Below, piece by piece: positions 1-64,000 of a stretch of 64,000 nucleotides of DNA. The stretch's first letter is position 1. Every line of letters begins with the position of its first letter. A program made the position numbers and the translations under genes. Below the pieces are notes generated by a model. The model made no database searches, was not told where the DNA came from, and saw nothing but the letters and a program-made list of their open reading frames with translations. This DNA is from Priestia megaterium (GTDB taxonomy: Bacteria > Bacillota > Bacilli > Bacillales > Bacillaceae_H). The stretch covers positions 1,960,001 through 2,024,000 of the forward strand of contig NZ_CP085442.1 of NCBI RefSeq assembly GCF_023824195.1, in the 5' to 3' direction.

Positions 1-28
1 GTAAAAAAAGGCATAACAAAAAAGAGTA

Positions 29-1168
29 TTATAGAGCGTTAATTTTTGCCTGATAATACCCGTTGGCAATTTTTCGTATATACGTAAAGAAATTGGACTC
101 CATTTCATGCACAAGAGGGCGAAATGTATCCATCCTTTCTTCTATGTAAGTTTGTTGTAAGTAACGCTGAACGGACGTTAATGATTTTTCGATTATATCT
201 ATACCAAACTCATGTACAATGGAATGAATATCTTCCTTTTTAATTGAATAATGGCCAAAAGATTTAAAGAAATTCTTAAACTGAGCAAATGCATGCTCTC
301 CACGGATTTTTTCGATTTCTTTTTGTTTTTTACTATCATGAGCACCAGTTAAATTAAAGCTTAAAATAAAACCATCCTTGATTTTTTCAATAATTGATTT
401 TCTTGGCTGCTTTTCTTCTAATAATGTTTTGACACAATCATCTTTTTCTAGTACATCGATACGGAAAATTGTACTCAATTTACTAGCCATTTCTTTAATA
501 GCAGCTTTATAGCCAATGTATTTTGGAAGAATGTGTTTTACCTCGGTGTAAGATAAAAGTGCTTCTGAATCTTTCTTTACGTTTACATCAGATTCGTATA
601 CATACAACGCACGTAAAGCCAGACGCAGCATGTTGATATTTTTAATAGCCAGCAATTGATAAATCACTTCCATCGAAACAGAAGTATAACCACCTTTTGA
701 AGTATATGTACTGTGATCTTCATCAAGCATTTCAGGATTATATGATATGTTTTGAACATCAGCAGCTTCTTTTATATGTAAATCTAAAAAATCCTCTAAA
801 TAGTTGTTTAAAGAAACTTGAATATAGTCTCCCCATAAACGATCCCAGCGAATGATGTCATAGTCTTCTAAAAGCTTATTATTATTTTGGACGGTCCGAA
901 CGGAACATTGGATTGTATTAGCCAGTTCTTGCTCAGAAATAATTGAAATATGCCCTTGGCTGTTACATTTGGCTACGTAAGCTAAAATTTGCTTCATCAG
1001 AGAACCCGTCCACTTTATGTCTACAAAGTTTTTTGCAAGACCAAATGAATGTTTTTCATAGTAATAGCTATTGTCTCGTTTAGTGTTTCTATTCAAGCCG
1101 CTCATAACAATCAGCAGTTTATTTGCTACAAGGGTGTGCCGTTTTAGTGACAGCTTTTGTATACTCAT
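29..1168 (-). CDS. Plasmid winged-helix protein, probable replication or maintenance accessory
   Basis: 379 aa. I do not recognise a named family. Residues about 70-110 read as a helix-turn-helix unit (SEQELANTIQCSVRTVQNN, then a 'wing' rich in D/W), like the MarR/DnaD-type winged helix of plasmid Rep and helper proteins. The rest is helical and charged, with no membrane segment. The ATG is preceded by a strong AAGGAGG, so the start is secure. It lies leftward, separated from the initiator gene by the iteron block and in the same orientation. It may therefore be an accessory replication or copy-control protein. That role is inference from position and the HTH. It could also be a transcription regulator unrelated to replication. 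Confidence 0.6.
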   Translation of the reverse strand: MSIQKLSLKRHTLVANKLLIVMSGLNRNTKRDNSYYYEKHSFGLAKNFVDIKWTGSLMKQILAYVAKCNSQGHISIISEQELANTIQCSVRTVQNNNKLLEDYDIIRWDRLWGDYIQVSLNNYLEDFLDLHIKEAADVQNISYNPEMLDEDHSTYTSKGGYTSVSMEVIYQLLAIKNINMLRLALRALYVYESDVNVKKDSEALLSYTEVKHILPKYIGYKAAIKEMASKLSTIFRIDVLEKDDCVKTLLEEKQPRKSIIEKIKDGFILSFNLTGAHDSKKQKEIEKIRGEHAFAQFKNFFKSFGHYSIKKEDIHSIVHEFGIDIIEKSLTSVQRYLQQTYIEERMDTFRPLVHEMESNFFTYIRKIANGYYQAKINAL

Positions 1169-1240
1169 GTAGTTACCTCCTTTCTAAAACTATATACGTC
1201 GTCTTTTACAGTATAGACACAGTCATATAGGCTGTAAAAT

Positions 1241-2003
1241 GACATATTTACACGGAAAATTGGTGCATTTTTTTACAAGACTAGTGATACCAAGGGACGA
1301 GACATCTATTTAAAAGGTGACATATTTGCACGGAGATGTGGAGCAAAAATAGCGTTATATTTCATAAACGTTGATAAAACAGCATTCTGAAAACAAATGT
1401 CGTATTATGACGGATGAAATACACAAAATGCGACAAATTCAAAAAAATTTTTGATGTAAAAATGACATATTCGCACGGAGAATAGGAGCAAAAATGATAA
1501 AAATAAAAATTCGAGTGGCAAAGTGACACATTTGCACGGAAAATAGGGACAAAAAAAAGAAAAATGCCCTTTTTGAGACACAAAAAGTTCACATTTTTAG
1601 AGGGGATAAACAAACATTTGCAGCAAAAATAGTGTTTTTTTAAGAAAGTGGCATGTTTACACGGGAATCTGGAGCAAAAAACACTTTTGCACGGAGGTGT
1701 GGAGCAAAAATTGGAGAAAACGAAGAGGGAAAGTCGCTGTCACAAGAAAATTTATGTAAAAGTGGCATATTTGCACGGAAGATTGGAGCCAAACTTATAG
1801 TAAATGCAGTATAGGAAGAAAAACGACACATTTGCACGGGAATCTGGAGCAAAAAACAATTATAATACTTTTTTCAGACACAAAAAGTTCACAAAATGAT
1901 GAGGAAAGTGAAGTTTAATAGCTATATTAGCAGGGGAAATAATATGTTTACATGGAGAATTGGAGCAAAAAAACACTTTTGCACGGAAATGTGGAGCAAA
2001 AAA
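1241..2003. repeat. Iteron array (ten copies), probable plasmid replication origin
   Basis: Ten degenerate direct repeats of about 30 bp with consensus GACATATTTGCACGG followed by AGATTGGAGCAAAAA. They start near 1241, 1319, 1464, 1525, 1650, 1682, 1764, 1825, 1942 and 1974. All point the same way. Two pairs are back to back (1650/1682 and 1942/1974), and the second member of each pair starts CACTTTTGCACGG instead. The rest are 60-150 bp apart in AT-rich DNA with no gene. Arrays like this next to a Rep gene are the usual binding sites for a theta-type initiator. The neighbouring 478-aa protein is the likely binder. The array is seen directly; the origin function is inferred. Confidence 0.8.
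1576..1893. repeat. Pair of identical 18-bp direct repeats inside the iteron region
   Basis: AGACACAAAAAGTTCACA occurs at 1576-1593 and again at 1876-1893, exactly 300 bp apart and in the same orientation. Both follow a T-rich run. They differ from the iteron consensus, so they could be a second protein-binding site (DnaA-like or Rep accessory) or the trace of a local duplication. Confidence 0.6.
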
Positions 2004-2027
2004 TGCAGTGATTAATAGTAGATAGAT

Positions 2028-2069
2028 AAAAAGAATGCCCTTATAAAGATTATAAGAGCATTCTTTTTT
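2028..2069 (-). terminator. Intrinsic terminator of the initiator gene
   Basis: The inverted repeat AAGAATGCCCTTATAA / TTATAAGAGCATTCTT is flanked by A and T runs. Read leftward it ends in a T tract. It overlaps the stop codon of the initiator gene and would shield the iterons from its transcription. Confidence 0.8.
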
Positions 2070-3504
2070 AGCCTATAGAACTTGTTACGTTTTGATAAAT
2101 AGAAAGGGGAGCATATTCGTAATCACCAGCTAATAAGTCTTTTACTTCACTTTCTCCCACAGGAATAAAGGTAATCTGAAACACTTGGCCTACTCTTTTA
2201 TAAGATTGGACAGCTAGTTTTTGTTCGACTAGCTCATCTAAGGCTGTTTCAATTTCGACAAGGTTTTCTTTTTTTCGTCTTTTTCGAAAGCGGACTCTTG
2301 TCGAAAAATATAAATAATCTCTTGTGACATTGTATGAAGATTTTGTTTCATAGCAAATGAGGCGCTCTTTTTGCATAACGAATAGCAAATGATAAGCGGC
2401 GTCTAAACTTAACTTTTCTACTTTATTTTTGTAAATGCGCACCGTTTGGCGTTGAATATAGTCTCTATATATCACTTCATTGACGTGAATTTCAGCAATT
2501 CGCGTTCCGTTCGGCATCGTAGTAATATCCACAAAGTCAAAAATACCATAGGCAATTTTCTTATTATGCTGTACTTTTGTCATGCTGTAGTGTTTCATTT
2601 TCGTAATTCTTTCTTCTATCATCTGATAGTTGCGCTTACTATCTGTTTTATAAAGTGCTTTCACAAGGTCACCAATTTTTACGTTAATGATTTTCTGTGT
2701 AGCGAACAATTCGTCGCGTTGGCTCATGATCTCTAAAAACACTTTATAATCAAACCGATCTAAATCACTAATTTTATTTCCATTTTCTTCAGCGTATTCT
2801 TTTTCTATTAACAATTCGTAATCTGTCCCGTCTTCAGAGTTATAAGTACTTAAGAAATATTCTTTTCCTTCTTTCTCTAATAGGGGTTGCTCGACGAGAA
2901 GCTTTGCTCTTGAGTTAGAGAAAAAAGGATTCTCTACAGTTGAAAAAGGGCTTTCAATAATACTATGATTTCCGTTTTGGAAGCTTGGGTCCAATATAGT
3001 CAGTCCAATAATAATAGATATATCCGTGTGGATCGCTTTTTCTCGCTGCGTTTTGGTTTTTTGGTGAATATAGGGATAATCCGTTAAGAAGAAGCTATCT
3101 TCTTGACTCCATTCACGTAGAATATCAATTCGTTTATTAATGACTTCTTCCGGAGACGATACGTTTTCAAACTGTTTGCAAAAGAGTTCTTTTCCGTTCG
3201 TTTTATAATAAGCTGTTAGCGCTTTGTATTCTCCAATCAGCTCTTTATTCTTCTTAGGCTTTTTTTGCTCATAGTCCCGTATAGCAGCATCTAACCATCT
3301 GCGTTTCGTACGATTGAGAAAGTCTTTTTTTAAAATTCTCAACGCTTCGTTTACATCTTTATTTTCAAAGTGCTGCTGATAAAGAGGGAGGATGGTGCTT
3401 TCTAAATCACCTTTTATACTTTCATTATAAACAGATAAGAGGCGTAATTTAGATACTCTATCAATGACTTCGCGTATGAGTAAAGATGAATAATCCATAC
3501 ACAT
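2068..3504 (-). CDS. Plasmid replication initiator protein (Rep)
   Basis: 478 aa, soluble and highly charged. The N-terminal 150 residues are helical and Lys-rich. Residues about 250-360 (DRFDYKVFLEIMSQ through the MTKVQ segment) and 360-460 look like two tandem winged-helix units, as in iteron-binding initiators. A basic stretch, RVRFRKRRKKENL, sits near residue 410. The first ATG lies only 4 nt after GGAGG; the second ATG (3498), 10 nt after it, is also possible. The call rests on the adjacent ten-iteron array, the orientation and the domain look. I cannot name the Rep family from sequence alone. Confidence 0.7.
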   Translation of the reverse strand: MCMDYSSLLIREVIDRVSKLRLLSVYNESIKGDLESTILPLYQQHFENKDVNEALRILKKDFLNRTKRRWLDAAIRDYEQKKPKKNKELIGEYKALTAYYKTNGKELFCKQFENVSSPEEVINKRIDILREWSQEDSFFLTDYPYIHQKTKTQREKAIHTDISIIIGLTILDPSFQNGNHSIIESPFSTVENPFFSNSRAKLLVEQPLLEKEGKEYFLSTYNSEDGTDYELLIEKEYAEENGNKISDLDRFDYKVFLEIMSQRDELFATQKIINVKIGDLVKALYKTDSKRNYQMIEERITKMKHYSMTKVQHNKKIAYGIFDFVDITTMPNGTRIAEIHVNEVIYRDYIQRQTVRIYKNKVEKLSLDAAYHLLFVMQKERLICYETKSSYNVTRDYLYFSTRVRFRKRRKKENLVEIETALDELVEQKLAVQSYKRVGQVFQITFIPVGESEVKDLLAGDYEYAPLSIYQNVTSSIG

Positions 3505-3874
3505 CTAACCTCCTTAACCTTAAGTTAGTCATTTTAATTCTTAGCTGGATAGTGGCTTTAAATCTATTGTAATGCACTAAAGTTCCATGCTACAAACAAA
3601 AGACGGCTACTATCTATAGTCTATTTTTCATTATACACGTGCAAAGCAGGGGAAGGGGGAGATTTTCTCATTTTCTTTTTTAGTAATCTACATTTGGTCA
3701 TGAAGTATATACATTTGCCGTGTAGCTTATGTATGGAGTATAACCGTGTCCGCAAGACTACTAATTCTGCTACCGAGTTTAGTGGACTGATAGAAAGTAT
3801 CTCAAAATAAAAGGATATCAGCGATTAAAAGAGAATACTTTGTAAAACTACTAAACACATACCGGAGGTCATAA
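3505..3874. other. Intergenic region upstream of the initiator gene
   Basis: 370 bp between the leftward initiator and the rightward VOC gene. It must hold both promoters. I see the AAGGAGG of the initiator (3509-3515, minus strand) and the GGAGG of the VOC gene, but no convincing operator, repeat or ORF. Confidence 0.4.
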
Positions 3875-4225
3875 ATGAACCCTATATTAAATGAAGTAGG
3901 CACCGTTTTTATTCCTGTAAAGAATATAAAAAAAGCACGAGATTGGTATTGTGACATACTAGGTTTGATAGCAGGTGGAGACATTTTATATGATCATTTA
4001 TATGTGATACCTATGAATGGAACAGGAATTGTATTAGATAGCAAAACTTATTCAAAAAATACGCTTTTTAAAACGCCAGCTTTTCATTTGAATACAAACG
4101 ATATCAAAGAAGCTTATGAATATATGAAAAAGAAAAAAGTAGAGCTAACGACAGGAATTCAACACAATCATTGGTTTACATTTAAAGATCCGGATGGAAA
4201 TCATCTGATGGTGTGTCAGTGCTGA
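3875..4225 (+). CDS. VOC (glyoxalase/bleomycin-resistance fold) protein
   Basis: 116 aa, one vicinal-oxygen-chelate domain. It opens with a strand and the typical KNIKKARDWYCDILGL helix and ends with FKDPDGNHLMVCQC, where 'DPDGN' is the family signature before the last metal-ligand strand. The ATG follows GGAGG by 8 nt. VOC proteins are metal-dependent lyases, dioxygenases or drug-binding proteins; the substrate cannot be told here. It stands alone, facing the repeat copy at 4241-4560. Confidence 0.8.
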   Translation: MNPILNEVGTVFIPVKNIKKARDWYCDILGLIAGGDILYDHLYVIPMNGTGIVLDSKTYSKNTLFKTPAFHLNTNDIKEAYEYMKKKKVELTTGIQHNHWFTFKDPDGNHLMVCQC

Positions 4226-4240
4226 ACCCATGGGAAGATA

Positions 4241-4560
4241 AAAGACATTAGGACATAACGAAATTACCCCAATCTAAAGACGAACAAATGGGATAAAGGA
4301 GCTGAACCGCTTGTGACACCGCTGTTGATTTCCGTGCAAAACTTCGCTTTCTGGGGGCAGCCGATGAGCCTCCTCGTCGCTTGCGTTCCTGCGGGGTCTC
4401 ATCCCTTCCGCTTTTCCCGCAGGAGTCTTCGCCTTGCCCTCCAATCCACAGCTAGAAGCAGCTGCACGAAAACTACGTTCAATATAACAACAAAAAATCC
4501 GAACCATTAATCAGATTAATAGTTCGGATTTAATTTCAACTAAAATACTTTTGTACCAGC
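4241..4560 (-). repeat. Dispersed terminator-linked repeat, copy A
   Basis: On the minus strand it starts TGGTACAAAAGTATTTTAG, continues with a hairpin plus T run, then a GC-rich core (CTCCTGCGGG...CCCGCAGG palindrome, GACGAGGAGGCTCATCGG), and ends near TTTAGATTGG. It matches copy C (21236-21580) almost base for base in the core. It begins about 25 nt after the stop of the permease gene at 4586, in that gene's direction. No transposase is present. Small ORFs across it are incidental. Confidence 0.85.
4494..4537 (-). terminator. Intrinsic terminator inside repeat copy A
   Basis: Minus-strand hairpin ATCCGAACTATTAATC / GATTAATGGTTCGGAT followed by TTTTTTG. It serves the leftward permease gene. 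The same position in copies B, C and D holds a hairpin with different stem bases. Confidence 0.8.
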
Positions 4561-4585
4561 TTCTTTATTGTATTGCCTTTGCATT

Positions 4586-5677
4586 TTACAACTTGATAGA
4601 TTTGTTTCTGAATTGAATCATTCTTACAATATTTATCACAATTGTTTTTGTTACAGCATAAGCCGGAATCGCTAAGATCATTCCGAGTATTCCTGCAATA
4701 TTACCCGCAACCAGCAATAAAATAATAATCGTTAAAGGATGAGTGTTTAATTTCTTTCCAATTACCAGCGGAGAAATAATGTTCCCATCGAGCTGTTGAA
4801 CGATTACGACGACGATAATTACTAATATCGCTTTTGTAGGAGAGTATAATAAACCTACGATTAAAGCGGGTGCTACGCCAATAAAAGGGCCGACGTACGG
4901 GATAATATTAGTAAGGGCTCCTATTAGTGCAAGTATCAATGCATAAGGCAACCCGATGATGAGGTAACCAATGAATGTACTAATACCGACAAACAAACAA
5001 ACGAGCATTTGGCCTTGAATATAAGTAGCTAGCGTATTTGTTGTTTCTTTCATTGTACGTAAAGTTTCTTTTCGATAAGAAGCAGGAACCATACGCAGCG
5101 TATTTTTACGAAGTTTATGGCTGTCTTTCAGCATGTAAAAAAGAATGAAAGGAACGGTTACAACTGTAAGCGTAATATTTGTTACGACGCTTAAAACAGA
5201 TGAAATACTGTTTGTGAGATTCGTAGGTAAAGTAGATGCATAGTTTAAAAGTGACTCTTCAATATGATCGAGCGACACATATTTTTGTTCAACGAGCCAG
5301 TTAAACCATCTTGAGTTAGATAAGTCATTTATGTACTCTCTTGTTTCTACAATGTAAGACGGAATATTCTTAGCCAAATCAGTTAATTGTTTAGATAAAG
5401 TAGGTCCCACACCGCCCACAATAGAAGCAATTACGCCGATAAAAACAACGTATAATAGTAAAATGGCCAGTGTTTTTGGCACTTTTTTTCTTGTGAGAAA
5501 TGACACAATTGGTTCGAATAAAAAGAAAAGAAAACCAGCTACAAGAATAGGGAAAAACAAAGTGGAGATAAACACACCGATTGGTAGAAAAACAAACGAA
5601 ATATGTTTACAAATGTAAATCAGTAAAGCAATCATTAATAGTTCTAATGTCCAAAAATGCAGTTTCGATTTAAACAA
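4586..5677 (-). CDS. AI-2E family transporter (PerM-like permease)
   Basis: 363 aa integral membrane protein with about seven or eight membrane segments. Two or three lie in residues 10-90, then a long extracytoplasmic helical stretch (about 95-155), then segments up to residue 345. The motif GALTNIIPYVGPFIGVAPA, followed by QQLDGNIISPLVIG, is diagnostic of the AI-2E transporter family (PF01594). Members export small molecules or act as Na+/H+ antiporters; the name does not prove autoinducer transport. The start is TTG, 8 nt after GAGGG. It is transcribed leftward and ends in the terminator of repeat copy A. Confidence 0.9.
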   Translation of the reverse strand: MFKSKLHFWTLELLMIALLIYICKHISFVFLPIGVFISTLFFPILVAGFLFFLFEPIVSFLTRKKVPKTLAILLLYVVFIGVIASIVGGVGPTLSKQLTDLAKNIPSYIVETREYINDLSNSRWFNWLVEQKYVSLDHIEESLLNYASTLPTNLTNSISSVLSVVTNITLTVVTVPFILFYMLKDSHKLRKNTLRMVPASYRKETLRTMKETTNTLATYIQGQMLVCLFVGISTFIGYLIIGLPYALILALIGALTNIIPYVGPFIGVAPALIVGLLYSPTKAILVIIVVVIVQQLDGNIISPLVIGKKLNTHPLTIIILLLVAGNIAGILGMILAIPAYAVTKTIVINIVRMIQFRNKSIKL

Positions 5678-5719
5678 AAAGTTACCCTCTTTCTTTACTA
5701 TTTTTTACTATCATACATC

Positions 5720-5757
5720 AAAAAAGAAACCCACTGCACGTTAAAAGTGGGCTTTTT
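5720..5757 (-). terminator. Intrinsic terminator after tatA
   Basis: Minus-strand hairpin AGCCCACTTTTAACGTGCAGTGGGTTT followed by CTTTTTT. It lies between tatA and the permease start, so the two are probably separate units. Confidence 0.75.
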
Positions 5758-5786
5758 AGTGTGTATAACTTTTATTTACATAAAAA

Positions 5787-5981
5787 TTAGGATTTTTCCT
5801 CTTTATCTTCAGCGGTATTCTCTGGAGTTTGTTTGTCGTCATCCTGTATAATTCCTTCCGCCGCATTTTTAAATTCTCGCAGGGAATGGCCAAATGCTCG
5901 TCCTATGTCCGGCAATTTACTCGGTCCAAATACAATTAAGGCAGTAATCCCGATTACGACCATGCTTGTGGCTCCTGGCAT
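5787..5981 (-). CDS. tatA: Twin-arginine translocase subunit TatA
   Basis: 64 aa. One N-terminal membrane helix (MVVIGITALIVFGPSKLPDI) is followed by the FGPSKLP hinge, the amphipathic helix IGRAFGHSLREFKNAAEG and an acidic tail (DDDKQTPENTAEDKEEKS). This is the complete TatA/E architecture. TatA oligomers form the translocation path for folded proteins with RR signal peptides. No tatC is nearby, so it must work with a TatC encoded elsewhere. The ATG is preceded by AAGGAGAGG. Confidence 0.9.
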   Translation of the reverse strand: MPGATSMVVIGITALIVFGPSKLPDIGRAFGHSLREFKNAAEGIIQDDDKQTPENTAEDKEEKS

Positions 5982-6369
5982 GATATCCTCTCCTTTAGAA
6001 GCAATGAATATATGAAAATTAAAAAGAGATAGTAAATAAAGTGCATGTTTATACTATTCACTTTTCTCTTTAAAATTCCTTTATTTTAAATGATACGAAA
6101 ATAAGGTGCAGCGGCTATGTATGATTTAAATGCTAGTAGTGATATTTTGCATACGAAGTTAATTATAGCATTAAAGACAGCCGTTCGCCTTATTAACCCT
6201 GTATAAGCTCTATGCAAAAAAACTTGTTTTAATTCTTTTAGAAACATGTCATAAATCCTGTTTTTTAAAAATGAAGAATCAGTATATGAAAATAAAGAGA
6301 GAAAAAAATTGAAAAATATAAAGATAAATTGTTGTAAAATTTAGAAATAAGTAATAGAATTAAATAAAA

Positions 6370-6383
6370 TGTTAACGTTAACA
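6370..6383. promoter_or_regulatory. LacI-type operator 1, uronate regulon
   Basis: Perfect 14-bp palindrome TGTTAACGTTAACA, about 125 bp before uxaC. Its AACGTT core is typical of LacI-family operators. The likely binder is the ExuR-like regulator at 9449. An 88-bp spacing to operator 2 would permit looping. Confidence 0.8.
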
Positions 6384-6457
6384 TTTTTGGCATTGAAGAT
6401 TATATCTTATTAATATAGTTATCTATAAATAAGAATATTAATCAATTTATGTAATTT

Positions 6458-6471
6458 TGTTAACGTTAACA
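6458..6471. promoter_or_regulatory. LacI-type operator 2, uronate regulon
   Basis: Second perfect TGTTAACGTTAACA (16-bp palindrome if the flanking T/A are counted). It ends 9 nt before the AGGAG of uxaC, so a bound repressor would block the start of the transcript. Confidence 0.8.
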
Positions 6472-6494
6472 AAAAAGTGAAGGAGTGAATGGGA

Positions 6495-7916
6495 ATGAAA
6501 AAGTTTATGGATGACAATTTTTTATTAACAAATGAAACAGCAGCACACTTGTATAATACTTACGCAAAAGATATGCCGATTATTGATTATCACTGTCACT
6601 TAAATCCACAGGAAATTTATGAGAATAAACAGTTTAAAACGTTAACTAACGTTTGGCTAGATGGAGATCACTATAAATGGAGACTGATGAGAGCCAACGG
6701 AATTGAAGAAGAAAAGATAACAGGGTCAGCGAGTGACTATGAAAAATTTCTCGCGTGGGCTAAAACAGTTCCGATGACAATTGGGAATCCGCTATATCAT
6801 TGGACGCATCTAGAGTTAAAGCGTTTTTTTGATATTGATGAAATATTAAATGAACATACGGCACCGTTTATTTGGGAAAAAGCAAACGAGAAATTACGCA
6901 GCGGTAAGTTTGGTGCAAGAGATTTTATTACACGTTCTAACGTAAAAGTTATTTGTACAACGGATGATCCAACAGATTCATTAGAGCATCATATGAAACT
7001 AAGAGATGTCCAAGAGTTTGGGACCCAAGTACTTCCAAGCTTTCGTCCGGATAAAGGGCTTGAAATCAATCAAGAAGGGTTTAAGAGCTGGATTGCAAAG
7101 CTGCAATATTGTTCACATCATTCCATTCACACCTATGATGATTTGTTAAAAGCTCTTGAAAGTCGAGCTCGTTTTTTTCATTCCATGGGAGGGCGTTTAT
7201 CTGATCACGCACTAAATAAAATGGTATATATGAAGACTTCAAAAGAAGAAGTTTCGGAGATTTTCTTAAAAGCCTTAAAAGGTGAAGGCGTAAGTACTGA
7301 GGAAGAAAGTAAATACAAGTCATATACGTTAATCTTTTTGGGGAAGCTGTATAATGAGCTAGGTTGGGCAATGCAATTTCACCTTCATGCTCTTAGAAAC
7401 AATAACACAAAAATGTTTCGCCAGTTAGGGCCGGATACAGGGTATGACTCGATGTATGACGGACAAGTGGCAGAGCCTCTCGTGAAACTTCTTGATCAAA
7501 TGGAAGTACAAAATAGTTTGCCAAAGACGATTTTATATTCATTAAATCCAAAAGATAATTATGTATTAGCAAGTATAATTGGCAGCTTTCAAGGAGACGG
7601 TGTTCCCGGCAAACTGCAGCTCGGCACGGCTTGGTGGTTTAATGATCAAAGAGAAGGTATGTTAGAACAAATGAAAGCGTTATCAAATATTGGGTTATTT
7701 AGTCGTTTTATCGGTATGTTAACAGATTCCCGAAGTTTTCTTTCATATACAAGACATGAATATTTCAGAAGACTAGTATGCAGCTTAATCGGTACGTGGG
7801 TAGAAGAAGGGGAAGTACCTAATGACCAACAGTTGCTTGAGCAAATTGTAAAAGGAATATGTTATGAAAATGCTAAAGACTACTTTAGCTTCCCAGCCTA
7901 CACGCTGCAAAATTAA
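6495..7916 (+). CDS. uxaC: Glucuronate/galacturonate isomerase UxaC
   Basis: Amidohydrolase-fold uronate isomerase that converts D-galacturonate to D-tagaturonate (and glucuronate to fructuronate), the first cytoplasmic step. IIDYHCHLNPQEIYENK near the N-terminus is the family's metal-site segment (HxH). NVKVICTTDDPTDSLEHH and FSRFIGMLTDSRSFLSYTRHEYFRR are the other UxaC blocks. The length, 473 aa, is normal. Two ATGs lie at 6489 and 6495. AGGAG ends at 6485, so the second (spacing 9) is preferred. First gene of the uronate cluster uxaC - GPH symporter - exuR-like - uxaB - uxaA, the B. subtilis exu set of genes in compact form. Two LacI operators lie upstream. Confidence 0.95.
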   Translation: MKKFMDDNFLLTNETAAHLYNTYAKDMPIIDYHCHLNPQEIYENKQFKTLTNVWLDGDHYKWRLMRANGIEEEKITGSASDYEKFLAWAKTVPMTIGNPLYHWTHLELKRFFDIDEILNEHTAPFIWEKANEKLRSGKFGARDFITRSNVKVICTTDDPTDSLEHHMKLRDVQEFGTQVLPSFRPDKGLEINQEGFKSWIAKLQYCSHHSIHTYDDLLKALESRARFFHSMGGRLSDHALNKMVYMKTSKEEVSEIFLKALKGEGVSTEEESKYKSYTLIFLGKLYNELGWAMQFHLHALRNNNTKMFRQLGPDTGYDSMYDGQVAEPLVKLLDQMEVQNSLPKTILYSLNPKDNYVLASIIGSFQGDGVPGKLQLGTAWWFNDQREGMLEQMKALSNIGLFSRFIGMLTDSRSFLSYTRHEYFRRLVCSLIGTWVEEGEVPNDQQLLEQIVKGICYENAKDYFSFPAYTLQN

Positions 7917-7963
7917 AGACGCAAAACAGTTTAAAGAATTGCAAGGGGAGAAGGGGGATTACC

Positions 7964-9346
7964 ATGAGTGTTGTGGCAACAGAAAGAAAGGTTGAAATAA
8001 AAGTAGAAGAGAAAAATCTTAGTGTAAAAGAAAAAATATCTTATGGTATGGGTGATTTTGGTAACGGTTTCATGTTTGATTTAGGGCAATTGTATTTGTT
8101 GAAGTTCTTTACAGATGTGGCAGGCATCCCTGCCGCGGCTGCGGGAGGAATTTTTCTAGTAAGTAAGTTATTTGCGGCAGTTTGCGACCCAATTGTTGGT
8201 TCGTCCATTGATTACCGAAAAAACATAGGTGCTAAAGGGAAATTCCGGCCGTATTTACTATTCGGAAGTATGGTGTTGGCCATTTTAACCGTACTTACTT
8301 TTATTTCTCCAAACCTTTCACCGGCGGGTAAATTAATTTATGCGTACGCTTCTTATATGATTTGGGGAATTGGCTATTCATTTGTCAATATTCCATACGG
8401 ATCGCTAGGCGCATCCATGACTCAAAATACTTCTGATCGCACGTCTCTTGCTGCTTTTCGTCAAACAGGATCATTAGGTGCACTGTTTGTAACCAGCATT
8501 GCTGTTGTACCGCTCATTCTGTTATTTCCAAATGAAAAAATCGGTTATCCCGTTGTCATGGGAATTATGTCGGTCATTGGAATCATCGCTTTTTATGTAT
8601 GTTATCGCAATTGCAAAGAACGCATTGTCGTAAAAGAGAGTCCAAAAGAAAAATTATCAGTCAAGTCTATTTTTAAAACGTTTGTAAGTAACAAACCTCT
8701 TTTAATTTTAGTGTTTATGACGGTATTTACCATTTCAGCTTACAATATTAAATCAGCTATGCTTATTTACTTTGCACAATATAATTTAGGAAATGTTAAA
8801 TTGATGGCTTACATGAACTTTATTATTATTGGTTCATCCTTTCTAGGAGTCATTATGCTGCCAAAGCTTGTTAGCCGATTTGGAAAAAAGCAAGCGGCAA
8901 TGATTGGCTTAGGCATCAGTATTGCAGCGGACACAGTAAATTTCTTTATGCCTTCTAACGTCGTAATTTTTACGATTTTAGCAAGTATTGCTTTTATAGG
9001 TATCAGCATTCCTAACGGGATTACATGGGCATTTGTATCAGATATTATTGATTACGGTGAATGGAAAACAGGCGAAAGAAAAGAAGGCACAACGTATTCA
9101 CTGTTCAACTTTTCTCGAAAGCTCGCTCAGTCGCTATCCGGCTTCTTATCAGGTATTGGTTTAGGGTTAGTTGGGTATATCCCAAACGTGGCACAAAAGG
9201 CAGGTACATTAGTGGGGATTAAAAGTTTGCTGTTACTATATCCTGCTATTGCTTTATCCATTGCTGCAGTGATTATTGGTTTTATGTATAAGCTAACGGA
9301 TAAGAAACACGCGGAGATTGTCCAAGATATTCATGCTAGGTCTTAG
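7964..9346 (+). CDS. GPH-family (glycoside-pentoside-hexuronide:cation) symporter, YjmB-like
   Basis: 460 aa, 12 predicted membrane segments. The N-terminal KEKISYGMGDFGNGFMFDL and the later SDIIDYGEWKTGERKEGTTYS (around residues 355-375) are GPH/MelB family marks, with a central loop carrying KESPKEK. It imports a sugar or uronide with Na+ or H+. The position between uxaC and the exuR-like regulator, as with yjmB in B. subtilis, makes galacturonate or an oligo-galacturonide the likely substrate. It begins 48 nt after uxaC behind GGGGAGAAGGGGG and is likely co-transcribed. It is a distant paralogue of the symporter at 17751. Confidence 0.9.
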   Translation: MSVVATERKVEIKVEEKNLSVKEKISYGMGDFGNGFMFDLGQLYLLKFFTDVAGIPAAAAGGIFLVSKLFAAVCDPIVGSSIDYRKNIGAKGKFRPYLLFGSMVLAILTVLTFISPNLSPAGKLIYAYASYMIWGIGYSFVNIPYGSLGASMTQNTSDRTSLAAFRQTGSLGALFVTSIAVVPLILLFPNEKIGYPVVMGIMSVIGIIAFYVCYRNCKERIVVKESPKEKLSVKSIFKTFVSNKPLLILVFMTVFTISAYNIKSAMLIYFAQYNLGNVKLMAYMNFIIIGSSFLGVIMLPKLVSRFGKKQAAMIGLGISIAADTVNFFMPSNVVIFTILASIAFIGISIPNGITWAFVSDIIDYGEWKTGERKEGTTYSLFNFSRKLAQSLSGFLSGIGLGLVGYIPNVAQKAGTLVGIKSLLLLYPAIALSIAAVIIGFMYKLTDKKHAEIVQDIHARS

Positions 9347-9448
9347 TCAAAACTGTCATAACATTTACCATTTGCTTATTATTCCTACTAAGTTGTGATA
9401 TCCTTATAATAAAAATCAATACTGATTCATTAAAGGAAGGTAAATGAA

Positions 9449-10462
9449 ATGGGTGTTACAATTAAGGATATTGCAAAACTAGCAAACGTATCACATACAA
9501 CGGTTTCACGTGCATTAAACAATAGTCCGCTTATTAAAGAAAAAACAAAAAAGAAAATTTTAGATATTGCAAATACGCTTAACTATATTCCTGATTATCA
9601 TGCGAAAAATTTAGTTCTACAAAAATCTCATACAATTGGATTGTTTTTTACGAGCATGGCAAACGGTACGTCACCAAGTTTTTTAGTGGATAGTATTAGA
9701 GGGGTAAGTAAAGTGATTGATGTTCAGTATAATTTATTTGTAAGAGGCATTGACGATTATGATGATTATACGTACATCAATAATAAACGTTTTGATGCGA
9801 TTATTTTAATGAGTCAAAGCGATCGTGATAACACCTTTATATACAACGTAGTAGAAAAAGGCATCCCGTTGATTGTGCTCAACCGCCAAGTTGACGATTC
9901 ATCGATTATTAATATTTTGTCAAATGACAAAGAAGGAGCCTACAAAGCCGGCGAGTATTTGATTGAATTAGGTCACAGACATATTGCGATCATAGAAGGA
10001 ATAGAAGGCTTTAAATCAACTCAGCAGCGGAAAGAAGGATTTTTTAACTCGTTAATTGATCACAATGTATCTATTCGCCAAGAGTATATGATTCAAGGGA
10101 ATTACGATATGCAAAGCGGATATGAAGGAATGAAAGCACTGTTAAGGTTGAAGCAACCGCCTACTGCTGTTTTTTGTTCAAATGATGATATGGCAATCGG
10201 TGCAATGAATGCCGCATTCGAGTCTGGGCTAAACGTACCCAATGATATCTCAATTATTGGATTTGATGATATTGAATTAGCCAAATACACCACTCCTTCA
10301 CTAACGACCGTCAAAAGACCAATCGAGAAAATCAGCATGACCGGAGCAGAAGCAGTTTTATCATTAATGAACAAAGATGACAAAAATATGCTGCAAAATA
10401 AAGTTTTAATTAATACCGAATTAATGGTTCGCCAGTCTGTAAAGTCACGCTCATCTATGTAG
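9449..10462 (+). CDS. exuR: LacI-family transcriptional regulator, ExuR-like
   Basis: 337 aa. The N-terminal HTH VTIKDIAKLANVSHTTVSRA and hinge HAKNLVLQKSHTIGLFF are classic LacI. The rest is a periplasmic-binding-protein-like effector domain (IIGFDDIELAKYTTPSLTTV at the end). It lies inside the uronate cluster and probably binds the TGTTAACGTTAACA sites at 6370, 6458 and 10492, releasing them on a uronate or a pathway intermediate. The start ATG is 8 nt after AGGAAGG; an out-of-frame ATG at 9444 is ignored. The exuR name rests on gene context and the match of cluster order to B. subtilis, not on a tested ligand. Confidence 0.85.
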   Translation: MGVTIKDIAKLANVSHTTVSRALNNSPLIKEKTKKKILDIANTLNYIPDYHAKNLVLQKSHTIGLFFTSMANGTSPSFLVDSIRGVSKVIDVQYNLFVRGIDDYDDYTYINNKRFDAIILMSQSDRDNTFIYNVVEKGIPLIVLNRQVDDSSIINILSNDKEGAYKAGEYLIELGHRHIAIIEGIEGFKSTQQRKEGFFNSLIDHNVSIRQEYMIQGNYDMQSGYEGMKALLRLKQPPTAVFCSNDDMAIGAMNAAFESGLNVPNDISIIGFDDIELAKYTTPSLTTVKRPIEKISMTGAEAVLSLMNKDDKNMLQNKVLINTELMVRQSVKSRSSM

Positions 10463-10491
10463 CCGGTTATTTAGTATAACCGGCCCAAAAA

Positions 10492-10505
10492 TGTTAACGT
10501 TAACA
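10492..10505. promoter_or_regulatory. LacI-type operator 3, before uxaB
   Basis: Third perfect TGTTAACGTTAACA, 30 bp after the regulator stop and 74 bp before the uxaB start. It implies that uxaBA has its own repressed promoter. Confidence 0.8.
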
Positions 10506-10578
10506 TTTTTATGATTAAAATAATATAAAAATCTATAAAAACAACAATGTTAATGTGTGCAAAGAAGGAGATGCTAAC

Positions 10579-12042
10579 ATGAAGTTAAACCGTCAAATGC
10601 AAGCTGACACACGTATATACCCAGAAAAAGTTCTGCAGTTTGGAGAAGGCGTATTTCTAAGAGGGTTTGCTGATTGGCAAATTCATCAAATGAACAAACG
10701 CACTGCATTTAAAAGCAGTATAGTAGCTGTCAATCCAAGAATCACGGGAAATGCAGGTAAATTGAATAAGCAAGACGGTTTGTTTACGGTTTCTCTTCAA
10801 GGAATTCAAGACGGTAAAGCAGTCAAAGAACACGAAGTAATTGAATCTATTAGCCGCGGTCTAAATCCATATGAAGATTATGAGGCGTATATGCAATTAG
10901 CGGAGAAAGAAGAGCTAAGATTTCTTATTTCTAATACAACAGAAGCAGGCATCGCATTTTTAGAAGAAGACCGCTTAGAACATGCACCGCAAAAGAGTTT
11001 TCCAGGTAAAGTCACGGCATTTCTATATAAGCGGTTTAAAGCTTTTCAAGGAGACCCCACAAAGGGGCTTATTATCCTTCCTTGTGAATTAGTGGAGCGA
11101 AACGGGGATTTGTTAAAGAAAATGGTATTACGCTATGCCGACAAATGGAATTTAGAAAAGAAGTTTACCGAGTGGATACACGAAGCAAACGCTTTTTGCT
11201 GCACACTTGTTGATCGAATTGTGCCAGGTTATCCAAATGATGAAAATACGCTCAATGAACTGAGTTATGAAGATGAGTTTTTTGTGATTGCAGAGCCATT
11301 TTACTTATGGGTTATTGAGGGACCAGAGTGGGTGAAAGAGGAGTTTCCCGCGGAAGAAGCTGGTTTACATGTGAAATTTGTGAACGACATTGCACCGTAT
11401 GCGCTGCAGAAAGTCAGAATTTTAAACGGTATTCATACTGCTATGATGCCTGTTGCGTATTTAGCGGAACTAAATACGGTCAGAGAAGCAGTCGAAGATG
11501 AAGTAATCGGAACGTTTATTCGAAAGTGTCTATATGAAGAAATTATTCCTAGTTTACCAGTTTCGGAAGAAGAGTCTTTGTCATTTGCTAAATCTGCATT
11601 AGAACGCTTTCAAAATCCGTTTATCCACCACGAATTAATGAGCATCTCTTTGAACAGCATGACAAAGTTTAAAACGCGAAACATCCCAACTCTTAAAGAG
11701 TACGTTGAAAAGCAAGGAGCGCTGCCTGCTTTGCTTACATTTTCTCTCAGTGCCCTCATTTCTTTTTATAAAGGGAAAAGAGAAGGAGAAAAAATTGAAC
11801 TATCAGATGACCCTGCAGTTCTAGAAATGTATGAATCTCTTTGGAATACGTATGACGGTACTGAAAAAAGCATTTCTTACATTGTAAAAGAAGTGCTGGG
11901 ATATAAAGAGCATTGGGGAGAGGATTTAAATATGATTACTAGCTTAACAGAAGCCGTAACGAATGGAGTCTTAGCCATTGAAACTTTCGGAATGAAACAG
12001 GCAATGAAAGAAATTCTCTATGTAACCGCAACTAAACAGTAA
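10579..12042 (+). CDS. uxaB: Tagaturonate reductase (altronate oxidoreductase) UxaB
   Basis: 487 aa. Mannitol-dehydrogenase-type NAD-dependent reductase that converts tagaturonate to altronate. The N-terminal Rossmann segment VLQFGEGVFLRGFADWQI, the block LISNTTEAGIAF and the catalytic Lys/Asn/His region ALQKVRILNGIHTAMMPVAY (around residue 275) are all present. A GTG at 10555 would give eight extra residues, but AAGGAG sits at 10565-10570, inside that extension and 8 nt before the ATG at 10579, which decides the start. The stop is 12 nt before uxaA, so the two are surely co-transcribed. Confidence 0.95.
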   Translation: MKLNRQMQADTRIYPEKVLQFGEGVFLRGFADWQIHQMNKRTAFKSSIVAVNPRITGNAGKLNKQDGLFTVSLQGIQDGKAVKEHEVIESISRGLNPYEDYEAYMQLAEKEELRFLISNTTEAGIAFLEEDRLEHAPQKSFPGKVTAFLYKRFKAFQGDPTKGLIILPCELVERNGDLLKKMVLRYADKWNLEKKFTEWIHEANAFCCTLVDRIVPGYPNDENTLNELSYEDEFFVIAEPFYLWVIEGPEWVKEEFPAEEAGLHVKFVNDIAPYALQKVRILNGIHTAMMPVAYLAELNTVREAVEDEVIGTFIRKCLYEEIIPSLPVSEEESLSFAKSALERFQNPFIHHELMSISLNSMTKFKTRNIPTLKEYVEKQGALPALLTFSLSALISFYKGKREGEKIELSDDPAVLEMYESLWNTYDGTEKSISYIVKEVLGYKEHWGEDLNMITSLTEAVTNGVLAIETFGMKQAMKEILYVTATKQ

Positions 12043-12054
12043 GAGGTGAAGCAT

Positions 12055-13545
12055 ATGAAAGAAGTAATTCGTATTCATCAGGAAGATAATGTAGCAGTAG
12101 CTTTACGAGATTTTTTAGCACAAGAGAACCTTATGGTTGATGGAAAAGAAATTTCTCTAAAAGAAGAAGTGAAACGGGGACATAAAATAGCTCTTACGCC
12201 AATTTCAGCGGGCGGCAACATTATAAAATATGGTTTTTCAATCGGGCATGCGACTCACTCTATTTCACCTGGTGAATGGGTGCATACGCATAACGCAACA
12301 ACAAATTTAAACGACGTTAATGAATATAAGTTTCATCAAAAGTTAGCAGTTCCTAAACAAAAAAAACAATCGCTAACGTTTAAAGGATATCGCCGCAAAA
12401 ACGGAGATGTTGGAATTAGAAATGAGCTTTGGATTGTTCCAACGGTAGGGTGCGTCAACGGTATAGCCGAACAAATGATTAAACAGTTTCAAAAAGAAAT
12501 AGGGGATATCTCGCCTTTTGAGCATGTAACCGTTCTAAAACACAATTACGGATGTTCTCAGCTCGGTGATGATCACCGTAATACAAGAACCATGCTTACG
12601 AGAATGGTACAGCATCCAAACGCTGGAGGAGTATTAGTATTAGGGCTCGGATGTGAGAATAATAGCTTAACAGAATTTAAACAAGTGCTAGGTACAATTG
12701 ATGAGAGCAGAGTGAAGTTTTTACAATCTCAAGACGTCGAGGATGAAGTTGAGGCAGGAGTCGCCTTACTAAAAGAAATTTATGATGCTGCTAAAGACGA
12801 TAAAAGAGAAGACGTTGATATTTCAAGGCTCAAAGTAGGTCTTAAATGCGGTGGATCAGATGGATTATCAGGTATTACAGCAAATCCGCTGCTCGGCAAA
12901 TTCTCCGACTGGCTCATTGCTCAAGGAGGCACAACGGTTTTAACGGAAGTGCCTGAAATGTTTGGAGCAGAGACCTTGCTCATGGAAAGAGCCGTTGATG
13001 AACAAACATTTGATAAAATTGTTGATCTTGTTAATGATTTTAAAACGTACTTTCTCAATCATAAACAGCCGGTGTATGAAAATCCTTCTCCCGGTAATAA
13101 AGCAGGCGGCATTACAACATTAGAAGATAAATCACTTGGTTGCACTCAAAAAGCAGGCACGGCCCCAGTCGTAGACGTGTTAAAGTACGGAGACAGCTTA
13201 CAAATTAACGGTTTAAATTTACTAAGTGCTCCTGGAAATGATTTAGTTGCCTCAACTGCTTTAGCCGCTTCAGGGTGTCATATTGTACTTTTTACAACAG
13301 GAAGAGGAACGCCGTTTGGAACGTTTGTGCCCACTATGAAAATTTCCACAAACACCGCTCTTTATAACAAAAAGCCGCACTGGATTGATTTTAATGGAGG
13401 AGTGCTGGTTGAAGGCGACACGGAAGAAGCTACGTTAGAAAACTTTATTGAGTACATGATTGGAGTTTCTAGCGGAAAGCTTGTAAATAATGAAAAAAAT
13501 GATTTTAGAGAAATGGCCATTTTTAAAACAGGCGTTACTTTATAA
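12055..13545 (+). CDS. uxaA: Altronate dehydratase UxaA
   Basis: 496 aa. It dehydrates D-altronate to 2-keto-3-deoxygluconate (KDG). The N-terminal SAF domain (about 1-95, with GHATHSISPGEWVHTHNA) is joined to the large catalytic domain with VTVLKHNYGCSQLGDDHRNT, LVLGLGCENN, KCGGSDGLSGITANPLLG and CHIVLFTTGRGTPFGTFVPT, whose Cys residues are of the kind that bind the Fe-S or Fe site in this family. AGAGGTG precedes the ATG at 12055 by about 6 nt; an upstream in-frame GTG at 12046 lies inside that ribosome site and is rejected. Last intact gene of the uronate operon. KDG kinase and aldolase are not in the window. Confidence 0.95.
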   Translation: MKEVIRIHQEDNVAVALRDFLAQENLMVDGKEISLKEEVKRGHKIALTPISAGGNIIKYGFSIGHATHSISPGEWVHTHNATTNLNDVNEYKFHQKLAVPKQKKQSLTFKGYRRKNGDVGIRNELWIVPTVGCVNGIAEQMIKQFQKEIGDISPFEHVTVLKHNYGCSQLGDDHRNTRTMLTRMVQHPNAGGVLVLGLGCENNSLTEFKQVLGTIDESRVKFLQSQDVEDEVEAGVALLKEIYDAAKDDKREDVDISRLKVGLKCGGSDGLSGITANPLLGKFSDWLIAQGGTTVLTEVPEMFGAETLLMERAVDEQTFDKIVDLVNDFKTYFLNHKQPVYENPSPGNKAGGITTLEDKSLGCTQKAGTAPVVDVLKYGDSLQINGLNLLSAPGNDLVASTALAASGCHIVLFTTGRGTPFGTFVPTMKISTNTALYNKKPHWIDFNGGVLVEGDTEEATLENFIEYMIGVSSGKLVNNEKNDFREMAIFKTGVTL

Positions 13546-13587
13546 ATAAGTCGGTTACTAGATTGTTAAACGAAAGGAGAAAAGCTA

Positions 13588-14985
13588 GTGAAAAAATATG
13601 TGCTTTCTTTGTTTGTGATGACTCTTATTCTTGTTTTACCGTTTTCTGCCCAAGGGGAAGCTCTTTCAGCAAGTGAAAAAATAACAGCAGTTAAAGAACA
13701 AATTCAGCCTCCTTCATTTCCAAACCGTACGTTTAATGTTAAGCGGTACGGAGCAGCAGGAGATGGAAAGTCTAATTGAACGGCTGCTTTTAAAAAAGCA
13801 ATCGAAGCGGCTAACAAAGCAGGAGGAGGGCGCGTTGTTGTTCCGCCAGGAACTTATGTTACCGGTGCGATTTATTTAAAAAGCAATGTAAATCTTCATG
13901 TAATGAAAAAAGCTACGATTAAGTTTAGTCAAAATCCTGAAAAATACTTGCCTGCTGTTTTAACAAGATGGGAAGGCGTGGAGCTATATAATTATTCACC
14001 GCTTATCTATGCCTATAACGAAAAAAATATTGCGATTACAGGAGAAGGTACGTTAGATGGACAGGGTGATAACGAACATTGGTGGCCCTGGAAAGGAAAA
14101 AAGGAGTTTGGATGGAAAGAAGGCGAGCCGAATCAACAGCAAGATCGCGATTTGCTGTTTAAAATGGCAGAAGAGAAAGTTCCTGTTAAAGAGCGCGTAT
14201 TTGGTAAAGGGCACTATTTGAGACCTAGTTTTATTCAGCCTTATCACAGCAAAAATATCATGATAAAAGGTGTAACCATTTTAAATTCGCCAATGTGGCA
14301 AATCAACCCCGTCTTAAGCGAGAACATTTTAATTGATGATGTAAAAATTATAGGTCACGGTCCTAATAATGATGGAGTAGACCCTGAATCGAGTAAAAAT
14401 GTGCTTATTAAAGATTCTTATTTTGACAATGGAGATGATTGTATTGCGATTAAGTCGGGGCGTAATGCAGATGGAAGAAGAATCAAGGTACCAAGTGAAA
14501 ATATTATTATTGAAGGAAACGAAATGAAAGATGGCCACGGAGGCGTTGTGATCGGCAGCGAAATATCAGGAAGCGTCCGGAACGTATTTGCTCAGCACAA
14601 TGTTATGGACAGTCCCAATCTAGACCGGGCGCTGCGTATTAAAACAAATTCAGTTCGCGGCGGAACGATTGAAGATATCGACTTTAGCAACAATACGGTC
14701 AAAAGCGTTGGCAGTGAAGTGATTCAAATAGACATGTACTATGAAGAAGGAGACACAGGGAATTTTACGCCCGTCGTTCGTAATATCAACATAGAAAATT
14801 TGCAAAGTAATGGAGGGAAATACGGCTTATGGATTCGAGCCTATGAACGTTCTCCCGTCACAAACCTAACGATTCGTCATTCTAATTTCCAGCATGTTGC
14901 AACACCATTATTAATGGAGAATGTAAAGAATCCTGTGTTTGAAGAGTTTTGTATAAATGGAAGCTGCATGAATACAAACCGTTAG
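13588..14985 (+). pseudogene. Secreted GH28 polygalacturonase, interrupted by an in-frame TGA
   Basis: Reading through one TGA at 13777-13779 gives a 465-codon GH28 protein without any frameshift. It has a signal peptide (KKYVLSLFVMTLILVLPFSA), then FNVKRYGAAGDGKSN, the stop, then TAAFKKAIEAANKAGGG. All GH28 active-site blocks are intact downstream: GPNNDGVDP, DNGDDCIAIKSGR, DGHGGVVIGSE and ALRIKTNS. The enzyme would release galacturonate for the uxa pathway just upstream. The GTG start follows AAAGGAG. Downstream restarts such as ATG 13903 lack a ribosome site and a signal peptide. Either a recent single-base nonsense change (TGG or TGC to TGA), a sequencing error, or readthrough. The clean frame argues that the event is recent. 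Confidence 0.85.
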
Positions 14986-15013
14986 AAGGTGTGTTCATAA
15001 TTGGCTTCAAGTA

Positions 15014-15224
15014 AGAGATGGGACAAAAATATTTTAGTAGAAGAAAAAGCCGCACAATTAATTGAGATTAATTGTGCGGCTTTTTTTCGTTGTAATGACA
15101 AACGTAGGTTTAATGTGGTAGTAGCTTCTAGCTGCTTATTGGAGGGCAAGACCCCGTCGGAGGGGAAGCGACGAGAAGGCTCAGCGCTTCCCCTGGAAAG
15201 CGAAGTCTTGCACGGGAATCAATA
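15014..15224 (+). repeat. Dispersed terminator-linked repeat, copy B (shortened)
   Basis: It starts GAGATGGGACAAAAATATTTTAG about 28 nt after the GH28 stop. It has the hairpin, GTAATGACAAACGTAGGTTTAATG, CTTCTAGCTGCT, GGAGGGCAAG, a shortened and rearranged GC core, then AAAGCGAAGTCTTGCACGG as in copy A and copy C. It stops at AATCAA and lacks the right-hand third. Confidence 0.8.
15049..15087 (+). terminator. Intrinsic terminator inside repeat copy B
   Basis: Perfect 15-bp stem AGCCGCACAATTAAT / ATTAATTGTGCGGCT with a TGAG loop and seven Ts. It ends the uxa/GH28 unit. Its stem sequence is unrelated to those of copies A, C and D. Confidence 0.9.
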
Positions 15225-15434
15225 AATGATATGTTTGTGTGTTAATAATGGTAAAAAACTGCTCTGTAATTTCTGCTATTTTATAGATGATTCAAATGAC
15301 TCGTATTAATTAATAGATAACATGTGTAAAAGAAATGACTTTTAACGATTATTTTCTTAGCAATTTATTACCTAAATGTCGATATGGGAAGTGTAGGGGA
15401 AGTTATATAAAAGAATTATAAAAACATTTGTCTT

Positions 15435-15448
15435 TGTAAGCGTTTTAT
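15435..15448. promoter_or_regulatory. AAGCGTTTT site 1 (cre or LacI-type operator)
   Basis: TGTAAGCGTTTTAT resembles the CcpA cre consensus (TGWAANCGNTNWCA) and LacI-family operators. The repeat at 15536 and 17714 suggests a dedicated regulator or catabolite control of the galactoside genes. Confidence 0.5.
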
Positions 15449-15535
15449 TATCTTTTTTAATGAAGAGCAAAAAAAGGATGTTTTTCTCTAAAATTTTACC
15501 ATTGAATATTTTGAATAAAGTTCATAAAATAAACT

Positions 15536-15549
15536 TGTAAGCGTTTTAA
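15536..15549. promoter_or_regulatory. AAGCGTTTT site 2 (cre or LacI-type operator)
   Basis: TGTAAGCGTTTTAA, the same orientation as site 1, 101 bp downstream of it and 161 bp before the GH42 start. Confidence 0.5.
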
Positions 15550-15710
15550 AAGATTAGAAAGTATGTATCTTGAAAGTTGAATAGAGATTTATTTATGAAG
15601 AAAATAAATGTGATTTTTTTGCTTTTGATCATCGTTTCCGAGTAGACCTTAACAAGTAGCAGCAAAACGTTCATTTAATGAAATAAAGAAATAGATAGGA
15701 GTAGAGAAAA

Positions 15711-17666
15711 ATGTACATCGGTGTCGATTATTACCCTGAACATTGGCCAGAGAATATGATAGAAGAAGATATCCAAGGCATTAAAGAGCTAGGATCAAAC
15801 ATGGTGAGAATAGGAGAGTTTGCTTGGCATCTAATGGAGCCTAAAGAAGGTGAATATGACTTTTCCTTTTTTGATAGCGTTATCAAAAAGCTTAAAAACC
15901 AGAATATTGATGTTATGTTTGGTACGCCTACTGCCACTTTTCCGGCTTGGCTTGCGAAGCAATATCCTTCTATTTTATCAAAAGATGAAAATGGGGCGGT
16001 CAGGGCATTTGGAGGAAGACGTCAATATTGTTTTAATTCTCCTATTTACCGGCAGTATAGCGCTCAGATTACAGAACAACTAGTAAAGCACTACTGCTTA
16101 GAAGAAGCAATCGTAGCATGGCAGGTTGACAATGAATTTGGCCATGAAGGCAGTGACATGTGTTACTGTGAACAATGCCATAAAGAGTTTCAGCAGTTTT
16201 TGGAAAGAAAATATAAAGATATTAATGAGCTAAATGAAAAGTATGGCACTATTTTCTGGGGACAAACATATAACGACTTTACCGAAGTGCCTATGCCTGT
16301 AAAAACAATTACAACACACAGCCCTTCGTTAAAGCTAGACTGGGCGCGCTTTCGCTCTTTTTCATTAAACAGATATGCTCACGAACAAACAGCGATTGTG
16401 AAGAAATATAAAGGTGATCATCAGCTGTTGACAACGAACGTATCAGGAGGCTTTTTTGATAAATGGTTCGATCACGAAGAAAACCTCGAAGTAATGGACT
16501 TTGTATCCTATGACAATTATCCGGTATGGGGCGGTCAAACTGAGCCGATCACCCCGGCTCATATTGCACTGGGACATGATTTTAATAGAGGCTTGTTACA
16601 TAAAAACTTCTGGATTGTAGAGGAATTAATGGGTGCTCAAGGTCATGATGTCATCGGTTATCTTCCGCGACCTAATCAGGCAAAAATGTGGTCTTATCAA
16701 GCGTTTGCTCATGGATGTACGAATATGCTGTATTTCCGTTGGCGCGGAATGACAAGAGGAGCTGAGCAATACTGCTATGGAGTTGTAGGTCACGATAATC
16801 ACTATGGAAGACGCTACAAAGAAGTTCAGTCGTTATTTAGTGAAATCGTTACTTACGAACATGTACTTGAGTCTGATATTAAATCCAATGTTGCCGTTTT
16901 GTATGACTATGAAAATATATGGTCATGGCGCTTTCAGCAGCAAAGTGAAGGGTTTGACTTTACGCAAGAGCTTCTTAGAGGATATACACCGTTTTATAAG
17001 TTGAATACACCTATTGATGTTATTCCTGCTGCGAGAGATTTTTCAAGCTATAAAGTACTGGTTGTTCCGGCTTTGCAAATCATTGATGAAGAACTAGGTA
17101 GAAAATTTACTGAATTTACTGAAAACGGAGGCGTCATCGTTTTTACTTTTAGAACCGGCATTAAAAACAAACAAAATAACATTCATTTTAAACAGACGCT
17201 GCCGGGATATGTAAAAGAAATAACAGGAATTGAAATTCATGAAGTGGAAGCACTGTCTTCTACTCAAAAAGCAGCTATTAAAGGAAAAGGACAGTATGAA
17301 GGAGAACAAGCAAGTGCTTCCGTGTGGAGAGATATTATCACGCCAGTAACAGCTGAAGTGCTGTATGAGTATGATGATCCATTTTATAGTCAAGCGGCTG
17401 TAACGAAAAATCAGTTTGGTCGCGGAACGGTTTATTATGTTGGATGTGGAATTGAGGAGCAGATTTTTGAAAAAATTGCGCTTGATATTGTAAAACAACA
17501 GCATATTGAGCATACGGAAAGTGAAGATGGAATTGAAGTATATCCTCGTAAGCTTGGAGAGAAGAGTTATTACTTCCTCATGAATCATACGCAAGAAGTA
17601 AAAGTATTTAAAGATATTGTTCTGCAGCCTTACGAAAGTCGAGTTGTGGAAAATATGCAGCCGTAA
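15711..17666 (+). CDS. Beta-galactosidase, GH42
   Basis: 651 aa. It hydrolyses terminal beta-galactosides, typically galactan or arabinogalactan oligosaccharides, in the cytoplasm (no signal peptide). It opens with YIGVDYYPEHWPENMIEEDI, the GH42 hallmark. WQVDNEFGHEGS carries the acid/base (E142) and WIVEELMGAQGHD the nucleophile (E304 or E305). CYCEQCHKEFQQFL (about 150-165) resembles the Cys cluster that binds zinc in GH42. The C-terminal trimerisation and beta domains follow, and the length is normal. The ribosome site is weak (GGAGTAGAG). It is followed by a GPH symporter with an AAGCGTTTT site between them. Together with the uronate cluster it suggests growth on pectin side chains. Confidence 0.93.
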   Translation: MYIGVDYYPEHWPENMIEEDIQGIKELGSNMVRIGEFAWHLMEPKEGEYDFSFFDSVIKKLKNQNIDVMFGTPTATFPAWLAKQYPSILSKDENGAVRAFGGRRQYCFNSPIYRQYSAQITEQLVKHYCLEEAIVAWQVDNEFGHEGSDMCYCEQCHKEFQQFLERKYKDINELNEKYGTIFWGQTYNDFTEVPMPVKTITTHSPSLKLDWARFRSFSLNRYAHEQTAIVKKYKGDHQLLTTNVSGGFFDKWFDHEENLEVMDFVSYDNYPVWGGQTEPITPAHIALGHDFNRGLLHKNFWIVEELMGAQGHDVIGYLPRPNQAKMWSYQAFAHGCTNMLYFRWRGMTRGAEQYCYGVVGHDNHYGRRYKEVQSLFSEIVTYEHVLESDIKSNVAVLYDYENIWSWRFQQQSEGFDFTQELLRGYTPFYKLNTPIDVIPAARDFSSYKVLVVPALQIIDEELGRKFTEFTENGGVIVFTFRTGIKNKQNNIHFKQTLPGYVKEITGIEIHEVEALSSTQKAAIKGKGQYEGEQASASVWRDIITPVTAEVLYEYDDPFYSQAAVTKNQFGRGTVYYVGCGIEEQIFEKIALDIVKQQHIEHTESEDGIEVYPRKLGEKSYYFLMNHTQEVKVFKDIVLQPYESRVVENMQP

Positions 17667-17713
17667 TAGAAGGCTAGAATCTCATAAAGCAATGAGATTC
17701 TAGTCACCAATGA

Positions 17714-17730
17714 TATAAAAGCGTTTTATA
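17714..17730. promoter_or_regulatory. AAGCGTTTT site 3 before the second GPH symporter
   Basis: TATAAAAGCGTTTTATA, a near-perfect palindrome overlapping the start of the ribosome site region of the symporter. It is the most symmetric of the three sites and could be an operator for a LacI-type regulator not in the window, or a cre. Confidence 0.5.
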
Positions 17731-17750
17731 GGAGAAGGGAGTTAAGTTAT

Positions 17751-19115
17751 ATGAGCATGGGGGTACAGTCAAAAGTTTCTCTAAAAACCGTATTATCATA
17801 CGGAATGGGGAGTTTTGGAAACAATATTATTTATGCGTTAACAAGTACATATTTAATGATTTTTTATACGGATAGTGTAGGATTAAATGCCGCAGCTGTA
17901 GGAACTTTATTTCTTATTGCTAGGATATGGGATGGAATTGCAGACATTATTATCGGAATGATTGTTGACAATACAGAAACGAGATTTGGTAAGTTTAGGC
18001 CTTATCTTTTAATAGGCGGATTTTTTGCAGCCGTTGCTACAGTCGCGTGTTTTATTAGTCCTGATCTTTCTCATACAGGAAAATTAATTTATGCTTATAT
18101 CACCTATATCGCGTGGGGAACAAGTTTTGCCATCATGGATATTCCCTATTGGTCGCTTTCGGCAACGATTACACAAGATGTAAAAGAACGAAATAAAGTA
18201 GTGGCTTTTCCTAGAACCATTGCAGCAGTAGGCTCTTTATTTGCTAGTTTATTAACTCTTCCACTAGCTCATTATTTTGGAAATTGGTTTATGCTTAGTC
18301 TTATTTATGCGTGTATCTTAATGATTACAATGATTATTACATTTTCAGGAGTAAAAGAAACCTATACCGTAAAAAGACAGGAAAAGCAGACGCCAAAAGC
18401 AGTTTGGAACTTATTTATTCAAAATAAACCGCTGCGCTACCTGATTTTCTCGATGCTTTTAGTTGAAACGATTTTAACGATTCGAACTACTTTTTCTATT
18501 TACTATTTTAAATACAATTTAAATGCAGAGAATATCGCGTCTCTTTATTTAACCTTATTTTTTACAGCACAAATTTTAGGAGCGATCGCGTCTCCTTTTA
18601 TTTCAAATAAATTTGGAAAGAAACGTGCAGCAATATGGGGAATTGCCCTAAATGCTGTAGCTACTCTTACAATGTTTGTAACTGGTTTTCACGTTATGCC
18701 GGTGATGGTTTTAAGCTTTTTAGCTTCTTTCGGCGGTGGAGTTAGCAACATTGCTCAAACATCTATGCTTGCTGACTGTGTAGAATATGGCGAATGGAAA
18801 ACCGGAAACCGAGCGGAAGGAATGGTGTTCTCTACGAATATCTTCAAAACGAAGGTTGCTTCAGCAGTGGGCGGAGCAGTAGGGGGGTATATTCTTTCAG
18901 CAGTAGGATATGTGCCAAATCAAATTCAGTCACACAGCACGCTCATTTGGATCGCTTTAATCTTTACGATGATTCCAGGTATTCTCTGCTTGTTATCACT
19001 TGTCCCACTCGCAAAATATGAGTTGACTGAAAAGAGATATTTAGAGATTTTACAGGATATGAAAAAGCGCTCAAGCGGCATAAAAGAAAAACCGGCTATG
19101 AAAGTGTCTAGCTAA
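17751..19115 (+). CDS. GPH-family sugar:cation symporter (second)
   Basis: 454 aa, 12 membrane segments. LKTVLSYGMGSFGNNIIYAL at the N-terminus, DNTETRFGKFRPYLLIGG after TM2, and DCVEYGEWKTGNRAEGMVFS (around 340-360) are GPH marks. It follows the GH42 gene by 85 nt and probably imports the galactoside that GH42 cleaves. It differs widely in sequence from the symporter at 7964, so it is not a recent duplicate. The start ATGAGCATG lies 10 nt after GAAGGGA. Confidence 0.9.
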   Translation: MSMGVQSKVSLKTVLSYGMGSFGNNIIYALTSTYLMIFYTDSVGLNAAAVGTLFLIARIWDGIADIIIGMIVDNTETRFGKFRPYLLIGGFFAAVATVACFISPDLSHTGKLIYAYITYIAWGTSFAIMDIPYWSLSATITQDVKERNKVVAFPRTIAAVGSLFASLLTLPLAHYFGNWFMLSLIYACILMITMIITFSGVKETYTVKRQEKQTPKAVWNLFIQNKPLRYLIFSMLLVETILTIRTTFSIYYFKYNLNAENIASLYLTLFFTAQILGAIASPFISNKFGKKRAAIWGIALNAVATLTMFVTGFHVMPVMVLSFLASFGGGVSNIAQTSMLADCVEYGEWKTGNRAEGMVFSTNIFKTKVASAVGGAVGGYILSAVGYVPNQIQSHSTLIWIALIFTMIPGILCLLSLVPLAKYELTEKRYLEILQDMKKRSSGIKEKPAMKVSS

Positions 19116-19232
19116 TTCAAATCAGCACAAACATTGTACACAAAAATAACAAGAAAAAAAGACTGCATTTTCTCAGCTCCTCTTGCTATGATGTCAGGTA
19201 GACAGATATCAATGTAAAGAGGAGTTTTGTTT

Positions 19233-19478
19233 ATGTTTATTAATTTTTCAAAAGAAGATAAAGATAAAATGCTGAATGAAATTCAAACGTTTTTTTATAA
19301 CGAACGAGATGAAGAAATCAGTGAATTTGCAGCAGAAAATGTATTAGAGTTTATTAAAGAACATATCGGCCCTCACTTTTATAATCAAGCAATTAAAGAT
19401 GCGGAAGATATTATGAACCAAGTCATGCTTTCTGCAGAAGAAAATTTACATGCATTAAAAAAACCAATCGAAAAGTAG
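19233..19478 (+). CDS. DUF2164 family protein
   Basis: 81 aa, acidic, helical, cytoplasmic. IQTFFYNERDEEISEFAAEN and IKEHIGPHFYNQAIKDAED match the DUF2164 pattern (FF..ERDEEI...A...L.FI...IGP..YN....DA). The function of the family is unknown. The ATG at 19233 is 8 nt after AAGAGGAG; an in-frame TTG six bases upstream is rejected on spacing. Followed by a strong terminator, so it is likely monocistronic. Confidence 0.85.
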   Translation: MFINFSKEDKDKMLNEIQTFFYNERDEEISEFAAENVLEFIKEHIGPHFYNQAIKDAEDIMNQVMLSAEENLHALKKPIEK

Positions 19479-19502
19479 TTCAAAAAAGGAAATTTGAAGT
19501 AG

Positions 19503-19542
19503 GACAAAAGCGTTTTATGTACAAAAACATAAAGCGCTTTTG
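19503..19542 (+). terminator. Intrinsic terminator after the DUF2164 gene
   Basis: ACAAAAGCGTTTTATGT / ACATAAAGCGCTTTTGT stem-loop (one bulge) followed by TTGTCT. Its AAGCGTTTT overlaps the site motif noted upstream, which here is part of the hairpin. Confidence 0.7.
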
Positions 19543-19606
19543 TTTGTCTATGAAACAAATTATTTGTTCGCATAAGTGATATATGATACATTCGTTTTAA
19601 GATAAT

Positions 19607-19620
19607 ATTAACGTTAACGT
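19607..19620. promoter_or_regulatory. Possible fourth uronate-regulator operator, before the CoA-transferase
   Basis: ATTAACGTTAACGT holds the palindrome core TTAACGTTAA of the three operators at 6370, 6458 and 10492 but lacks their outer TG/CA. It lies 114 bp before the CoA-transferase gene. Confidence 0.45.
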
Positions 19621-19733
19621 AAAGGTTATATTTAAAGTGTTTTGCTTTAACTCGATGAGGGCATAACTTCAGCAAGCAGGGACATAATGAGGTAATTGTA
19701 GAGGTAATTATATTAGGAAAGAAGGGACTATAC

Positions 19734-21230
19734 GTGAGCGACATTACTAAAGGTCAGCTAACAAAATCTATTGTGAAAGCAAATGAAAATCGTTTAACGG
19801 ATAATAGTGATTTTGATATCTATCAAGAGTTAGAAAATGTGCTTCAAGGAGTCGGCTTATCAGCAAAAGACAGCGGAGGAAACATTACGTTTTACGGAGA
19901 AGATCCGATTGTTCCTAGTACGCTGCGCCTTGCCTCAGCAGCAGCTATTGCACTAGTTGCTAAATCAGTAGCTGTCTCAAAAATTTGGAGAATACGCGGA
20001 GGAAAAGGTCAAGATATTCATATGGATTTACGAAAAGCTATTCGAAGATTATCACCTTTTTACGATAAAAAATGGGAAAAGCTTAATGGGTACGCACCAA
20101 GTAAAGCAAATGATCCATATAACCCATTAGGCTTTCGCTTTTATCAAACAAAAGATGACAAATGGGTGATGCCGCTGAATCCATATCCACGCTCTAAGCA
20201 TGAAACGCTAAAGCTGTTAAATTGTATAGAAGACCCTGATGCAGTGGCAAAAGCAATTCGCGGATGGAATGCAGAAGAATTAGAAAAAGCTGCAGCGGAG
20301 CGAGCAGTTATCATGCCTGTTGTGCGGACAATTGAAGAGTTTATGAATGAGTCCGTGTATGAAGAAGTAGCGCAACTTCCTTTAATTGAAATTGAAAAGA
20401 TTGGAGAAAGTGAGCCGATTCCTTTTTCAAAAGATCCTAAAACGCCGCTAGATGGTATTCGAGCATTAGGGCTTGGTCATGTTATTGCAGGAGCAGGATT
20501 TGGTAGAGCTCTCGCTTTACACGGTGCGGACGTCTTAAATATTTGGAAGCCAACCGATTGGGAGCATGATACGATTTACGCTACGTCTAATGTCGGTATG
20601 CGCTCTTCAACGCTGGATATCGGTGAAAAAGAAGGAAAAGAAAAAATGGTTGAACTTCTAAAAGGAGCCGATATCTTTTTTGCGAACCGTCGATACGGGT
20701 TTCTAGAGAGATACGGTCTAACAGCTGAAGAGTGTGCAGAACTAAAACCAGGAATCATTCACTGCACGGTTAACCTGCACGGAACGCAAGGAGAGTGGGC
20801 AAAAAGAAATGGGTTTGATCAAACAGCGGGAAGTGTAACGGGAGTCATGGCGTTAGAAGGATCGCCAGAAAATCCTAAGCTGCCTCCTATCGTAGTTGTA
20901 AATGATTATGCGGTTTCTTGGTTGCTTGAAGTCGGTGCTTTAATGGCACTGGAAAGAAGAGCAAAAGAAGGAGGCAGCTACCGTGTGCGTGTATCATTGG
21001 ATCGCGTATCTTTATGGATTTTATCAATGGGCATCTATGACAAAGCGTACGCTCATCAAACAGCTGGTTCGTCAGAGAAGCACGAGTACATTGCACCGGA
21101 TCTCTTTACAGCCCAAACACCTTTAGGATTGTACCAAGGGCTTACAGAACAAATCGAGATGTCGGAAACTCCAGGGGAATATAAGACGGTTCTCGTTCCT
21201 CGAGGTTCTTCACGACCAGAGTGGTTGTGA
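19734..21230 (+). CDS. CoA-transferase family III (CaiB/BaiF) protein
   Basis: 498 aa. Family III enzymes move CoA between carboxylic acids. The block IPFSKDPKTPLDGIRALGLG starts the core fold. Then come KGADIFFANRRYGFLERYGL, LKPGIIHCTVNLHGTQGEW, GFDQTAGSVTGVMALEG and VVVNDYAVSWLLEVGALMAL. The last aligns with the LADFAGG segment of the family, so Asp391 should be the catalytic aspartate. The N-terminal 200 residues are a longer extension than in simple members. The start is GTG after GAAGAAGGGA. It stands alone; the substrate is unknown. An operator-like palindrome upstream hints at a link with sugar-acid metabolism. It ends 5 nt before repeat copy C. Confidence 0.85.
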   Translation: MSDITKGQLTKSIVKANENRLTDNSDFDIYQELENVLQGVGLSAKDSGGNITFYGEDPIVPSTLRLASAAAIALVAKSVAVSKIWRIRGGKGQDIHMDLRKAIRRLSPFYDKKWEKLNGYAPSKANDPYNPLGFRFYQTKDDKWVMPLNPYPRSKHETLKLLNCIEDPDAVAKAIRGWNAEELEKAAAERAVIMPVVRTIEEFMNESVYEEVAQLPLIEIEKIGESEPIPFSKDPKTPLDGIRALGLGHVIAGAGFGRALALHGADVLNIWKPTDWEHDTIYATSNVGMRSSTLDIGEKEGKEKMVELLKGADIFFANRRYGFLERYGLTAEECAELKPGIIHCTVNLHGTQGEWAKRNGFDQTAGSVTGVMALEGSPENPKLPPIVVVNDYAVSWLLEVGALMALERRAKEGGSYRVRVSLDRVSLWILSMGIYDKAYAHQTAGSSEKHEYIAPDLFTAQTPLGLYQGLTEQIEMSETPGEYKTVLVPRGSSRPEWL

Positions 21231-21235
21231 TAACA

Positions 21236-21580
21236 AGAGGCTGAGACAAAAGTATTTTAGTCAAAGTACAAAACGAACTAATAATCGAAATTATTGATTG
21301 TTAGTTCGTTTTTTTGTTGTTATGGTGAACGTAGGTTTCATCTGTTTAGTTGCTTTTAGCTGGTGATCGGAGGGCAAGGCGAAGACTCCTGCGGGAAAAG
21401 CGGAACAGATGAGACGCCGCAGGAGCGTAAGCGACGAGGAGGCTCATCGGCCGCCCGCTGAAAGCAAAGTCTTGCACGGAAATCAACAGCGGTATAAAAA
21501 GTCATCGATACTAGCTCCTTTATCTCATTTGTTCATCTTTAGATTGGATTGATTTCGTGATGTCTCAATCTCGTTTTTTG
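21236..21580 (+). repeat. Dispersed terminator-linked repeat, copy C (fullest copy)
   Basis: About 345 bp beginning GAGGCTGAGACAAAAGTATT, 5 nt after the CoA-transferase stop. In order it holds a terminator hairpin; GTTATGGTGAACGTAGGTTTCAT; GGAGGGCAAGGCGAAGACTC; a core with CTCCTGCGG / CCGCAGGAG; GCGACGAGGAGGCTCATCGG; AAAGTCTTGCACGGAAATCA; and a tail AGATTGGATTGATTTCGTGA ending CTCAATCT plus TTTTTT, a second hairpin. Copy A matches it over its full length on the other strand. Confidence 0.85.
21271..21315 (+). terminator. Intrinsic terminator inside repeat copy C
   Basis: AACGAACTAA / TTAGTTCGTT stem with an inner AAT-rich stem, then seven Ts. Same place as the hairpins of the other copies, with its own stem sequence. 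Confidence 0.85.
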
Positions 21581-21673
21581 GAGGTCAAATTTAAAATGAA
21601 AAATAAGAAAAAATATTTGAATAATTATATGATTTCTTATATAATAGCGAAAAGGATGAGGAGTTGACTTGTA

Positions 21674-21871
21674 ATGGAAAACTATACGTCCCGCAAAATG
21701 ACACAAGAAGAAGTAAAAGTATCAGACGCGACAGCAGCTCAACTAGTGCTAAACAAATCTCTTCGTGACTTTAAAAAAGCACAGCTTTTACTGCAAATTG
21801 ATCAGTCTTTAGAAAAAAGAGATAAAGAAACTTTTTTACGTTTAACTGAAGAGTTAAAAGAAGTTTGTTAA
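21674..21871 (+). CDS. IDEAL-domain small protein
   Basis: 65 aa. The C-terminal half, LLLQIDQSLEKRDKETFLRL, followed by TEELKE, is the IDEAL domain (PF08858), a short helical module in Bacillus proteins whose role is mostly unknown. The N-terminal half is charged and has no membrane segment. GAGGAG lies about 11 nt before the ATG. A terminator follows closely. Confidence 0.8.
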   Translation: MENYTSRKMTQEEVKVSDATAAQLVLNKSLRDFKKAQLLLQIDQSLEKRDKETFLRLTEELKEVC

Positions 21872-21894
21872 ATAACCTACTAACATAAACAATC

Positions 21895-21925
21895 AGCCTT
21901 TGCTTTTAGTGAGCAAAGGCTTTTT
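21895..21925 (+). terminator. Intrinsic terminator after the IDEAL gene
   Basis: AGCCTTTGCTTTTAGTGAGCAAAGGCTTTTT, a 10-bp stem with a T tract. Confidence 0.85.
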
Positions 21926-21984
21926 ATATGGAAAAAAACGGATAAATGTTTTGTTTTTTCTGAAAGCGGTAAAAGTATAGTATG

Positions 21985-22040
21985 GATGATAAAGCAAAAA
22001 CCAGGAAGTCTCTTACTTTATTATTTTTTGCTTTATCATC
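21985..22040 (+). promoter_or_regulatory. Perfect 16-bp inverted repeat in the leader of the stress-protein gene
   Basis: GATGATAAAGCAAAAA (21985-22000) and TTTTTGCTTTATCATC (22025-22040) pair perfectly around a 24-nt loop. It lies 59 nt before the universal stress gene, with no T tract after it, so it is not a plain terminator. It may be an mRNA-stabilising leader hairpin or an operator. Confidence 0.55.
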
Positions 22041-22098
22041 TACAGCATCTAGATAGTAATACATCACGAAAGAACAAAAAAAAGAGAGGGTTCTTTAT

Positions 22099-22518
22099 AT
22101 GTATAATAAAATCTTAGTCGCCTTTGACGGTTCCGCACCTTCTATTCGTGCTCTTCAACATGCAAGTAAACTAGCTAAAAGCGTAAATGCTAATAAGCTG
22201 ACAATTGTACATATTAAGGAAAGAATTCACTTGCAGCAGCCTGTTTTTAGCGTTGACTTAGATGCACTGATAGAAGAAGAAAACCGCGATATTTTATCTG
22301 AAGCTCACAATCATTTAACTCAATCAGGTATTCCATATGAGGCATACGGTTTAGAGGGCACCGCTTCAAAGAAGATTATCGAATACGCACATGACAATCA
22401 ACAAGACGTCATTGTAATAGGAAGTCAAGGAAAGGGCTTTGTTAAAGAGACATTTTTAGGAAGTGTAAGTCACGAAGTTGCTCAATCCGCAGAATGTCCT
22501 GTTATCATTGTTAAATAA
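22099..22518 (+). CDS. Universal stress protein, UspA family
   Basis: 139 aa, single Usp domain. It opens with YNKILVAFDGSAPSIRALQH and closes with VIVIGSQGKGFVKETFLGSV followed by SHEVAQSAECPVIIVK. The G-x2-G-x9-G(S) ATP-binding pattern is present (GSQGKG...GSVS), so it is the ATP-binding type. The role is stress endurance; partners are unknown. AGAGAGGG precedes the ATG. It is monocistronic between the leader hairpin and its own terminator. Confidence 0.93.
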   Translation: MYNKILVAFDGSAPSIRALQHASKLAKSVNANKLTIVHIKERIHLQQPVFSVDLDALIEEENRDILSEAHNHLTQSGIPYEAYGLEGTASKKIIEYAHDNQQDVIVIGSQGKGFVKETFLGSVSHEVAQSAECPVIIVK

Positions 22519-22550
22519 AAAGCATGTTCTCCTTGGAGAACATGCTTTTT
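22517..22550 (+). terminator. Intrinsic terminator after the universal stress gene
   Basis: AAAAAGCATGTTCTCC TT GGAGAACATGCTTTTT, a near-perfect bidirectional hairpin just after the stop codon. Confidence 0.9.
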
Positions 22551-23029
22551 GTTATGAGTTAATCTGTGTCGCCTTTTAAATCGTCTAGTGCTTTAGCTGG
22601 TTGGAAATTTTCAATACGGTAAAAACTCCAAGCAATACACTACTTTTATTAGAAAGCTTTAAGAAAATGAAAAAATACATGTCTAAATAACTAATAAGAC
22701 GAGATAAGACCTAGAAGAAGATATAGCTGTAAAGCCTTACACTTCCATAAGTTATCTCTAAATTCGATAAATTAGCATATATACCGCTTGATTTACTTCT
22801 GTTATCCTTTTGTTTGCAGAAAAACTTATAGTGTCAGACGCACAGGGGTATAAAAGTTTTCGCTCTTTTGAGTATATGACTTTTTACAAAAACAACGCGA
22901 TCTCTACACTTTTTTCTCCTAACAAAGTAAAAGGTGTAGAGAAAGTGATAAAAATACGTAGAGGATATAAAAACAGAGGTAGAAACGTTTTTTCCTTTAT
23001 ATCATAGCTAAAAAGGATAGAAAGCAGGT
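22519..23029. other. Intergenic region, with a possible 3' gene remnant
   Basis: 511 bp. After the terminator, the minus strand of 22559-22639 reads as about 26 codons ending ENFQPAKALDDLKGDTD and a stop. They have good codon use but no start, so this may be the tail of a lost gene. The rest is AT-rich with no convincing ORF; a 65-codon frame at 22810 lacks a ribosome site and looks random. Confidence 0.3.
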
Positions 23030-26000
23030 ATGCATGTGCAAACAACACGATTCAACAAAAAGAACAGGCGAGGTGAGAAGACGGCTGGTTCGCACACGGA
23101 CAAAAGTAAGAAAAAATTCATTTTTGAGACTAGTTCTCTAAAACGATGGCATATCATTATAAGTCTATTTATACTCGTAATCATTTTTACTCTTTTTTCA
23201 GCTTTCGTTTCAGGCTTAAGTCTTCACTTTAATCCGGTCTTGCCAACATGGGGGACTGAAGAAAAGAATGAATTTTCGACTATTTATCCGTCCGATAACG
23301 ATAGCGGCCAGCTCTCTTCTTTTTCAGAAGATGAGTCTCATAAAAAGTTTTTAGAAAACCGGATTGTGAACAAAGATGATTTTTATGCGTTCTATGTTAA
23401 TTGGGATAAAAATAGTGAACGTTCATTAAAAAATAATATTGACCAAATTGACGTTCTTGTACCTCAATGGTTTTCATTAAATTCGAACTTGGAATTAAAA
23501 AGCAGTGTTCAAAAAGGTATCGGAGATTTTGCTAAAAAGCATCATACAAAGGTTTTACCGTTGCTGACAAATGAGTCAAATGGAAAATGGGATGAGCAAA
23601 CGGTTCACCGCTTGCTGCAATCTCCTCAGGAACAATCCAAACTCATACATAATTTACATCATCAAATTAAAGAAAATGGATATGATGGGGTAAATATAGA
23701 TTTTGAAAATATCAAAAGCAGCGACAGAGATTTACTAACAGACTTTATGAAGAAACTTTATACAGCCTTCCATGAAGATGGGTTAATGGTAACTATGGAT
23801 GTGCCTCCAGCTAATAAAGCATTCGATTATAGCCGTTTAGAACAGTATAATGACCGTATGATTTTAATGATGTACGACGAGCACTTTCAAAGCCCGGGTC
23901 CTATTGCTTCATTTTCTTGGTATCAAAACAATTTATCAAAATCGTTAAAAGATAAGATGATTGTTAGTCTTGGAAACTATGGATATGACTGGGATGAAAA
24001 GAGCAAGCAAGGCGGAGAGGTTGTATCATTTGAAGACGTCATGCGAATGGCTCAAAAAGCCCACTTGAATGTAGAGTGGGATGATAAAAGCAAAACGCCG
24101 TATGTAAATTATAAAGACGGAACGGGTACGCATGAGCTATGGTTTTTGGACAGCGTGACATTTTATAACCAGTGGAAAGCTGCTTCATCAAGCGGTGCCA
24201 AAGGAGTTGCTTTATGGAGACTGGGAACGGAAGACCCGTCTGTGTGGGATGTAGTAAAAGGACATAAAGTAAGTGAGATTCAGACTGTCAAAAATGGAGA
24301 AATTGCTTACAATTATGGAGAAGGAAGCATACTTCATGCAAAAACAGAGGCTTCTTCAGGAGAAAGACGTTTTGCTTTTGATTCGAAAGGATTTATTTCA
24401 GGGGAAGAGTACACAGCAATGCCGCAAGCTCCTGAGATTGAGCGGCTGAGCAAAATATTTAACAAAGAAATTGTTTTGACATTTGATGATGGGCCAGATC
24501 CTGAATACACAGAGAAAATTTTAAAAATTTTAAAAGCCCATGATGTAAAAGCTACTTTCTTTATGATTGGTGAAAATGCAGTATTTCATCAAGATATTGT
24601 TAAACAAGTATATGAAGATGGTCATGAAATTGGAAATCATACATTTTTCCATCCAAATACAATCAATATTTCTAAAAATCAGCTAAAGTATGAAGTAAAT
24701 GCAACAGAACGAGTCATTCAAGGTATAACTGGTCATTCATCTATTTTATATCGGCCTCCGTATGGAGATAATCAAAACACTTATAATGGTTACGATGAAA
24801 CGGTATATGACCCAGCTTCATTTCAAAAAATGGCGGATACGACGAAGATGGGATATATAACTGTTAACTACGATATTGATTCGAGTGACTGGAAAGCTAA
24901 AAATAGTAAAGAAATTGTAAACCGTGTGATGAAGCAAGCAGAGAACGGTGATATTATCTTACTTCATGATGGAGGAGGAAACCGAGAAGCAACAGTAGAA
25001 GCACTGCCTCAAATCATTGAAAAGCTGCAGGCGCAAGGGTATACATTTGTAACAGCAGGGGATTTGACGAACAAAAGCAGGGAAAGTACAATGCCCGCCG
25101 TTTTAAAAGCAGAGAATCCGATTATTCAAAACATCAAATTGATTCTAGCGAATATTGCTGCGCTACATACTGTTTTTTTCGTTTTGTTTTATGGAACATT
25201 AATTGTATTTACACTGCGTTTGCTTATTGTATTTTATCTTGCTCTTAAACATAAAAGAAAAGCTGATAAACTGCAGTTTGATGCTTCATATCAGCCTTTA
25301 GTCAGCGTAGTTGTCGCTGCATACAACGAAGAGAATGTCATAAACAGGACAATTAAATCGGTGTTGAAGAGTTCATATCAAAACCTTGAGATTATTATGG
25401 TTGATGATGGTTCAACAGATGGCACATCAAAGGCTGTTACTGAAGCTTTTAAAAACAATGACAAGTTTCATCTTCTTCGAAAGAAAAACGGAGGAAAGGC
25501 TGCGGCGATCAATTTGGGTATCCAAAAAGCACAAGGAGATATTATTGTGTCAATTGATGCCGATACCATTATTTCACCTGAAGCTATATCGCTTATGGTG
25601 AGACACTTTAACGATGAAAAAGTAGGAGCGGTATCTGGGAACATCAAAGTAGGAAATGTCCGTAATTTATTAACAATATGGCAGCATATTGAATATGTGT
25701 CAGGTTTTAATTTAGAGAAACGTGCTTTTTCCATGCTTAATTGCGTGACGGTTGTTCCAGGCGCAATAGGAGCATGGCGAAAAAAACTTGTTCAAGAATT
25801 AGGATATTTTACGGCCGATACATTAGCTGAAGATACAGACATGTCTCTGCGTATATTGCGCAGCGGTTATAAAATTTCAATTGAAGAGAAAGCAAGTGCA
25901 TATACAGAAGCACCGGAAAAGCGTAAAGATTTTCTCAAACAGCGCCATCGCTGGAACTTTGGGACTTTACAGTGCTTGTGGAAGCACAAAAGAGCTTTTG

Positions 26001-26389
26001 GAGGGCGCAAGCATAAAGCATTAGGTTTTATGGCTCTTCCTAATATGCTGCTGTTTCAATTCATTTTTCCTTTATTTGCACCATTTTTAGACCTTTTATT
26101 TGTTTTGAGGCTATGTACTGGAGATGTGAAACATTCGGTTCTTCTATACGGGTGCTACTTTATTGTTGATTTTCTTGTTTGCTTAGTGGCCTTTAGATTA
26201 GAGCGAATAAGCAGTAAAGCATTGATTGCTCTAGTGATACAAAGAATTGTGTATCGCTACTTATTACTATGGGTAGCTTGGAAGGCAGTTTTAGCTGCAT
26301 TAAAAGGAACAAGAGTAGGGTGGAACAAATTAAAACGCTCCGGAAATTTGCAGGTAACAAGAGACAGTTCAGCTGAGAGAACTGGGTGA
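23030..26389 (+). CDS. Three-domain membrane enzyme: GH18 hydrolase + polysaccharide deacetylase + GT2 synthase
   Basis: 1119 aa. A cytoplasmic basic tail and one membrane segment (about 42-66) come first. Next is an outside GH18 domain (about 110-430) with YDGVNIDFE, whose Glu226 is the expected acid. Then a NodB/CE4 deacetylase (about 480-690) with TFDDGP (D486, D487) and GHEIGNHTFFHP. A membrane segment follows (about 710-740), then a cytoplasmic processive GT2 (about 755-1000) with VAAYNEE, VDDGSTDG (D792-D793), SIDADT, EDTDM and QRHRW (971-975). C-terminal membrane segments end the chain. The set resembles poly-N-acetylglucosamine machinery (synthase, deacetylase, hydrolase) in one chain. 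Synthesis, trimming and export of a deacetylated GlcNAc-type polymer is the inferred role. The ribosome site is weak (AAGCAGG). Monocistronic. Confidence 0.9.
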   Translation: MHVQTTRFNKKNRRGEKTAGSHTDKSKKKFIFETSSLKRWHIIISLFILVIIFTLFSAFVSGLSLHFNPVLPTWGTEEKNEFSTIYPSDNDSGQLSSFSEDESHKKFLENRIVNKDDFYAFYVNWDKNSERSLKNNIDQIDVLVPQWFSLNSNLELKSSVQKGIGDFAKKHHTKVLPLLTNESNGKWDEQTVHRLLQSPQEQSKLIHNLHHQIKENGYDGVNIDFENIKSSDRDLLTDFMKKLYTAFHEDGLMVTMDVPPANKAFDYSRLEQYNDRMILMMYDEHFQSPGPIASFSWYQNNLSKSLKDKMIVSLGNYGYDWDEKSKQGGEVVSFEDVMRMAQKAHLNVEWDDKSKTPYVNYKDGTGTHELWFLDSVTFYNQWKAASSSGAKGVALWRLGTEDPSVWDVVKGHKVSEIQTVKNGEIAYNYGEGSILHAKTEASSGERRFAFDSKGFISGEEYTAMPQAPEIERLSKIFNKEIVLTFDDGPDPEYTEKILKILKAHDVKATFFMIGENAVFHQDIVKQVYEDGHEIGNHTFFHPNTINISKNQLKYEVNATERVIQGITGHSSILYRPPYGDNQNTYNGYDETVYDPASFQKMADTTKMGYITVNYDIDSSDWKAKNSKEIVNRVMKQAENGDIILLHDGGGNREATVEALPQIIEKLQAQGYTFVTAGDLTNKSRESTMPAVLKAENPIIQNIKLILANIAALHTVFFVLFYGTLIVFTLRLLIVFYLALKHKRKADKLQFDASYQPLVSVVVAAYNEENVINRTIKSVLKSSYQNLEIIMVDDGSTDGTSKAVTEAFKNNDKFHLLRKKNGGKAAAINLGIQKAQGDIIVSIDADTIISPEAISLMVRHFNDEKVGAVSGNIKVGNVRNLLTIWQHIEYVSGFNLEKRAFSMLNCVTVVPGAIGAWRKKLVQELGYFTADTLAEDTDMSLRILRSGYKISIEEKASAYTEAPEKRKDFLKQRHRWNFGTLQCLWKHKRAFGGRKHKALGFMALPNMLLFQFIFPLFAPFLDLLFVLRLCTGDVKHSVLLYGCYFIVDFLVCLVAFRLERISSKALIALVIQRIVYRYLLLWVAWKAVLAALKGTRVGWNKLKRSGNLQVTRDSSAERTG

Positions 26390-26756
26390 AATTGCACTAT
26401 TTAACGAGGTTAATTAGCTTTTGCTGATTAACCTTTTTTTATTAGAAAAACAGTAAAGAGTTCGCTTAATAATGATAGTTAAAAGAACCTTCATTTTTAC
26501 ACGTATCAATAGGGATCATTCACATTCCTTTCTTGTTCATTGAAATGCTGTTCTGCGTACGTACGTATCCGTGTACCTATGGTAAAATGTCAGAGAATAA
26601 CGCTTATTTGACCAATTCAGTACAGTTGTATCTACAGAGGAACCTTTTTATTGGGGGAATTTTCGTATTATAAAGATAATTATTTTGTGGCGCATTTGTA
26701 TTCTGCACAGTTTCTTCAACTATTACTTCTATAATGAAAGCAAAGGATGTGAATAA
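26390..26756. other. Intergenic region before copper module 1
   Basis: 367 bp: the terminator of the fusion gene at its left end, then AT-rich DNA that must hold the promoter of the sensor kinase. No ORF or clear operator was seen. Confidence 0.4.
26407..26440 (+). terminator. Intrinsic terminator after the three-domain enzyme gene
   Basis: GGTTAATTAGC TTTT GCTGATTAACC (one mismatch) followed by seven Ts. Confidence 0.9.
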
Positions 26757-28133
26757 ATGAATAGAATTTCTATTAAGCTTGGACTCTTATTTTTAATGTT
26801 CATTTTACTAATTGAAGCCGCTCTCTTTTTTTACTTATATAGCGGTCTTGCCAACACACGAATTTCAGAGGAATTAGAAAGTTTGCGTTTAAGAGGAAAC
26901 AGTCACCGGGAAGTATTAGAGAAGCATCATGATTCGGCTACGCTTAACCATGTTGCACTGATGGAATCTGAAGCAGAAACTGATGTTGTCATAACAGATA
27001 AAACAGGAAAAATTATCAGTTCGTCCAGGCCTTTAATTCAAGGTGCAAGAAAAGCAGTAGAGAAATGGAAAGGAAAGTCTCTTACATACAAAGGTGAAAT
27101 TATGCAAGGCGACTGGAAAAGCAAACCTTATATCGCCACAGCATCACCTATTAAAAAAGGCCGTCAGCAGTTCGGAACCGTTTATATGTTCAAAAACACA
27201 AATGATATTCACGAAATGATTGCGAGACTACAGCATCATTTTTACGTAGCGGGAGCTGTTTCCATTTTATTTTCGATTGTGACTATTTTTGCTCTGTCTA
27301 AATTTATAACCGCTCCTTTAATCAAGATGAAAAAAGCAACCGAGAAGCTGAGTCAAGGAGATTTGTCTGTAAAGCTTGGTGCTCATTCAAGAGATGAACT
27401 CGGACAATTAGGAATGTCCATTCAGTCGCTAGCGAATGAGCTGCAGCGGTTACGAAAAGAGAGAAATGAATTTTTAAGCAGCATTTCACATGAACTTCAA
27501 ACTCCTTTGATGTATTTAAAGGGCTATGCGGACGTAGCAAGAAGGCCTTCTAATACAACAGAAGAACGTGATAAATATCTTGCTATTGTGGAAGAAGAAG
27601 CGGAAAGAATTTCACAGTTAGTCAAAGATTTGTTTCAGCTGGCGCAGCTGGATCAGCATACATTTTTTATTCAAAAACAAAAAGTAGAACTGGCTACATA
27701 TTTGCACACCATATGCGCGCATTTTAATTTAGCTTTAAAAGAAAAAGAGATGGAGCTGGACATAAGCTGCCCTCAAGGTCTTTACATTTCACTAGATCCT
27801 GAAAGATTTCAGCAAGTGATTATCAATTTACTTGATAACGCAATGAAATATTCAAAAGAAGGGACTAAAATTGATTTAATTGTAAAAAAATCAGCTGAAT
27901 CATTGACAATAACTCTTAAAGATCAAGGAATAGGCATTCCAGAAAAAGATCTGCCTTACGTATTTGACAAGCTGTATCGAGTGGAAAAATCCCGCTCGAG
28001 AAAAAGCGGAGGTTACGGATTAGGCTTATCAATTATAAAAGAGATAATAGAGGCTCATGGAGGGGAAATAACAATCACAAGCGAGATGGAAAAAGGAACG
28101 ACTGTAGAGATTGTATTAAGAGAGGATGGATAG
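26757..28133 (+). CDS. Sensor histidine kinase, copper module 1
   Basis: 458 aa. One N-terminal membrane segment (about 8-30), an outside sensor loop (30-160) with RGNSHREVLEKHHDSATLNH, a second segment (162-184), HAMP (185-235), a HisKA box SISHELQTPLMYLKGYADV with His245, and an HATPase domain with NLLDNAMKYS, DQGIGIPEKDLPYVFDKLYR and SGGYGLGLSII. It should phosphorylate the regulator encoded just after it (its last codons overlap that gene's ribosome site). Position before csoR-copZ-copA suggests that it senses metal or envelope stress; no ligand is provable. The kinase at 52970 is a close paralogue with identical domain spacing. Confidence 0.92.
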   Translation: MNRISIKLGLLFLMFILLIEAALFFYLYSGLANTRISEELESLRLRGNSHREVLEKHHDSATLNHVALMESEAETDVVITDKTGKIISSSRPLIQGARKAVEKWKGKSLTYKGEIMQGDWKSKPYIATASPIKKGRQQFGTVYMFKNTNDIHEMIARLQHHFYVAGAVSILFSIVTIFALSKFITAPLIKMKKATEKLSQGDLSVKLGAHSRDELGQLGMSIQSLANELQRLRKERNEFLSSISHELQTPLMYLKGYADVARRPSNTTEERDKYLAIVEEEAERISQLVKDLFQLAQLDQHTFFIQKQKVELATYLHTICAHFNLALKEKEMELDISCPQGLYISLDPERFQQVIINLLDNAMKYSKEGTKIDLIVKKSAESLTITLKDQGIGIPEKDLPYVFDKLYRVEKSRSRKSGGYGLGLSIIKEIIEAHGGEITITSEMEKGTTVEIVLREDG

Positions 28134-28134
28134 G

Positions 28135-28815
28135 ATGGCAACTATTTTATTAGTGGATGATGAAGCAAGGATGCTGGATTTACTAAAACTTTATCTGCTG
28201 CCAAACGGATTTACATGTATAAAATTTGAAAAGGGCACAGAAGCGCTACGCTATCTTTATGAAGGTAACAAAGCAGATTTGATGTTATTAGATATTATGA
28301 TGCCAAGCAAAGACGGGTGGGAAATTTGCCAAGAAGTAAGAAAAATGTCTGATATACCAGTCATTATGCTCACAGCCCGCAGCCAAACGTTAGATGTAGT
28401 AAAAGGATTAAATATAGGGGCAGACGACTATATTACTAAACCGTTTAGCGAAGAAGAATTGGTTGCACGCATCAGTGCGGTTCTTAGACGTTCCTTAAAA
28501 GAAAAGAATGAAATCACCTATAAAGGGTTAGTATGGAGCAAGGAAGACCACGTATTACAATATAAAAATCAGCACATTCAAGTGACGCCTAAAGAGTTTG
28601 AATTAGTAGGGTTACTTCTTCAGCATTTAAATCGTGTGTTCAGCCGAGACGACTTGCTTGTGTTAGTGTGGGGATATGAGGCGGAGATTGGAGATCGTAC
28701 TATTGACTCCCATGTGCGAAATGTTCGGGATAAGCTTAGAAAAGCGGGTTTTCCTGTAGACGAATACCTGCAAACCGTATGGGGAATAGGCTATAAGTGG
28801 GTTGATGTTAGTTGA
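28135..28815 (+). CDS. OmpR-family response regulator, copper module 1
   Basis: 226 aa. Receiver domain with ILLVDDEARML, phospho-acceptor Asp53 in LLDIMMPSKDGWE, MLTAR and the switch Lys in YITKPFSEEEL; then a winged-helix DNA-binding domain (TPKEFELVGLLLQ, TIDSHVRNVRDKLRKAG, GIGYKWV). The start is ATG 28135, 9 nt after AGAGG; an ATG at 28126 directly abuts that site and is rejected. The stop of the kinase (28131-28133) falls between the two, so translation is coupled. Kinase-first order is less usual for OmpR pairs and is kept in the paralogous module at 52970. Confidence 0.93.
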   Translation: MATILLVDDEARMLDLLKLYLLPNGFTCIKFEKGTEALRYLYEGNKADLMLLDIMMPSKDGWEICQEVRKMSDIPVIMLTARSQTLDVVKGLNIGADDYITKPFSEEELVARISAVLRRSLKEKNEITYKGLVWSKEDHVLQYKNQHIQVTPKEFELVGLLLQHLNRVFSRDDLLVLVWGYEAEIGDRTIDSHVRNVRDKLRKAGFPVDEYLQTVWGIGYKWVDVS

Positions 28816-28880
28816 AAATGATATGAGCATAGCTATCGAAATTGGTGAAAAGATAAAGTAAGCAGAAGTCACCTTTTCTC

Positions 28881-28910
28881 TTTACATAGGGTAGGGGGGT
28901 ATAGTATGAT
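28881..28910 (+). promoter_or_regulatory. csoR promoter 1 with CsoR operator
   Basis: -35 TTTACA (28881), spacer 18, -10 TATGAT (28905). The spacer holds TAGGGTAGGGGGGTATAG, the G-rich CsoR-type operator. Copper-free CsoR would bind it and block RNA polymerase. Module 2 has the same box at 56915. Confidence 0.8.
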
Positions 28911-28934
28911 GAAGTCATGAAGGGAGGATGTTAG

Positions 28935-29267
28935 ATGGTCGAAGCGAATCACATGAATAGTGAAGAAAAATGTTGTACGATAAATAGTGAAAGAAAAAGT
29001 CACCATTCTCCAGAAGTGAAAAAAAATCTAACAAGCCGATTAAATCGAATTGAAGGACAAATTCGAGGAATTAAAGGATTAATTGAAAAAGATACGTATT
29101 GTGACGACGTGATTACTCAAATCGCAGCTGCGCAGTCTGCTTTAAATAGTGTAAGTAAAATTTTGCTTGAAGGTCACTTGAAGCATTGCATTGTAGAACG
29201 TGTGCAAGATGGTGATGAAGAAGTAGTAGATGAATTATTAACAACCATTAAACGATTAATGAAATAA
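28935..29267 (+). CDS. csoR: Copper-sensing transcriptional repressor CsoR
   Basis: 110 aa, all-helical. Cu(I) ligands are Cys56 (DTYCDD), His81 and Cys85 (GHLKHC), with the same 25 and 4 residue spacings as B. subtilis CsoR. The block LTSRLNRIEGQIRGIKGLIE is the family core. The N-terminal 25 residues add CC and HH, a short Cys/His tail. It represses its own operon until Cu(I) binds. The ATG is 8 nt after GGGAGG. It is nearly identical to the csoR at 56966 apart from the N-terminal tail. Confidence 0.95.
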   Translation: MVEANHMNSEEKCCTINSERKSHHSPEVKKNLTSRLNRIEGQIRGIKGLIEKDTYCDDVITQIAAAQSALNSVSKILLEGHLKHCIVERVQDGDEEVVDELLTTIKRLMK

Positions 29268-29281
29268 AGGAGATGCTAGAA

Positions 29282-29488
29282 ATGGAAAACGTAACATTAT
29301 CAGTACAAGGAATGTCTTGCGGTCATTGTGTCAAAGCTGTTGAAGGCGGCGTAGGCGAACTTAATGGCGTTAAAAGCGTAGAAGTAAGCTTAGAAGATGC
29401 AAAAGTAACAGTTGCATTTGATCCAAGTCAAGTAACGGTCGAAGATATTAAAGAGGCTATTGATGACCAAGGTTATGACGTAGCATAA
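29282..29488 (+). CDS. copZ: Copper chaperone CopZ
   Basis: 68 aa, single HMA domain with MSCGHC and the conserved C-terminal DQGYDVA. It carries Cu(I) to the CopA ATPase. The ATG at 29282 is 9 nt after AAGGAG. An in-frame ATG at 29273 touches that site and is rejected. It starts 14 nt after csoR and is co-transcribed with it. Confidence 0.95.
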   Translation: MENVTLSVQGMSCGHCVKAVEGGVGELNGVKSVEVSLEDAKVTVAFDPSQVTVEDIKEAIDDQGYDVA

Positions 29489-29496
29489 ACAGCATC

Positions 29497-29518
29497 GCGT
29501 GCGAATACCTCCGCACGC
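29497..29518 (+). promoter_or_regulatory. Conserved hairpin between copZ and copA, module 1
   Basis: GCGTGCG / CGCACGC, 7-bp GC-rich stem with an 8-nt loop, followed by TTGATTT rather than a T run. The same stem sits at 57531-57552 in module 2. It could be a weak attenuator or an RNA-processing or stability element that sets the copZ:copA ratio. Confidence 0.6.
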
Positions 29519-29533
29519 TTGATTTAGGAAAAA

Positions 29534-29556
29534 TATATACCCCTTATAGGTATATA
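29534..29556. promoter_or_regulatory. Second CsoR-like box, before copA module 1
   Basis: TATATACCCCTTATAGGTATATA, a palindromic box with the TACCCC half-site of CsoR operators, directly upstream of the copA ribosome site. It suggests separate copper control of copA. Confidence 0.65.
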
Positions 29557-29573
29557 ACAGGAGGCGAAACGTG

Positions 29574-31991
29574 ATGAGTGACAAACAAAAAGAAGCCACC
29601 TTGCAAATTACGGGTATGACATGTGCAGCGTGTTCTAACCGAATTGAAAAAGGATTAAAAAAAATAGAAGGTGTAAAAGAAGCAAACGTGAATTTGGCTT
29701 TGGAAAGATCTACTATCATATTTGATCCGGATAAAACAAATCCACAGGCATTTGAAGAAAAAATCGAAAAGCTTGGGTACGGAGTTGTAAGTGAAAAAGC
29801 CGAATTTGCTATTACGGGCATGACGTGCGCCGCTTGTTCGACTCGTATTGAAAAAGGATTAAACAAATTAGAAGGCGTGACAAAGGCAAGCGTTAACCTT
29901 GCTTTAGAAACGGCTTCTGTTGAATACAGCCCTTCTCAAATAGCTCCGCAAGATATAATGCAGCGAGTTGAAAAGCTTGGATACGGAGCAAAGCTAAAGT
30001 CGGAAGAAAAAGAAGAAGAGCAAAGCTACAGAGAAAAAGAACTGAGTAAACAAAAAGGAAAATTTTGGTTTTCGTTTATTTTAAGCGTACCGTTATTATG
30101 GGCAATGGTTAGCCATTTTACGTTTACGTCGTTTATTCCTTTACCTCATATGCTGATGAATCCATGGGTTCAGCTCGCTTTAGCTACGCCTGTTCAATTC
30201 GTGGTAGGGAAGCAATTTTATGTAGGCGCATTTAAAGCTCTGCGTAACAAAAGCGCCAACATGGATGTTTTAGTAGCACTAGGCACAAGCGCAGCTTATT
30301 TCTACAGTCTATACTCTTCTCTTAAATCGCTTGGGTCATCTGCTCATACGGATCAGCTTTACTATGAAACGAGCGCTATATTGATTACGCTTATTCTTTT
30401 AGGAAAATTATTTGAAGTAAACGCCAAAGGCCGTTCTTCAGAAGCAATTAAAAAGATGATGGGCTTACAGGCTAAAACGGCCGTTGTAATAAGAGACGGA
30501 GCGGAAGTTGAAATTCCAGTGGAAGAAGTGCAAAAAGGCGAAGTTATTTTTATTAAACCTGGTGAAAAAGTACCTGTAGACGGAGAGATTATTGAAGGGC
30601 AATCAGCTTTAGATGAGTCTATGCTGACAGGTGAAAGCGTACCGGTAGATAAAAACATTGGAGATAAAGTAATCGGAGCCACACTCAATAAAAATGGTTT
30701 TCTAAAAATAAAAGCTACAAACGTTGGCAGAGAGACGGCGCTTGCGCAAATTATTAAAGTAGTAGAAGAAGCGCAGGGGTCTAAAGCGCCTATTCAGCGA
30801 TTAGCTGACTATATTTCAGGTATATTCGTGCCAATTGTAGTTGGAATTGCTCTTCTTACTTTCTTTGTTTGGTATATTTGGATTGCGCCTGGCGAATTTG
30901 CACCGGCTTTAGAAAAGCTTATTGCCGTACTAGTGATCGCATGTCCATGCGCTTTAGGCTTAGCTACTCCAACTTCCATTATGGCGGGGTCGGGCCGCGC
31001 AGCAGAATTTGGTATTTTATTCAAAGGCGGCGAGCATTTAGAAGCAACGCATAAAATCGATACGATTCTTTTAGATAAAACGGGAACTGTTACAAATGGA
31101 ACCCCTGAGTTAACCGATGTACGTATTGCACAAGGCTACGAAGAAAATGAGCTATTACAGTTAGTTGCATCGGCTGAGCGTTTATCGGAGCATCCTCTAG
31201 CTCAAGCACTCGTAGCAGGTATAAAAAATAAAGGTATAGAGATTCAAGATCCGTTATCTTTTGAAGCTATTCCAGGGTATGGAGTAAAAGCAACTGTACA
31301 AGAGCGAGAGCTGTTAGTGGGAACAAGAAAGCTTATGAACCAGTATAAAGTGAATATTGATACAGCCTTAGAAGAAATGACAAATTTAGAACGAGAAGGA
31401 AAAACAGCTATGCTCGTTGCTCTTGACGGAAAATATGCCGGCATGCTTGCTGTTGCAGATACCATTAAAGCGACTTCTAAAGAAGCAGTTTCCACGTTAA
31501 AAGAAATGGGCTTAGAAGTGATGATGATTACAGGTGATAATCGTCAAACAGCTCAGGCTATTGCGATGCAAGCGGGTATTGAGCACGTTATAGCAGAAGT
31601 GTTGCCAGAAGGCAAAGCAGAAGAAGTGAAAAAGCTTCAGCAGCAAGGTAAAAAAGTCGCAATGGTAGGAGACGGTATTAATGATGCTCCTGCACTTGCG
31701 TTAGCTGATATTGGAATGGCCATCGGAACAGGAACGGATGTAGCGATGGAAGCCGCTGATATTACCCTGATGCGAGGAGACTTGATGAGCATTGCAGATG
31801 CGATTGAAATGAGTAGAAAAACGATTTCTAATATTAAGCAAAACTTATTCTGGGCAATGGGCTACAACACGCTTGGTATTCCAATTGCAGCAGTTGGGCT
31901 GTTAGCCCCTTGGGTCGCTGGAGCTGCGATGGCCTTTAGTTCTGTATCGGTTGTATTAAATGCACTGCGATTGCAGAGAGTGAGGCTATAA
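29574..31991 (+). CDS. copA: Copper-exporting P1B-type ATPase CopA
   Basis: 805 aa. Two N-terminal HMA domains (GMTCAACSN and GMTCAACST), eight membrane segments, the intramembrane CPC motif at Cys457-Pro-Cys459, TGES actuator loop, DKTGT with phosphorylated Asp501, SEHPLAQA (ATP-binding HP), and [22 protein letters not shown] and [15 protein letters not shown] in the last helices are Cu(I)-ATPase marks. It pumps Cu(I) out of the cytoplasm. GTG 29571 and ATG 29574 are both possible; ATG fits AGGAGG better. About 80 percent of residues match copA of module 2 by eye, while synonymous sites differ widely. Confidence 0.96.
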
Positions 31992-31994
31992 GAT

Positions 31995-32069
31995 ATGAAA
32001 AAGTGGATCGTCTCAGCTATTTTGTACGTGCTCGCAGTCATAGCAGTATATGCTATGTGGGCAATATAA
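31995..32069 (+). CDS. 24-aa membrane peptide after copA (module 1)
   Basis: ATGAAAAAGTGG... encodes MKKWIVSAILYVLAVIAVYA plus MWAI, one hydrophobic helix. It begins 3 nt after the copA stop. The ribosome site (GAGTGAGG) overlaps copA, so translation would be coupled. A clear homologue (MKKWIISAVLYLLIVVAAYT at its N-terminus) follows copA in module 2, at 60036, which argues for real coding. The function is unknown; an accessory subunit or regulator of the ATPase is one idea. Confidence 0.65.
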   Translation: MKKWIVSAILYVLAVIAVYAMWAI

Positions 32070-32121
32070 ACTAAAAAATATTGGAGTCATCGAGCCACTC
32101 TCGGTGAAAGTGATCCAAAAG

Positions 32122-32155
32122 CAAAACTGCTAAAGAATATTCTTTAGCAGTTTTG
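32122..32155. terminator. Bidirectional terminator between copper module 1 and a leftward gene
   Basis: Perfect 17-bp inverted repeat CAAAACTGCTAAAGAAT / ATTCTTTAGCAGTTTTG. It overlaps the 3' end of the leftward gene at 32130 and can stop transcription from both sides. Confidence 0.85.
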
Positions 32156-32558
32156 TTAGGTACAAGGAATTTTTTTGATTCAATTCATACCCTTTAAGAT
32201 GAAGGTCTTCTGGATGCTTTTGCTGAGCAATTAACACATCACGTCCATCATCCATAATCCAAATGAAATAATGACGGCTAGAACCATCTCCATAGGTAAT
32301 GGTCATTTTACAATCGATGCTCCCAGCAGATTCTTCATCTAAGAGAATTTTCATATGCTGTGCCTTTTTTATACTATTGGTGAATGCATTCATATCTTGT
32401 TCATCGATAAATGTTTTGAGCGTTTTCATTTTAATGGACGTTACTTCTATCTTTTGTACGCTAGATGAGAGCGTGGAGTGTGCGGAAGCAAAGGGGGCTC
32501 CCATCACCAAGCTAACTGCAAGTAAGAGTGAGGACAGAGCAAAGCGTATTTTTAGCAT
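32130..32558 (-). CDS. Secreted protein of unknown function
   Basis: 142 aa. Signal peptide ALSSLLLAVSLVMGAPFASA with an AHS cleavage region, then a soluble domain of about 115 residues with a strand-rich middle (CKMTITYGDGSSRHYFIWIM). One Cys remains after cleavage. I do not recognise the family; DUF-type exoproteins of this size are common in Bacillus. The ATG is preceded by AGGAGG. It is convergent with the copper module and shares its terminator. Confidence 0.7.
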   Translation of the reverse strand: MLKIRFALSSLLLAVSLVMGAPFASAHSTLSSSVQKIEVTSIKMKTLKTFIDEQDMNAFTNSIKKAQHMKILLDEESAGSIDCKMTITYGDGSSRHYFIWIMDDGRDVLIAQQKHPEDLHLKGYELNQKNSLYLTKLLKNIL

Positions 32559-32771
32559 GTTTCTTTCCTCCTTTTATTTTTATACTTTCTCCTTGTGGTA
32601 AGTGATTCATACGCAGGTCTTTTTAGGCAAAGGAATTCTTTTTACCAAACTGCTCGTATCTTCACAAAATCTGCACAAAGTCTGGCTACAATAAAGAAAA
32701 GGATATCGATCATTTCCATAGATTAGAGAGTTCTTTAACAAAAATTTATAATGTAGAAAAGAGGGACTGTT

Positions 32772-33329
32772 ATGAAAAAACAGCTATTTATTCTTGGTGC
32801 ATCTGTCATTATTGGACTAAGCGGATGCGGAAACGATTCTAGTCATGAAAAGCCTTCAGCTGACAAAAACGAATCCATGCACGATCACTCAGAAATGAAT
32901 CACTCTAGTTCAGGAGAGGTTCCAAAAGGATTAAAGCAAGCTGAGAATCCAACATATAAAGTTGGAGATAAAGCCGTTATAAAAGCAGATCATATGAAAG
33001 GCATGAACGGGGCTGAAGCAACGATTGTTGGTGCTTACGACACTACGGCCTATACCGTTTCGTATACGCCAAAGACTGGCGGAAAAAAAGTAAAAAATCA
33101 TAAGTGGGTTATTCAAGAAGAAATAAAAGATGCGGGTAACGAGCAGTTAAAGCCAGGTAGCGAAGTAACGCTTGAAGCAGATCATATGAAAGGTATGAAA
33201 GGGGCAAAAGCAACGATTGATTCAGCCGAAAAAACAACGGTGTACATGGTAGACTACACGCCGAGTAACGGCGGAGAGAAAGTGAAAAATCACAAGTGGG
33301 TAACCGAAAGTGAACTTTCAACCAAATAG
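32772..33329 (+). CDS. YdhK-family lipoprotein with two DUF1541 repeats
   Basis: 185 aa. Lipobox LSGC (Cys at about 19), a His/Met-rich linker (SMHDHSEMNHSSS) that could bind Cu, then two DUF1541 repeats, about 62-115 and 127-180. Each has the pattern ADHMKGM, a YTVSYTP or YMVDYTP strand and VKNHKWV. It sits outside the membrane next to a copper module. B. subtilis YdhK is of this family; the function is not known. A periplasm-side metal buffer is inference. GAGGGACTGTT precedes the ATG. It ends 16 nt before repeat copy D. Confidence 0.85.
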   Translation: MKKQLFILGASVIIGLSGCGNDSSHEKPSADKNESMHDHSEMNHSSSGEVPKGLKQAENPTYKVGDKAVIKADHMKGMNGAEATIVGAYDTTAYTVSYTPKTGGKKVKNHKWVIQEEIKDAGNEQLKPGSEVTLEADHMKGMKGAKATIDSAEKTTVYMVDYTPSNGGEKVKNHKWVTESELSTK

Positions 33330-33345
33330 ACTGTTAGCGAAAAAA

Positions 33346-33568
33346 GAGGCTAGTACAAAAGTATTTTAGGTGAAGGAAGATCCGAACGATGAATCGAGAT
33401 TCTTGATTGAGAATCCAACTCGTTCGGATTTTTTCATTGTTATGGTGAACGCAGGTTTCATGTAGGTGGTGGCTTCTAGCGGTATAACCAGTGATTCATA
33501 CGATCTCCTTTCCCCTATCTGTTTGTCTGTAGTTTGGATTGATTTAGTTATGACTCAATCTCTTTTTG
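33346..33568 (+). repeat. Dispersed terminator-linked repeat, copy D (core deleted)
   Basis: It starts GAGGCTAGTACAAAAGTATT, 16 nt after the YdhK stop. It has the terminator hairpin and GTTATGGTGAACGCAGGTTTCAT, then lacks the GC-rich core (only CTTCTAGCGGTATAA joins the parts). It resumes with CTCCTTTCCCCTATCTGTTT and the tail TTTGGATTGATTTAGTTATG, ending CTCAATCTC plus T run as in copy C. Confidence 0.8.
33380..33434 (+). terminator. Intrinsic terminator inside repeat copy D
   Basis: Outer stem ATCCGAACGA / TCGTTCGGAT with an inner stem GATTCTTGATTGAGAATC and a T run. It ends the YdhK transcript. Confidence 0.85.
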
Positions 33569-33712
33569 TTTACTTCTTGTTTTATGTTTTATCATGAGAG
33601 ATTTCTTGCATGATGGATGAAGAAAACGTATGTTCCTTTCAAAAGAAGTTGTGGTATTAAGTAGAATGCTACGGTAATAAAACGAACAAACTACTGATGA
33701 AAGGAGCTAGTT

Positions 33713-35020
33713 ATGAGTGAACATACAGTAAAGCGAACAGGACGCACACGATGGTTCATTTCATCTTTGTTAAGCAGTATGATTATTTTAAATTATTTTG
33801 ATCGTGTAGCGGTGTCAGTGGCCGCTCCTGCAATACAAGATGCATTTCACTTAACGGGAACAGAGCTCGGAATTGTCTTTTCTATTTATACGTATTCTTA
33901 TACGATCATGCAAATACCTGCCGGAAGCTTGCTTGATCGATTCGGAGTGGCATGGGTAACAAGAGTTGGTATGGTGATTTGGAGTTTATTAACGATGTCG
34001 ATGGCTTTTTTGCAAGGAAAACTTCTTCTCTATATCGTCCGGTTTTTAATAGGAATAATGAGTGCTTCAGCATTTCCAGCAGCGTCAAAAGCTACGTCTC
34101 TATGGTTTCCTCCAAACGAAAGAAGCTTGCCAAATTCTTTGTTTGATTCAGCGGCCAAATTTTCAAATGTACTTGGCGCGCCTCTTGTAGCGTTTCTCAT
34201 CACCAAATTTGATTGGCGCACAGCATTTTTATCCATTGGAATTATAAACGTGCTGTTTACGCTGCTGTTTTGGTTTTATTACGAAAAACCGGAAAAGCAT
34301 AGACGCATATCAGATGATGAGTTGAAGTATATTCAAGAAAATAATCTAAATGCGAACGATGAACAAACATCAAAATTTTTACATACCTTAAAAGTATTAT
34401 TTACGAATCGAAAAGTTTGGGGGCTAATGATTGGGTTTACAGGCTATGGATATACGTTTAATTTACTGTTAACGTGGCTGCCAACTTTTTTAAAAGAAAA
34501 ATACGGTATGGATATCATGTCATCGGGTCTGCTTACGGCAGTACCTTGGCTAATTGCTACATTTGCTGGCATTTTAGTTGGCGGTTGGCTTGTTGATTAC
34601 CTCATAAAAAAGGGATATAACAGTCAAAAAGTATATCGCACGATCATTGTTGTAGGATTATGCTTAGGGTTTGTTTTTTTAGGCTCTATTTTCACCAATA
34701 GTGTTGTAGTAGCGATGATTTGTATCTCGATTGGACTGGCAGGTATATCTGCAACGGCACCAATCGGCTGGTCAATTTCTGCTGAAATTGCGCCTGCAGG
34801 CTCTATTTCTCTTCTCAGTTCTATTGTTAATTTAGCTAATAATTTGTTTGGTGGAATTATAGCTACAGCTTTAACGGGATATCTTTTGGATAAAACTGGT
34901 TCTTTTAATCTAAGCTTTATTGTAGCAGGAATTGTATTGTTGCTAGGCTTAATTTTTTATATTTATGTGCTGGGAGATATTAAACAAATTAAAATTCCAA
35001 AAAACCAACGTACGAAGTAA
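33713..35020 (+). CDS. MFS transporter, ACS (anion:cation symporter) family
   Basis: 435 aa, 12 membrane segments. SSMIILNYFDRVAVSVAAPA, then PAGSLLDRFGVAWVTRVGMV and a central YYEKPEKHRR loop, is the pattern of the ACS family (ExuT, GudP, YfaV-like), which carries organic acid anions such as hexuronates or aldarates. The substrate is not certain, but a sugar acid would fit the uronate genes of this plasmid. Starts behind AAAGGAGC, ends in a good terminator, and is monocistronic. Confidence 0.88.
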   Translation: MSEHTVKRTGRTRWFISSLLSSMIILNYFDRVAVSVAAPAIQDAFHLTGTELGIVFSIYTYSYTIMQIPAGSLLDRFGVAWVTRVGMVIWSLLTMSMAFLQGKLLLYIVRFLIGIMSASAFPAASKATSLWFPPNERSLPNSLFDSAAKFSNVLGAPLVAFLITKFDWRTAFLSIGIINVLFTLLFWFYYEKPEKHRRISDDELKYIQENNLNANDEQTSKFLHTLKVLFTNRKVWGLMIGFTGYGYTFNLLLTWLPTFLKEKYGMDIMSSGLLTAVPWLIATFAGILVGGWLVDYLIKKGYNSQKVYRTIIVVGLCLGFVFLGSIFTNSVVVAMICISIGLAGISATAPIGWSISAEIAPAGSISLLSSIVNLANNLFGGIIATALTGYLLDKTGSFNLSFIVAGIVLLLGLIFYIYVLGDIKQIKIPKNQRTK

Positions 35021-35048
35021 AACCCCATGACTCGTTATGGGGTTTTAC
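35018..35048 (+). terminator. Intrinsic terminator after the ACS transporter
   Basis: AAAACCCCAT GACTCGTT ATGGGGTTTT, a 10-bp stem with A/T runs on both sides. Confidence 0.9.
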
Positions 35049-35309
35049 TTTTGATTATAAATAACGACCTTGCTCATGCACTTAGTGATGTGAAAAAGTC
35101 TAGTCTTCTGATCTGACGCTATTAAAAGGAGAAACAAGGTGAATTTGTTTGAAACATATGATAGGGACTTCTTTTAAAATAGAATTGTTAGTATAGCATG
35201 TTCTTAAAAAGGTTAAGATGGTTTTTATGAAGAAATTCTGTGTCTATTTTTGTGATTTCAGCAGAAGTAGATATGAACCGCACTATAAAAAATAGAAAGG
35301 CAGAGGAAC

Positions 35310-35489
35310 ATGAATCATAAAGAAAGTGAAAACAATACTGAGTTAAATCAAAGTCATTTGTTAAAGGAGCCTCAACGTATAGAATTATCTAAGTATCAAA
35401 TTTTAAAAGCACTGATACCTGTTATTATACTTGGGATTGTCGTTTTAGTTGCCGTATTACAAAACGATGGTCTTCTTAATTGGATTTAG
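35310..35489 (+). CDS. 59-aa single-pass membrane protein, unknown
   Basis: MNHKESENNTELNQSHLLKE and further polar residues, then one hydrophobic helix (ALIPVIILGIVVLVAVLQ) near the C-terminus: a tail-anchored layout. The ATG is preceded by GGCAGAGGAAC, an acceptable ribosome site. No family recognised. Codon use looks Bacillus-like. It stands alone before the ferredoxin gene. Confidence 0.55.
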   Translation: MNHKESENNTELNQSHLLKEPQRIELSKYQILKALIPVIILGIVVLVAVLQNDGLLNWI

Positions 35490-35631
35490 GCATGTAAAAG
35501 GGGCCTGTAACGTACAAACAGACGTCGCAATCAGTAAATGGATTGCAACTTATTTAGGCATGCAATAAAAAGAAACTGCATATAGTATAATTCAAATCGC
35601 TTGTACACAGTAGAGGGAAAGAGGGAGATAC

Positions 35632-35952
35632 ATGCCAAGAGTAACCGTTTTAGGATACGGAAGTTTTGAAGTGGCAAAAGGAAAAAAGCTTGTCTTGGCA
35701 CTCGAAGACAACGGTATAAATATTCTTCATCGATGCGGCGGGAAAGCTAAATGCACGACTTGCAGGGTAGAAGTGCTTGAAGGTGAATATTGTGATTTAA
35801 CACACGCAGAGAAAAATGCATACTCAGAAAGTTCAATTGAAGATCACTTGCGCTTATCATGTCAAATTCGTGTAAATGAAGATATCACCGTTCGACCAAT
35901 ACTAACGGTAGAGAGCTCAGGACGAGAAGCAGGACCTCGACCTGCAGAGTAG
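35632..35952 (+). CDS. 2Fe-2S ferredoxin (plant type)
   Basis: 106 aa. The cluster ligands are in HRCGGKAKCTTCRVEVLEG and RLSCQIRV, the C-x5-C-x2-C-x(n)-C pattern of plant-type [2Fe-2S] ferredoxins. It is an electron carrier; no partner oxygenase or reductase lies nearby. Good GAGGGAG ribosome site. Followed at once by a terminator. Confidence 0.92.
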   Translation: MPRVTVLGYGSFEVAKGKKLVLALEDNGINILHRCGGKAKCTTCRVEVLEGEYCDLTHAEKNAYSESSIEDHLRLSCQIRVNEDITVRPILTVESSGREAGPRPAE

Positions 35953-35964
35953 TCCTGTAATCGC

Positions 35965-36003
35965 AAAAAGCAGCGTGTGGAATGTTCAGCATGCTGCTTT
36001 TTT
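35965..36003 (+). terminator. Intrinsic terminator after the ferredoxin gene
   Basis: AAAAAGCAGCGTG / CATGCTGCTTTTTT stem-loop with a T run. Confidence 0.85.
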
Positions 36004-36013
36004 CATTTTTATT

Positions 36014-36058
36014 AAAAAATAACAAGAACAGCTGCGGGGAGAAAAAGCTGTTCTTGTT
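36014..36058 (-). terminator. Intrinsic terminator of the peptidoglycan-binding gene
   Basis: Perfect 13-bp arms AACAAGAACAGCT (36021) and AGCTGTTCTTGTT (36046). Read leftward they are followed by ATTTTTTAAT. Confidence 0.8.
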
Positions 36059-36175
36059 CAAGTAAAATACCTACGGAATGATTCCTTTAAATTTTAGCAT
36101 TCTGTAAGAGAAGTAGTAAATCACTCAAAAGAGTGATTATGAAGGCTTTTTTCGAACCGTTATTTGTAAATAGGT

Positions 36176-36742
36176 TTAATTGGATGCTTCAATCACATCT
36201 CCATTTTTGTAAATATGATACCACCCTATGGTACCTGATCCGCCCTGATCCATCCAGTCTTTGTTTTTTGCTACGAATCTGTAGTAAGCTTTATCGTTGT
36301 TATCTTTCCGTAAGCGGTCGTCTGTACTGAAGACAATGTTGTCACCGAGTTCTTTTTTACCGAATGTAATAGCTGTGCTGACAGGAAATTGCTTTCTTTC
36401 TACCTTGTTCTCATCTAAAGCTGCCCATGTTAAGGGACCAACAATACCATCTGGAGACAAGCTGTGGTCGATTTGAAATTCTTTTACTACGTTTTGTGTT
36501 CGCGTACCGAAAATTCCATCAACTGATGTGTTATACTTCACATCTTTTAAGCTTTGCTGTAAGTCTTTTACGTAGCTAGAGTGAGAACCTTTACGAAGCG
36601 TAGGCCTCGTTTCTGCTTTAGTTTCAATTTTTTGTGAGTAGGTATCTTTAGCAGCTGTTTCAGTAGTTGGAGTGCTGAATGCTACGCATGTTGTTACAAG
36701 CGTGAGAGTAGAAAGCATGACAAGTGTTTTTTTCGTTAACAT
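36176..36742 (-). CDS. Secreted peptidoglycan-binding domain protein
   Basis: 188 aa. Signal peptide LVMLSTLTLVTTCVAFS, linker, then a PG_binding_1 domain (about 50-110) with LRKGSHSSYVKDLQQSL, DGIFGTRTQNVVKEFQ and DGIVGPLTWAAL. The C-terminal 75 residues (TDDRLRKDNNDKAYYRFVAK...) form a separate domain that I do not recognise. There is no obvious hydrolase motif. It likely sits in the cell wall. AAGGAGG lies before the ATG. Confidence 0.85.
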   Translation of the reverse strand: MLTKKTLVMLSTLTLVTTCVAFSTPTTETAAKDTYSQKIETKAETRPTLRKGSHSSYVKDLQQSLKDVKYNTSVDGIFGTRTQNVVKEFQIDHSLSPDGIVGPLTWAALDENKVERKQFPVSTAITFGKKELGDNIVFSTDDRLRKDNNDKAYYRFVAKNKDWMDQGGSGTIGWYHIYKNGDVIEASN

Positions 36743-37120
36743 GAAATAACCTCCTTGTTTGTAGCAACTATTTGTCGCTTTTCATGAGTTTTATAACTAA
36801 TCAGTAGCTATAAAGTCAATTTATTATAGCGCAGACAGTTTTCTATTTGTTTTTATATTCCTATGATTATATAAGATAGTCATAAAAAACTAGTGAAGTA
36901 GATAAATCGTTCTATGTTTTCACTATAATTTCATTTTTCTCTGGTACAGTACGGAATGAAAAAACAGTAGGTTTGAGCGTCTTGTGTACCTGCAGTATGT
37001 CTTGCTGTATAACGCTCATAATAAACGAATGAAAAGACTGTAAAGGGGCTTAGATCTCTTTGCAGTCTCTTCATGTTCAAAAGCTCTGCGTTCAATTGAT
37101 AACCAGAAAGGAAAGTATTT
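36743..37120. other. Leader region of the YibE/F pair
   Basis: 378 bp between divergent genes. The left half holds the leftward promoter. The right half holds a hairpin at 37035-37068 and a looser GAGCG...CGCTC pairing (36975-37018), ahead of yibE. No ORF. Confidence 0.4.
37035..37068 (+). promoter_or_regulatory. Stable hairpin in the leader of the YibE/F genes
   Basis: AGACTGTAAAGGG / CTCTTTGCAGTCT pairs over about 12 bp with G-U pairs around a TTAGAT-type loop. No T tract follows, so it is not a plain terminator. It lies 50 nt before the ATG. A cis-acting RNA is possible; I cannot match it to a known riboswitch. Confidence 0.4.
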
Positions 37121-38284
37121 ATGTCTACTTTGTATTCTCAGCATATAAGGAACTTTTTTTCAAAAGTAAAGTCCAATAAATCATCACGCAAACAAATCTT
37201 TCTCTACATATTAGGAATTTGCTGTTTGTGTATAGCGCTGATTGTAACAAACCACAATTATTCTTTTTATAAAAAACCAATAGCTGAGGTAGTGAAGACG
37301 AATGTTGTAGAAAAAAACAAATCTGCTGATTTAAATCATAATAAAGATACCGTGTATTCTCAGGAAATTGTTGCTAAAATCATGAACGGAAAACATAAAG
37401 GGAAAATTATCCATTTAGAGAATTCGTACTCATACTCAGGTGCTTATGATCAAAAGTACAATGTAGGGACAGATCTTTTTGTCTCCCTAGAAAAGAATTC
37501 AAACCATACTCTAAATGGAACGATTGAAGGAGTAAAAAGGGACAAACAGGTTACCGCTGTTGCGGGTTTATTTGTATTAATTTTGCTGGCTATTGGAAGA
37601 AAACAAGGTTTTTATTCAATCATCAGCTTACTTATTAATATTGTCCTTTTAATAGGGGCCCTCAATGTATATTTAGCGCTAGGGAATGTGAGCTTGCTAG
37701 CTGTATGTATTGTAGCTGTCGTTCTCTTTACCGTTATTTCTTTATTATTAGTAAGCGGTAATAAGGAAAAAACCCATGTAGCAATTATTTCAACTTTGAT
37801 AGGTACATTTGTTTCTCTTTTAATTGCGTATGGTGTCATGCAGCTAACAGATTCTAATGGCCTTCATTATGAAGGAATGGAGTTTGTGACGATTCCTCCT
37901 CAAAAAATATTTATGAGTGAGGTATTAATAGGATCTTTAGGAGCTGTTATGGATGTCGCGATTACGATTACTTCTTCTGTCTATGAACTATATGAAAAGA
38001 ATAAAGAGATAGCGCACAAAGACTTACTGAAATCTGGCAAGGAAATTGGCGGAGACATTATGGGAGCGATGACGAATATTTTATTTTTTTCGTATATAAG
38101 CGGAACGATCCCAATGGTTCTTCTTTATTTGAAAAATGGCTCTCCTTTAGGATACACGTTTTCGATGAATTTCTCTTTGGAGGTAATCCGTGCTCTTACC
38201 GGCAGCATTGGCATTGTTTTAACGATTCCAATTACACTCTATCTTTCGATTCTTTTTATTTTTAGGAAGGGGAACAGAAAGTGA
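37121..38284 (+). CDS. YibE/F-family membrane protein (first of pair)
   Basis: 387 aa. One N-terminal membrane segment, an outside beta-rich domain (about 60-145; QEIVAKIMNGKHKGKIIHLE), then seven hydrophobic segments with GSLGAVMDVAITITSSVYEL and GKEIGGDIMGAMTNILFFSY, the YibE/F signature (PF07907). The function is unknown in bacteria; transport is suspected. The ATG follows AAAGGAAAG. It overlaps the next gene by four bases (GTGA), so the pair is coupled and likely forms one complex. Confidence 0.85.
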   Translation: MSTLYSQHIRNFFSKVKSNKSSRKQIFLYILGICCLCIALIVTNHNYSFYKKPIAEVVKTNVVEKNKSADLNHNKDTVYSQEIVAKIMNGKHKGKIIHLENSYSYSGAYDQKYNVGTDLFVSLEKNSNHTLNGTIEGVKRDKQVTAVAGLFVLILLAIGRKQGFYSIISLLINIVLLIGALNVYLALGNVSLLAVCIVAVVLFTVISLLLVSGNKEKTHVAIISTLIGTFVSLLIAYGVMQLTDSNGLHYEGMEFVTIPPQKIFMSEVLIGSLGAVMDVAITITSSVYELYEKNKEIAHKDLLKSGKEIGGDIMGAMTNILFFSYISGTIPMVLLYLKNGSPLGYTFSMNFSLEVIRALTGSIGIVLTIPITLYLSILFIFRKGNRK

Positions 38285-39057
38285 ACGTTTTACTATTGCT
38301 TGCTCTTATTTTATTTATTCTTATGAGTATTGTGGGCGGGAAAAAAGGAATTAGATCTTTCCTTGCTTTGTTCCTGAATTTTGGCGTTATTTTTCTAACC
38401 ATTCTCTTTATGCTGTCTATAAAAAATACGATTATTGTTACGTTGATCGCTTGCACAATCATTAGCTGCATCAATTTATTTTACATCAATAAATTCAATC
38501 ATAAAACGCTTGCTGCGTTTGTTTCAACCATTCTTACCTTGGCCATGTTAGTACTCTTTATTTTTACCATTGAACATCATGCAATGATTCAAGGATTTGG
38601 AGAAGAACAGGAAGAAGAAATTAACGCTTTTTCACTTTATGTTGGAATTGACTTTGCTAAAATAGCCATTTGTACAATTATTATGGGGGCCATAGGAGCA
38701 ATCATTGATATTTCGTTATCTATTTCATCTTCTATGAACGAATTATTTCTTCATAATCCGTCCATAACTAAAAAAAATCTCTTCAATTCTGGTTTAAAAA
38801 TCGGAAGAGATATTTTGGGCACCACAACCAATACACTGTATTTTGCTTTTGTAGGCGGTTATTTGACTTTAATTATATGGTTTAAGAGATTGTCGTACTC
38901 GTTTGGAGATATCATCAATTCAAAAACCTTTTGTGCAGAAGTCATTTCTATTTTAAGCGGAGGTATTGGTGTAGCCATTATTATTCCGATTACTTCTTGG
39001 ATTAGTGCCTCTGTTTTTTTACAAAAGAGAGAAAAAGCGAAGCGAGTTCTAAAATAA
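38281..39057 (+). CDS. YibE/F-family membrane protein (second of pair)
   Basis: 258 aa, seven hydrophobic segments. It lacks the outside N-terminal domain of its partner but shares the core: GAIGAIIDISLSISSSMNEL and GLKIGRDILGTTTNTLYFAF align with the partner's blocks. The GTG start overlaps the stop of the first gene, with AGGAAGGGG about 8 nt upstream. Role as for the partner: unknown transporter-like complex. Confidence 0.85.
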   Translation: MNVLLLLALILFILMSIVGGKKGIRSFLALFLNFGVIFLTILFMLSIKNTIIVTLIACTIISCINLFYINKFNHKTLAAFVSTILTLAMLVLFIFTIEHHAMIQGFGEEQEEEINAFSLYVGIDFAKIAICTIIMGAIGAIIDISLSISSSMNELFLHNPSITKKNLFNSGLKIGRDILGTTTNTLYFAFVGGYLTLIIWFKRLSYSFGDIINSKTFCAEVISILSGGIGVAIIIPITSWISASVFLQKREKAKRVLK

Positions 39058-39431
39058 GCCGATTAATTAAAAAGCTACGCCTTAGTTGCTAGTTATAGTC
39101 TAACAGTTAAGGTGTAGCTTTTTGTAACAAAGTTTACATGAAAAGACAGCTTAACAAGAATTCGGGAATTTTAAAAGGACATGATAGTATAAAAGGACAC
39201 TGGCGGGAGCTGTCAATATAACTTTTATGATAAAGATCGAGGATAATTATCCACTATATAAGTTGTATCTAGTAACATAAAGTCCAAGAACCCATCATTA
39301 ATCGTCCTGTTTAATCCACTTCACTTCTCTAAAAGAGTTGTAAATAATGTAGAAATCAATTATAGTAATGAACGTTAATACATAAGTACATTATTATATA
39401 TCAATTGAAATGAAGCAGGAGGCGTTCATCG
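39058..39431. other. Intergenic region before the ars operon
   Basis: 374 bp: the terminator of the YibE/F pair, then AT-rich DNA holding the arsR promoter. I could not single out an ArsR operator. Confidence 0.4.
39069..39123 (+). terminator. Intrinsic terminator after the YibE/F pair
   Basis: AAAAAGCTACGCCTTA / TAAGGTGTAGCTTTTT (one G-U pair) with a 23-nt loop and a T run. Confidence 0.8.
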
Positions 39432-39782
39432 ATGAGTACAAAATCTGTAGATAGTATAGAAAAAGCAGCCCAAATTTTAAAGCTGTTAGGAGACAAGACA
39501 AGACTTTCGATGCTGAAACTAATAGAGAACAATGAATGCTGTGTATGTGAGTTTGTGGATATCTATCAAGCTAGCCAACCTTCAATTAGTCAGCATTTAC
39601 GAAAGTTAAGAGATGCTGAACTTGTGAAAGAAAGAAGAAAAGGACAGTGGATTTTTTATTCTCTTAATAAAGAAAGCCAGTACTATGAGTTTGTTCTTAG
39701 CATACTTGAATCTGTACCAAGTCAGGACGAGCGTTTAAAAGAGCTAGAAAAACAAGGACTACGTATTAGTTGTTGTGAATAA
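39432..39782 (+). CDS. arsR: Arsenical resistance repressor ArsR
   Basis: 116 aa, winged helix (IYQASQPSISQHLRKLRDAE is the recognition helix). ECCVCEF at about 36-42 holds the As(III)-binding cysteines at the start of the DNA-binding helix region; a second pair, SCCE, ends the protein. It represses arsRBC until arsenite binds. The ATG lies behind AGGAGG. First gene of a three-gene ars operon with 15- and 23-nt gaps. Confidence 0.93.
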   Translation: MSTKSVDSIEKAAQILKLLGDKTRLSMLKLIENNECCVCEFVDIYQASQPSISQHLRKLRDAELVKERRKGQWIFYSLNKESQYYEFVLSILESVPSQDERLKELEKQGLRISCCE

Positions 39783-39797
39783 TTGGAGGTTTAAAAA

Positions 39798-41096
39798 GTG
39801 GCATCAGTTATACTAGCATCATTGATTTTTTTAGTAACATTAATTTTTGTTATTTGGCAGCCGAAGAATTTATCAATTGGTTGGTCGGCTTGCGGGGGAG
39901 CTATTCTTGCTTTACTGGCAGGCGTTGTTGATTTTCAAGACGTTTTTGAAGTCACTAGTATTGTGTGGAATGCAACTCTTACGTTTATCGCTATTATTAT
40001 TATTTCTTTAATTTTAGATGAAATTGGTTTCTTTGAATGGGCAGCTCTTCATATGGCCAGAGCTGCAGGTGGGAACGGCGTGCGTATGTTTGTTTACGTG
40101 TCTCTTCTTGGAGCTGTTGTAGCAGCGCTATTTGCTAATGACGGAGCAGCCTTGATTTTAACACCTATTGTCTTAGCTATGGTTCGGGCATTAAAGTTCG
40201 ACGATAAAATGGTTTTTCCGTTTGTTATCGCAAGTGGCTTTATTGCGGATACAACCTCTTTGCCCCTTGTTGTTAGTAACTTAGTCAATATCGTATCGGC
40301 CGACTTCTTTGGTATTAGCTTTTCTGAATTTGCATCACGTATGATTGTTCCAGATTTGGTTTCTTTGTTTGCAAGTATTATGGTCTTGTATGTGTATTTC
40401 CTTAAGAGGATTCCTAAGAAATACAATGTGGCAGATTTACGGAAGCCGGTAGATGCCATCAAAGATGAAAAAATGTTTCGTTTATCCGGAATTGTCTTAG
40501 TTTTGTTAGTACTAGGCTATTTAATTGGAGAATTTTTTAGCGTTCCTGTTTCTATTATCGCAGGCATTATCGCTATCTTGTTTTTAATGATGGCTAAAAA
40601 GAGCCGAGCGGTTCATACAAAAAAAGTGTTACAGGGGGCTCCATGGGCGATTGTCTTTTTCTCGATCGGCATGTATGTCGTTGTATACGGCTTGCGTAAT
40701 GCTGGTTTAACGGAAATTTTGTCTGATGTGATCCAAGCAGCGGCTAGTCATGGACTGTTTGCAGCAACAATTGGTATGGGATTCACTGCCGCTATTCTTT
40801 CATCGATTATGAACAATATGCCAACCGTTATGATTGATGCACTAGCAATCGATGCAACACACGCAGCTGGAACAATCAAGGAAGCGTTGATTTATGCAAA
40901 TGTCATTGGATCGGATTTAGGCCCGAAAATTACTCCGATTGGCTCTTTAGCCACGCTTTTATGGCTTCATGTTCTTTCAACAAAAGGCGTGAAGATTTCG
41001 TGGGGAACGTATCTTAAAACAGGTATTATCTTAACTATCCCAACATTATTTATCACGCTTGTTGGATTGTATATTTGGTTACTCATTATTTCATAA
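39798..41096 (+). CDS. arsB: Arsenite efflux pump ArsB
   Basis: 432 aa, about 11 membrane segments, ArsB/NhaD-type ion transporter. [38 protein letters not shown] and [20 protein letters not shown] are the ArsB signature blocks. It exports As(III)/Sb(III) using the proton gradient; no ArsA ATPase is encoded here. GTG start, 9 nt after TTGGAGG. Confidence 0.94.
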
Positions 41097-41119
41097 CATA
41101 TCAAAAGGAGATTTGACAC

Positions 41120-41542
41120 ATGTCTAAAAAAACACTTTATTTCTTATGTACAGGCAATTCTTGTCGTAGTCAAATGGCAGAAGGATGGGCGAAAAAGTAC
41201 CTTGATAACAATGAATGGGATGTACGCAGTGCCGGTCTTGAAGCACATGGCCTAAACCTTAACGTTGTTAAGGCAATGAAAGAAGCGGGCGTTGACATTT
41301 CACACCAAACGTCAGATATCATTGACCCTGCTATTTTAAACAATGCAAATTTAGTGGTTACGTTATGCGGACATGCAGCGGATCATTGTCCAGTAACACC
41401 ACCTCATGTGAAACGTGAACACTGGGGTTTTGATGACCCGGCAAAAGCTGAAGGAACAGATGAAGAGAAATGGGCCTTCTTCCAACGTGTACGCGATGAA
41501 ATTGGTGAACGTATTCAACGCTTTGCCGAAACAGGCAAATGA
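41120..41542 (+). CDS. arsC: Arsenate reductase ArsC, thioredoxin-coupled
   Basis: 140 aa, low-molecular-weight phosphatase fold. The P-loop [16 protein letters not shown] carries nucleophile Cys10 and Cys15. The redox pair is Cys83 and Cys90 (LCGHAADHC). DDPAKAEG has the general-acid Asp. It reduces As(V) to As(III) for export by ArsB, regenerated by thioredoxin. AAAGGAG lies before the ATG. Last gene of the ars operon, closed by a terminator. Confidence 0.96.
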
Positions 41543-41558
41543 TACGTAAAGTCAGATG

Positions 41559-41587
41559 AGCCGGGAGAATTAGTTCTGGCTTTTTTT
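41559..41587 (+). terminator. Intrinsic terminator of the ars operon
   Basis: AGCCGGGA / TTCTGGCT (with two G-U pairs) followed by seven Ts. Confidence 0.75.
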
Positions 41588-41750
41588 AGTGGGAGTATAA
41601 CAAGAAAGGATATACCTTTAAATTGAACCATGTAACTCTCTCATCAAAACTACTTTTTCCCCATTCATGCTTCAACAGCTCTTTCTATGATAAAATAATA
41701 AAACTGACTAAGTTTCACATGGAAATTTGAAATGTAAGGTGATTAAATAT

Positions 41751-42746
41751 ATGAAGTTAATTATTGCAGAAAAGCCGGATCAAGGATCGACGCTCGCTTC
41801 ACAGTTTAAGCCAAAGCGTCACGACGGCTATTTAGAGATTCCACCGAATGAAGTGTTTACAGACGGAGCGTATGTGACGTGGGCAGTGGGGCATTTATGT
41901 CAGCTTGTGAGTCCGGAAGATTATAAGCCGGAGTGGAAAAAGTGGTCAATTGACACGCTGCCGATGATTCCAGACCGTTTTCAATATGAAGTGACGCGCT
42001 CAAAAGCGAAGCAGTTTCAAGTGGTAAAAAAGCTGCTTAAAAAGCCCACGGTCACAGAAATTATACATGCGGGAGATGCGGGGCGTGAAGGGGAATTAAT
42101 TGTTCGTAATATCATTCAGCTGTCAGGTGTGCATAAGCCGATGAAACGATTGTGGATTTCTTCTTTAACGCCAAAAGCCATTTATGATGGGTTTCAACAG
42201 TTAAAAGACGAAAGCGATACGCGTAACCTTTATTATGAAGCATATACAAGAGCATGTGCAGATTGGGTCGTTGGGATGAATGCTTCACGGGTGTATAGCA
42301 TTTTGTTAAAAAAGCATGGCATGTCAGATGTTTTTTCAGCAGGACGAGTTCAGACGCCAACTCTTGCTTTGATCGTGAAGCGTGAAAAAGAAATTGATAA
42401 CTTTAAATCAGAGCCTTTTTGGGAAGTGCTTGCTAAGTTTGATATTGAAGGAAAGAAGTATGAAGGTAAATGGCATCAAGATGGAGAATCGCGTCTTAAA
42501 GAAAAAGAAATGGCCTATAAAATTGCTCAGTTTTGCGAAGGAAAAGAAGCGGAAGTTCATGAACTCGTAACGGAGCGAAAAGAGTTCCAGCCGCCGCTAT
42601 TATTTAACCTATCATCACTTCAAGCAACGGCGAATAAAGCGTTTAAGTTTTCTCCTAAAAAGACGCTTGATGTGCTGCAAGGGCTGTATCAGAAAGGAAT
42701 TGTTTCTTATCCACGAAGTTTATCTATAAAAAATAGTTGTACATAA
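41751..42746 (+). pseudogene. topB: DNA topoisomerase III, truncated after the catalytic tyrosine
   Basis: 331 codons of an enzyme normally of about 700-730 aa. The TOPRIM part is intact (MKLIIAEKPDQGSTLASQF, HAGDAGREGELIVRNI), as are the following DNA-gate parts (DVFSAGRVQTPTLALIV). The homology ends at GIVSYPRS. Tyr320 of that motif is the strand-cleaving residue; the expected D-S-R continuation is replaced after base 42719 by unrelated AT-rich DNA and a stop at 42744. The 3' half is not found elsewhere in the window. The start is ATG 41751, 8 nt after TAAGGTGA; an upstream TTG is rejected. A truncated TopB is unlikely to be active. The break marks the left edge of the Hachiman-carrying insertion. 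Confidence 0.9.
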
Positions 42747-42832
42747 ATAGTGATAAAGATACAAACTTTGATATTATTGGAATACTAATATGTTAAGTTT
42801 GTGTTCATAAATTTAAAGTGTACATAAATAGT
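42738..42832 (+). repeat. Short direct repeats at the left edge of the defence insertion
   Basis: TGTACATAAATAGTGAT (42738) and TGTACATAAATAGTTAT (42819) share 14 bp in a row. A third, weaker match, TGTTCATAAATTTAAA, lies at 42802. They start 18 bp after the topB break. Repeated sites of this kind are found at the ends of Tn7/Mu-type elements, but no inverted partner was found at the right side. Confidence 0.5.
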
Positions 42833-43195
42833 TATCTTAGATTCAATCACCAATAAAAATTTAAGCTTCTAATTAACTCCTCTAGTTATATGCCTTCTGT
42901 CTGCATTTTTAACCCTAAAACAAATATTGGAATTCTTAAAAAGATATTTTTAAACAAATTATTGTTTTTAGAGCTATATGTTGAGGGCTACTTATCTACT
43001 TTTCATATAAAACATAATAAGTAAAAAATATTTAATTCTTTTTGCTTATTTAATGTTAATTTATTGTATAATTAGTATATAAAAGAAATAGTTCTAAAAT
43101 CACACTCTTGCAAGTTATCTTCTTTATAAAAATCAGAATAGTCAATTATTTTTAAGCTTTATATTGTTACTATAACTTTTTAAAGGGGAAAGATA
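42747..43195. other. AT-rich region upstream of hamA
   Basis: 449 bp, visibly more AT-rich than the genes to the left. It holds the short repeats at its left end and a possible -10 TATAAT at 43067-43072. No ORF of note. Confidence 0.4.
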
Positions 43196-44176
43196 ATGTC
43201 TTCAATTGAAAATTTACTAAGGGATAAAATGGGTGAAAGGTCAGGAAAGTACCCTAATTTAGAAACTAGATTAAAACAAATTAACTACTCGTGGGAGCAC
43301 AATCATATTGAGCTAGAAGGGTACTTTTATTATTTAACATTTAAAGATAGAAACCCTACTATAGATGAGTTTGTACAGCTAATGTATGATCGCATTGCTG
43401 ACTTTTGCTTGCCTGAAAGAATAAAAAAGGAATATATGGAGAAATTCCTAGAGAAAATGGATGAAAGACATATATACGCTATGAGAGATGAAGCCTGTGA
43501 TTTGTTTATTAAGGCTAAAGAACAACAAAAGAAAACTGGAGAGCCAGGAGAATTAGCTTTGTTTCTTTTACTAGAATTAGGATTACATGCACCCCAAATT
43601 GCTTCAAAAATGTTTTTGAAAACTAATGTAAACATGCCTGTTCATGGATCAGATGGAGTTCATGCAAGGTTTAACAATAACACTGGATTTTTAAATTTGA
43701 TTTGGGGAGAATCTAAGCTATACCAACAATTGCCTAGTGCTTTAGATGAAATTTGTTCTTCAATTTCAAATTTTATTAATCATGAACAGGATGGATCTAT
43801 TCCAAAAGAAAGAGACATTAAAATCATTAAAGGGCATCTATCTATTGATGATGAGGATTTGAAAAAGGTATTATTAAAATATTTTGATCCGTATGAAGAT
43901 GAAAGTAATGAGATAGAAGAATACTTCGCTTGTTTTGTTGGATTTAACTATTCTTTTCTGCGAAACACTCAACGTTTTACAAGAGAAGAAATAGTGCAGA
44001 AATTCGAAGAGCAATATCTTCAGAGAATCAAAACAGCTTGTGATTTATTTAAAGAGAAAATAGAGAATCAAGGGATTAAACATTTAAAATTTATATTCTT
44101 TTTATTGCCTTTTAAAGATGTTTCAGAAGTTCGTACGAAATTTTATAGAAAGTTAAAGGGTGGTTTTGATGAATAA
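43196..44176 (+). CDS. hamA: HamA, DUF1837 nuclease of a Hachiman anti-phage system
   Basis: 326 aa. Residues 115-200 match DUF1837: G115-EPGEL, IASKMFLKTNVNMPVHGSDG and WGESKLY. Glu119, Asp153, Glu172 and Lys174 form a PD-(D/E)xK nuclease pattern (E...D...ExK). In known Hachiman systems HamA is the effector nuclease held by HamB. The ATG follows AAAGGGGAAAG by a good spacing. Codon use is much more AT-rich than in the ars or uronate genes, which suggests transfer. It overlaps hamB by 8 nt. The family call rests on the motif set, the tight pairing with a large SF2 helicase and their sizes. Confidence 0.85.
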   Translation: MSSIENLLRDKMGERSGKYPNLETRLKQINYSWEHNHIELEGYFYYLTFKDRNPTIDEFVQLMYDRIADFCLPERIKKEYMEKFLEKMDERHIYAMRDEACDLFIKAKEQQKKTGEPGELALFLLLELGLHAPQIASKMFLKTNVNMPVHGSDGVHARFNNNTGFLNLIWGESKLYQQLPSALDEICSSISNFINHEQDGSIPKERDIKIIKGHLSIDDEDLKKVLLKYFDPYEDESNEIEEYFACFVGFNYSFLRNTQRFTREEIVQKFEEQYLQRIKTACDLFKEKIENQGIKHLKFIFFLLPFKDVSEVRTKFYRKLKGGFDE

Positions 44177-46766
44177 AGAGCTCTCTGATAAAATTTGGAA
44201 AAAGGAAGAATTTATAAAAGATTATGAGTTACTTTTGTCAGAAGGGTTCAAAAAATCTTTTTCTTTATTTAAAGAAGATTCACAGTTATCTTTGCTGTCT
44301 TTAAAGCGTTTATTGGAAAGTGCAACGATATTTTCAACTACAGAAGAGAAAGAGTATAAAGAAGCAGCCTATAAAATAGCAATTAATTCATTATTATTAT
44401 TTAAAGATAATCTTGAAAATTTACATGAATTAATAGAATTTATAATGTTAAGGTTGGGGAATTTTCCTGCAATTGATTTAATGAGCAAAAAAGGGTTAAA
44501 AAGCGATGCTCATGATAAAACCTTGCCTTTTCTTTCTGTTGTAGAGTCCATTCAAAAAACACAAGAAAATACCTTGCAAATAAAAGATAATAGTTTTAAA
44601 TTAACTGATTTCCAAAAAGAATTATGGGGATATTTAGGGTTAGGTCTAACAGTTTCTTTAAGTGCGCCTACTTCAGCAGGGAAGTCTTTTATCTTACAAA
44701 ATTTTATTATGGATAAACTAATTACTAATAATAGATTTAATGCTATTTATGTAGTCCCTTCTAGAGCTCTGATTACACAAGTTTCTAATACATTAATGAA
44801 ATCCATGAAAGATAATAATTTAACCAATGTTTCAATAAGTACCGTTCCAAACATTTCAAAAGATAATCATTATGAAAAAGAAGTTTATGTATTGACCCAA
44901 GAGAGATTACAGATTTTGCTAAAAGATCATCCGGAAAAAGTTTTTGATCTTGTAATCGTGGATGAATCTCAGTTAATATCGGATGATGATAGAGGGGTTA
45001 TTTTACAATTTGTATTAGAAAATTTATTAAATATCCATAAAGAGACTCAAATAATTTTTGCTTCTCCTCTTACAGAAAATCCACAGTTATTACCTAAAAT
45101 TTTCGGGATTGAAAAGTTTAAAAGCATTAAGGAAGAAGAAAGTTCTGTTTCACAAAATTTAATATTTTTAAACGTAGAGAATAATCAAATACAATTAGAA
45201 ACGCAAATCAATCAAAACAAGGTATTACTTGGAACAGAAACACTAAGCTTTAATGATAGAGAAGCGTCCTTGCTGTCAAAGATAGCAGTTCAATTTGGAA
45301 TGGGGCATAATAATTTAGTTTACGCTGGTGGACAAGCAAAAAGTGAATTAATCGCAAAAGAAATTTCGAATTTGTTGACAGAAGAAACTGAAGATGAAAC
45401 AATCTTACATTTTATTGATTTTATAAAAGATTATATCCATGAAGAATACGAACTGGTTCACTCATTAAAGAAAGGGGTAGCCTTTCATTACGGAAATATC
45501 CCTGCAATAATTAGATCAACAATAGAAGATTTATATAGTCAAGGTAAACTAAAGTATTTAGTTAGCACCAGCACTCTCCTACATGGAATTAATTTACCAA
45601 TACAAAATTTATTTTTAGAAAACCCAACAAAAGGTTCTAAAAATACCTCTGAAGGAAGAAAGGACATTCCCATAGCCCCTTTAGAGTTTTGGAATTTAGC
45701 TGGAAGGGCAGGGAGGATGGGAATAGACTTTCAGGGGAATGTTTTTATTATAAATATAAAGGATTGGATAGAGAATCCTTTGAACAATCAATTAGATAAA
45801 AATGTTGAAATAAAGCCAGCATTTCAGAGACATTTGGTTGAAGATAGTAGTCAACTAATTTCTTTTATAAAAGATAAAGGTCATACTTCAGGTAACCCGG
45901 ATTCTCAAGGTCTTGAAACAACCTTCGTTAAACTTTATACACATTTTTTGAGTGATACTTTAAATCAAACTTTTGATAACTTAGATTCCCCAGTTAGCGA
46001 AACTGTAAGGAATGATATAAGTAGTGCTCTTAAAGAAATGTATAAAGAACTTGAGATTCCGGGTTCGCTAGTGAGAAACAATATCTCTATTTCACCGTAT
46101 AGGCAAGAACAAATGTTACAATACTTAATAAAAAAAATAGACAAAGAAGGTCCTACAAAATTTATTCCGTTGCATCCTTTAAGAGACTGGAAAGAGGTTT
46201 ATGATAACTACCTTTGGACGTTCAAAAGAATTCATACAAATCTTCAAAAGATACCTGGTAAAGATCGTTCTCATTTTTACTTTGCTCCTTTAGCTATTAG
46301 GTGGATGAGGGGAGAATCATTTTCTGGACTAATCCAAGATGCCTATGATTTTAAAAATAAAAACATGAAAGGAACCCCAAATATATCTACAGTAATTAGA
46401 GAAGTAATGTCTAATATAGAAAAACAGTTAAGATTTCGATATGTAAAATATTTTAGTTGCTATTTAGATATCTTAAAATTTGCATTAGATCAAACAGGTA
46501 ACTCATCATGGAAGGAGAATATCCCTAATATTTCATTATATTTAGAGTTGGGCGCTAGTTCTAGGACTATGATTAGCTTTATGGAATTAGGCTTGTCTAG
46601 GGCTACAGCAAGTATATTAACGATAGTAGTAAAGAACAATAATTTAAATACTGAAGATGTAAAGAAGTGGTTATCTAAAGTTGATTTAGAGAAATTGTCA
46701 CTTCCACTTGTTTGCAAAGAAGAGATAATTAATTTGTTTATATATAATAAACTAACGCGACCTTAA
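44169..46766 (+). CDS. hamB: HamB, SF2 helicase of a Hachiman anti-phage system
   Basis: 865 aa. N-terminal helical region (1-145). Helicase core: Walker A SAPTSAGKS (165-173), motif Ia VVPSRALITQ, Walker B DESQ (265-268, in place of DEAH), motif III ASPLTEN, YLVSTSTLLHGINLP (motif V) and AGRAGRMG (511-518, motif VI). A long C-terminal part (560-865) follows, with a helix-hairpin-like end. In Hachiman systems HamB surveys damaged or invading DNA and releases HamA. The ATG 44169 is 8 nt after AAGGG; an upstream in-frame GTG (44160) overlaps that site. AT-rich codon use as in hamA. Confidence 0.85.
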   Translation: MNKELSDKIWKKEEFIKDYELLLSEGFKKSFSLFKEDSQLSLLSLKRLLESATIFSTTEEKEYKEAAYKIAINSLLLFKDNLENLHELIEFIMLRLGNFPAIDLMSKKGLKSDAHDKTLPFLSVVESIQKTQENTLQIKDNSFKLTDFQKELWGYLGLGLTVSLSAPTSAGKSFILQNFIMDKLITNNRFNAIYVVPSRALITQVSNTLMKSMKDNNLTNVSISTVPNISKDNHYEKEVYVLTQERLQILLKDHPEKVFDLVIVDESQLISDDDRGVILQFVLENLLNIHKETQIIFASPLTENPQLLPKIFGIEKFKSIKEEESSVSQNLIFLNVENNQIQLETQINQNKVLLGTETLSFNDREASLLSKIAVQFGMGHNNLVYAGGQAKSELIAKEISNLLTEETEDETILHFIDFIKDYIHEEYELVHSLKKGVAFHYGNIPAIIRSTIEDLYSQGKLKYLVSTSTLLHGINLPIQNLFLENPTKGSKNTSEGRKDIPIAPLEFWNLAGRAGRMGIDFQGNVFIINIKDWIENPLNNQLDKNVEIKPAFQRHLVEDSSQLISFIKDKGHTSGNPDSQGLETTFVKLYTHFLSDTLNQTFDNLDSPVSETVRNDISSALKEMYKELEIPGSLVRNNISISPYRQEQMLQYLIKKIDKEGPTKFIPLHPLRDWKEVYDNYLWTFKRIHTNLQKIPGKDRSHFYFAPLAIRWMRGESFSGLIQDAYDFKNKNMKGTPNISTVIREVMSNIEKQLRFRYVKYFSCYLDILKFALDQTGNSSWKENIPNISLYLELGASSRTMISFMELGLSRATASILTIVVKNNNLNTEDVKKWLSKVDLEKLSLPLVCKEEIINLFIYNKLTRP

Positions 46767-46848
46767 ATAAAGCGTATTTCAAATAGTTCATTTCATAGTT
46801 CTATCAAGTACTTTTGTTTGTTACATTACAAACTAATCAAAACTATCC

Positions 46849-46884
46849 CAATAGAGTAAACCCTATTGGGATAGTTCTGTTTTC
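46849..46884 (+). terminator. Hairpin after hamB
   Basis: AACTATCCCAATAG / CTATTGGGATAGTT perfect 14-bp stem with an 8-nt loop, then CTGTTTTC. Probable terminator; with its weak T run it could also be a recombinase-linked site, since the recombinase gene starts 58 nt on. Confidence 0.65.
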
Positions 46885-46942
46885 ACGAAATTGCTATAAT
46901 TAGAGTGTCCCATATGACTTATCCCAAAATGGAGGTGGGAAA

Positions 46943-47530
46943 ATGCGTAAAATAGGGTATTGTCGAGTAAGTTCATCAGATCAAAATCCTAAAAGACAAA
47001 TTATACAGCTGCAAGAAATAGGCTGTGAAATTATTTATCAAGAACATACCTCTGGAGCTTCAACAAACCGTCCTGAATTACAAAAAATGTTAAGTGATTT
47101 GAAAGAAGATGACACTATTCATGTTACAGATTTGACCCGTATAACTAGAAGTACAAAAGATCTATTTGAGCTTATAGATTATATAAAGGAAAAGAGAGCT
47201 AACCTTAATTCTTTAAAGGATAATTGGCTTAACCTTTCGGAAAATAATCCTTATAGTCACTTTCTTATTACAGTAATGGCTGGTGTAAATCAATTGGAAA
47301 GAGATTTGATAAGGATGAGGCAAAGAGAAGGAATTGAGCTTGCTAAGGAAGAAGGAAAGTATCAGGGAAGATTGAGAAAATATCATGAAAAGCATGCTGG
47401 AATGAATTACGCAATAAAACTTTATAATGAAGGAAATATGACTGTAAAACAAATATGCGATATCACCAATGTATCTAGATCAGCTTTATATAGAAATATA
47501 AAAAATAATAAATCAAGTTTATTGAAATGA
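46943..47530 (+). CDS. Serine recombinase (resolvase/invertase family)
   Basis: 195 aa. Catalytic domain with Y6-CRVSSSDQ (Ser10 nucleophile), then VTDLTRITRST for the Arg residues, and the long E-helix ending VNQLERDLIRMRQREGIELA. The C-terminal HTH is GNMTVKQICDITNVSRSALY. This is the resolvase/invertase size, not a large serine integrase. It lies directly after hamAB and is the only recombinase gene in the window, so it may have moved or maintained the module. GGAGGTGGG precedes the ATG. Confidence 0.92.
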   Translation: MRKIGYCRVSSSDQNPKRQIIQLQEIGCEIIYQEHTSGASTNRPELQKMLSDLKEDDTIHVTDLTRITRSTKDLFELIDYIKEKRANLNSLKDNWLNLSENNPYSHFLITVMAGVNQLERDLIRMRQREGIELAKEEGKYQGRLRKYHEKHAGMNYAIKLYNEGNMTVKQICDITNVSRSALYRNIKNNKSSLLK

Positions 47531-47555
47531 TTTATTAAAAAACTTGTTATAAACA

Positions 47556-47595
47556 CTTATAAGGGGAAACATGTTAACACTGTTTCCCTTATAAG
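47556..47595. terminator. Inverted repeat after the recombinase gene
   Basis: CTTATAAGGGGAAAC (47556-47570) and GTTTCCCTTATAAG (47582-47595) pair over 14 bp with one bulge. It may end the recombinase transcript or mark an element edge. Confidence 0.6.
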
Positions 47596-47623
47596 CCTTT
47601 CATTTCTTAAGCTGTCTTTACTT

Positions 47624-47962
47624 CTAGTTAAGTACAATACTCGTCATTAAACCTAGATAAATACTTATAAGAAAACAGAATCCAAAAAAAACGGCTAATA
47701 CGGGAATTGTTTTCTTATAAAAGCTAAGAAAAATCATAAAAAGAAACAGAATCCCAAAGGAAAAAGCAACTATCCCTTGTAATGAAGCTATTATTTCTAA
47801 ATTGACTGGCGTTTTAATAGAGCTCCCAAGTAAATCTATAACCCACCTCGCTGCACCTTCAGATTTGACTGTAAGATTAATATCATGTGGTGGGGAAATG
47901 TGCCTAAAATTCCTGTGAAAAAGAAAACCACTAGGATACTTATGCACTCTGCTTTTACCCAA
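47624..47962 (-). pseudogene. Membrane-protein remnant fused to the cut cadA end
   Basis: 112 codons, of which the C-terminal 60 (LEIIASLQGIVAFSFGILFL onward) form two or three membrane helices. The N-terminal 25 residues look unnatural. In another frame the same DNA (47890-47940, minus strand) reads SILVVFFFTGILGTFPHHMI, a good membrane helix. I read this as a small multi-pass membrane protein broken by a frameshift and joined to the cadA fragment upstream. The family is not recognised. It has no ribosome site of its own. Confidence 0.45.
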
Positions 47963-48503
47963 GGTTTGGGATAGGGGAAAAAGCCAATTGGTGGTTAGCT
48001 ACTACTTGCAGTTTTCCTGTGCTGTAATTTACTTTTACGTCTTGTATATCTTTTAAAGTCTTTAGAATTTTTTCAATAGTAGCAGCACAAGCAGGACAAT
48101 CCATTCCATATACTCGATATTCGTTTTTTTCTCCTGTTCCATCTGAAACATGTTCTTCCTCTTCAGATGCTGAACTGTAACTACAACAACTTGACTTAAG
48201 TTGTAGATGTTCTTCTTTAGTTAAGGCAATACTATCTGAGCTGCAGCAACTATCTATCTTTATTTCACTTGACGTGTTGCTGCTACAATAAGTTGATTGT
48301 TGTTCTTTAGGTTTTTCCTCAACTACCTTAGAGCTGCTTAAACTACAACAGCTTGATTTCTTCTGATAATCTTCCTCTTTTAATAAAGCAATACTATTTG
48401 AACTACAGCAACTATCGCTTTTCACTTCATTTTCTAATTTTGTTGAAGGGTTGCTACTGCAACAACTTATATTTGATTCATCTTGTTCATTTTTGTGTGC
48501 CAT
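47955..48503 (-). pseudogene. N-terminal fragment of a Cd/Zn-exporting P-type ATPase, with Cys-rich repeats
   Basis: 182 aa. Residues 1-125 hold Cys-pair repeats: SCCSSN, DSCCSSNSIAL, SSCCSLSSS, DSCCSSDSIAL and SSCCSYSS, with a block of about 60 residues present twice. Residues about 130-182 are an HMA domain with YGMDCPACAATIEKILKTLK. The membrane and catalytic parts of the ATPase are missing; the frame ends at FSPIPNLG. It follows cadC in the usual cadC-cadA order. The true start is the ATG at 48503, 9 nt after AGGAG. It could still make a soluble metal-binding protein. Confidence 0.75.
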
Positions 48504-48534
48504 TTCTTCCAACTCCTCATATAGTAAGAAAAGC

Positions 48535-48894
48535 TTAAATCGTAATTTCTTCCTTCTCAGTAAACAGGACTTGAATCAACTGCTTAATATGTTCATCATT
48601 CAAAGAATAAAAAGCTAGTTTTCCTTCTTTACGGTAGCTTGCAATTCCCATATTACGAAGAAGTCTCAAATGATGAGAAGCTGTTGCTACTGTAGACCCA
48701 ACAATATTAGCTACGTCACAAACACATAATTCTTCTCCCTTATACAAAGCAAGGACAAGCTTCAATCTTGTTTCATCTGCTAAAGCTTTTAAGGTCTTCG
48801 TTACACCTTGAGCTTTCTCAACATCTATAGAAGACTTAATACGATTAACTTTTTCTTCGTTATAACAATAAATATCGCAACGGTCTTTTGCCAT
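48535..48894 (-). CDS. cadC: Cadmium/zinc-responsive repressor CadC (ArsR/SmtB family)
   Basis: 119 aa. N-terminal CDIYC supplies the metal-binding cysteine and ELCVCDVANI the two Cys of the alpha-4 site, as in CadC of S. aureus pI258. STVATASHHLRLLRNMGIAS is the recognition helix. It represses cadCA; Cd, Pb or Zn releases it. The ATG at 48894 is preceded by AAGGAGG; nine upstream codons are rejected. Two operator-like sites lie upstream. With cadA cut, it may now be an orphan regulator. Confidence 0.93.
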   Translation of the reverse strand: MAKDRCDIYCYNEEKVNRIKSSIDVEKAQGVTKTLKALADETRLKLVLALYKGEELCVCDVANIVGSTVATASHHLRLLRNMGIASYRKEGKLAFYSLNDEHIKQLIQVLFTEKEEITI

Positions 48895-48917
48895 AATTTC
48901 CTCCTTATATTCAAACA

Positions 48918-48933
48918 TTCAAATGTGTATTTG
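48918..48933. promoter_or_regulatory. CadC operator 1
   Basis: TTCAAATGTGTATTTG, an imperfect palindrome with the TCAAAT / ATTTG halves of cad operators, just upstream of the cadC ribosome site. Confidence 0.7.
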
Positions 48934-48962
48934 TTTATAATGTATGCCATTTTCAAAGAGTG

Positions 48963-48979
48963 TTCAAATGTTTATTTGA
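48963..48979. promoter_or_regulatory. CadC operator 2
   Basis: TTCAAATGTTTATTTGA, a second copy 45 bp further upstream. Two sites with this spacing could also serve the rightward gene at 49073. Confidence 0.65.
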
Positions 48980-49072
48980 TTATTTTTTGAAACAAGAACT
49001 AAATTGATTATAAAAAAACATATGCTGGGTAACAGAGGATAGTTTAAGGTTGATGCAAAAAGGGGGAAAGAC

Positions 49073-49324
49073 ATGAAATGTCTTAAAGCATTGAAAGTAT
49101 TTTATGTACTTTTAGCTGTAGTGGGAGCCATTCTAGCTATCGTTTCTTACTTTCAGCATTCACTTTACTTGAAGTCATTTGGCCTTGTTTTGTTAGGAGC
49201 ATCGCTCATTTTTAATGGTTACGCTACTCATTTAGAGTGGAAAGGAAAAGGGCCCTTTCTATACATGGGCATAGGTCTAATAGTGATTGTGATAGCTATA
49301 GGTGGATTCACTGAGGCATGGTAA
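49073..49324 (+). CDS. 83-aa membrane protein, unknown
   Basis: Three hydrophobic segments (about 8-26, 32-48 and 61-78) with short polar loops. No family recognised. The ATG is preceded by AAAAAGGGGGAAAG. It diverges from cadC across the two CadC operators, so it may be metal-controlled. Confidence 0.6.
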   Translation: MKCLKALKVFYVLLAVVGAILAIVSYFQHSLYLKSFGLVLLGASLIFNGYATHLEWKGKGPFLYMGIGLIVIVIAIGGFTEAW

Positions 49325-49693
49325 CTATTAATGTTAATGAAGAAAAGTATATATAGTTAAACTATATATAGAATGTTTTAAATTCTAACATCTAAGAACA
49401 ACCTAACTATCCTCATTTCTAATAAAGTTGTCTTTCCAAGTTTTATCTCTTATTTATGTAGTAGGTTCTTATTTAGCTGCTCGTTATATAACGAAAAGAA
49501 AAGCAATGAAAAAGAAATGAGCACAAACAGCATAAGATTTAAGCAATAAAAAAGGGCAAACCTTTTGGATTTGCTCTTTTTTATGAGTGGATACTCTTCT
49601 TTCTATTGAACATCTTTAAAACCTAGGTATGATTGCTTTTTCTTCGAATAGGTTAATTGTAAATACCAATATAGCCGAAAGGAAGTAACAGTT
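49325..49693. other. Intergenic region with a possible gene remnant and a terminator
   Basis: 369 bp. At 49429-49521 a frame reads QVLSLIYVVGSYLAARYITK and ends KRKAMKKK, one membrane helix and a basic tail, but it lacks a ribosome site and a proper start and may be a 3' gene remnant. A terminator follows at 49551. Confidence 0.35.
49551..49583 (+). terminator. Intrinsic terminator
   Basis: AAAGGGCAAA / TTTGCTCTTT (one G-U pair) with a T run. Confidence 0.8.
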
Positions 49694-50419
49694 ATGCATA
49701 TAGAAATGAATTTGTTATTCACTATAGGTTCATTACTTGGCTTGTTAGTAGGTGGTGGCCTCCTTAAAATAGTAAGCTATGTAGTTCAGGGAAGGATCCA
49801 GTTTATGTATGCCATTTGTGGAGGAATATTATTAGGATTATTGTTCTTCGATATCCTTCCTTCTACTTGGCATATATACGACCTACAAGGAGTGCTATTA
49901 GGAATTGTTGTAGGATATATCATCATGCTATGTATTGACCTCTTTTTGCATAAACAAAATAGTGAAATTTCACCTTTACAGGCACTCATTTTATTAACAG
50001 TAGCTATATTCTTTCATAATGTAATTACTGGTATTACATTCGGTATAACCGATATACACCAGTCAACTTCTGTGTTTGTAGCCACCATTTTACACCAGAT
50101 TCCAGAGGGCATGGCAATCATGACTGTTCTTTCTGTAGCAAAAGTACCGCAATTATTCTTTTTACTAATTATAATCTTCTTATCTCTATCCTTAGGTGGT
50201 AGTTTATTAATTGGAGAAAGCGTACAAGCTTCCTCACTTAAATTACAAGCTTTATCGACTGGGGGAGCAATCGGTACATTGTCCTTCGTTATCTTTCATG
50301 AAGTAATAGGCAAGGCTATAACTCATTTTAGACGTCTACATGTATGGATGCTTATAGGCTTAGGGGTATTAATTATTTACTTTTATCAGTATTCCCTTTC
50401 ACTGTTTCACGGTCATTAA
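49694..50419 (+). CDS. ZIP-family divalent metal transporter
   Basis: 241 aa, seven or eight membrane segments. The metal-path motifs are FFHNVITGITFGI (TM4) and ILHQIPEGMAIM (TM5), the HN...H-x2-PEG signature of ZIP proteins. Zinc or another divalent cation is the expected substrate; ZIP proteins usually import, though direction is not provable here. It may carry metal in balance with the efflux genes around it. AAGGAAG lies before the ATG. Confidence 0.85.
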   Translation: MHIEMNLLFTIGSLLGLLVGGGLLKIVSYVVQGRIQFMYAICGGILLGLLFFDILPSTWHIYDLQGVLLGIVVGYIIMLCIDLFLHKQNSEISPLQALILLTVAIFFHNVITGITFGITDIHQSTSVFVATILHQIPEGMAIMTVLSVAKVPQLFFLLIIIFLSLSLGGSLLIGESVQASSLKLQALSTGGAIGTLSFVIFHEVIGKAITHFRRLHVWMLIGLGVLIIYFYQYSLSLFHGH

Positions 50420-50540
50420 AGGGATTTTGTTATGAGTTGTTTTAAAAACGACAAGAATGATGGATATACCTTGTAGGTTGAACTTTTCCTTACTATTATA
50501 GAGTTAGTTACTAATATAATAGTAGGAAAGGGTGTCTTAG

Positions 50541-51065
50541 TTGCATAAAAAGTCTTTAGTTGTATTAATCATGTTAATAGTAAGCATAGTTTCTACAGCT
50601 TGTTCAAGTTCAAGTACAAGTGAAGAAACGGCTAGTAAGGAAAAAACAAATGCTACAGAGAAAGAGCATCAACAACATTCCGAACACGTTAGTGGTGACA
50701 TTAGGGAAGAAACAGCAAGCAATGAAATCTTGCCTGAATTTTTAAAGAATAAATCAGAAGATATGCAGGTTATTTATGCAAGTGTTGCCCAAAATAAAGA
50801 ACTATTAGAGAATATTCCATGCTATTGTGGATGTGGAGAATCGGCAGGACATAAAAATAACTATGATTGCTTTATCTATGAGAATAAAGAAAATGGAAAG
50901 GTAGTATGGGATGACCATGGAACAAAATGTGGGGTTTGTCTTGAAATTGCAGCACAGTCAGTTTCTGATTTAAAGTCAGGAAAATCAATCAAACAAATCC
51001 GTCAATCAATTGATGAAAAATATAAAAGTGGATATGCAAAACCAACACCTACTCCTGAAATTTAA
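50541..51065 (+). CDS. PCYCGC-motif lipoprotein
   Basis: 174 aa. Lipoprotein signal with lipobox STAC, a His-rich acidic linker (EKEHQQHSEHVSG), then IPCYCGCGESAGHKNNYDC and HGTKCGVCLEIA. This is the PCYCGC domain (PF13798), Cys-rich and probably metal or heme binding, outside the membrane. TTG start behind GGAAAGGGTG at proper spacing. It converges with the multicopper oxidase gene, and a copper role is likely by context only. Confidence 0.88.
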   Translation: MHKKSLVVLIMLIVSIVSTACSSSSTSEETASKEKTNATEKEHQQHSEHVSGDIREETASNEILPEFLKNKSEDMQVIYASVAQNKELLENIPCYCGCGESAGHKNNYDCFIYENKENGKVVWDDHGTKCGVCLEIAAQSVSDLKSGKSIKQIRQSIDEKYKSGYAKPTPTPEI

Positions 51066-51106
51066 GTTCGAGTTCCTCAATAATAAACAATATTATGATT
51101 TATCAT

Positions 51107-51147
51107 AAAAGAATCCCCAGACAATATTGCTGCCTGGGGATTCTTTT
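51107..51147. terminator. Bidirectional terminator
   Basis: AAAAGAATCCCCAG / CTGGGGATTCTTTT, 14-bp stem between the two convergent genes; it overlaps the oxidase stop codon. Confidence 0.9.
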
Positions 51148-52774
51148 ATTCAGGTTTGTTATTTGCATTTGAATCTGGTGTGAAAGAAGGTTTATACCCC
51201 TTATATTTTACTGCTGTGACCATTCCGGCCGAAGCATGATGTAAATCATGACAGTGAAACATCCAGTTTCCAGGACTGTCAGCCTTGAATGCCACAACAT
51301 ATTCTTCACCTGGTTTAACATTCAGCGTATCTTTCATTAGTGGTGAACCTTCTATCGGCTTTCCGTTTTTACTCAACACTTGAAAGAAATGTCCATGTAA
51401 ATGCATTGGATGATCAGCTGATTTAGATGTGTTTTTCAACGTTACTTTAACTACATCACCTTCTTTTACATTTAAAGGTTCAGTATTAGGATAGGTTCTA
51501 TTGTTGATTGTATAAACCATACTATTGTCTTTCATAGCTGTACCAAGATTCATTTTATATTCAACGTCGTATTTACTATCAAGAGAAAATTCACTTTTTG
51601 TAGTTTTACCATATTTAGTGATATCTACATTTGGTATAGATTCTTCTGGATTTAGTTTATCATTAGCTTTCTTTGAGTTATCATAAACGATTTTAGCAAC
51701 CATATTTTTAGTAGCATCGGTATCATCATGAGATTCAATATATGATGTACCAGGGTTGTTAGCTTTGAATACTAAATCGTATCGTTCACCTGGAGCAACT
51801 GTCACCGTTTGATCTTTTATAATAGCAGGATTGTTAATTGGTTGCCCATCTGTTGAGACAATTTTAAATTCATATCCATGTAAGTGTATCTTATGAGAGA
51901 TATATCCTGCATTGACTAAGCGAATTTTTACTGTATCTCCTTCAGTAACTTTTAGGGTTTCCATATTATTTGCACTTTTTCCATTAATGGTATAAAGATC
52001 ATACATGCTCATATCATCTTCCATATCCATATTCATATTCATTCCATCCATGCTTTCGGTTGAGTTATCTGTATCGTTCTTATTTTCTTCACTTGTCATG
52101 GATCCATGATCCATACCTTCCATGCTACTCTCACCGGACGAAATCCATTCATCTAAAACAAGTGTATAATCTTTATCTACTTTTTCTTCATTTTTTCCTT
52201 CTACAATCAGCGTTCCATATAAACCTTTGTCTATTTGATTGACGCTATCCTGATGTGAATGATACCAATATGTTCCCGGAACAGAAGCTGTAAATTCATA
52301 AATGAATGTTTTACCCGGCTGTACAGCATTCATAGTGACTCCAGGAATCCCATCTTGACTATTTGGAACAGGAAGTCCATGCCAGTGGATTGTTACAGGT
52401 TCAGATAATTCATTTTTTAAGTTGATTTTAACCTTATCTCCTTGTTTGACTCGAATTTGGGATCCAGGGACAGAACCATCATATGTCCAAACAGGTAATT
52501 TCGTTCCATTACCAAAATCATGTGTAGCTTCTTTAGCAGTTAGAGTGAATTCCTTTCCTGTCTTTACTTGTGTTGTTCGAGTAGAAGGGAATTTTTCTTT
52601 TTTACTTTGTTCTCCCTTGTTTGTATTATCCATGTTAGACATATCGTGATTGTTCCTGTCTTCTTCTTTCATGTTAGACATATCATGCCCTTTCATACTG
52701 TCTTCACTATTAGAGCAAGCAACTCCAATGACAACTAACAATGCTAAAATTAAAGTAAGCCATAACTTTTTCAC
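51146..52774 (-). CDS. Multicopper oxidase, lipoprotein, copper resistance type
   Basis: 542 aa. Lipobox IGVAC, then a Met/His-rich linker (KGHDMSNMKEEDRNNHDMSN) and three cupredoxin domains. The copper ligands are all present: HWHG, YWYHSHQ, HPMHLHGHFFQV and FHCHDLHH. A Met-rich loop (SMDGMNMNMDMEDDMSMYD) in the middle is like those of CueO/CopA oxidases that oxidise Cu(I). It acts outside the membrane, turning Cu(I) into less toxic Cu(II). GTG start behind GGAGGTG. Divergent from the sensor kinase of copper module 2. Confidence 0.93.
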   Translation of the reverse strand: MKKLWLTLILALLVVIGVACSNSEDSMKGHDMSNMKEEDRNNHDMSNMDNTNKGEQSKKEKFPSTRTTQVKTGKEFTLTAKEATHDFGNGTKLPVWTYDGSVPGSQIRVKQGDKVKINLKNELSEPVTIHWHGLPVPNSQDGIPGVTMNAVQPGKTFIYEFTASVPGTYWYHSHQDSVNQIDKGLYGTLIVEGKNEEKVDKDYTLVLDEWISSGESSMEGMDHGSMTSEENKNDTDNSTESMDGMNMNMDMEDDMSMYDLYTINGKSANNMETLKVTEGDTVKIRLVNAGYISHKIHLHGYEFKIVSTDGQPINNPAIIKDQTVTVAPGERYDLVFKANNPGTSYIESHDDTDATKNMVAKIVYDNSKKANDKLNPEESIPNVDITKYGKTTKSEFSLDSKYDVEYKMNLGTAMKDNSMVYTINNRTYPNTEPLNVKEGDVVKVTLKNTSKSADHPMHLHGHFFQVLSKNGKPIEGSPLMKDTLNVKPGEEYVVAFKADSPGNWMFHCHDLHHASAGMVTAVKYKGYKPSFTPDSNANNKPE

Positions 52775-52969
52775 TACAGCACCTCCATATTAATTTAAAT
52801 ATGTCTACAATGTAATTTATAATTGTGCAGAATGTTTGCAGATACTGTAAATAATTAATGGCTTACGAAATTTGTCTAAAGATAATTTTGAATTATTACC
52901 CAATCTGCACACTTTCTTCACATATTTTTTCTAAAATTTGTTGAAGGCTAAGTTAAAGGACGTGAAAAC

Positions 52970-54346
52970 ATGAATAGACTCTCATTAAAACTTGGCTTAT
53001 TGTTTCTAGCTTTCATTCTATTGATTGAGGTTGGCTTATTTTTTTATCTATATACTGGGCTGGCTGGCACGAGAATTTCAGAGGAATTAGAAAGTTTAAG
53101 ACTACGAGGGAACAGTCATCGTGAGGTATTAGAGAAACACCATGATTCTGCTCCCCTAAGCCATGTCGCTTTGATGGAATCAGAAGCAGAGACAGATGTA
53201 ATTATTACAGATAAAGATGGAAAAATTATACGGACTTCTAGTCCTTTAGTAAAAGGAGCTAGAAAAGCTGTAGAACAATGGCAAGGCTATTCTCTTAGGT
53301 ATAAAGGGGAAATTATGCAAGGGGATTGGAAAAACAAACCCTATATTGCAACTGCCTCTCCCATTAGAATAAACCAAAAAAACGTCGGAACTGTGTACAT
53401 GTTTGAAAATACTAAAGATATACAAGATATGATAGCTAGGCTTCAACATCATTTTTATATAGTCGGAGTTATTTCAGTGTTATTTTCAATTATCACTGTT
53501 TTTGCGCTTTCTAAATTTATAACACTCCCTCTTATAAGAATGAAACAAGCAACTCAAAAGCTTAGTCAAGGAGATTTTTCTGTAAAGCTGGGTGCACATT
53601 CAAGAGATGAATTGGGCCAGTTAGGAACATCTATTCAAATCCTTGCTAATGAACTACATCGTTTAAAGGAAGAACGTAACGAATTTTTAAGTAGCATATC
53701 ACATGAACTACAAACCCCTCTTATGTACTTAAAAGGGTATGCTGATGTAGCGAAACGCCAATCAAACAGTGAAATGGAAAGAAATAAATACCTTAATATC
53801 ATTGAAGAGGAAGCTCAAAGGCTATCTCAACTAGTTAAAGATCTATTTCAACTTGCTCAACTTGATCAACATACATTTTTAATTCAAAAACAGAATGTAA
53901 AATTATACTCCTATTTACATCATATAACTCAGCATTTTGATCTGGCCTTAAAAGAAAAAGATATTCAACTACATTTAAATTGCCCACGAGAAATTGAGGC
54001 GAATATTGACCCTGAAAGATTCCAGCAAGTTGTTGTTAACTTATTAGATAATGCATTGAAGTATTCTGATAATGGATCCGAAATTTTAGTAATAGTGCGA
54101 GAACTACCTAAAAAAGTTACGATCACCTTTAAAGATCAAGGAGGAGGAATTCCTTCAAAAGATCTTCCCTATGTCTTTGATAAATTATATAGAGTAGAAA
54201 AATCACGATCAAGGAAAAGTGGGGGTTATGGTTTAGGATTATCTATTGTAAAAGAAATTGTGGAAGCTCATGGAGGAGAAGTCACAATAGAAAGTGGAGT
54301 AGGAAAAGGCACTATGGTTGAAATCTTGTTAAGAGAGGATGGTTAG
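52970..54346 (+). CDS. Sensor histidine kinase, copper module 2
   Basis: 458 aa, the same length, domain order and His245 position as the kinase at 26757. The sensor loop (SEELESLRLRGNSHREVLEK, MESEAETDV) is nearly unchanged between the two, so they likely sense the same signal. SISHELQTPLMYLKGYADV, NLLDNALKYS, DQGGGIPSKDLPYVFDKLYR and SGGYGLGLSIV are intact. Codon use is more AT-rich than in copy 1. It is coupled to the next gene and divergent from the multicopper oxidase. Confidence 0.92.
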   Translation: MNRLSLKLGLLFLAFILLIEVGLFFYLYTGLAGTRISEELESLRLRGNSHREVLEKHHDSAPLSHVALMESEAETDVIITDKDGKIIRTSSPLVKGARKAVEQWQGYSLRYKGEIMQGDWKNKPYIATASPIRINQKNVGTVYMFENTKDIQDMIARLQHHFYIVGVISVLFSIITVFALSKFITLPLIRMKQATQKLSQGDFSVKLGAHSRDELGQLGTSIQILANELHRLKEERNEFLSSISHELQTPLMYLKGYADVAKRQSNSEMERNKYLNIIEEEAQRLSQLVKDLFQLAQLDQHTFLIQKQNVKLYSYLHHITQHFDLALKEKDIQLHLNCPREIEANIDPERFQQVVVNLLDNALKYSDNGSEILVIVRELPKKVTITFKDQGGGIPSKDLPYVFDKLYRVEKSRSRKSGGYGLGLSIVKEIVEAHGGEVTIESGVGKGTMVEILLREDG

Positions 54347-54347
54347 A

Positions 54348-55028
54348 ATGCCAACTATTTTGTTAGTTGATGACGAATTAAGGATGTTAGATTTACTTGA
54401 ACTTTATCTTACTCCAAATGGTTTTACATGTATTAAATTTGATTCTGGAGTTGAAGCGTTAAACTATCTAGAAGAAGGAAATGAAGCTGATTTAATGCTT
54501 TTGGATATTATGATGCCCGATAAAGATGGATGGGAGATATGCCAGGAAGTTAGAAGTAGTTCCAAGATTCCAGTAATAATGCTAACCGCGCGTAATCAAA
54601 CCGTTGATATAATAAAGGGTTTGAATACAGGAGCTGATGATTATATCGTTAAACCTTTTAGTGAAGGAGAACTGATTGCTCGTCTTAGAGCAGTATTAAG
54701 GAGAGCTTCAACGGAAAATCAGGAGATTAACTATAAAGGGTTATTATGGAGTCGAGAAAATCACCTGTTAAAATATGAAGATCAAGAAATACAAGTGACT
54801 CCAAAAGAGTTTAAATTAGTAGGATTACTCTTACAATACCCAAATAGAGTGTTTAGTCGTGAAGATTTATTAACCTCAGTATGGGGGTACGATGCTGAAA
54901 TTGAAGGAAGAACAATTGATTCACATGTGCGAAATGTAAGAGATAAACTACGTAAAGCCAACTTTCCTGTAGATAACCACCTTCAAACTGTGTGGGGATT
55001 AGGCTATAAATGGGTAGACAGCAATTAG
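54348..55028 (+). CDS. OmpR-family response regulator, copper module 2
   Basis: 226 aa, with ILLVDDELRML, Asp53 in LLDIMMPDKDGWE, KPFSEGEL and the winged helix (TPKEFKLVGLLLQ, TIDSHVRNVRDKLRKAN, GLGYKWV). The start is ATG 54348, with AGAGG ten bases upstream; ATG 54339 is too close. Its 3' end overlaps the DedA-like gene by 19 nt. Paralogue of the regulator at 28135; likely partner of the preceding kinase. Confidence 0.93.
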   Translation: MPTILLVDDELRMLDLLELYLTPNGFTCIKFDSGVEALNYLEEGNEADLMLLDIMMPDKDGWEICQEVRSSSKIPVIMLTARNQTVDIIKGLNTGADDYIVKPFSEGELIARLRAVLRRASTENQEINYKGLLWSRENHLLKYEDQEIQVTPKEFKLVGLLLQYPNRVFSREDLLTSVWGYDAEIEGRTIDSHVRNVRDKLRKANFPVDNHLQTVWGLGYKWVDSN

Positions 55029-55576
55029 AGCAAGTTGTTGTTGAGTGGTTATCTACCAATGAACTTATAGCCATATTAATTAGTCTATCCCTTAACATAG
55101 TCATAAGTATTTTAGGCATTATACCTAGTATATTTCTTACGGCTGCAAACTTGAAAATATTTGGTTTTTGGGAAGGGACTGTCATTTCATTTTTTGGAGA
55201 AGTTATAGGAACTAGTGTATCTTTTTGGTTATATAAAAAGGGATTTAAATCATTTTTAAGAGACAAGACGCGAAATCATCCTAAACTAGATAAACTCTTA
55301 TCAACTACAGGGAAAGATGCTTTTTTTCTAGTTATAGGTCTGCGTCTATTGCCTTTTATACCTTCCGGATTGGTTACATTCCTTGCTGCTGTTGGAAATA
55401 TGAGCTTTTTAATATTCTTCTTAGCTAGTACTTTGGGAAAGATCCCTGCCATCGTCTTAGAATCCTATTCAACATATCAAGTAGTAAATCTAACGTTAGA
55501 AGGAAAATTAATTTTAGCTGGGGCAGCTCTGTTTTTAATTCTCTATACTGTAAGGCGTAAAAAATCTAACAAATAA
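55010..55576 (+). CDS. TVP38/TMEM64 (DedA superfamily, VTT domain) membrane protein
   Basis: 188 aa, four or five membrane segments. IPSIFLTAANLKIFGFWEGT and the VTT core LRLLPFIPSGLVTFLAAVGN followed by SFLIFFLASTLGKIPAIVLE match TVP38/TMEM64. Members flip or scramble lipids or affect proton-motive force. It starts inside the last codons of the regulator gene, so expression is coupled to it. No counterpart exists in copper module 1. Confidence 0.85.
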   Translation: MGRQQLEQVVVEWLSTNELIAILISLSLNIVISILGIIPSIFLTAANLKIFGFWEGTVISFFGEVIGTSVSFWLYKKGFKSFLRDKTRNHPKLDKLLSTTGKDAFFLVIGLRLLPFIPSGLVTFLAAVGNMSFLIFFLASTLGKIPAIVLESYSTYQVVNLTLEGKLILAGAALFLILYTVRRKKSNK

Positions 55577-55629
55577 AATATTATTGCTCCTTAGATTAAC
55601 AGAACAATCCGAATGTATGGAGGATGTTC

Positions 55630-56808
55630 ATGAAAAATAGACGGGAAAGAAGGCCATCTAATCAGCCGGATCGGTATACGAAACGATCAGTATTTGCTTT
55701 TGTTATGATTTGTTTATTCCTTATAGCCATATTAATTCTAAATCCAGCTTCAAGTAGTTATATTTATACCAACCCTCTAAATCAGTGGTTAAGAAGTTAT
55801 CCGGCGGAATCCATGATGTACGTAATGGGGACTGAAAATAAGCATTTTAGACAAGTACTTCCAAAAGGGGTTGAGCCCCCTAACGTTTTATCCGTTACTG
55901 TTGAGATGTTTACAGGTATTCAGCCACAGCGAATCGCTACCCTTCTTTTAGATGAAGTCCCTGGTTTTAAAACGTTTGATACAAAAATAATAGTGGCAGG
56001 TGAAGGAACAAACTACAGCAACCTTCCTATCGAATCTTCTCCACCTATGGATGTGTTATTAAAAGAAAGAGAATTATCTAAAGAAAATCTACAGGAATTA
56101 GAAAAGACTGAACAAAGTACGGAACATAAACACGAAGAGCCTTCAAAGAGTACAGAAGGTAAGAAAGTAGCCTTCATTTATCATACACATAGCCGTGAAT
56201 CTTTTTTGCCTTATTTAAAGGGAGAAGATAATCCAGATAACGCCCATGACTCTAAAGTGAATATTATGTTGGTAGGTAAAAAATTAGGTGAACAGTTAGA
56301 GCAAAAAGGAATTGGAACTGAAGTAAATACAACTGATGTAGTAAAAGAGTTAGAATCAAAAGGATTAGATTATCGTAGCTCCTATAAGATGACCAGAGAA
56401 ATTTTACAAACATCTACTAATCAAAATAGAAATTTAACTTTCTTTTTTGACTTACATCGAGATTCTCAAAGAAGAGCTATTACAACAAAAGAAATTAAGG
56501 GTAAAGATTATGCCAGATTATTTTTTATTATTGGTACCGAATATAAGAATTATGAAAAAAACTTACAGTTCGCAAAAGGGTTAAATAATCTTTTGGAGAA
56601 GAATTATCCTGGCATATCTAGAGGTATATTTGAAAAAAATAAAAGTCAAGGAAATGGCGTGTACAATCAGGACTTATCAACACATTCCATTATTATAGAA
56701 GTTGGTGGAGTTGATAATACGATGGAAGAAATGTACCGGACAACAGATGCGTTAGCAGAAGTAATAGCAGAATATTACTGGCAAGCAGAAGCAGTAACAA
56801 ATCAATAA
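55630..56808 (+). CDS. spoIIP: Stage II sporulation protein P homologue (SpoIIP)
   Basis: 392 aa. N-terminal membrane segment (about 20-40; FAFVMICLFLIAILIL), a linker with QSTEHKHEEPSKSTEGKK, then the SpoIIP catalytic domain: FIYHTHSRESFLPYL (His185, His187), FFDLHRDSQRR (His276) and IIIEVGGVDNTMEE. In B. subtilis SpoIIP is a cell-wall amidase/endopeptidase for engulfment. ATG 55630 is 6 nt after GGAGG; ATG 55624 touches it. The motifs are intact, so it is likely active. Finding it between a regulator pair and csoR is unusual. It could trim wall during metal stress or affect sporulation; both are inference. Confidence 0.92.
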   Translation: MKNRRERRPSNQPDRYTKRSVFAFVMICLFLIAILILNPASSSYIYTNPLNQWLRSYPAESMMYVMGTENKHFRQVLPKGVEPPNVLSVTVEMFTGIQPQRIATLLLDEVPGFKTFDTKIIVAGEGTNYSNLPIESSPPMDVLLKERELSKENLQELEKTEQSTEHKHEEPSKSTEGKKVAFIYHTHSRESFLPYLKGEDNPDNAHDSKVNIMLVGKKLGEQLEQKGIGTEVNTTDVVKELESKGLDYRSSYKMTREILQTSTNQNRNLTFFFDLHRDSQRRAITTKEIKGKDYARLFFIIGTEYKNYEKNLQFAKGLNNLLEKNYPGISRGIFEKNKSQGNGVYNQDLSTHSIIIEVGGVDNTMEEMYRTTDALAEVIAEYYWQAEAVTNQ

Positions 56809-56845
56809 ATAGACAATCTTTCATAGAAATAAATTTTTAAACGAA

Positions 56846-56874
56846 CCCCACAATATTTTCTGCCTTTTGTGGGG
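56846..56874 (+). terminator. Intrinsic terminator after spoIIP
   Basis: CCCCACAA / TTGTGGGG stem, then AATTTCTTAATTTTTT. It separates the kinase-to-spoIIP unit from csoR-copZ-copA. Confidence 0.75.
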
Positions 56875-56912
56875 AATTTCTTAATTTTTTTAAAAAAAGG
56901 GCTTTTTACCCT

Positions 56913-56941
56913 TCACATAGGGTAGGGGGGTACCGTATAAT
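56913..56941 (+). promoter_or_regulatory. csoR promoter 2 with CsoR operator
   Basis: -35 TTCACA (56913), spacer 17, -10 TATAAT (56936). The spacer holds TAGGGTAGGGGGGTA, identical over 15 bp to the box at 28887 in module 1. Confidence 0.8.
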
Positions 56942-56965
56942 GTAATTAAGAAAGGAGGAAATTAA

Positions 56966-57298
56966 ATGGATGAATTAGAAAAAATCACTGACAATGATAG
57001 TTGTTGTTCTATAAATAATGAACGTAGAAGTCATCACTCTCCAGAAGTGAAGAAAAATCTAACCAGTAGATTGAATCGTATCGAAGGACAAATTCGAGGG
57101 ATTAAAGGATTAATTGAGAAAGATACTTATTGTGACGATGTAATTACTCAAATTGCAGCTGTACAATCTGCTTTAAACGGTGTAAGTAAGATATTACTTG
57201 AAGGACACCTTAAACACTGTATAGTTGAGCGTGTTCAAGAAGGCGATAAAGAAGTAGTAGATGAATTATTGACAACAATTAAACGACTAATGAAATAA
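56966..57298 (+). CDS. csoR: Copper-sensing transcriptional repressor CsoR (second copy)
   Basis: 110 aa. Identical to the copy at 28935 over most of the core (HHSPEVKKNLTSRLNRIEGQ, DTYCDD, GHLKHCIVER), with changes mainly in the first 25 residues (DNDSCCSINNERRSHHS). The Cu ligands Cys56, His81 and Cys85 are present. Since both operators and both proteins match, cross-control of the two modules is likely. Ribosome site GAAAGGAGG. Confidence 0.95.
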   Translation: MDELEKITDNDSCCSINNERRSHHSPEVKKNLTSRLNRIEGQIRGIKGLIEKDTYCDDVITQIAAVQSALNGVSKILLEGHLKHCIVERVQEGDKEVVDELLTTIKRLMK

Positions 57299-57315
57299 AA
57301 AAGGAGATGTTAAGA

Positions 57316-57522
57316 ATGGAAAAAGTAACGTTAACAGTTAGAGGAATGTCTTGTGGTCATTGTGTGAAATCTATTGAAGGAAGTGTTGGTGAACTTAACG
57401 GTGTACAACATGTAGAGGTAAATCTAAATGAAGCAAAGGTAACCGTTGAATTTGATCAAAACAAAGTATCGTTAGAATCAATTAAAGAAGCTATTGATGA
57501 CCAAGGTTATGAAGTAGCCTAA
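57316..57522 (+). CDS. copZ: Copper chaperone CopZ (second copy)
   Basis: 68 aa HMA protein with MSCGHCVKSIEGSVGELNGV and DDQGYEVA. The ATG at 57316 is 10 nt after AAGGAG; an in-frame ATG at 57307 touches that site and is rejected, as in module 1. It shuttles Cu(I) to CopA. Confidence 0.95.
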   Translation: MEKVTLTVRGMSCGHCVKSIEGSVGELNGVQHVEVNLNEAKVTVEFDQNKVSLESIKEAIDDQGYEVA

Positions 57523-57530
57523 ATAAAATA

Positions 57531-57552
57531 GCGTGCGAATTTTTCCGCACGC
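57531..57552 (+). promoter_or_regulatory. Conserved hairpin between copZ and copA, module 2
   Basis: GCGTGCG / CGCACGC, the same 7-bp stem and the same 8-nt loop length as at 29497-29518, although the flanking bases differ. Confidence 0.6.
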
Positions 57553-57568
57553 TTCCTTTAGGAATCGA

Positions 57569-57590
57569 ATATACCTAATAGGGGTATAAT
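57569..57590. promoter_or_regulatory. Second CsoR-like box, before copA module 2
   Basis: ATATACCTAATAGGGGTATA, with the GGGGTATA half on the opposite side to module 1 (CCCC left there, GGGG right here). It lies just before the copA ribosome site AGGAGG. Confidence 0.6.
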
Positions 57591-57603
57591 AGGAGGTTAT
57601 AAA

Positions 57604-60021
57604 ATGAGCGAACAGCAAAAAGAAACCACTTTACAAATTAGTGGCATGACCTGTGCAGCTTGTGCAAACCGTATCGAAAAAGGATTAAAGAAAATTGATG
57701 GTGTTCAGGATGCTAACGTAAATTTTGCATTAGAAAGATCAACCATTGTATACGATCCATCAAAAACAACTACTCAAGATTTTGAACAAAAAATTCAAAA
57801 ATTAGGTTATGACATTGTAAATGAAAAAGATGAATTTAGTATTACAGGCATGACTTGCGCAGCTTGTGCAAACCGAATTGAAAAAGGATTGAATAAATTA
57901 GAGGGAGTCTCAAAGGCCACAGTCAATTTCGCATTAGAAACAGCAACAGTAGAATATACCCCCTCCCAGGTAAGTACAATAGAAATGATTCAGCGCGTAG
58001 AGAAACTGGGATATGGAGCTACATTAAAGTCAGAAGAAAAAGAAGAAGACATGAATCATAGAGAAAGGGAAATCGAAAAGCAAAAAGGGAAGTTTTGGTT
58101 TTCACTCATTCTAAGTTTTCCTTTGTTATGGGCAATGGTTAGTCACTTTTCTTTTACTTCGTTTATTCCATTACCATCCATGCTAATGAACCCTTGGGTT
58201 CAATTGGCTCTAGCAACTCCAGTGCAGTTTATTGTAGGTAAACAATTTTACGTAGGTGCTTTCAAAGCACTTCGTAATAAAAGTGCCAATATGGATGTTC
58301 TCGTAGCTTTAGGAACGAGTGCAGCGTATTTCTATAGTTTATATGTTTCAATTAAATCAATAGGCTCAAACGCTCCAATGATTGAACTATATTATGAAAC
58401 AAGTGCCGTATTACTCACACTTATTATATTAGGTAAGTTATTTGAAGCAAATGCTAAGGGGCGTTCTTCCGAAGCCATCAAAAAACTTATGGGATTACAG
58501 GCAAAAACAGCAACTGTTTTACGAAATGGTGAAGAAGTTGAGATTCCCATTGAAGAAGTACAATCAGGAGATATTGTTTATGTAAAACCGGGTGAAAAGG
58601 TGCCTGTGGATGGGGAAATAGTAGAAGGTCAATCAGCTTTAGACGAATCCATGTTAACAGGAGAAAGTGTTCCAGTAGACAAAACTATTGGAGACGCAGT
58701 TATTGGAGCAACAATTAATAAAAACGGATTTTTAAAAGTGAAAGCAACAAAAGTCGGAAGAGATACAGCTCTAGCACAAATTATTAAAGTAGTAGAAGAA
58801 GCTCAGGGTTCAAAAGCACCTATTCAGCGATTAGCTGATCAAATTTCGGGCATATTTGTTCCAATTGTAGTGGGTATAGCTGTTGTTACCTTCTTAGTTT
58901 GGTATATCTGGGTTCAACCAGGTGATTTTGCTTCAGCCCTAGAGAAATTAATTGCCGTATTGGTAATTGCTTGTCCATGTGCATTAGGGTTAGCAACTCC
59001 TACTTCTATTATGGCCGGGTCAGGTCGTGCAGCAGAGTTTGGTATCTTGTTTAAAGGTGGAGAACACTTAGAAACTACTCATAGAATTAATACCATTATC
59101 TTAGATAAAACAGGTACAGTTACAAACGGTACTCCTGAACTGACCGACGTATTTGTAGCAAGTGGAATTGAAGAACAGGAATTTTTAGAATTAGTAGGTT
59201 CAGCTGAACGACAGTCTGAGCATCCTCTTGCTCAGGCAATTGTTGAAGGAATAAAGGCAAAAGGAACTGAACTCGTTAGCCCTTCATCATTTGAAGCCAT
59301 TCCTGGCTTTGGAATTAAGGCTACTGTAAATGAGAAAGAGTTATTAATTGGAACACGTAAACTAATGAATCAAAACAATATCCAAATTGATAATGATTTA
59401 GAAAAAATGATTGAGTTAGAACGTGAAGGAAAAACAGCTATGCTGGTTTCTATAAATGGTCAATATGCAGGATTAATTGCTGTAGCTGATACCATCAAGG
59501 AAACTTCTAAAGAAGCTGTAGCTCGATTAAAAGAGATGGGCCTAGAGGTTATTATGATTACAGGTGATAACAAGCAGACTGCCCAAGCAATTGCTCAACA
59601 GGTAGGTATTGAACACGTGATTGCTGAAGTATTGCCTGAAGGTAAAGCAGAAGAAGTAAAGAAACTTCAACAGCAAGGTAAAAAAGTAGCGATGGTCGGA
59701 GACGGGATTAATGATGCACCTGCTTTAGCATTAGCAGATATCGGAATGGCTATTGGTACCGGTACAGATGTAGCAATGGAGGCTGCTGATATTACCTTAA
59801 TGCGTGGTGATTTAAACAGCATTGCTGATGCTATCTATATGAGTAAAAAGACAATCCAAAATATTAAACAAAATTTATTCTGGGCATTTGGTTATAACAC
59901 GTTAGGTATACCGATTGCTGCGATTGGTTTATTAGCTCCCTGGTTAGCAGGCGCAGCAATGGCTTTTAGTTCTGTTTCTGTCGTTCTGAATGCACTAAGA
60001 TTGCAAAGAGTTAAATTATAA
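57604..60021 (+). CDS. copA: Copper-exporting P1B-type ATPase CopA (second copy)
   Basis: 805 aa. Two HMA domains (GMTCAACAN in both), [29 protein letters not shown] and [10 protein letters not shown] intact. The C-terminal [20 protein letters not shown] and [16 protein letters not shown] match module 1. Function as for the copy at 29574. Amino acid identity with that copy is high across the core, while third codon positions differ very often and are more A/T-rich here. That points to an old split and separate arrival rather than a recent duplication. Confidence 0.96.
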
Positions 60022-60035
60022 AGGAGTGTAAGAAA

Positions 60036-60200
60036 ATGAAAAAATGGATTATTTCAGCTGTTTTATACCTCCTTATCGTTGTAGCCGCTTATACTATCTG
60101 GGCGAGTTTCAATGAGAGTCCAAAAAATGAACACCAAAATCATCAATCGATCTCTTATCCAATGTCGATTGAAAAAAGTTATAACGATAGGGTGCGATAG
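60036..60200 (+). CDS. 54-aa membrane peptide after copA (module 2)
   Basis: MKKWIISAVLYLLIVVAAYT begins the protein, followed by IWASFNESPKNEHQ and a His/Ser/Tyr-rich outside tail. Its first 24 residues match the 24-aa peptide at 31995; the tail is extra. AAGGAGTG lies 9 nt before the ATG, a full ribosome site. Kept in both modules at the same place, so probably a real copA partner of unknown function. It overlaps nothing and is followed at once by the ferredoxin-like gene. Confidence 0.75.
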   Translation: MKKWIISAVLYLLIVVAAYTIWASFNESPKNEHQNHQSISYPMSIEKSYNDRVR

Positions 60201-60202
60201 AG

Positions 60203-60532
60203 ATGGATATGCAGGGAGTCCAAAAACATGTGTTAATCTGTAATGGAAAAAGCTGCGTTAAAAATGGCGGAGAACAAGTCGCAGAAGCGATTCGTGACGA
60301 GATAAAGAAAAGTGGTTGTACTAAATTCATTCATACAACTAAGACACTATGTAACGGTCAGTGTAAAAATGGAGCTATTACAATTCTATATCCAGACGGT
60401 ATCTGGTATAAAGAAATGGACGAAGATTCTGGAAGAAAGCTTATTAAAGAGATAAACAATCCTATTCCTTTAGAGCAAAAGGTCCTATTGGATTATAAAG
60501 ATCACCAATTTTTTAAAAAGGAAACAGAATAG
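60203..60532 (+). CDS. (2Fe-2S) ferredoxin-like protein, thioredoxin fold
   Basis: 109 aa. Cysteines in VLICNGKSCVKNGGEQVAEA and TTKTLCNGQCKNGAITILYP follow the C-x4-C ... C-x3-C pattern of thioredoxin-like [2Fe-2S] ferredoxins, with YPDGIWYK in the last strand. It is a redox or Fe-S carrier; the partner is unknown. It starts 2 nt after the 54-aa gene and ends the copper module 2 transcript with a terminator. Confidence 0.85.
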   Translation: MDMQGVQKHVLICNGKSCVKNGGEQVAEAIRDEIKKSGCTKFIHTTKTLCNGQCKNGAITILYPDGIWYKEMDEDSGRKLIKEINNPIPLEQKVLLDYKDHQFFKKETE

Positions 60533-60538
60533 CAATAG

Positions 60539-60572
60539 GAGTTTAGCTTTTCTCTGGCTAAACTCTTTTTTT
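60539..60572 (+). terminator. Intrinsic terminator of copper module 2
   Basis: GAGTTTAGC / GCTAAACTC stem followed by seven Ts. Confidence 0.9.
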
Positions 60573-60705
60573 GTACAATAAAGTTAGGAATTTGTCATAA
60601 AAACAAATATTTTAATGGAATAATGCAGGTATCTTCAAACTTTCTCCACAATTTCATGGTTTAAATAAGAAGTAAGGTTTTCAGCAAGAGATAAGGAGTG
60701 TAGTG

Positions 60706-61410
60706 ATGAAAAATATTTTGATTGTCGAAGATGAGGAGTATATGCTAGATCTACTTAAAATACATCTTTCAGATGAATATAATATTACCGAAGCAAAAGA
60801 TGGACAAATTGCTCTAGATTATATAGAAAATCAGGTGTTTGATCTCGTTGTTCTAGATATAATGTTACCTCATGTAGATGGATGGACTGTCTGTGAAAGA
60901 ATACTGAAAAAAGGCAATACTCCTATTATCATGTTAACCGCGAGAAGTGAACTATACGATAAAGTTAAAGGATTAGAATTAGGAGCAGATGATTATTTAA
61001 TTAAACCATTTGAGTTTGAAGAATTAAAAGCAAGAATAAAGGCTTTACTACGGAGATATGATCGTATTCAAAAAAGAGATGAAGATAGTAACCAAATTAC
61101 ATTTCTAAATGGTCGCTTTGTAATAGACAATGAGAGTAGACAGTTAACTGTTAATAATCAATTAGTAGAATTAACAGCTAAAGAGTTCTCCTTACTTTCT
61201 TTACTCTCTTCTCAACCCCAACGAGTATTTACGAGAGAGATTTTACTTGATAATATTTGGGAAATGTATGAATCACGCGATCTACGGACAGTAGATACAC
61301 ACGTTAAAAATATTCGTATCAAGCTTAAAAAGATAGATAACGAAATGAACTTGATCAAAACTGTATGGGGAATAGGTTATAAATTAAATATTCAAGAGGA
61401 CATAAAATGA
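60706..61410 (+). CDS. OmpR-family response regulator (third pair)
   Basis: 234 aa. Receiver with ILIVEDEEYMLDLL, Asp51 in LDIMLPHVDGW, TARSELYDK and LIKPFEFEEL, then a winged helix with AKEFSLLSLLSSQ and TVDTHVKNIRIKLKK. ATG 60706 is 7 nt after AAGGAG; the GTG three bases upstream is less likely. It overlaps the kinase gene by 4 nt (ATGA). Regulator-first order, unlike the two copper pairs. Not a close paralogue of those. Confidence 0.92.
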   Translation: MKNILIVEDEEYMLDLLKIHLSDEYNITEAKDGQIALDYIENQVFDLVVLDIMLPHVDGWTVCERILKKGNTPIIMLTARSELYDKVKGLELGADDYLIKPFEFEELKARIKALLRRYDRIQKRDEDSNQITFLNGRFVIDNESRQLTVNNQLVELTAKEFSLLSLLSSQPQRVFTREILLDNIWEMYESRDLRTVDTHVKNIRIKLKKIDNEMNLIKTVWGIGYKLNIQEDIK

Positions 61411-62825
61411 ACGTCAAAAGTATTGTGTGGAAACTAGGTTTAACAATTATGATTTTATTTTTGATTGTATTGTTACCTTTTGGTTTTTCCATATATCGTA
61501 TCTTTTCAGGAGTATATTCTACGCAAGTTCATGAAAATGTGAACGAGTTATCAATTAATTTATCTAAAACTTCTATGGATCCTGACAGGAACCAAGAAAA
61601 TTCTTATGAATACTTAAGCACTATTACAGACAAAGACATTGTTTTAGTTGATAAAAATGGGAAGGTTTTATCAACTAATCACTTATCTCAGTTTAAAAAG
61701 GGAGCACCTATACCAAGAGATTTATATCTACGTTTAAGAGAAAGTAAGCATTTTGAAAGAGGGTATACAGATCCTAAAACCAAAGAATATTTCTTTACAG
61801 TAGGACGTCCTATATTGGAAAATGGAACATTTAAAGGTGGTATTTTGGTCTTTGCTTCAATTGATGATATTCATCGTTCCCTTCACAATGTGAGAAATTG
61901 GATCTTAATCGCGATTATTGGATCTATCTTTTTAGCATTAGGATTTACTTTGTTTGTTTCAAAAAAGCTTTCTAATCCATTAATAAAGATGGAAAAAGCA
62001 ACAAGAGCAATTGCGCGAGGAAACTTGGAAACAAAGGTCAATATTACCTCTAAAGATGAAGTCGGATCTCTAGCACAAGCAATTAATGATCTTAGTATTG
62101 AACTTAATAATTACAGAAGAAATAGAAGTGAGTTCTTAGCAAATATTTCTCATGAACTTAGGACACCAACTTCTTATTTAAAGGGATATGCTCAACTTTT
62201 GAAAAAACATCAATATAAAAATAAAGAAGAGTTAGAATCTTATTCAGGAATTATTGAAAGTGAGGCTGAACGCCTTGCGAAGCTTATCCAGGACTTGTTT
62301 GAACTTTCAAAGATGGAAGAAGGACGTTTAGAATTATATTTACAACATGTCGATTTAGAAGAAATTATTGAACAATCGGTAAAGAAAGTGATGCTAAAAG
62401 CAAAGGAAAAGAATTTAGACCTTAGTTATAATATCGAGGATGAGCTACCTTTAATTTTTTCAGATGGATCACGTATAGAACAAGTGCTATTTAACTTGCT
62501 AGAAAATGCTGTGAACTATACAGAAAAAGGAAGTGTTTATTTAAGTACATGGTTAGAAAAAGACCATGTTTGTATATTGATCCAAGATACAGGTATAGGT
62601 ATACCAGAAGATGAGCTTCCGTTTATATTTGATCGTTTTCATCGAGTAGAAAAATCAAGATCAAGGAAAATGGGTGGAACTGGATTAGGATTATCCATTG
62701 TATCCGAAATTATCAAGTTATTGAAAGGAAGTATTGAAGTTCAAAGTAAAAGTGAAAATGGTACATCTTTTCTTATTAGTTTACCATTAGATTCAACAAT
62801 AGAGGGAAGTAAAGATGAAACATAA
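61407..62825 (+). CDS. Sensor histidine kinase (third pair)
   Basis: 472 aa. Membrane segment 10-32, outside sensor (33-165) with TDKDIVLVDKNGKVLS, segment 166-188, HAMP, HisKA with NISHELRTPTSYLKGYAQLL (His249), and HATPase with NLLENAVNYTEKG, DTGIGIPEDELPFIFDRFHR and GGTGLGLSIVSE. It pairs with the regulator just upstream. The signal is unknown; the position between copper genes hints at metal or envelope stress. Confidence 0.92.
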   Translation: MNVKSIVWKLGLTIMILFLIVLLPFGFSIYRIFSGVYSTQVHENVNELSINLSKTSMDPDRNQENSYEYLSTITDKDIVLVDKNGKVLSTNHLSQFKKGAPIPRDLYLRLRESKHFERGYTDPKTKEYFFTVGRPILENGTFKGGILVFASIDDIHRSLHNVRNWILIAIIGSIFLALGFTLFVSKKLSNPLIKMEKATRAIARGNLETKVNITSKDEVGSLAQAINDLSIELNNYRRNRSEFLANISHELRTPTSYLKGYAQLLKKHQYKNKEELESYSGIIESEAERLAKLIQDLFELSKMEEGRLELYLQHVDLEEIIEQSVKKVMLKAKEKNLDLSYNIEDELPLIFSDGSRIEQVLFNLLENAVNYTEKGSVYLSTWLEKDHVCILIQDTGIGIPEDELPFIFDRFHRVEKSRSRKMGGTGLGLSIVSEIIKLLKGSIEVQSKSENGTSFLISLPLDSTIEGSKDET

Positions 62826-63033
62826 TAGTTATATTGCTCCTATACTCTTTATCCTTATAGGCTTATCTTGTATGGGGTATTCCCTGGCTTCTGCTTCAGG
62901 CTTCCATACCCATTCTGATATATGGTTTAAAGAATATTCTTCCCCTTTAATTTTGTTTATAGTTATTACTATTTCACTAATATGTATATGTCTGTTAAAG
63001 AGGAAGCAACAAGTTAAGAATAAGCAAAAATAA
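62815..63033 (+). CDS. 72-aa membrane protein, unknown
   Basis: Two hydrophobic segments (about 8-27 and 44-62) and a basic end (KRKQQVKNKQK). It starts 11 nt inside the end of the kinase gene, so it is translationally coupled to the two-component pair. GAGGGAAG precedes the ATG. It may be a small partner of the kinase. No family recognised. Confidence 0.65.
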   Translation: MKHNSYIAPILFILIGLSCMGYSLASASGFHTHSDIWFKEYSSPLILFIVITISLICICLLKRKQQVKNKQK

Positions 63034-63065
63034 AACCAATGGCTTTATAAGCCATTGGTTTTATT
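63032..63065. terminator. Bidirectional terminator
   Basis: AAAACCAATGGCTT / AAGCCATTGGTTTT, 14-bp near-perfect stem between the convergent kinase unit and asnB. Confidence 0.9.
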
Positions 63066-64000
63066 TTAGTTAAAGGCTATTCCCTTTTGTTTCGTTGGAT
63101 AATCAAAAGCAAAATCATACTCCTGTTCAACAAAAACTTGATACCATAATAGAAATATTAATACTGTCCATATCTTTCTACTGTTATCAAACTTACCTAA
63201 TGCATGTTGTTCAATAAGTGTCATGATAACTTCTTTATTAAGTAAATGCTCCGTATTGCTATTGGTTACTAAGTCTATAGCCCAATCATAAAGTTCATGT
63301 TTTAACCAATGACGAATAGGGACCGGAAAACCTAATTTGCGACGTGTGAGAACATGATCTGGAACGATACCTTCAGCTGCTTTACGCAGAATATACTTAG
63401 TCGTATTATTAGCAATCTTTAAATTTGTGGGGATTTTGTTTGCAACATCGAAAACTTTAGTATCAAGAAATGGAACACGTAACTCTAATGAATGTGCCAT
63501 AGTCATTTTATCGGCCTTTAATAAGATATCTCCTCTTAACCAAGTATGAACGTCTATAAACTGCATTTTACTTACATCATCGTAATCATGAGCTTTGGCA
63601 TAATACGGAGATGTTATATCTGTGAACTCTATATATTCTTTATAGGAAGAAATAATTTTTGATTTTTCAAGTTCAGTGAAGATCTTTGCATTCCCAATAT
63701 AACGCTGTTGAAGTGGCGTAGTTCCACGCTCTAACAGACTTTTTCCTTTTATGCCTTGGGGAATGATATTACTTATTTGATTTAGGGTTTCATGAAGCCC
63801 TGAAGGAATGTATTTAAAGAATCGTAGTGAATGGGGCTCTCTATATATGTTGTAGCCTCCAAACAACTCATCTGCACCTTCCCCGGAAAGGACAACCTTT
63901 ACATGCTTTCTTGCTTCACGTGCTAAAAAGTATAAAGGAACAGCTGACGGATCCGCGAGAGGATCATCTAAATGCCATACAATCTTTGGGAGTTCATGCA
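63066..64000 (-). CDS. asnB: Asparagine synthetase (glutamine-hydrolysing), 3' part only
   Basis: 311 codons that stay open to the window edge; the start and the glutaminase half lie beyond 64000. The synthetase domain has VVLSGEGADELFGGYNIYRE (reading through 63867), HTWLRGDILLKADKMTMAHS, LELRVPFLD and KLGFPVPIRHWLKHELYDWA, all AsnB blocks. The enzyme makes asparagine, or amidates another carboxylate in some secondary pathways, from aspartate-type substrates with ATP and glutamine. It is convergent with the two-component unit. An internal ATG at 63866 lies mid-domain and is not a start. Confidence 0.93.
   Translation of the reverse strand, partial: HELPKIVWHLDDPLADPSAVPLYFLAREARKHVKVVLSGEGADELFGGYNIYREPHSLRFFKYIPSGLHETLNQISNIIPQGIKGKSLLERGTTPLQQRYIGNAKIFTELEKSKIISSYKEYIEFTDITSPYYAKAHDYDDVSKMQFIDVHTWLRGDILLKADKMTMAHSLELRVPFLDTKVFDVANKIPTNLKIANNTTKYILRKAAEGIVPDHVLTRRKLGFPVPIRHWLKHELYDWAIDLVTNSNTEHLLNKEVIMTLIEQHALGKFDNSRKIWTVLIFLLWYQVFVEQEYDFAFDYPTKQKGIAFN

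Follow-up and report, generated by a model that had tools for sequence, protein, structure and literature searches.

The window analysed here, a 64,000-nucleotide stretch of Priestia megaterium DNA (NZ_CP085442.1, positions 1,960,001 to 2,024,000), lies on a 5.16-Mb contig (C1) of a genome in 10 contigs and is therefore chromosomal, not part of a plasmid as the sequence-only reading had implied. It contains the 5' part of the native topoisomerase III gene (topB), followed by the Hachiman genes hamA and hamB, a serine recombinase gene and a block of metal-handling genes (Table 1). The ars genes to the left of topB belong to the host synteny, as they are present beside intact topB in relatives. 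The G+C content is 0.39 in the ars genes and 0.42 in the topB piece, 0.30-0.31 in hamA, hamB and the serine recombinase gene, in agreement with the earlier observation that the three genes are more AT-rich than ars, and 0.34 in the region to their right (47624-53000). No known RNA family was found at the gathering threshold within the window.

Table 1. Features of the topB locus; positions are those of the window.
Feature	Position	Strand	Basis
Native topB, 5' part, codons 1-322	41751..42716	+	96% DNA identity to intact topB of relatives until 42716; Pfam Toprim and Topoisom_bac
Insert, in-window portion of 52.2 kb (continues to C1:2054901, outside the window)	42717..64000	.	Intact loci L035-L038 used for comparison
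Terminal region of the insert, AT-rich, 21% G+C	42717..43195	.	Composition; no plasmid match
Terminal repeat ATCTATAAAAAATAGTTGTACATAAATAGT	42722..42751	+	Aligns with the G272 island's right terminus in inverted orientation; score 40, equalled by 0/2000 shuffles
Second repeat copy TGTACATAAATAG	42819-42831		Repeat pair with ATCTATAAAAAATAGTTGTACATAAATAGT at 42722..42751
hamA, Hachiman nuclease subunit; D153, E172, K174	43196..44176	+	Pfam HamA 2.4e-50; PADLOC HamA1 1.9e-79; fold 8zue_A, 8vx9_A, 8vxy_A
hamB, Hachiman Ski2-like SF2 helicase subunit	44169..46766	+	PADLOC HamB1 2.2e-248; motifs kept in 66 relatives
res site core (resolvase crossover site)	46849..46868	+	Six aligned sequences agree in both half-sites, CAATAGAGT and CTATTG; no other exact copy genome-wide
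Tn3-type serine resolvase gene (tnpR-like), solitary	46943..47530	+	Pfam Resolvase 2.9e-38; neighbours of homologues; neither a Tn3 transposase nor a Tn3-type repeat across 100 kb
Metal-handling gene block, continuing beyond the window	49035..64000	.	Collinear with Priestia megaterium plasmid, 89% identity to NZ_CP059466

The hamA and hamB genes form a complete Hachiman pair, an identification based on profile matches, catalytic motifs, the predicted HamA fold and gene order. The hamA product (326 aa) matched the Pfam HamA profile with 172 bits against a cut-off of 25, and the three residues of its D-(E)xK set (Table 1) were invariant in 31 of 31 aligned sequences. The hamB product (865 aa, counted from its ATG) has the Walker A (SAPTSAGKS), motif II (DESQ) and motif VI (GRAGR) sequences of an SF2 helicase; these were inspected in an alignment of the window's protein with 66 of 77 proteins, after exclusion of 11 that were short or interrupted. 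PADLOC recognised both products, while seven further ORFs submitted to it (three from L207, one from L173, two from L033 and one from L151) gave no match. The best PDB matches of an AlphaFold model of HamA (mean pLDDT 86.5) were three chains of E. coli Hachiman, with the next match far below. The two genes overlap by 8 nt, and hamB was found directly downstream of hamA in 77 of the 80 loci inspected (a scan of species genomes gave 125 relatives, and the best 80 were kept). The sequence-only reading had described a PD-(D/E)xK set in a DUF1837 context, a full SF2 helicase and the 8-nt overlap, and had proposed Hachiman on these grounds; the profile searches with both proteins, against DUF1837/HamA and HamB, bear it out. 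The pair itself is an ordinary further member of a known system, and it is the genomic setting that is unusual.

In E. coli Hachiman, HamA is kept in check by HamB as long as the DNA is intact; on damaged DNA, HamB activates HamA, and all cellular DNA is degraded, as described in passages of PMC12278908. By homology, the window's pair is expected to act in the same way: HamB would survey DNA, and damaged or aberrant DNA arising during phage infection would release HamA, which would degrade the DNA of both phage and cell. Compared with HamAB of E. coli ECOR31 (PDB 8VX9, 8VXY), the window's HamA has ~12-14% identity in the fold alignment, and motif II of its HamB reads DESQ, whereas DEGH is reported in those passages (PMC12278908). 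Hachiman, found here as cargo at topB, is itself a sensor of DNA integrity.

Comparison with the intact topB loci of relatives (L035-L038) defined both the break and the 52.2-kb insert. Identity stops at 42716, the last base of codon 322, right behind the active-site residues Tyr320-Pro-Arg322. The junction is thus exact, as the sequence-only reading had stated, but topB homology does not extend to the base 42719 that it gave. The 3' part of topB resumes 52 kb away, at C1:2054902, outside the window, and ~153 bp of topB are missing at the joint. The insert carries the Hachiman genes, the resolvase gene, the metal genes, an IS3 element, several glycosyltransferase-like ORFs and a second topoisomerase gene, here named topB2, which encodes 718 aa with 32% identity to the native topoisomerase III and adjoins a gene related to that of a T5orf172-domain protein in G004, another genome of the genus. 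The metal block is plasmid-like (24 of its 26 matching plasmid records are from Priestia), indicating that the insert is composite; the AT-rich terminal region gave no match to plasmid sequences. The outer ends of the insert shared only words of 9-10 bases with each other, a length expected by chance, and no imperfect direct repeats (attL/attR) were detected at the borders. The right end of the island appears to have been lost.

Native topB is intact in seven of the ten genomes of the genus. It is broken in the window's genome, in G004 (at codon ~111) and in G007, where only the codons from ~516 were found. Exactly these three genomes contain topB2, at 96-100% identity, and the other seven lack it. 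The G004 insert begins with a different Hachiman, matching other PADLOC profiles. HamB matches were found in two of the ten genomes, the window's and G004, each with one at the split topB, and G004 had one further helicase match away from it. At the family level, the A1 profile had a match in one of 16 genomes, a count that misses the divergent HamA of G004 recognised by PADLOC. Hachiman queries had no match in the stretches fetched from four genomes with islands or inserts discussed below (G057, G271, G272 and G275). Among the five inserts examined for left-end cargo, Hachiman is found at topB in two, those of the window's genome and G004, and not in G057, G271 or G275.

Several of these inserts are associated with a recombinase module, which in G057 is composed of four genes encoding proteins of 412, 1155, 549 and 243 aa. 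An integrase domain scored above the cut-off in one of these proteins and just below it in another. Across the order, 10 of 397 genomes had the 549-aa recombinase, and in four of them it adjoins topB (G057, G271, G272 and, across two contigs, G004). Reading of ORFs showed other neighbours in two genomes, radA in G138 and a flotillin-like gene in G116; no neighbour was assigned in G175, G355 and G357, and the G008 sequence ends at a contig edge. In G004, the module genes are on the topB2 contig, whose edge truncates the first of them, and a matching reading frame stands at the end of the contig that carries the 3' part of topB; we take these two contigs to be neighbours.

The module lies next to a topB-type gene at codon ~110 in G057 and also in G004, where it spans the two contigs, at codon 322 in G272 and at codon ~516 in G271, and the start of a module gene is present at the ~516 junction of G007. 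Counting the window's genome and G004, each of the three topB sites (~110, 322 and ~516) has been used at least twice. The three cut codons were more conserved than random codons (P ~0.006), a value that is only suggestive, as it comes from 14 proteins of our own choice, mostly of the topB2 type. G077 was considered as another codon-516 case; its topB is cut at codon ~497 (codons 1-497 are present) with topB2 just behind, no such terminus was seen by eye, and it was not counted.

The break in the window falls at the very codon from which topB abuts the four-gene module in G272, a genome of another family. In inverted orientation, the left terminus of the window's insert aligned with the right one of the G272 island, with a score above the shuffled maximum of 29 (Table 1). 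For this analysis, the island ends were placed by eye before the termini were scored. Three other pairs, G004/G057 right, G004/G057 left and G271/G007 right, each aligned better than all 2000 shuffles. No recognisable terminus was found at the window's right border (1558 of 2000 shuffles were as good), and the match of the G275 termini to the window's left one was weak, being reached by 355 and 44 of 2000 shuffles. Queries with the module genes of G004 and G057 had no match in G275 or within the 100 kb surrounding the window's island, and the 1164-aa and 549-aa module genes were not found in the window's genome at all. Because module genes and a recognisable right terminus are missing, assignment of the window's island to this group depends on one end and one codon. 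The targeting of the same topB codon by related islands is well supported, and so is the mobile arrival at topB proposed earlier: the locus forms one end of a 52-kb insert, with a terminus that matches the one of a same-codon island in another family.

The architecture of these islands resembles that of GInts, described as genomic islands with three integrases (PMC5385486), which carry defence systems in E. coli (PMC10121019). According to passages of these sources, GInts (PMC5385486; Tn6571 family in PMC10121019) have a four-gene module at one end and cargo, and also an AT-rich far end and high site specificity (PMC5385486), as do the relatives of the window's island; the likeness is one of architecture. 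The window's island has the AT-rich far end and shares its site with related islands (codon 322 in G272, and the terminus). In the main text of PMC5385486, the targets named are ssb and an ABC transporter gene and the words topB and topoisomerase do not occur, whereas the target here is topB within its signature motifs. Further differences from GInts are a second topB among the cargo, a large HTH-rich module protein and, for the window's island, the loss of the module. SE elements and Tn554, with tyrosine recombinases plus a small protein, a site preference and a ~6-bp footprint in passages of PMC10214605, are likened here by description only. We regard the window's island as a remnant related to GInts and not as a member, since neither module genes nor border repeats were found in it. 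A literature search, with supplementary tables outside its scope, gave no report of topB as a target of such islands, nor of Hachiman at topB.

The likely explanation of these results is a GInt/Tn554-related, topB-targeting island with Hachiman, metal genes and a second topB, surviving here as an immobile remnant with its left end in the window. A tyrosine-recombinase island would have entered topB after codon 322, destroying the gene, and the divergent topB2 that it carried would probably have assumed the lost function. Later events would have removed the right end of the island, the recombinase genes and ~150 bp of topB.

The role of topB2 was considered in view of its distribution. Genes of this type were found in 53 of the 397 genomes of the order; 38 of their neighbourhoods were newly read, four were already known and 11 were not included. 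In 36 of these 38 neighbourhoods (~20 kb each), the module and topB fragments were both absent within about 9 kb. In G271, topB2 (75% identical to the window's) lies 2.1 kb inside the left junction, and in G275 it lies 450 bp inside a 48.8-kb insert, where the split gene is itself topB2-like. The 12.2-kb island of G057 shows no topB2, and an intact topB is present elsewhere in that genome; in G272 neither topB2 nor the N-terminal part of topB was seen.

We consider that topB2 probably takes over the lost topB function. It is less likely, though still a serious contender, that topB2 serves the island itself, in its stability or excision, as reported for topB3 of PPHGI-1. That element also has a type IA topoisomerase gene on a chromosomal island, and topB3 is linked to excision and expression; a split host topB is not described in the passages concerned (PMC6220960). 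Such a role would also fit the frequency of type IA topoisomerase genes on plasmids (at least 5000 records), but not the exact coincidence of topB2 with broken topB in the genus (three of three genomes against none of seven). It is unlikely that topB2 arrived first and independently, making the native topB dispensable, with islands then accumulating in a dead gene. The gene is common and mostly stands alone, and in G007 it is on a contig other than that of the topB remnant, but its position within the topB-splitting insert of the window's genome and close inside the junctions of G271 and G275 argues against this order of events. Quite improbable is a chance break of topB by illegitimate recombination or integration of plasmid DNA, with a coincidental similarity of the termini: the plasmid-like part of the insert, the loss of ~153 bp of topB and the absence of repeats linking the outer ends speak for such an event, but the same codon and a matching 30-base terminus in a recombinase-bearing island of another family speak against it, as do three topB sites each used at least twice.

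The small serine recombinase gene noted behind hamB is indeed present and encodes a resolvase of 195 aa, 71.4-74.2% identical to the products of plasmid genes that adjoin Tn3 transposases or vanR. Compared with the vanR-adjacent Tn3-family resolvase, presumably that of Tn1546, the protein is 74.2% identical over 95% of the query and the res core is identical, but the window's copy has no transposase or terminal repeats nearby. The res site lies immediately upstream of the gene; the hairpin 3' of hamB is this res site and not a terminator, as its conserved half-sites show. Of the features of a Tn3-family transposon, the resolvase and res site are therefore present, and the transposase and terminal inverted repeats are absent: within 100 kb the best transposase match had an E value of 2.4, and the best match to a 33-base Tn3-type repeat (from L133) had 13 mismatches of 33, compared with 11, 13 and 13 in three shuffles. 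No second res core was found in an exact-copy search of the genome. A resolvase gene followed hamB in none of the 61 relatives holding at least 1500 bases beyond it, and a resolvase-type gene was found elsewhere, upstream of hamA, in three of the 80 loci (the best 80 of 125 relatives). The resolvase is a passenger and may be left over from another element. The proposal of the sequence-only reading, in which this recombinase brought hamAB to topB or shaped their arrival there, draws on its location just behind hamB with a complete res site and is highly improbable, since resolvases of this type act on res sites and not on topB, its gene is 4.2 kb from the topB junction, solitary in the respects just given, and the topB islands related to the window's carry tyrosine recombinases instead.

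The islands described here may, tentatively, represent a family of tyrosine-recombinase elements specialised on topB, which would cut it within its signature motifs (DxxREGE, the catalytic YPR and GLGTEATR), supply a divergent topB as replacement, tie the host to the element and spread cargo such as Hachiman. We give this idea less weight because the topB of an island has another published role, in passages of PMC6220960. If true, a mobile element would disable a housekeeping gene and maybe assume its task, so binding host and element to each other. Such a family would also offer a search route, in which defence cargo is sought inside topB genes split at the three codons.

The stretch upstream of topB2, the divergent second topB carried by the insert, shares 81-86% identity with the ~125-160 bases ahead of native topB in intact relatives, although identity between the two proteins is 32%. 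The same upstream stretch likewise precedes topB2 in G007 and G004, two genomes of the genus with a broken topB.

In another genome, G275, 48.8 kb interrupts a topB2-like gene at codon ~324-328 (locus L235-L237, G275:C1:2138586-2189556), and an intact topB2 is located 450 bp inside the left border of this insert. The genes of the tyrosine-recombinase module had no match at this split locus (L235-L237). Other islands that carry a module of this type adjoin, by ORF reading only, a truncated radA-like gene in G138 (L179:11761-12624) and a truncated flotillin-like gene in G116 (L178:9425-9721).

Immediately 3' of the topB end, outside the window, lies an additional insert of ~2.4 kb (L034:15945-18381, equal to G000:C1:2055944-2058381 in this genome), whose flanks overlap by ~48 bp. 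It encodes an ankyrin/SUFU protein and a SUKH (SMI1/KNR4) protein, both frequently met as immunity proteins.

Coordinates of the similar upstream stretches and of HamB motif II
Feature	Coordinates	Basis
Stretch upstream of native topB	41639-41777	sequence identity
Stretch upstream of topB2	L033:17050-17210	sequence identity
HamB motif II (DESQ)	44961-44972	

Motif II of the HamB in the window differs from the DEGH of the studied E. coli protein. Of 67 HamB proteins, 39 have Q and 28 have H at the fourth position of this motif; these states change 11 times on a tree, against 21.9 with shuffled labels. HamA relatives (27-32% identity) were found in five contigs of a viral collection (L139-L143).

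A lone res core in G004 (G004:C84:1082-1101, L135) has a Tn3-like terminal repeat close behind and no resolvase ORF beside it; this may be a miniature Tn3-derived element.

Over its copper and other metal genes (49035-64000 and beyond), the insert is collinear with P. megaterium plasmid p9 at 89%. This collinearity indicates that one part of the island was derived from a plasmid or passed to one.
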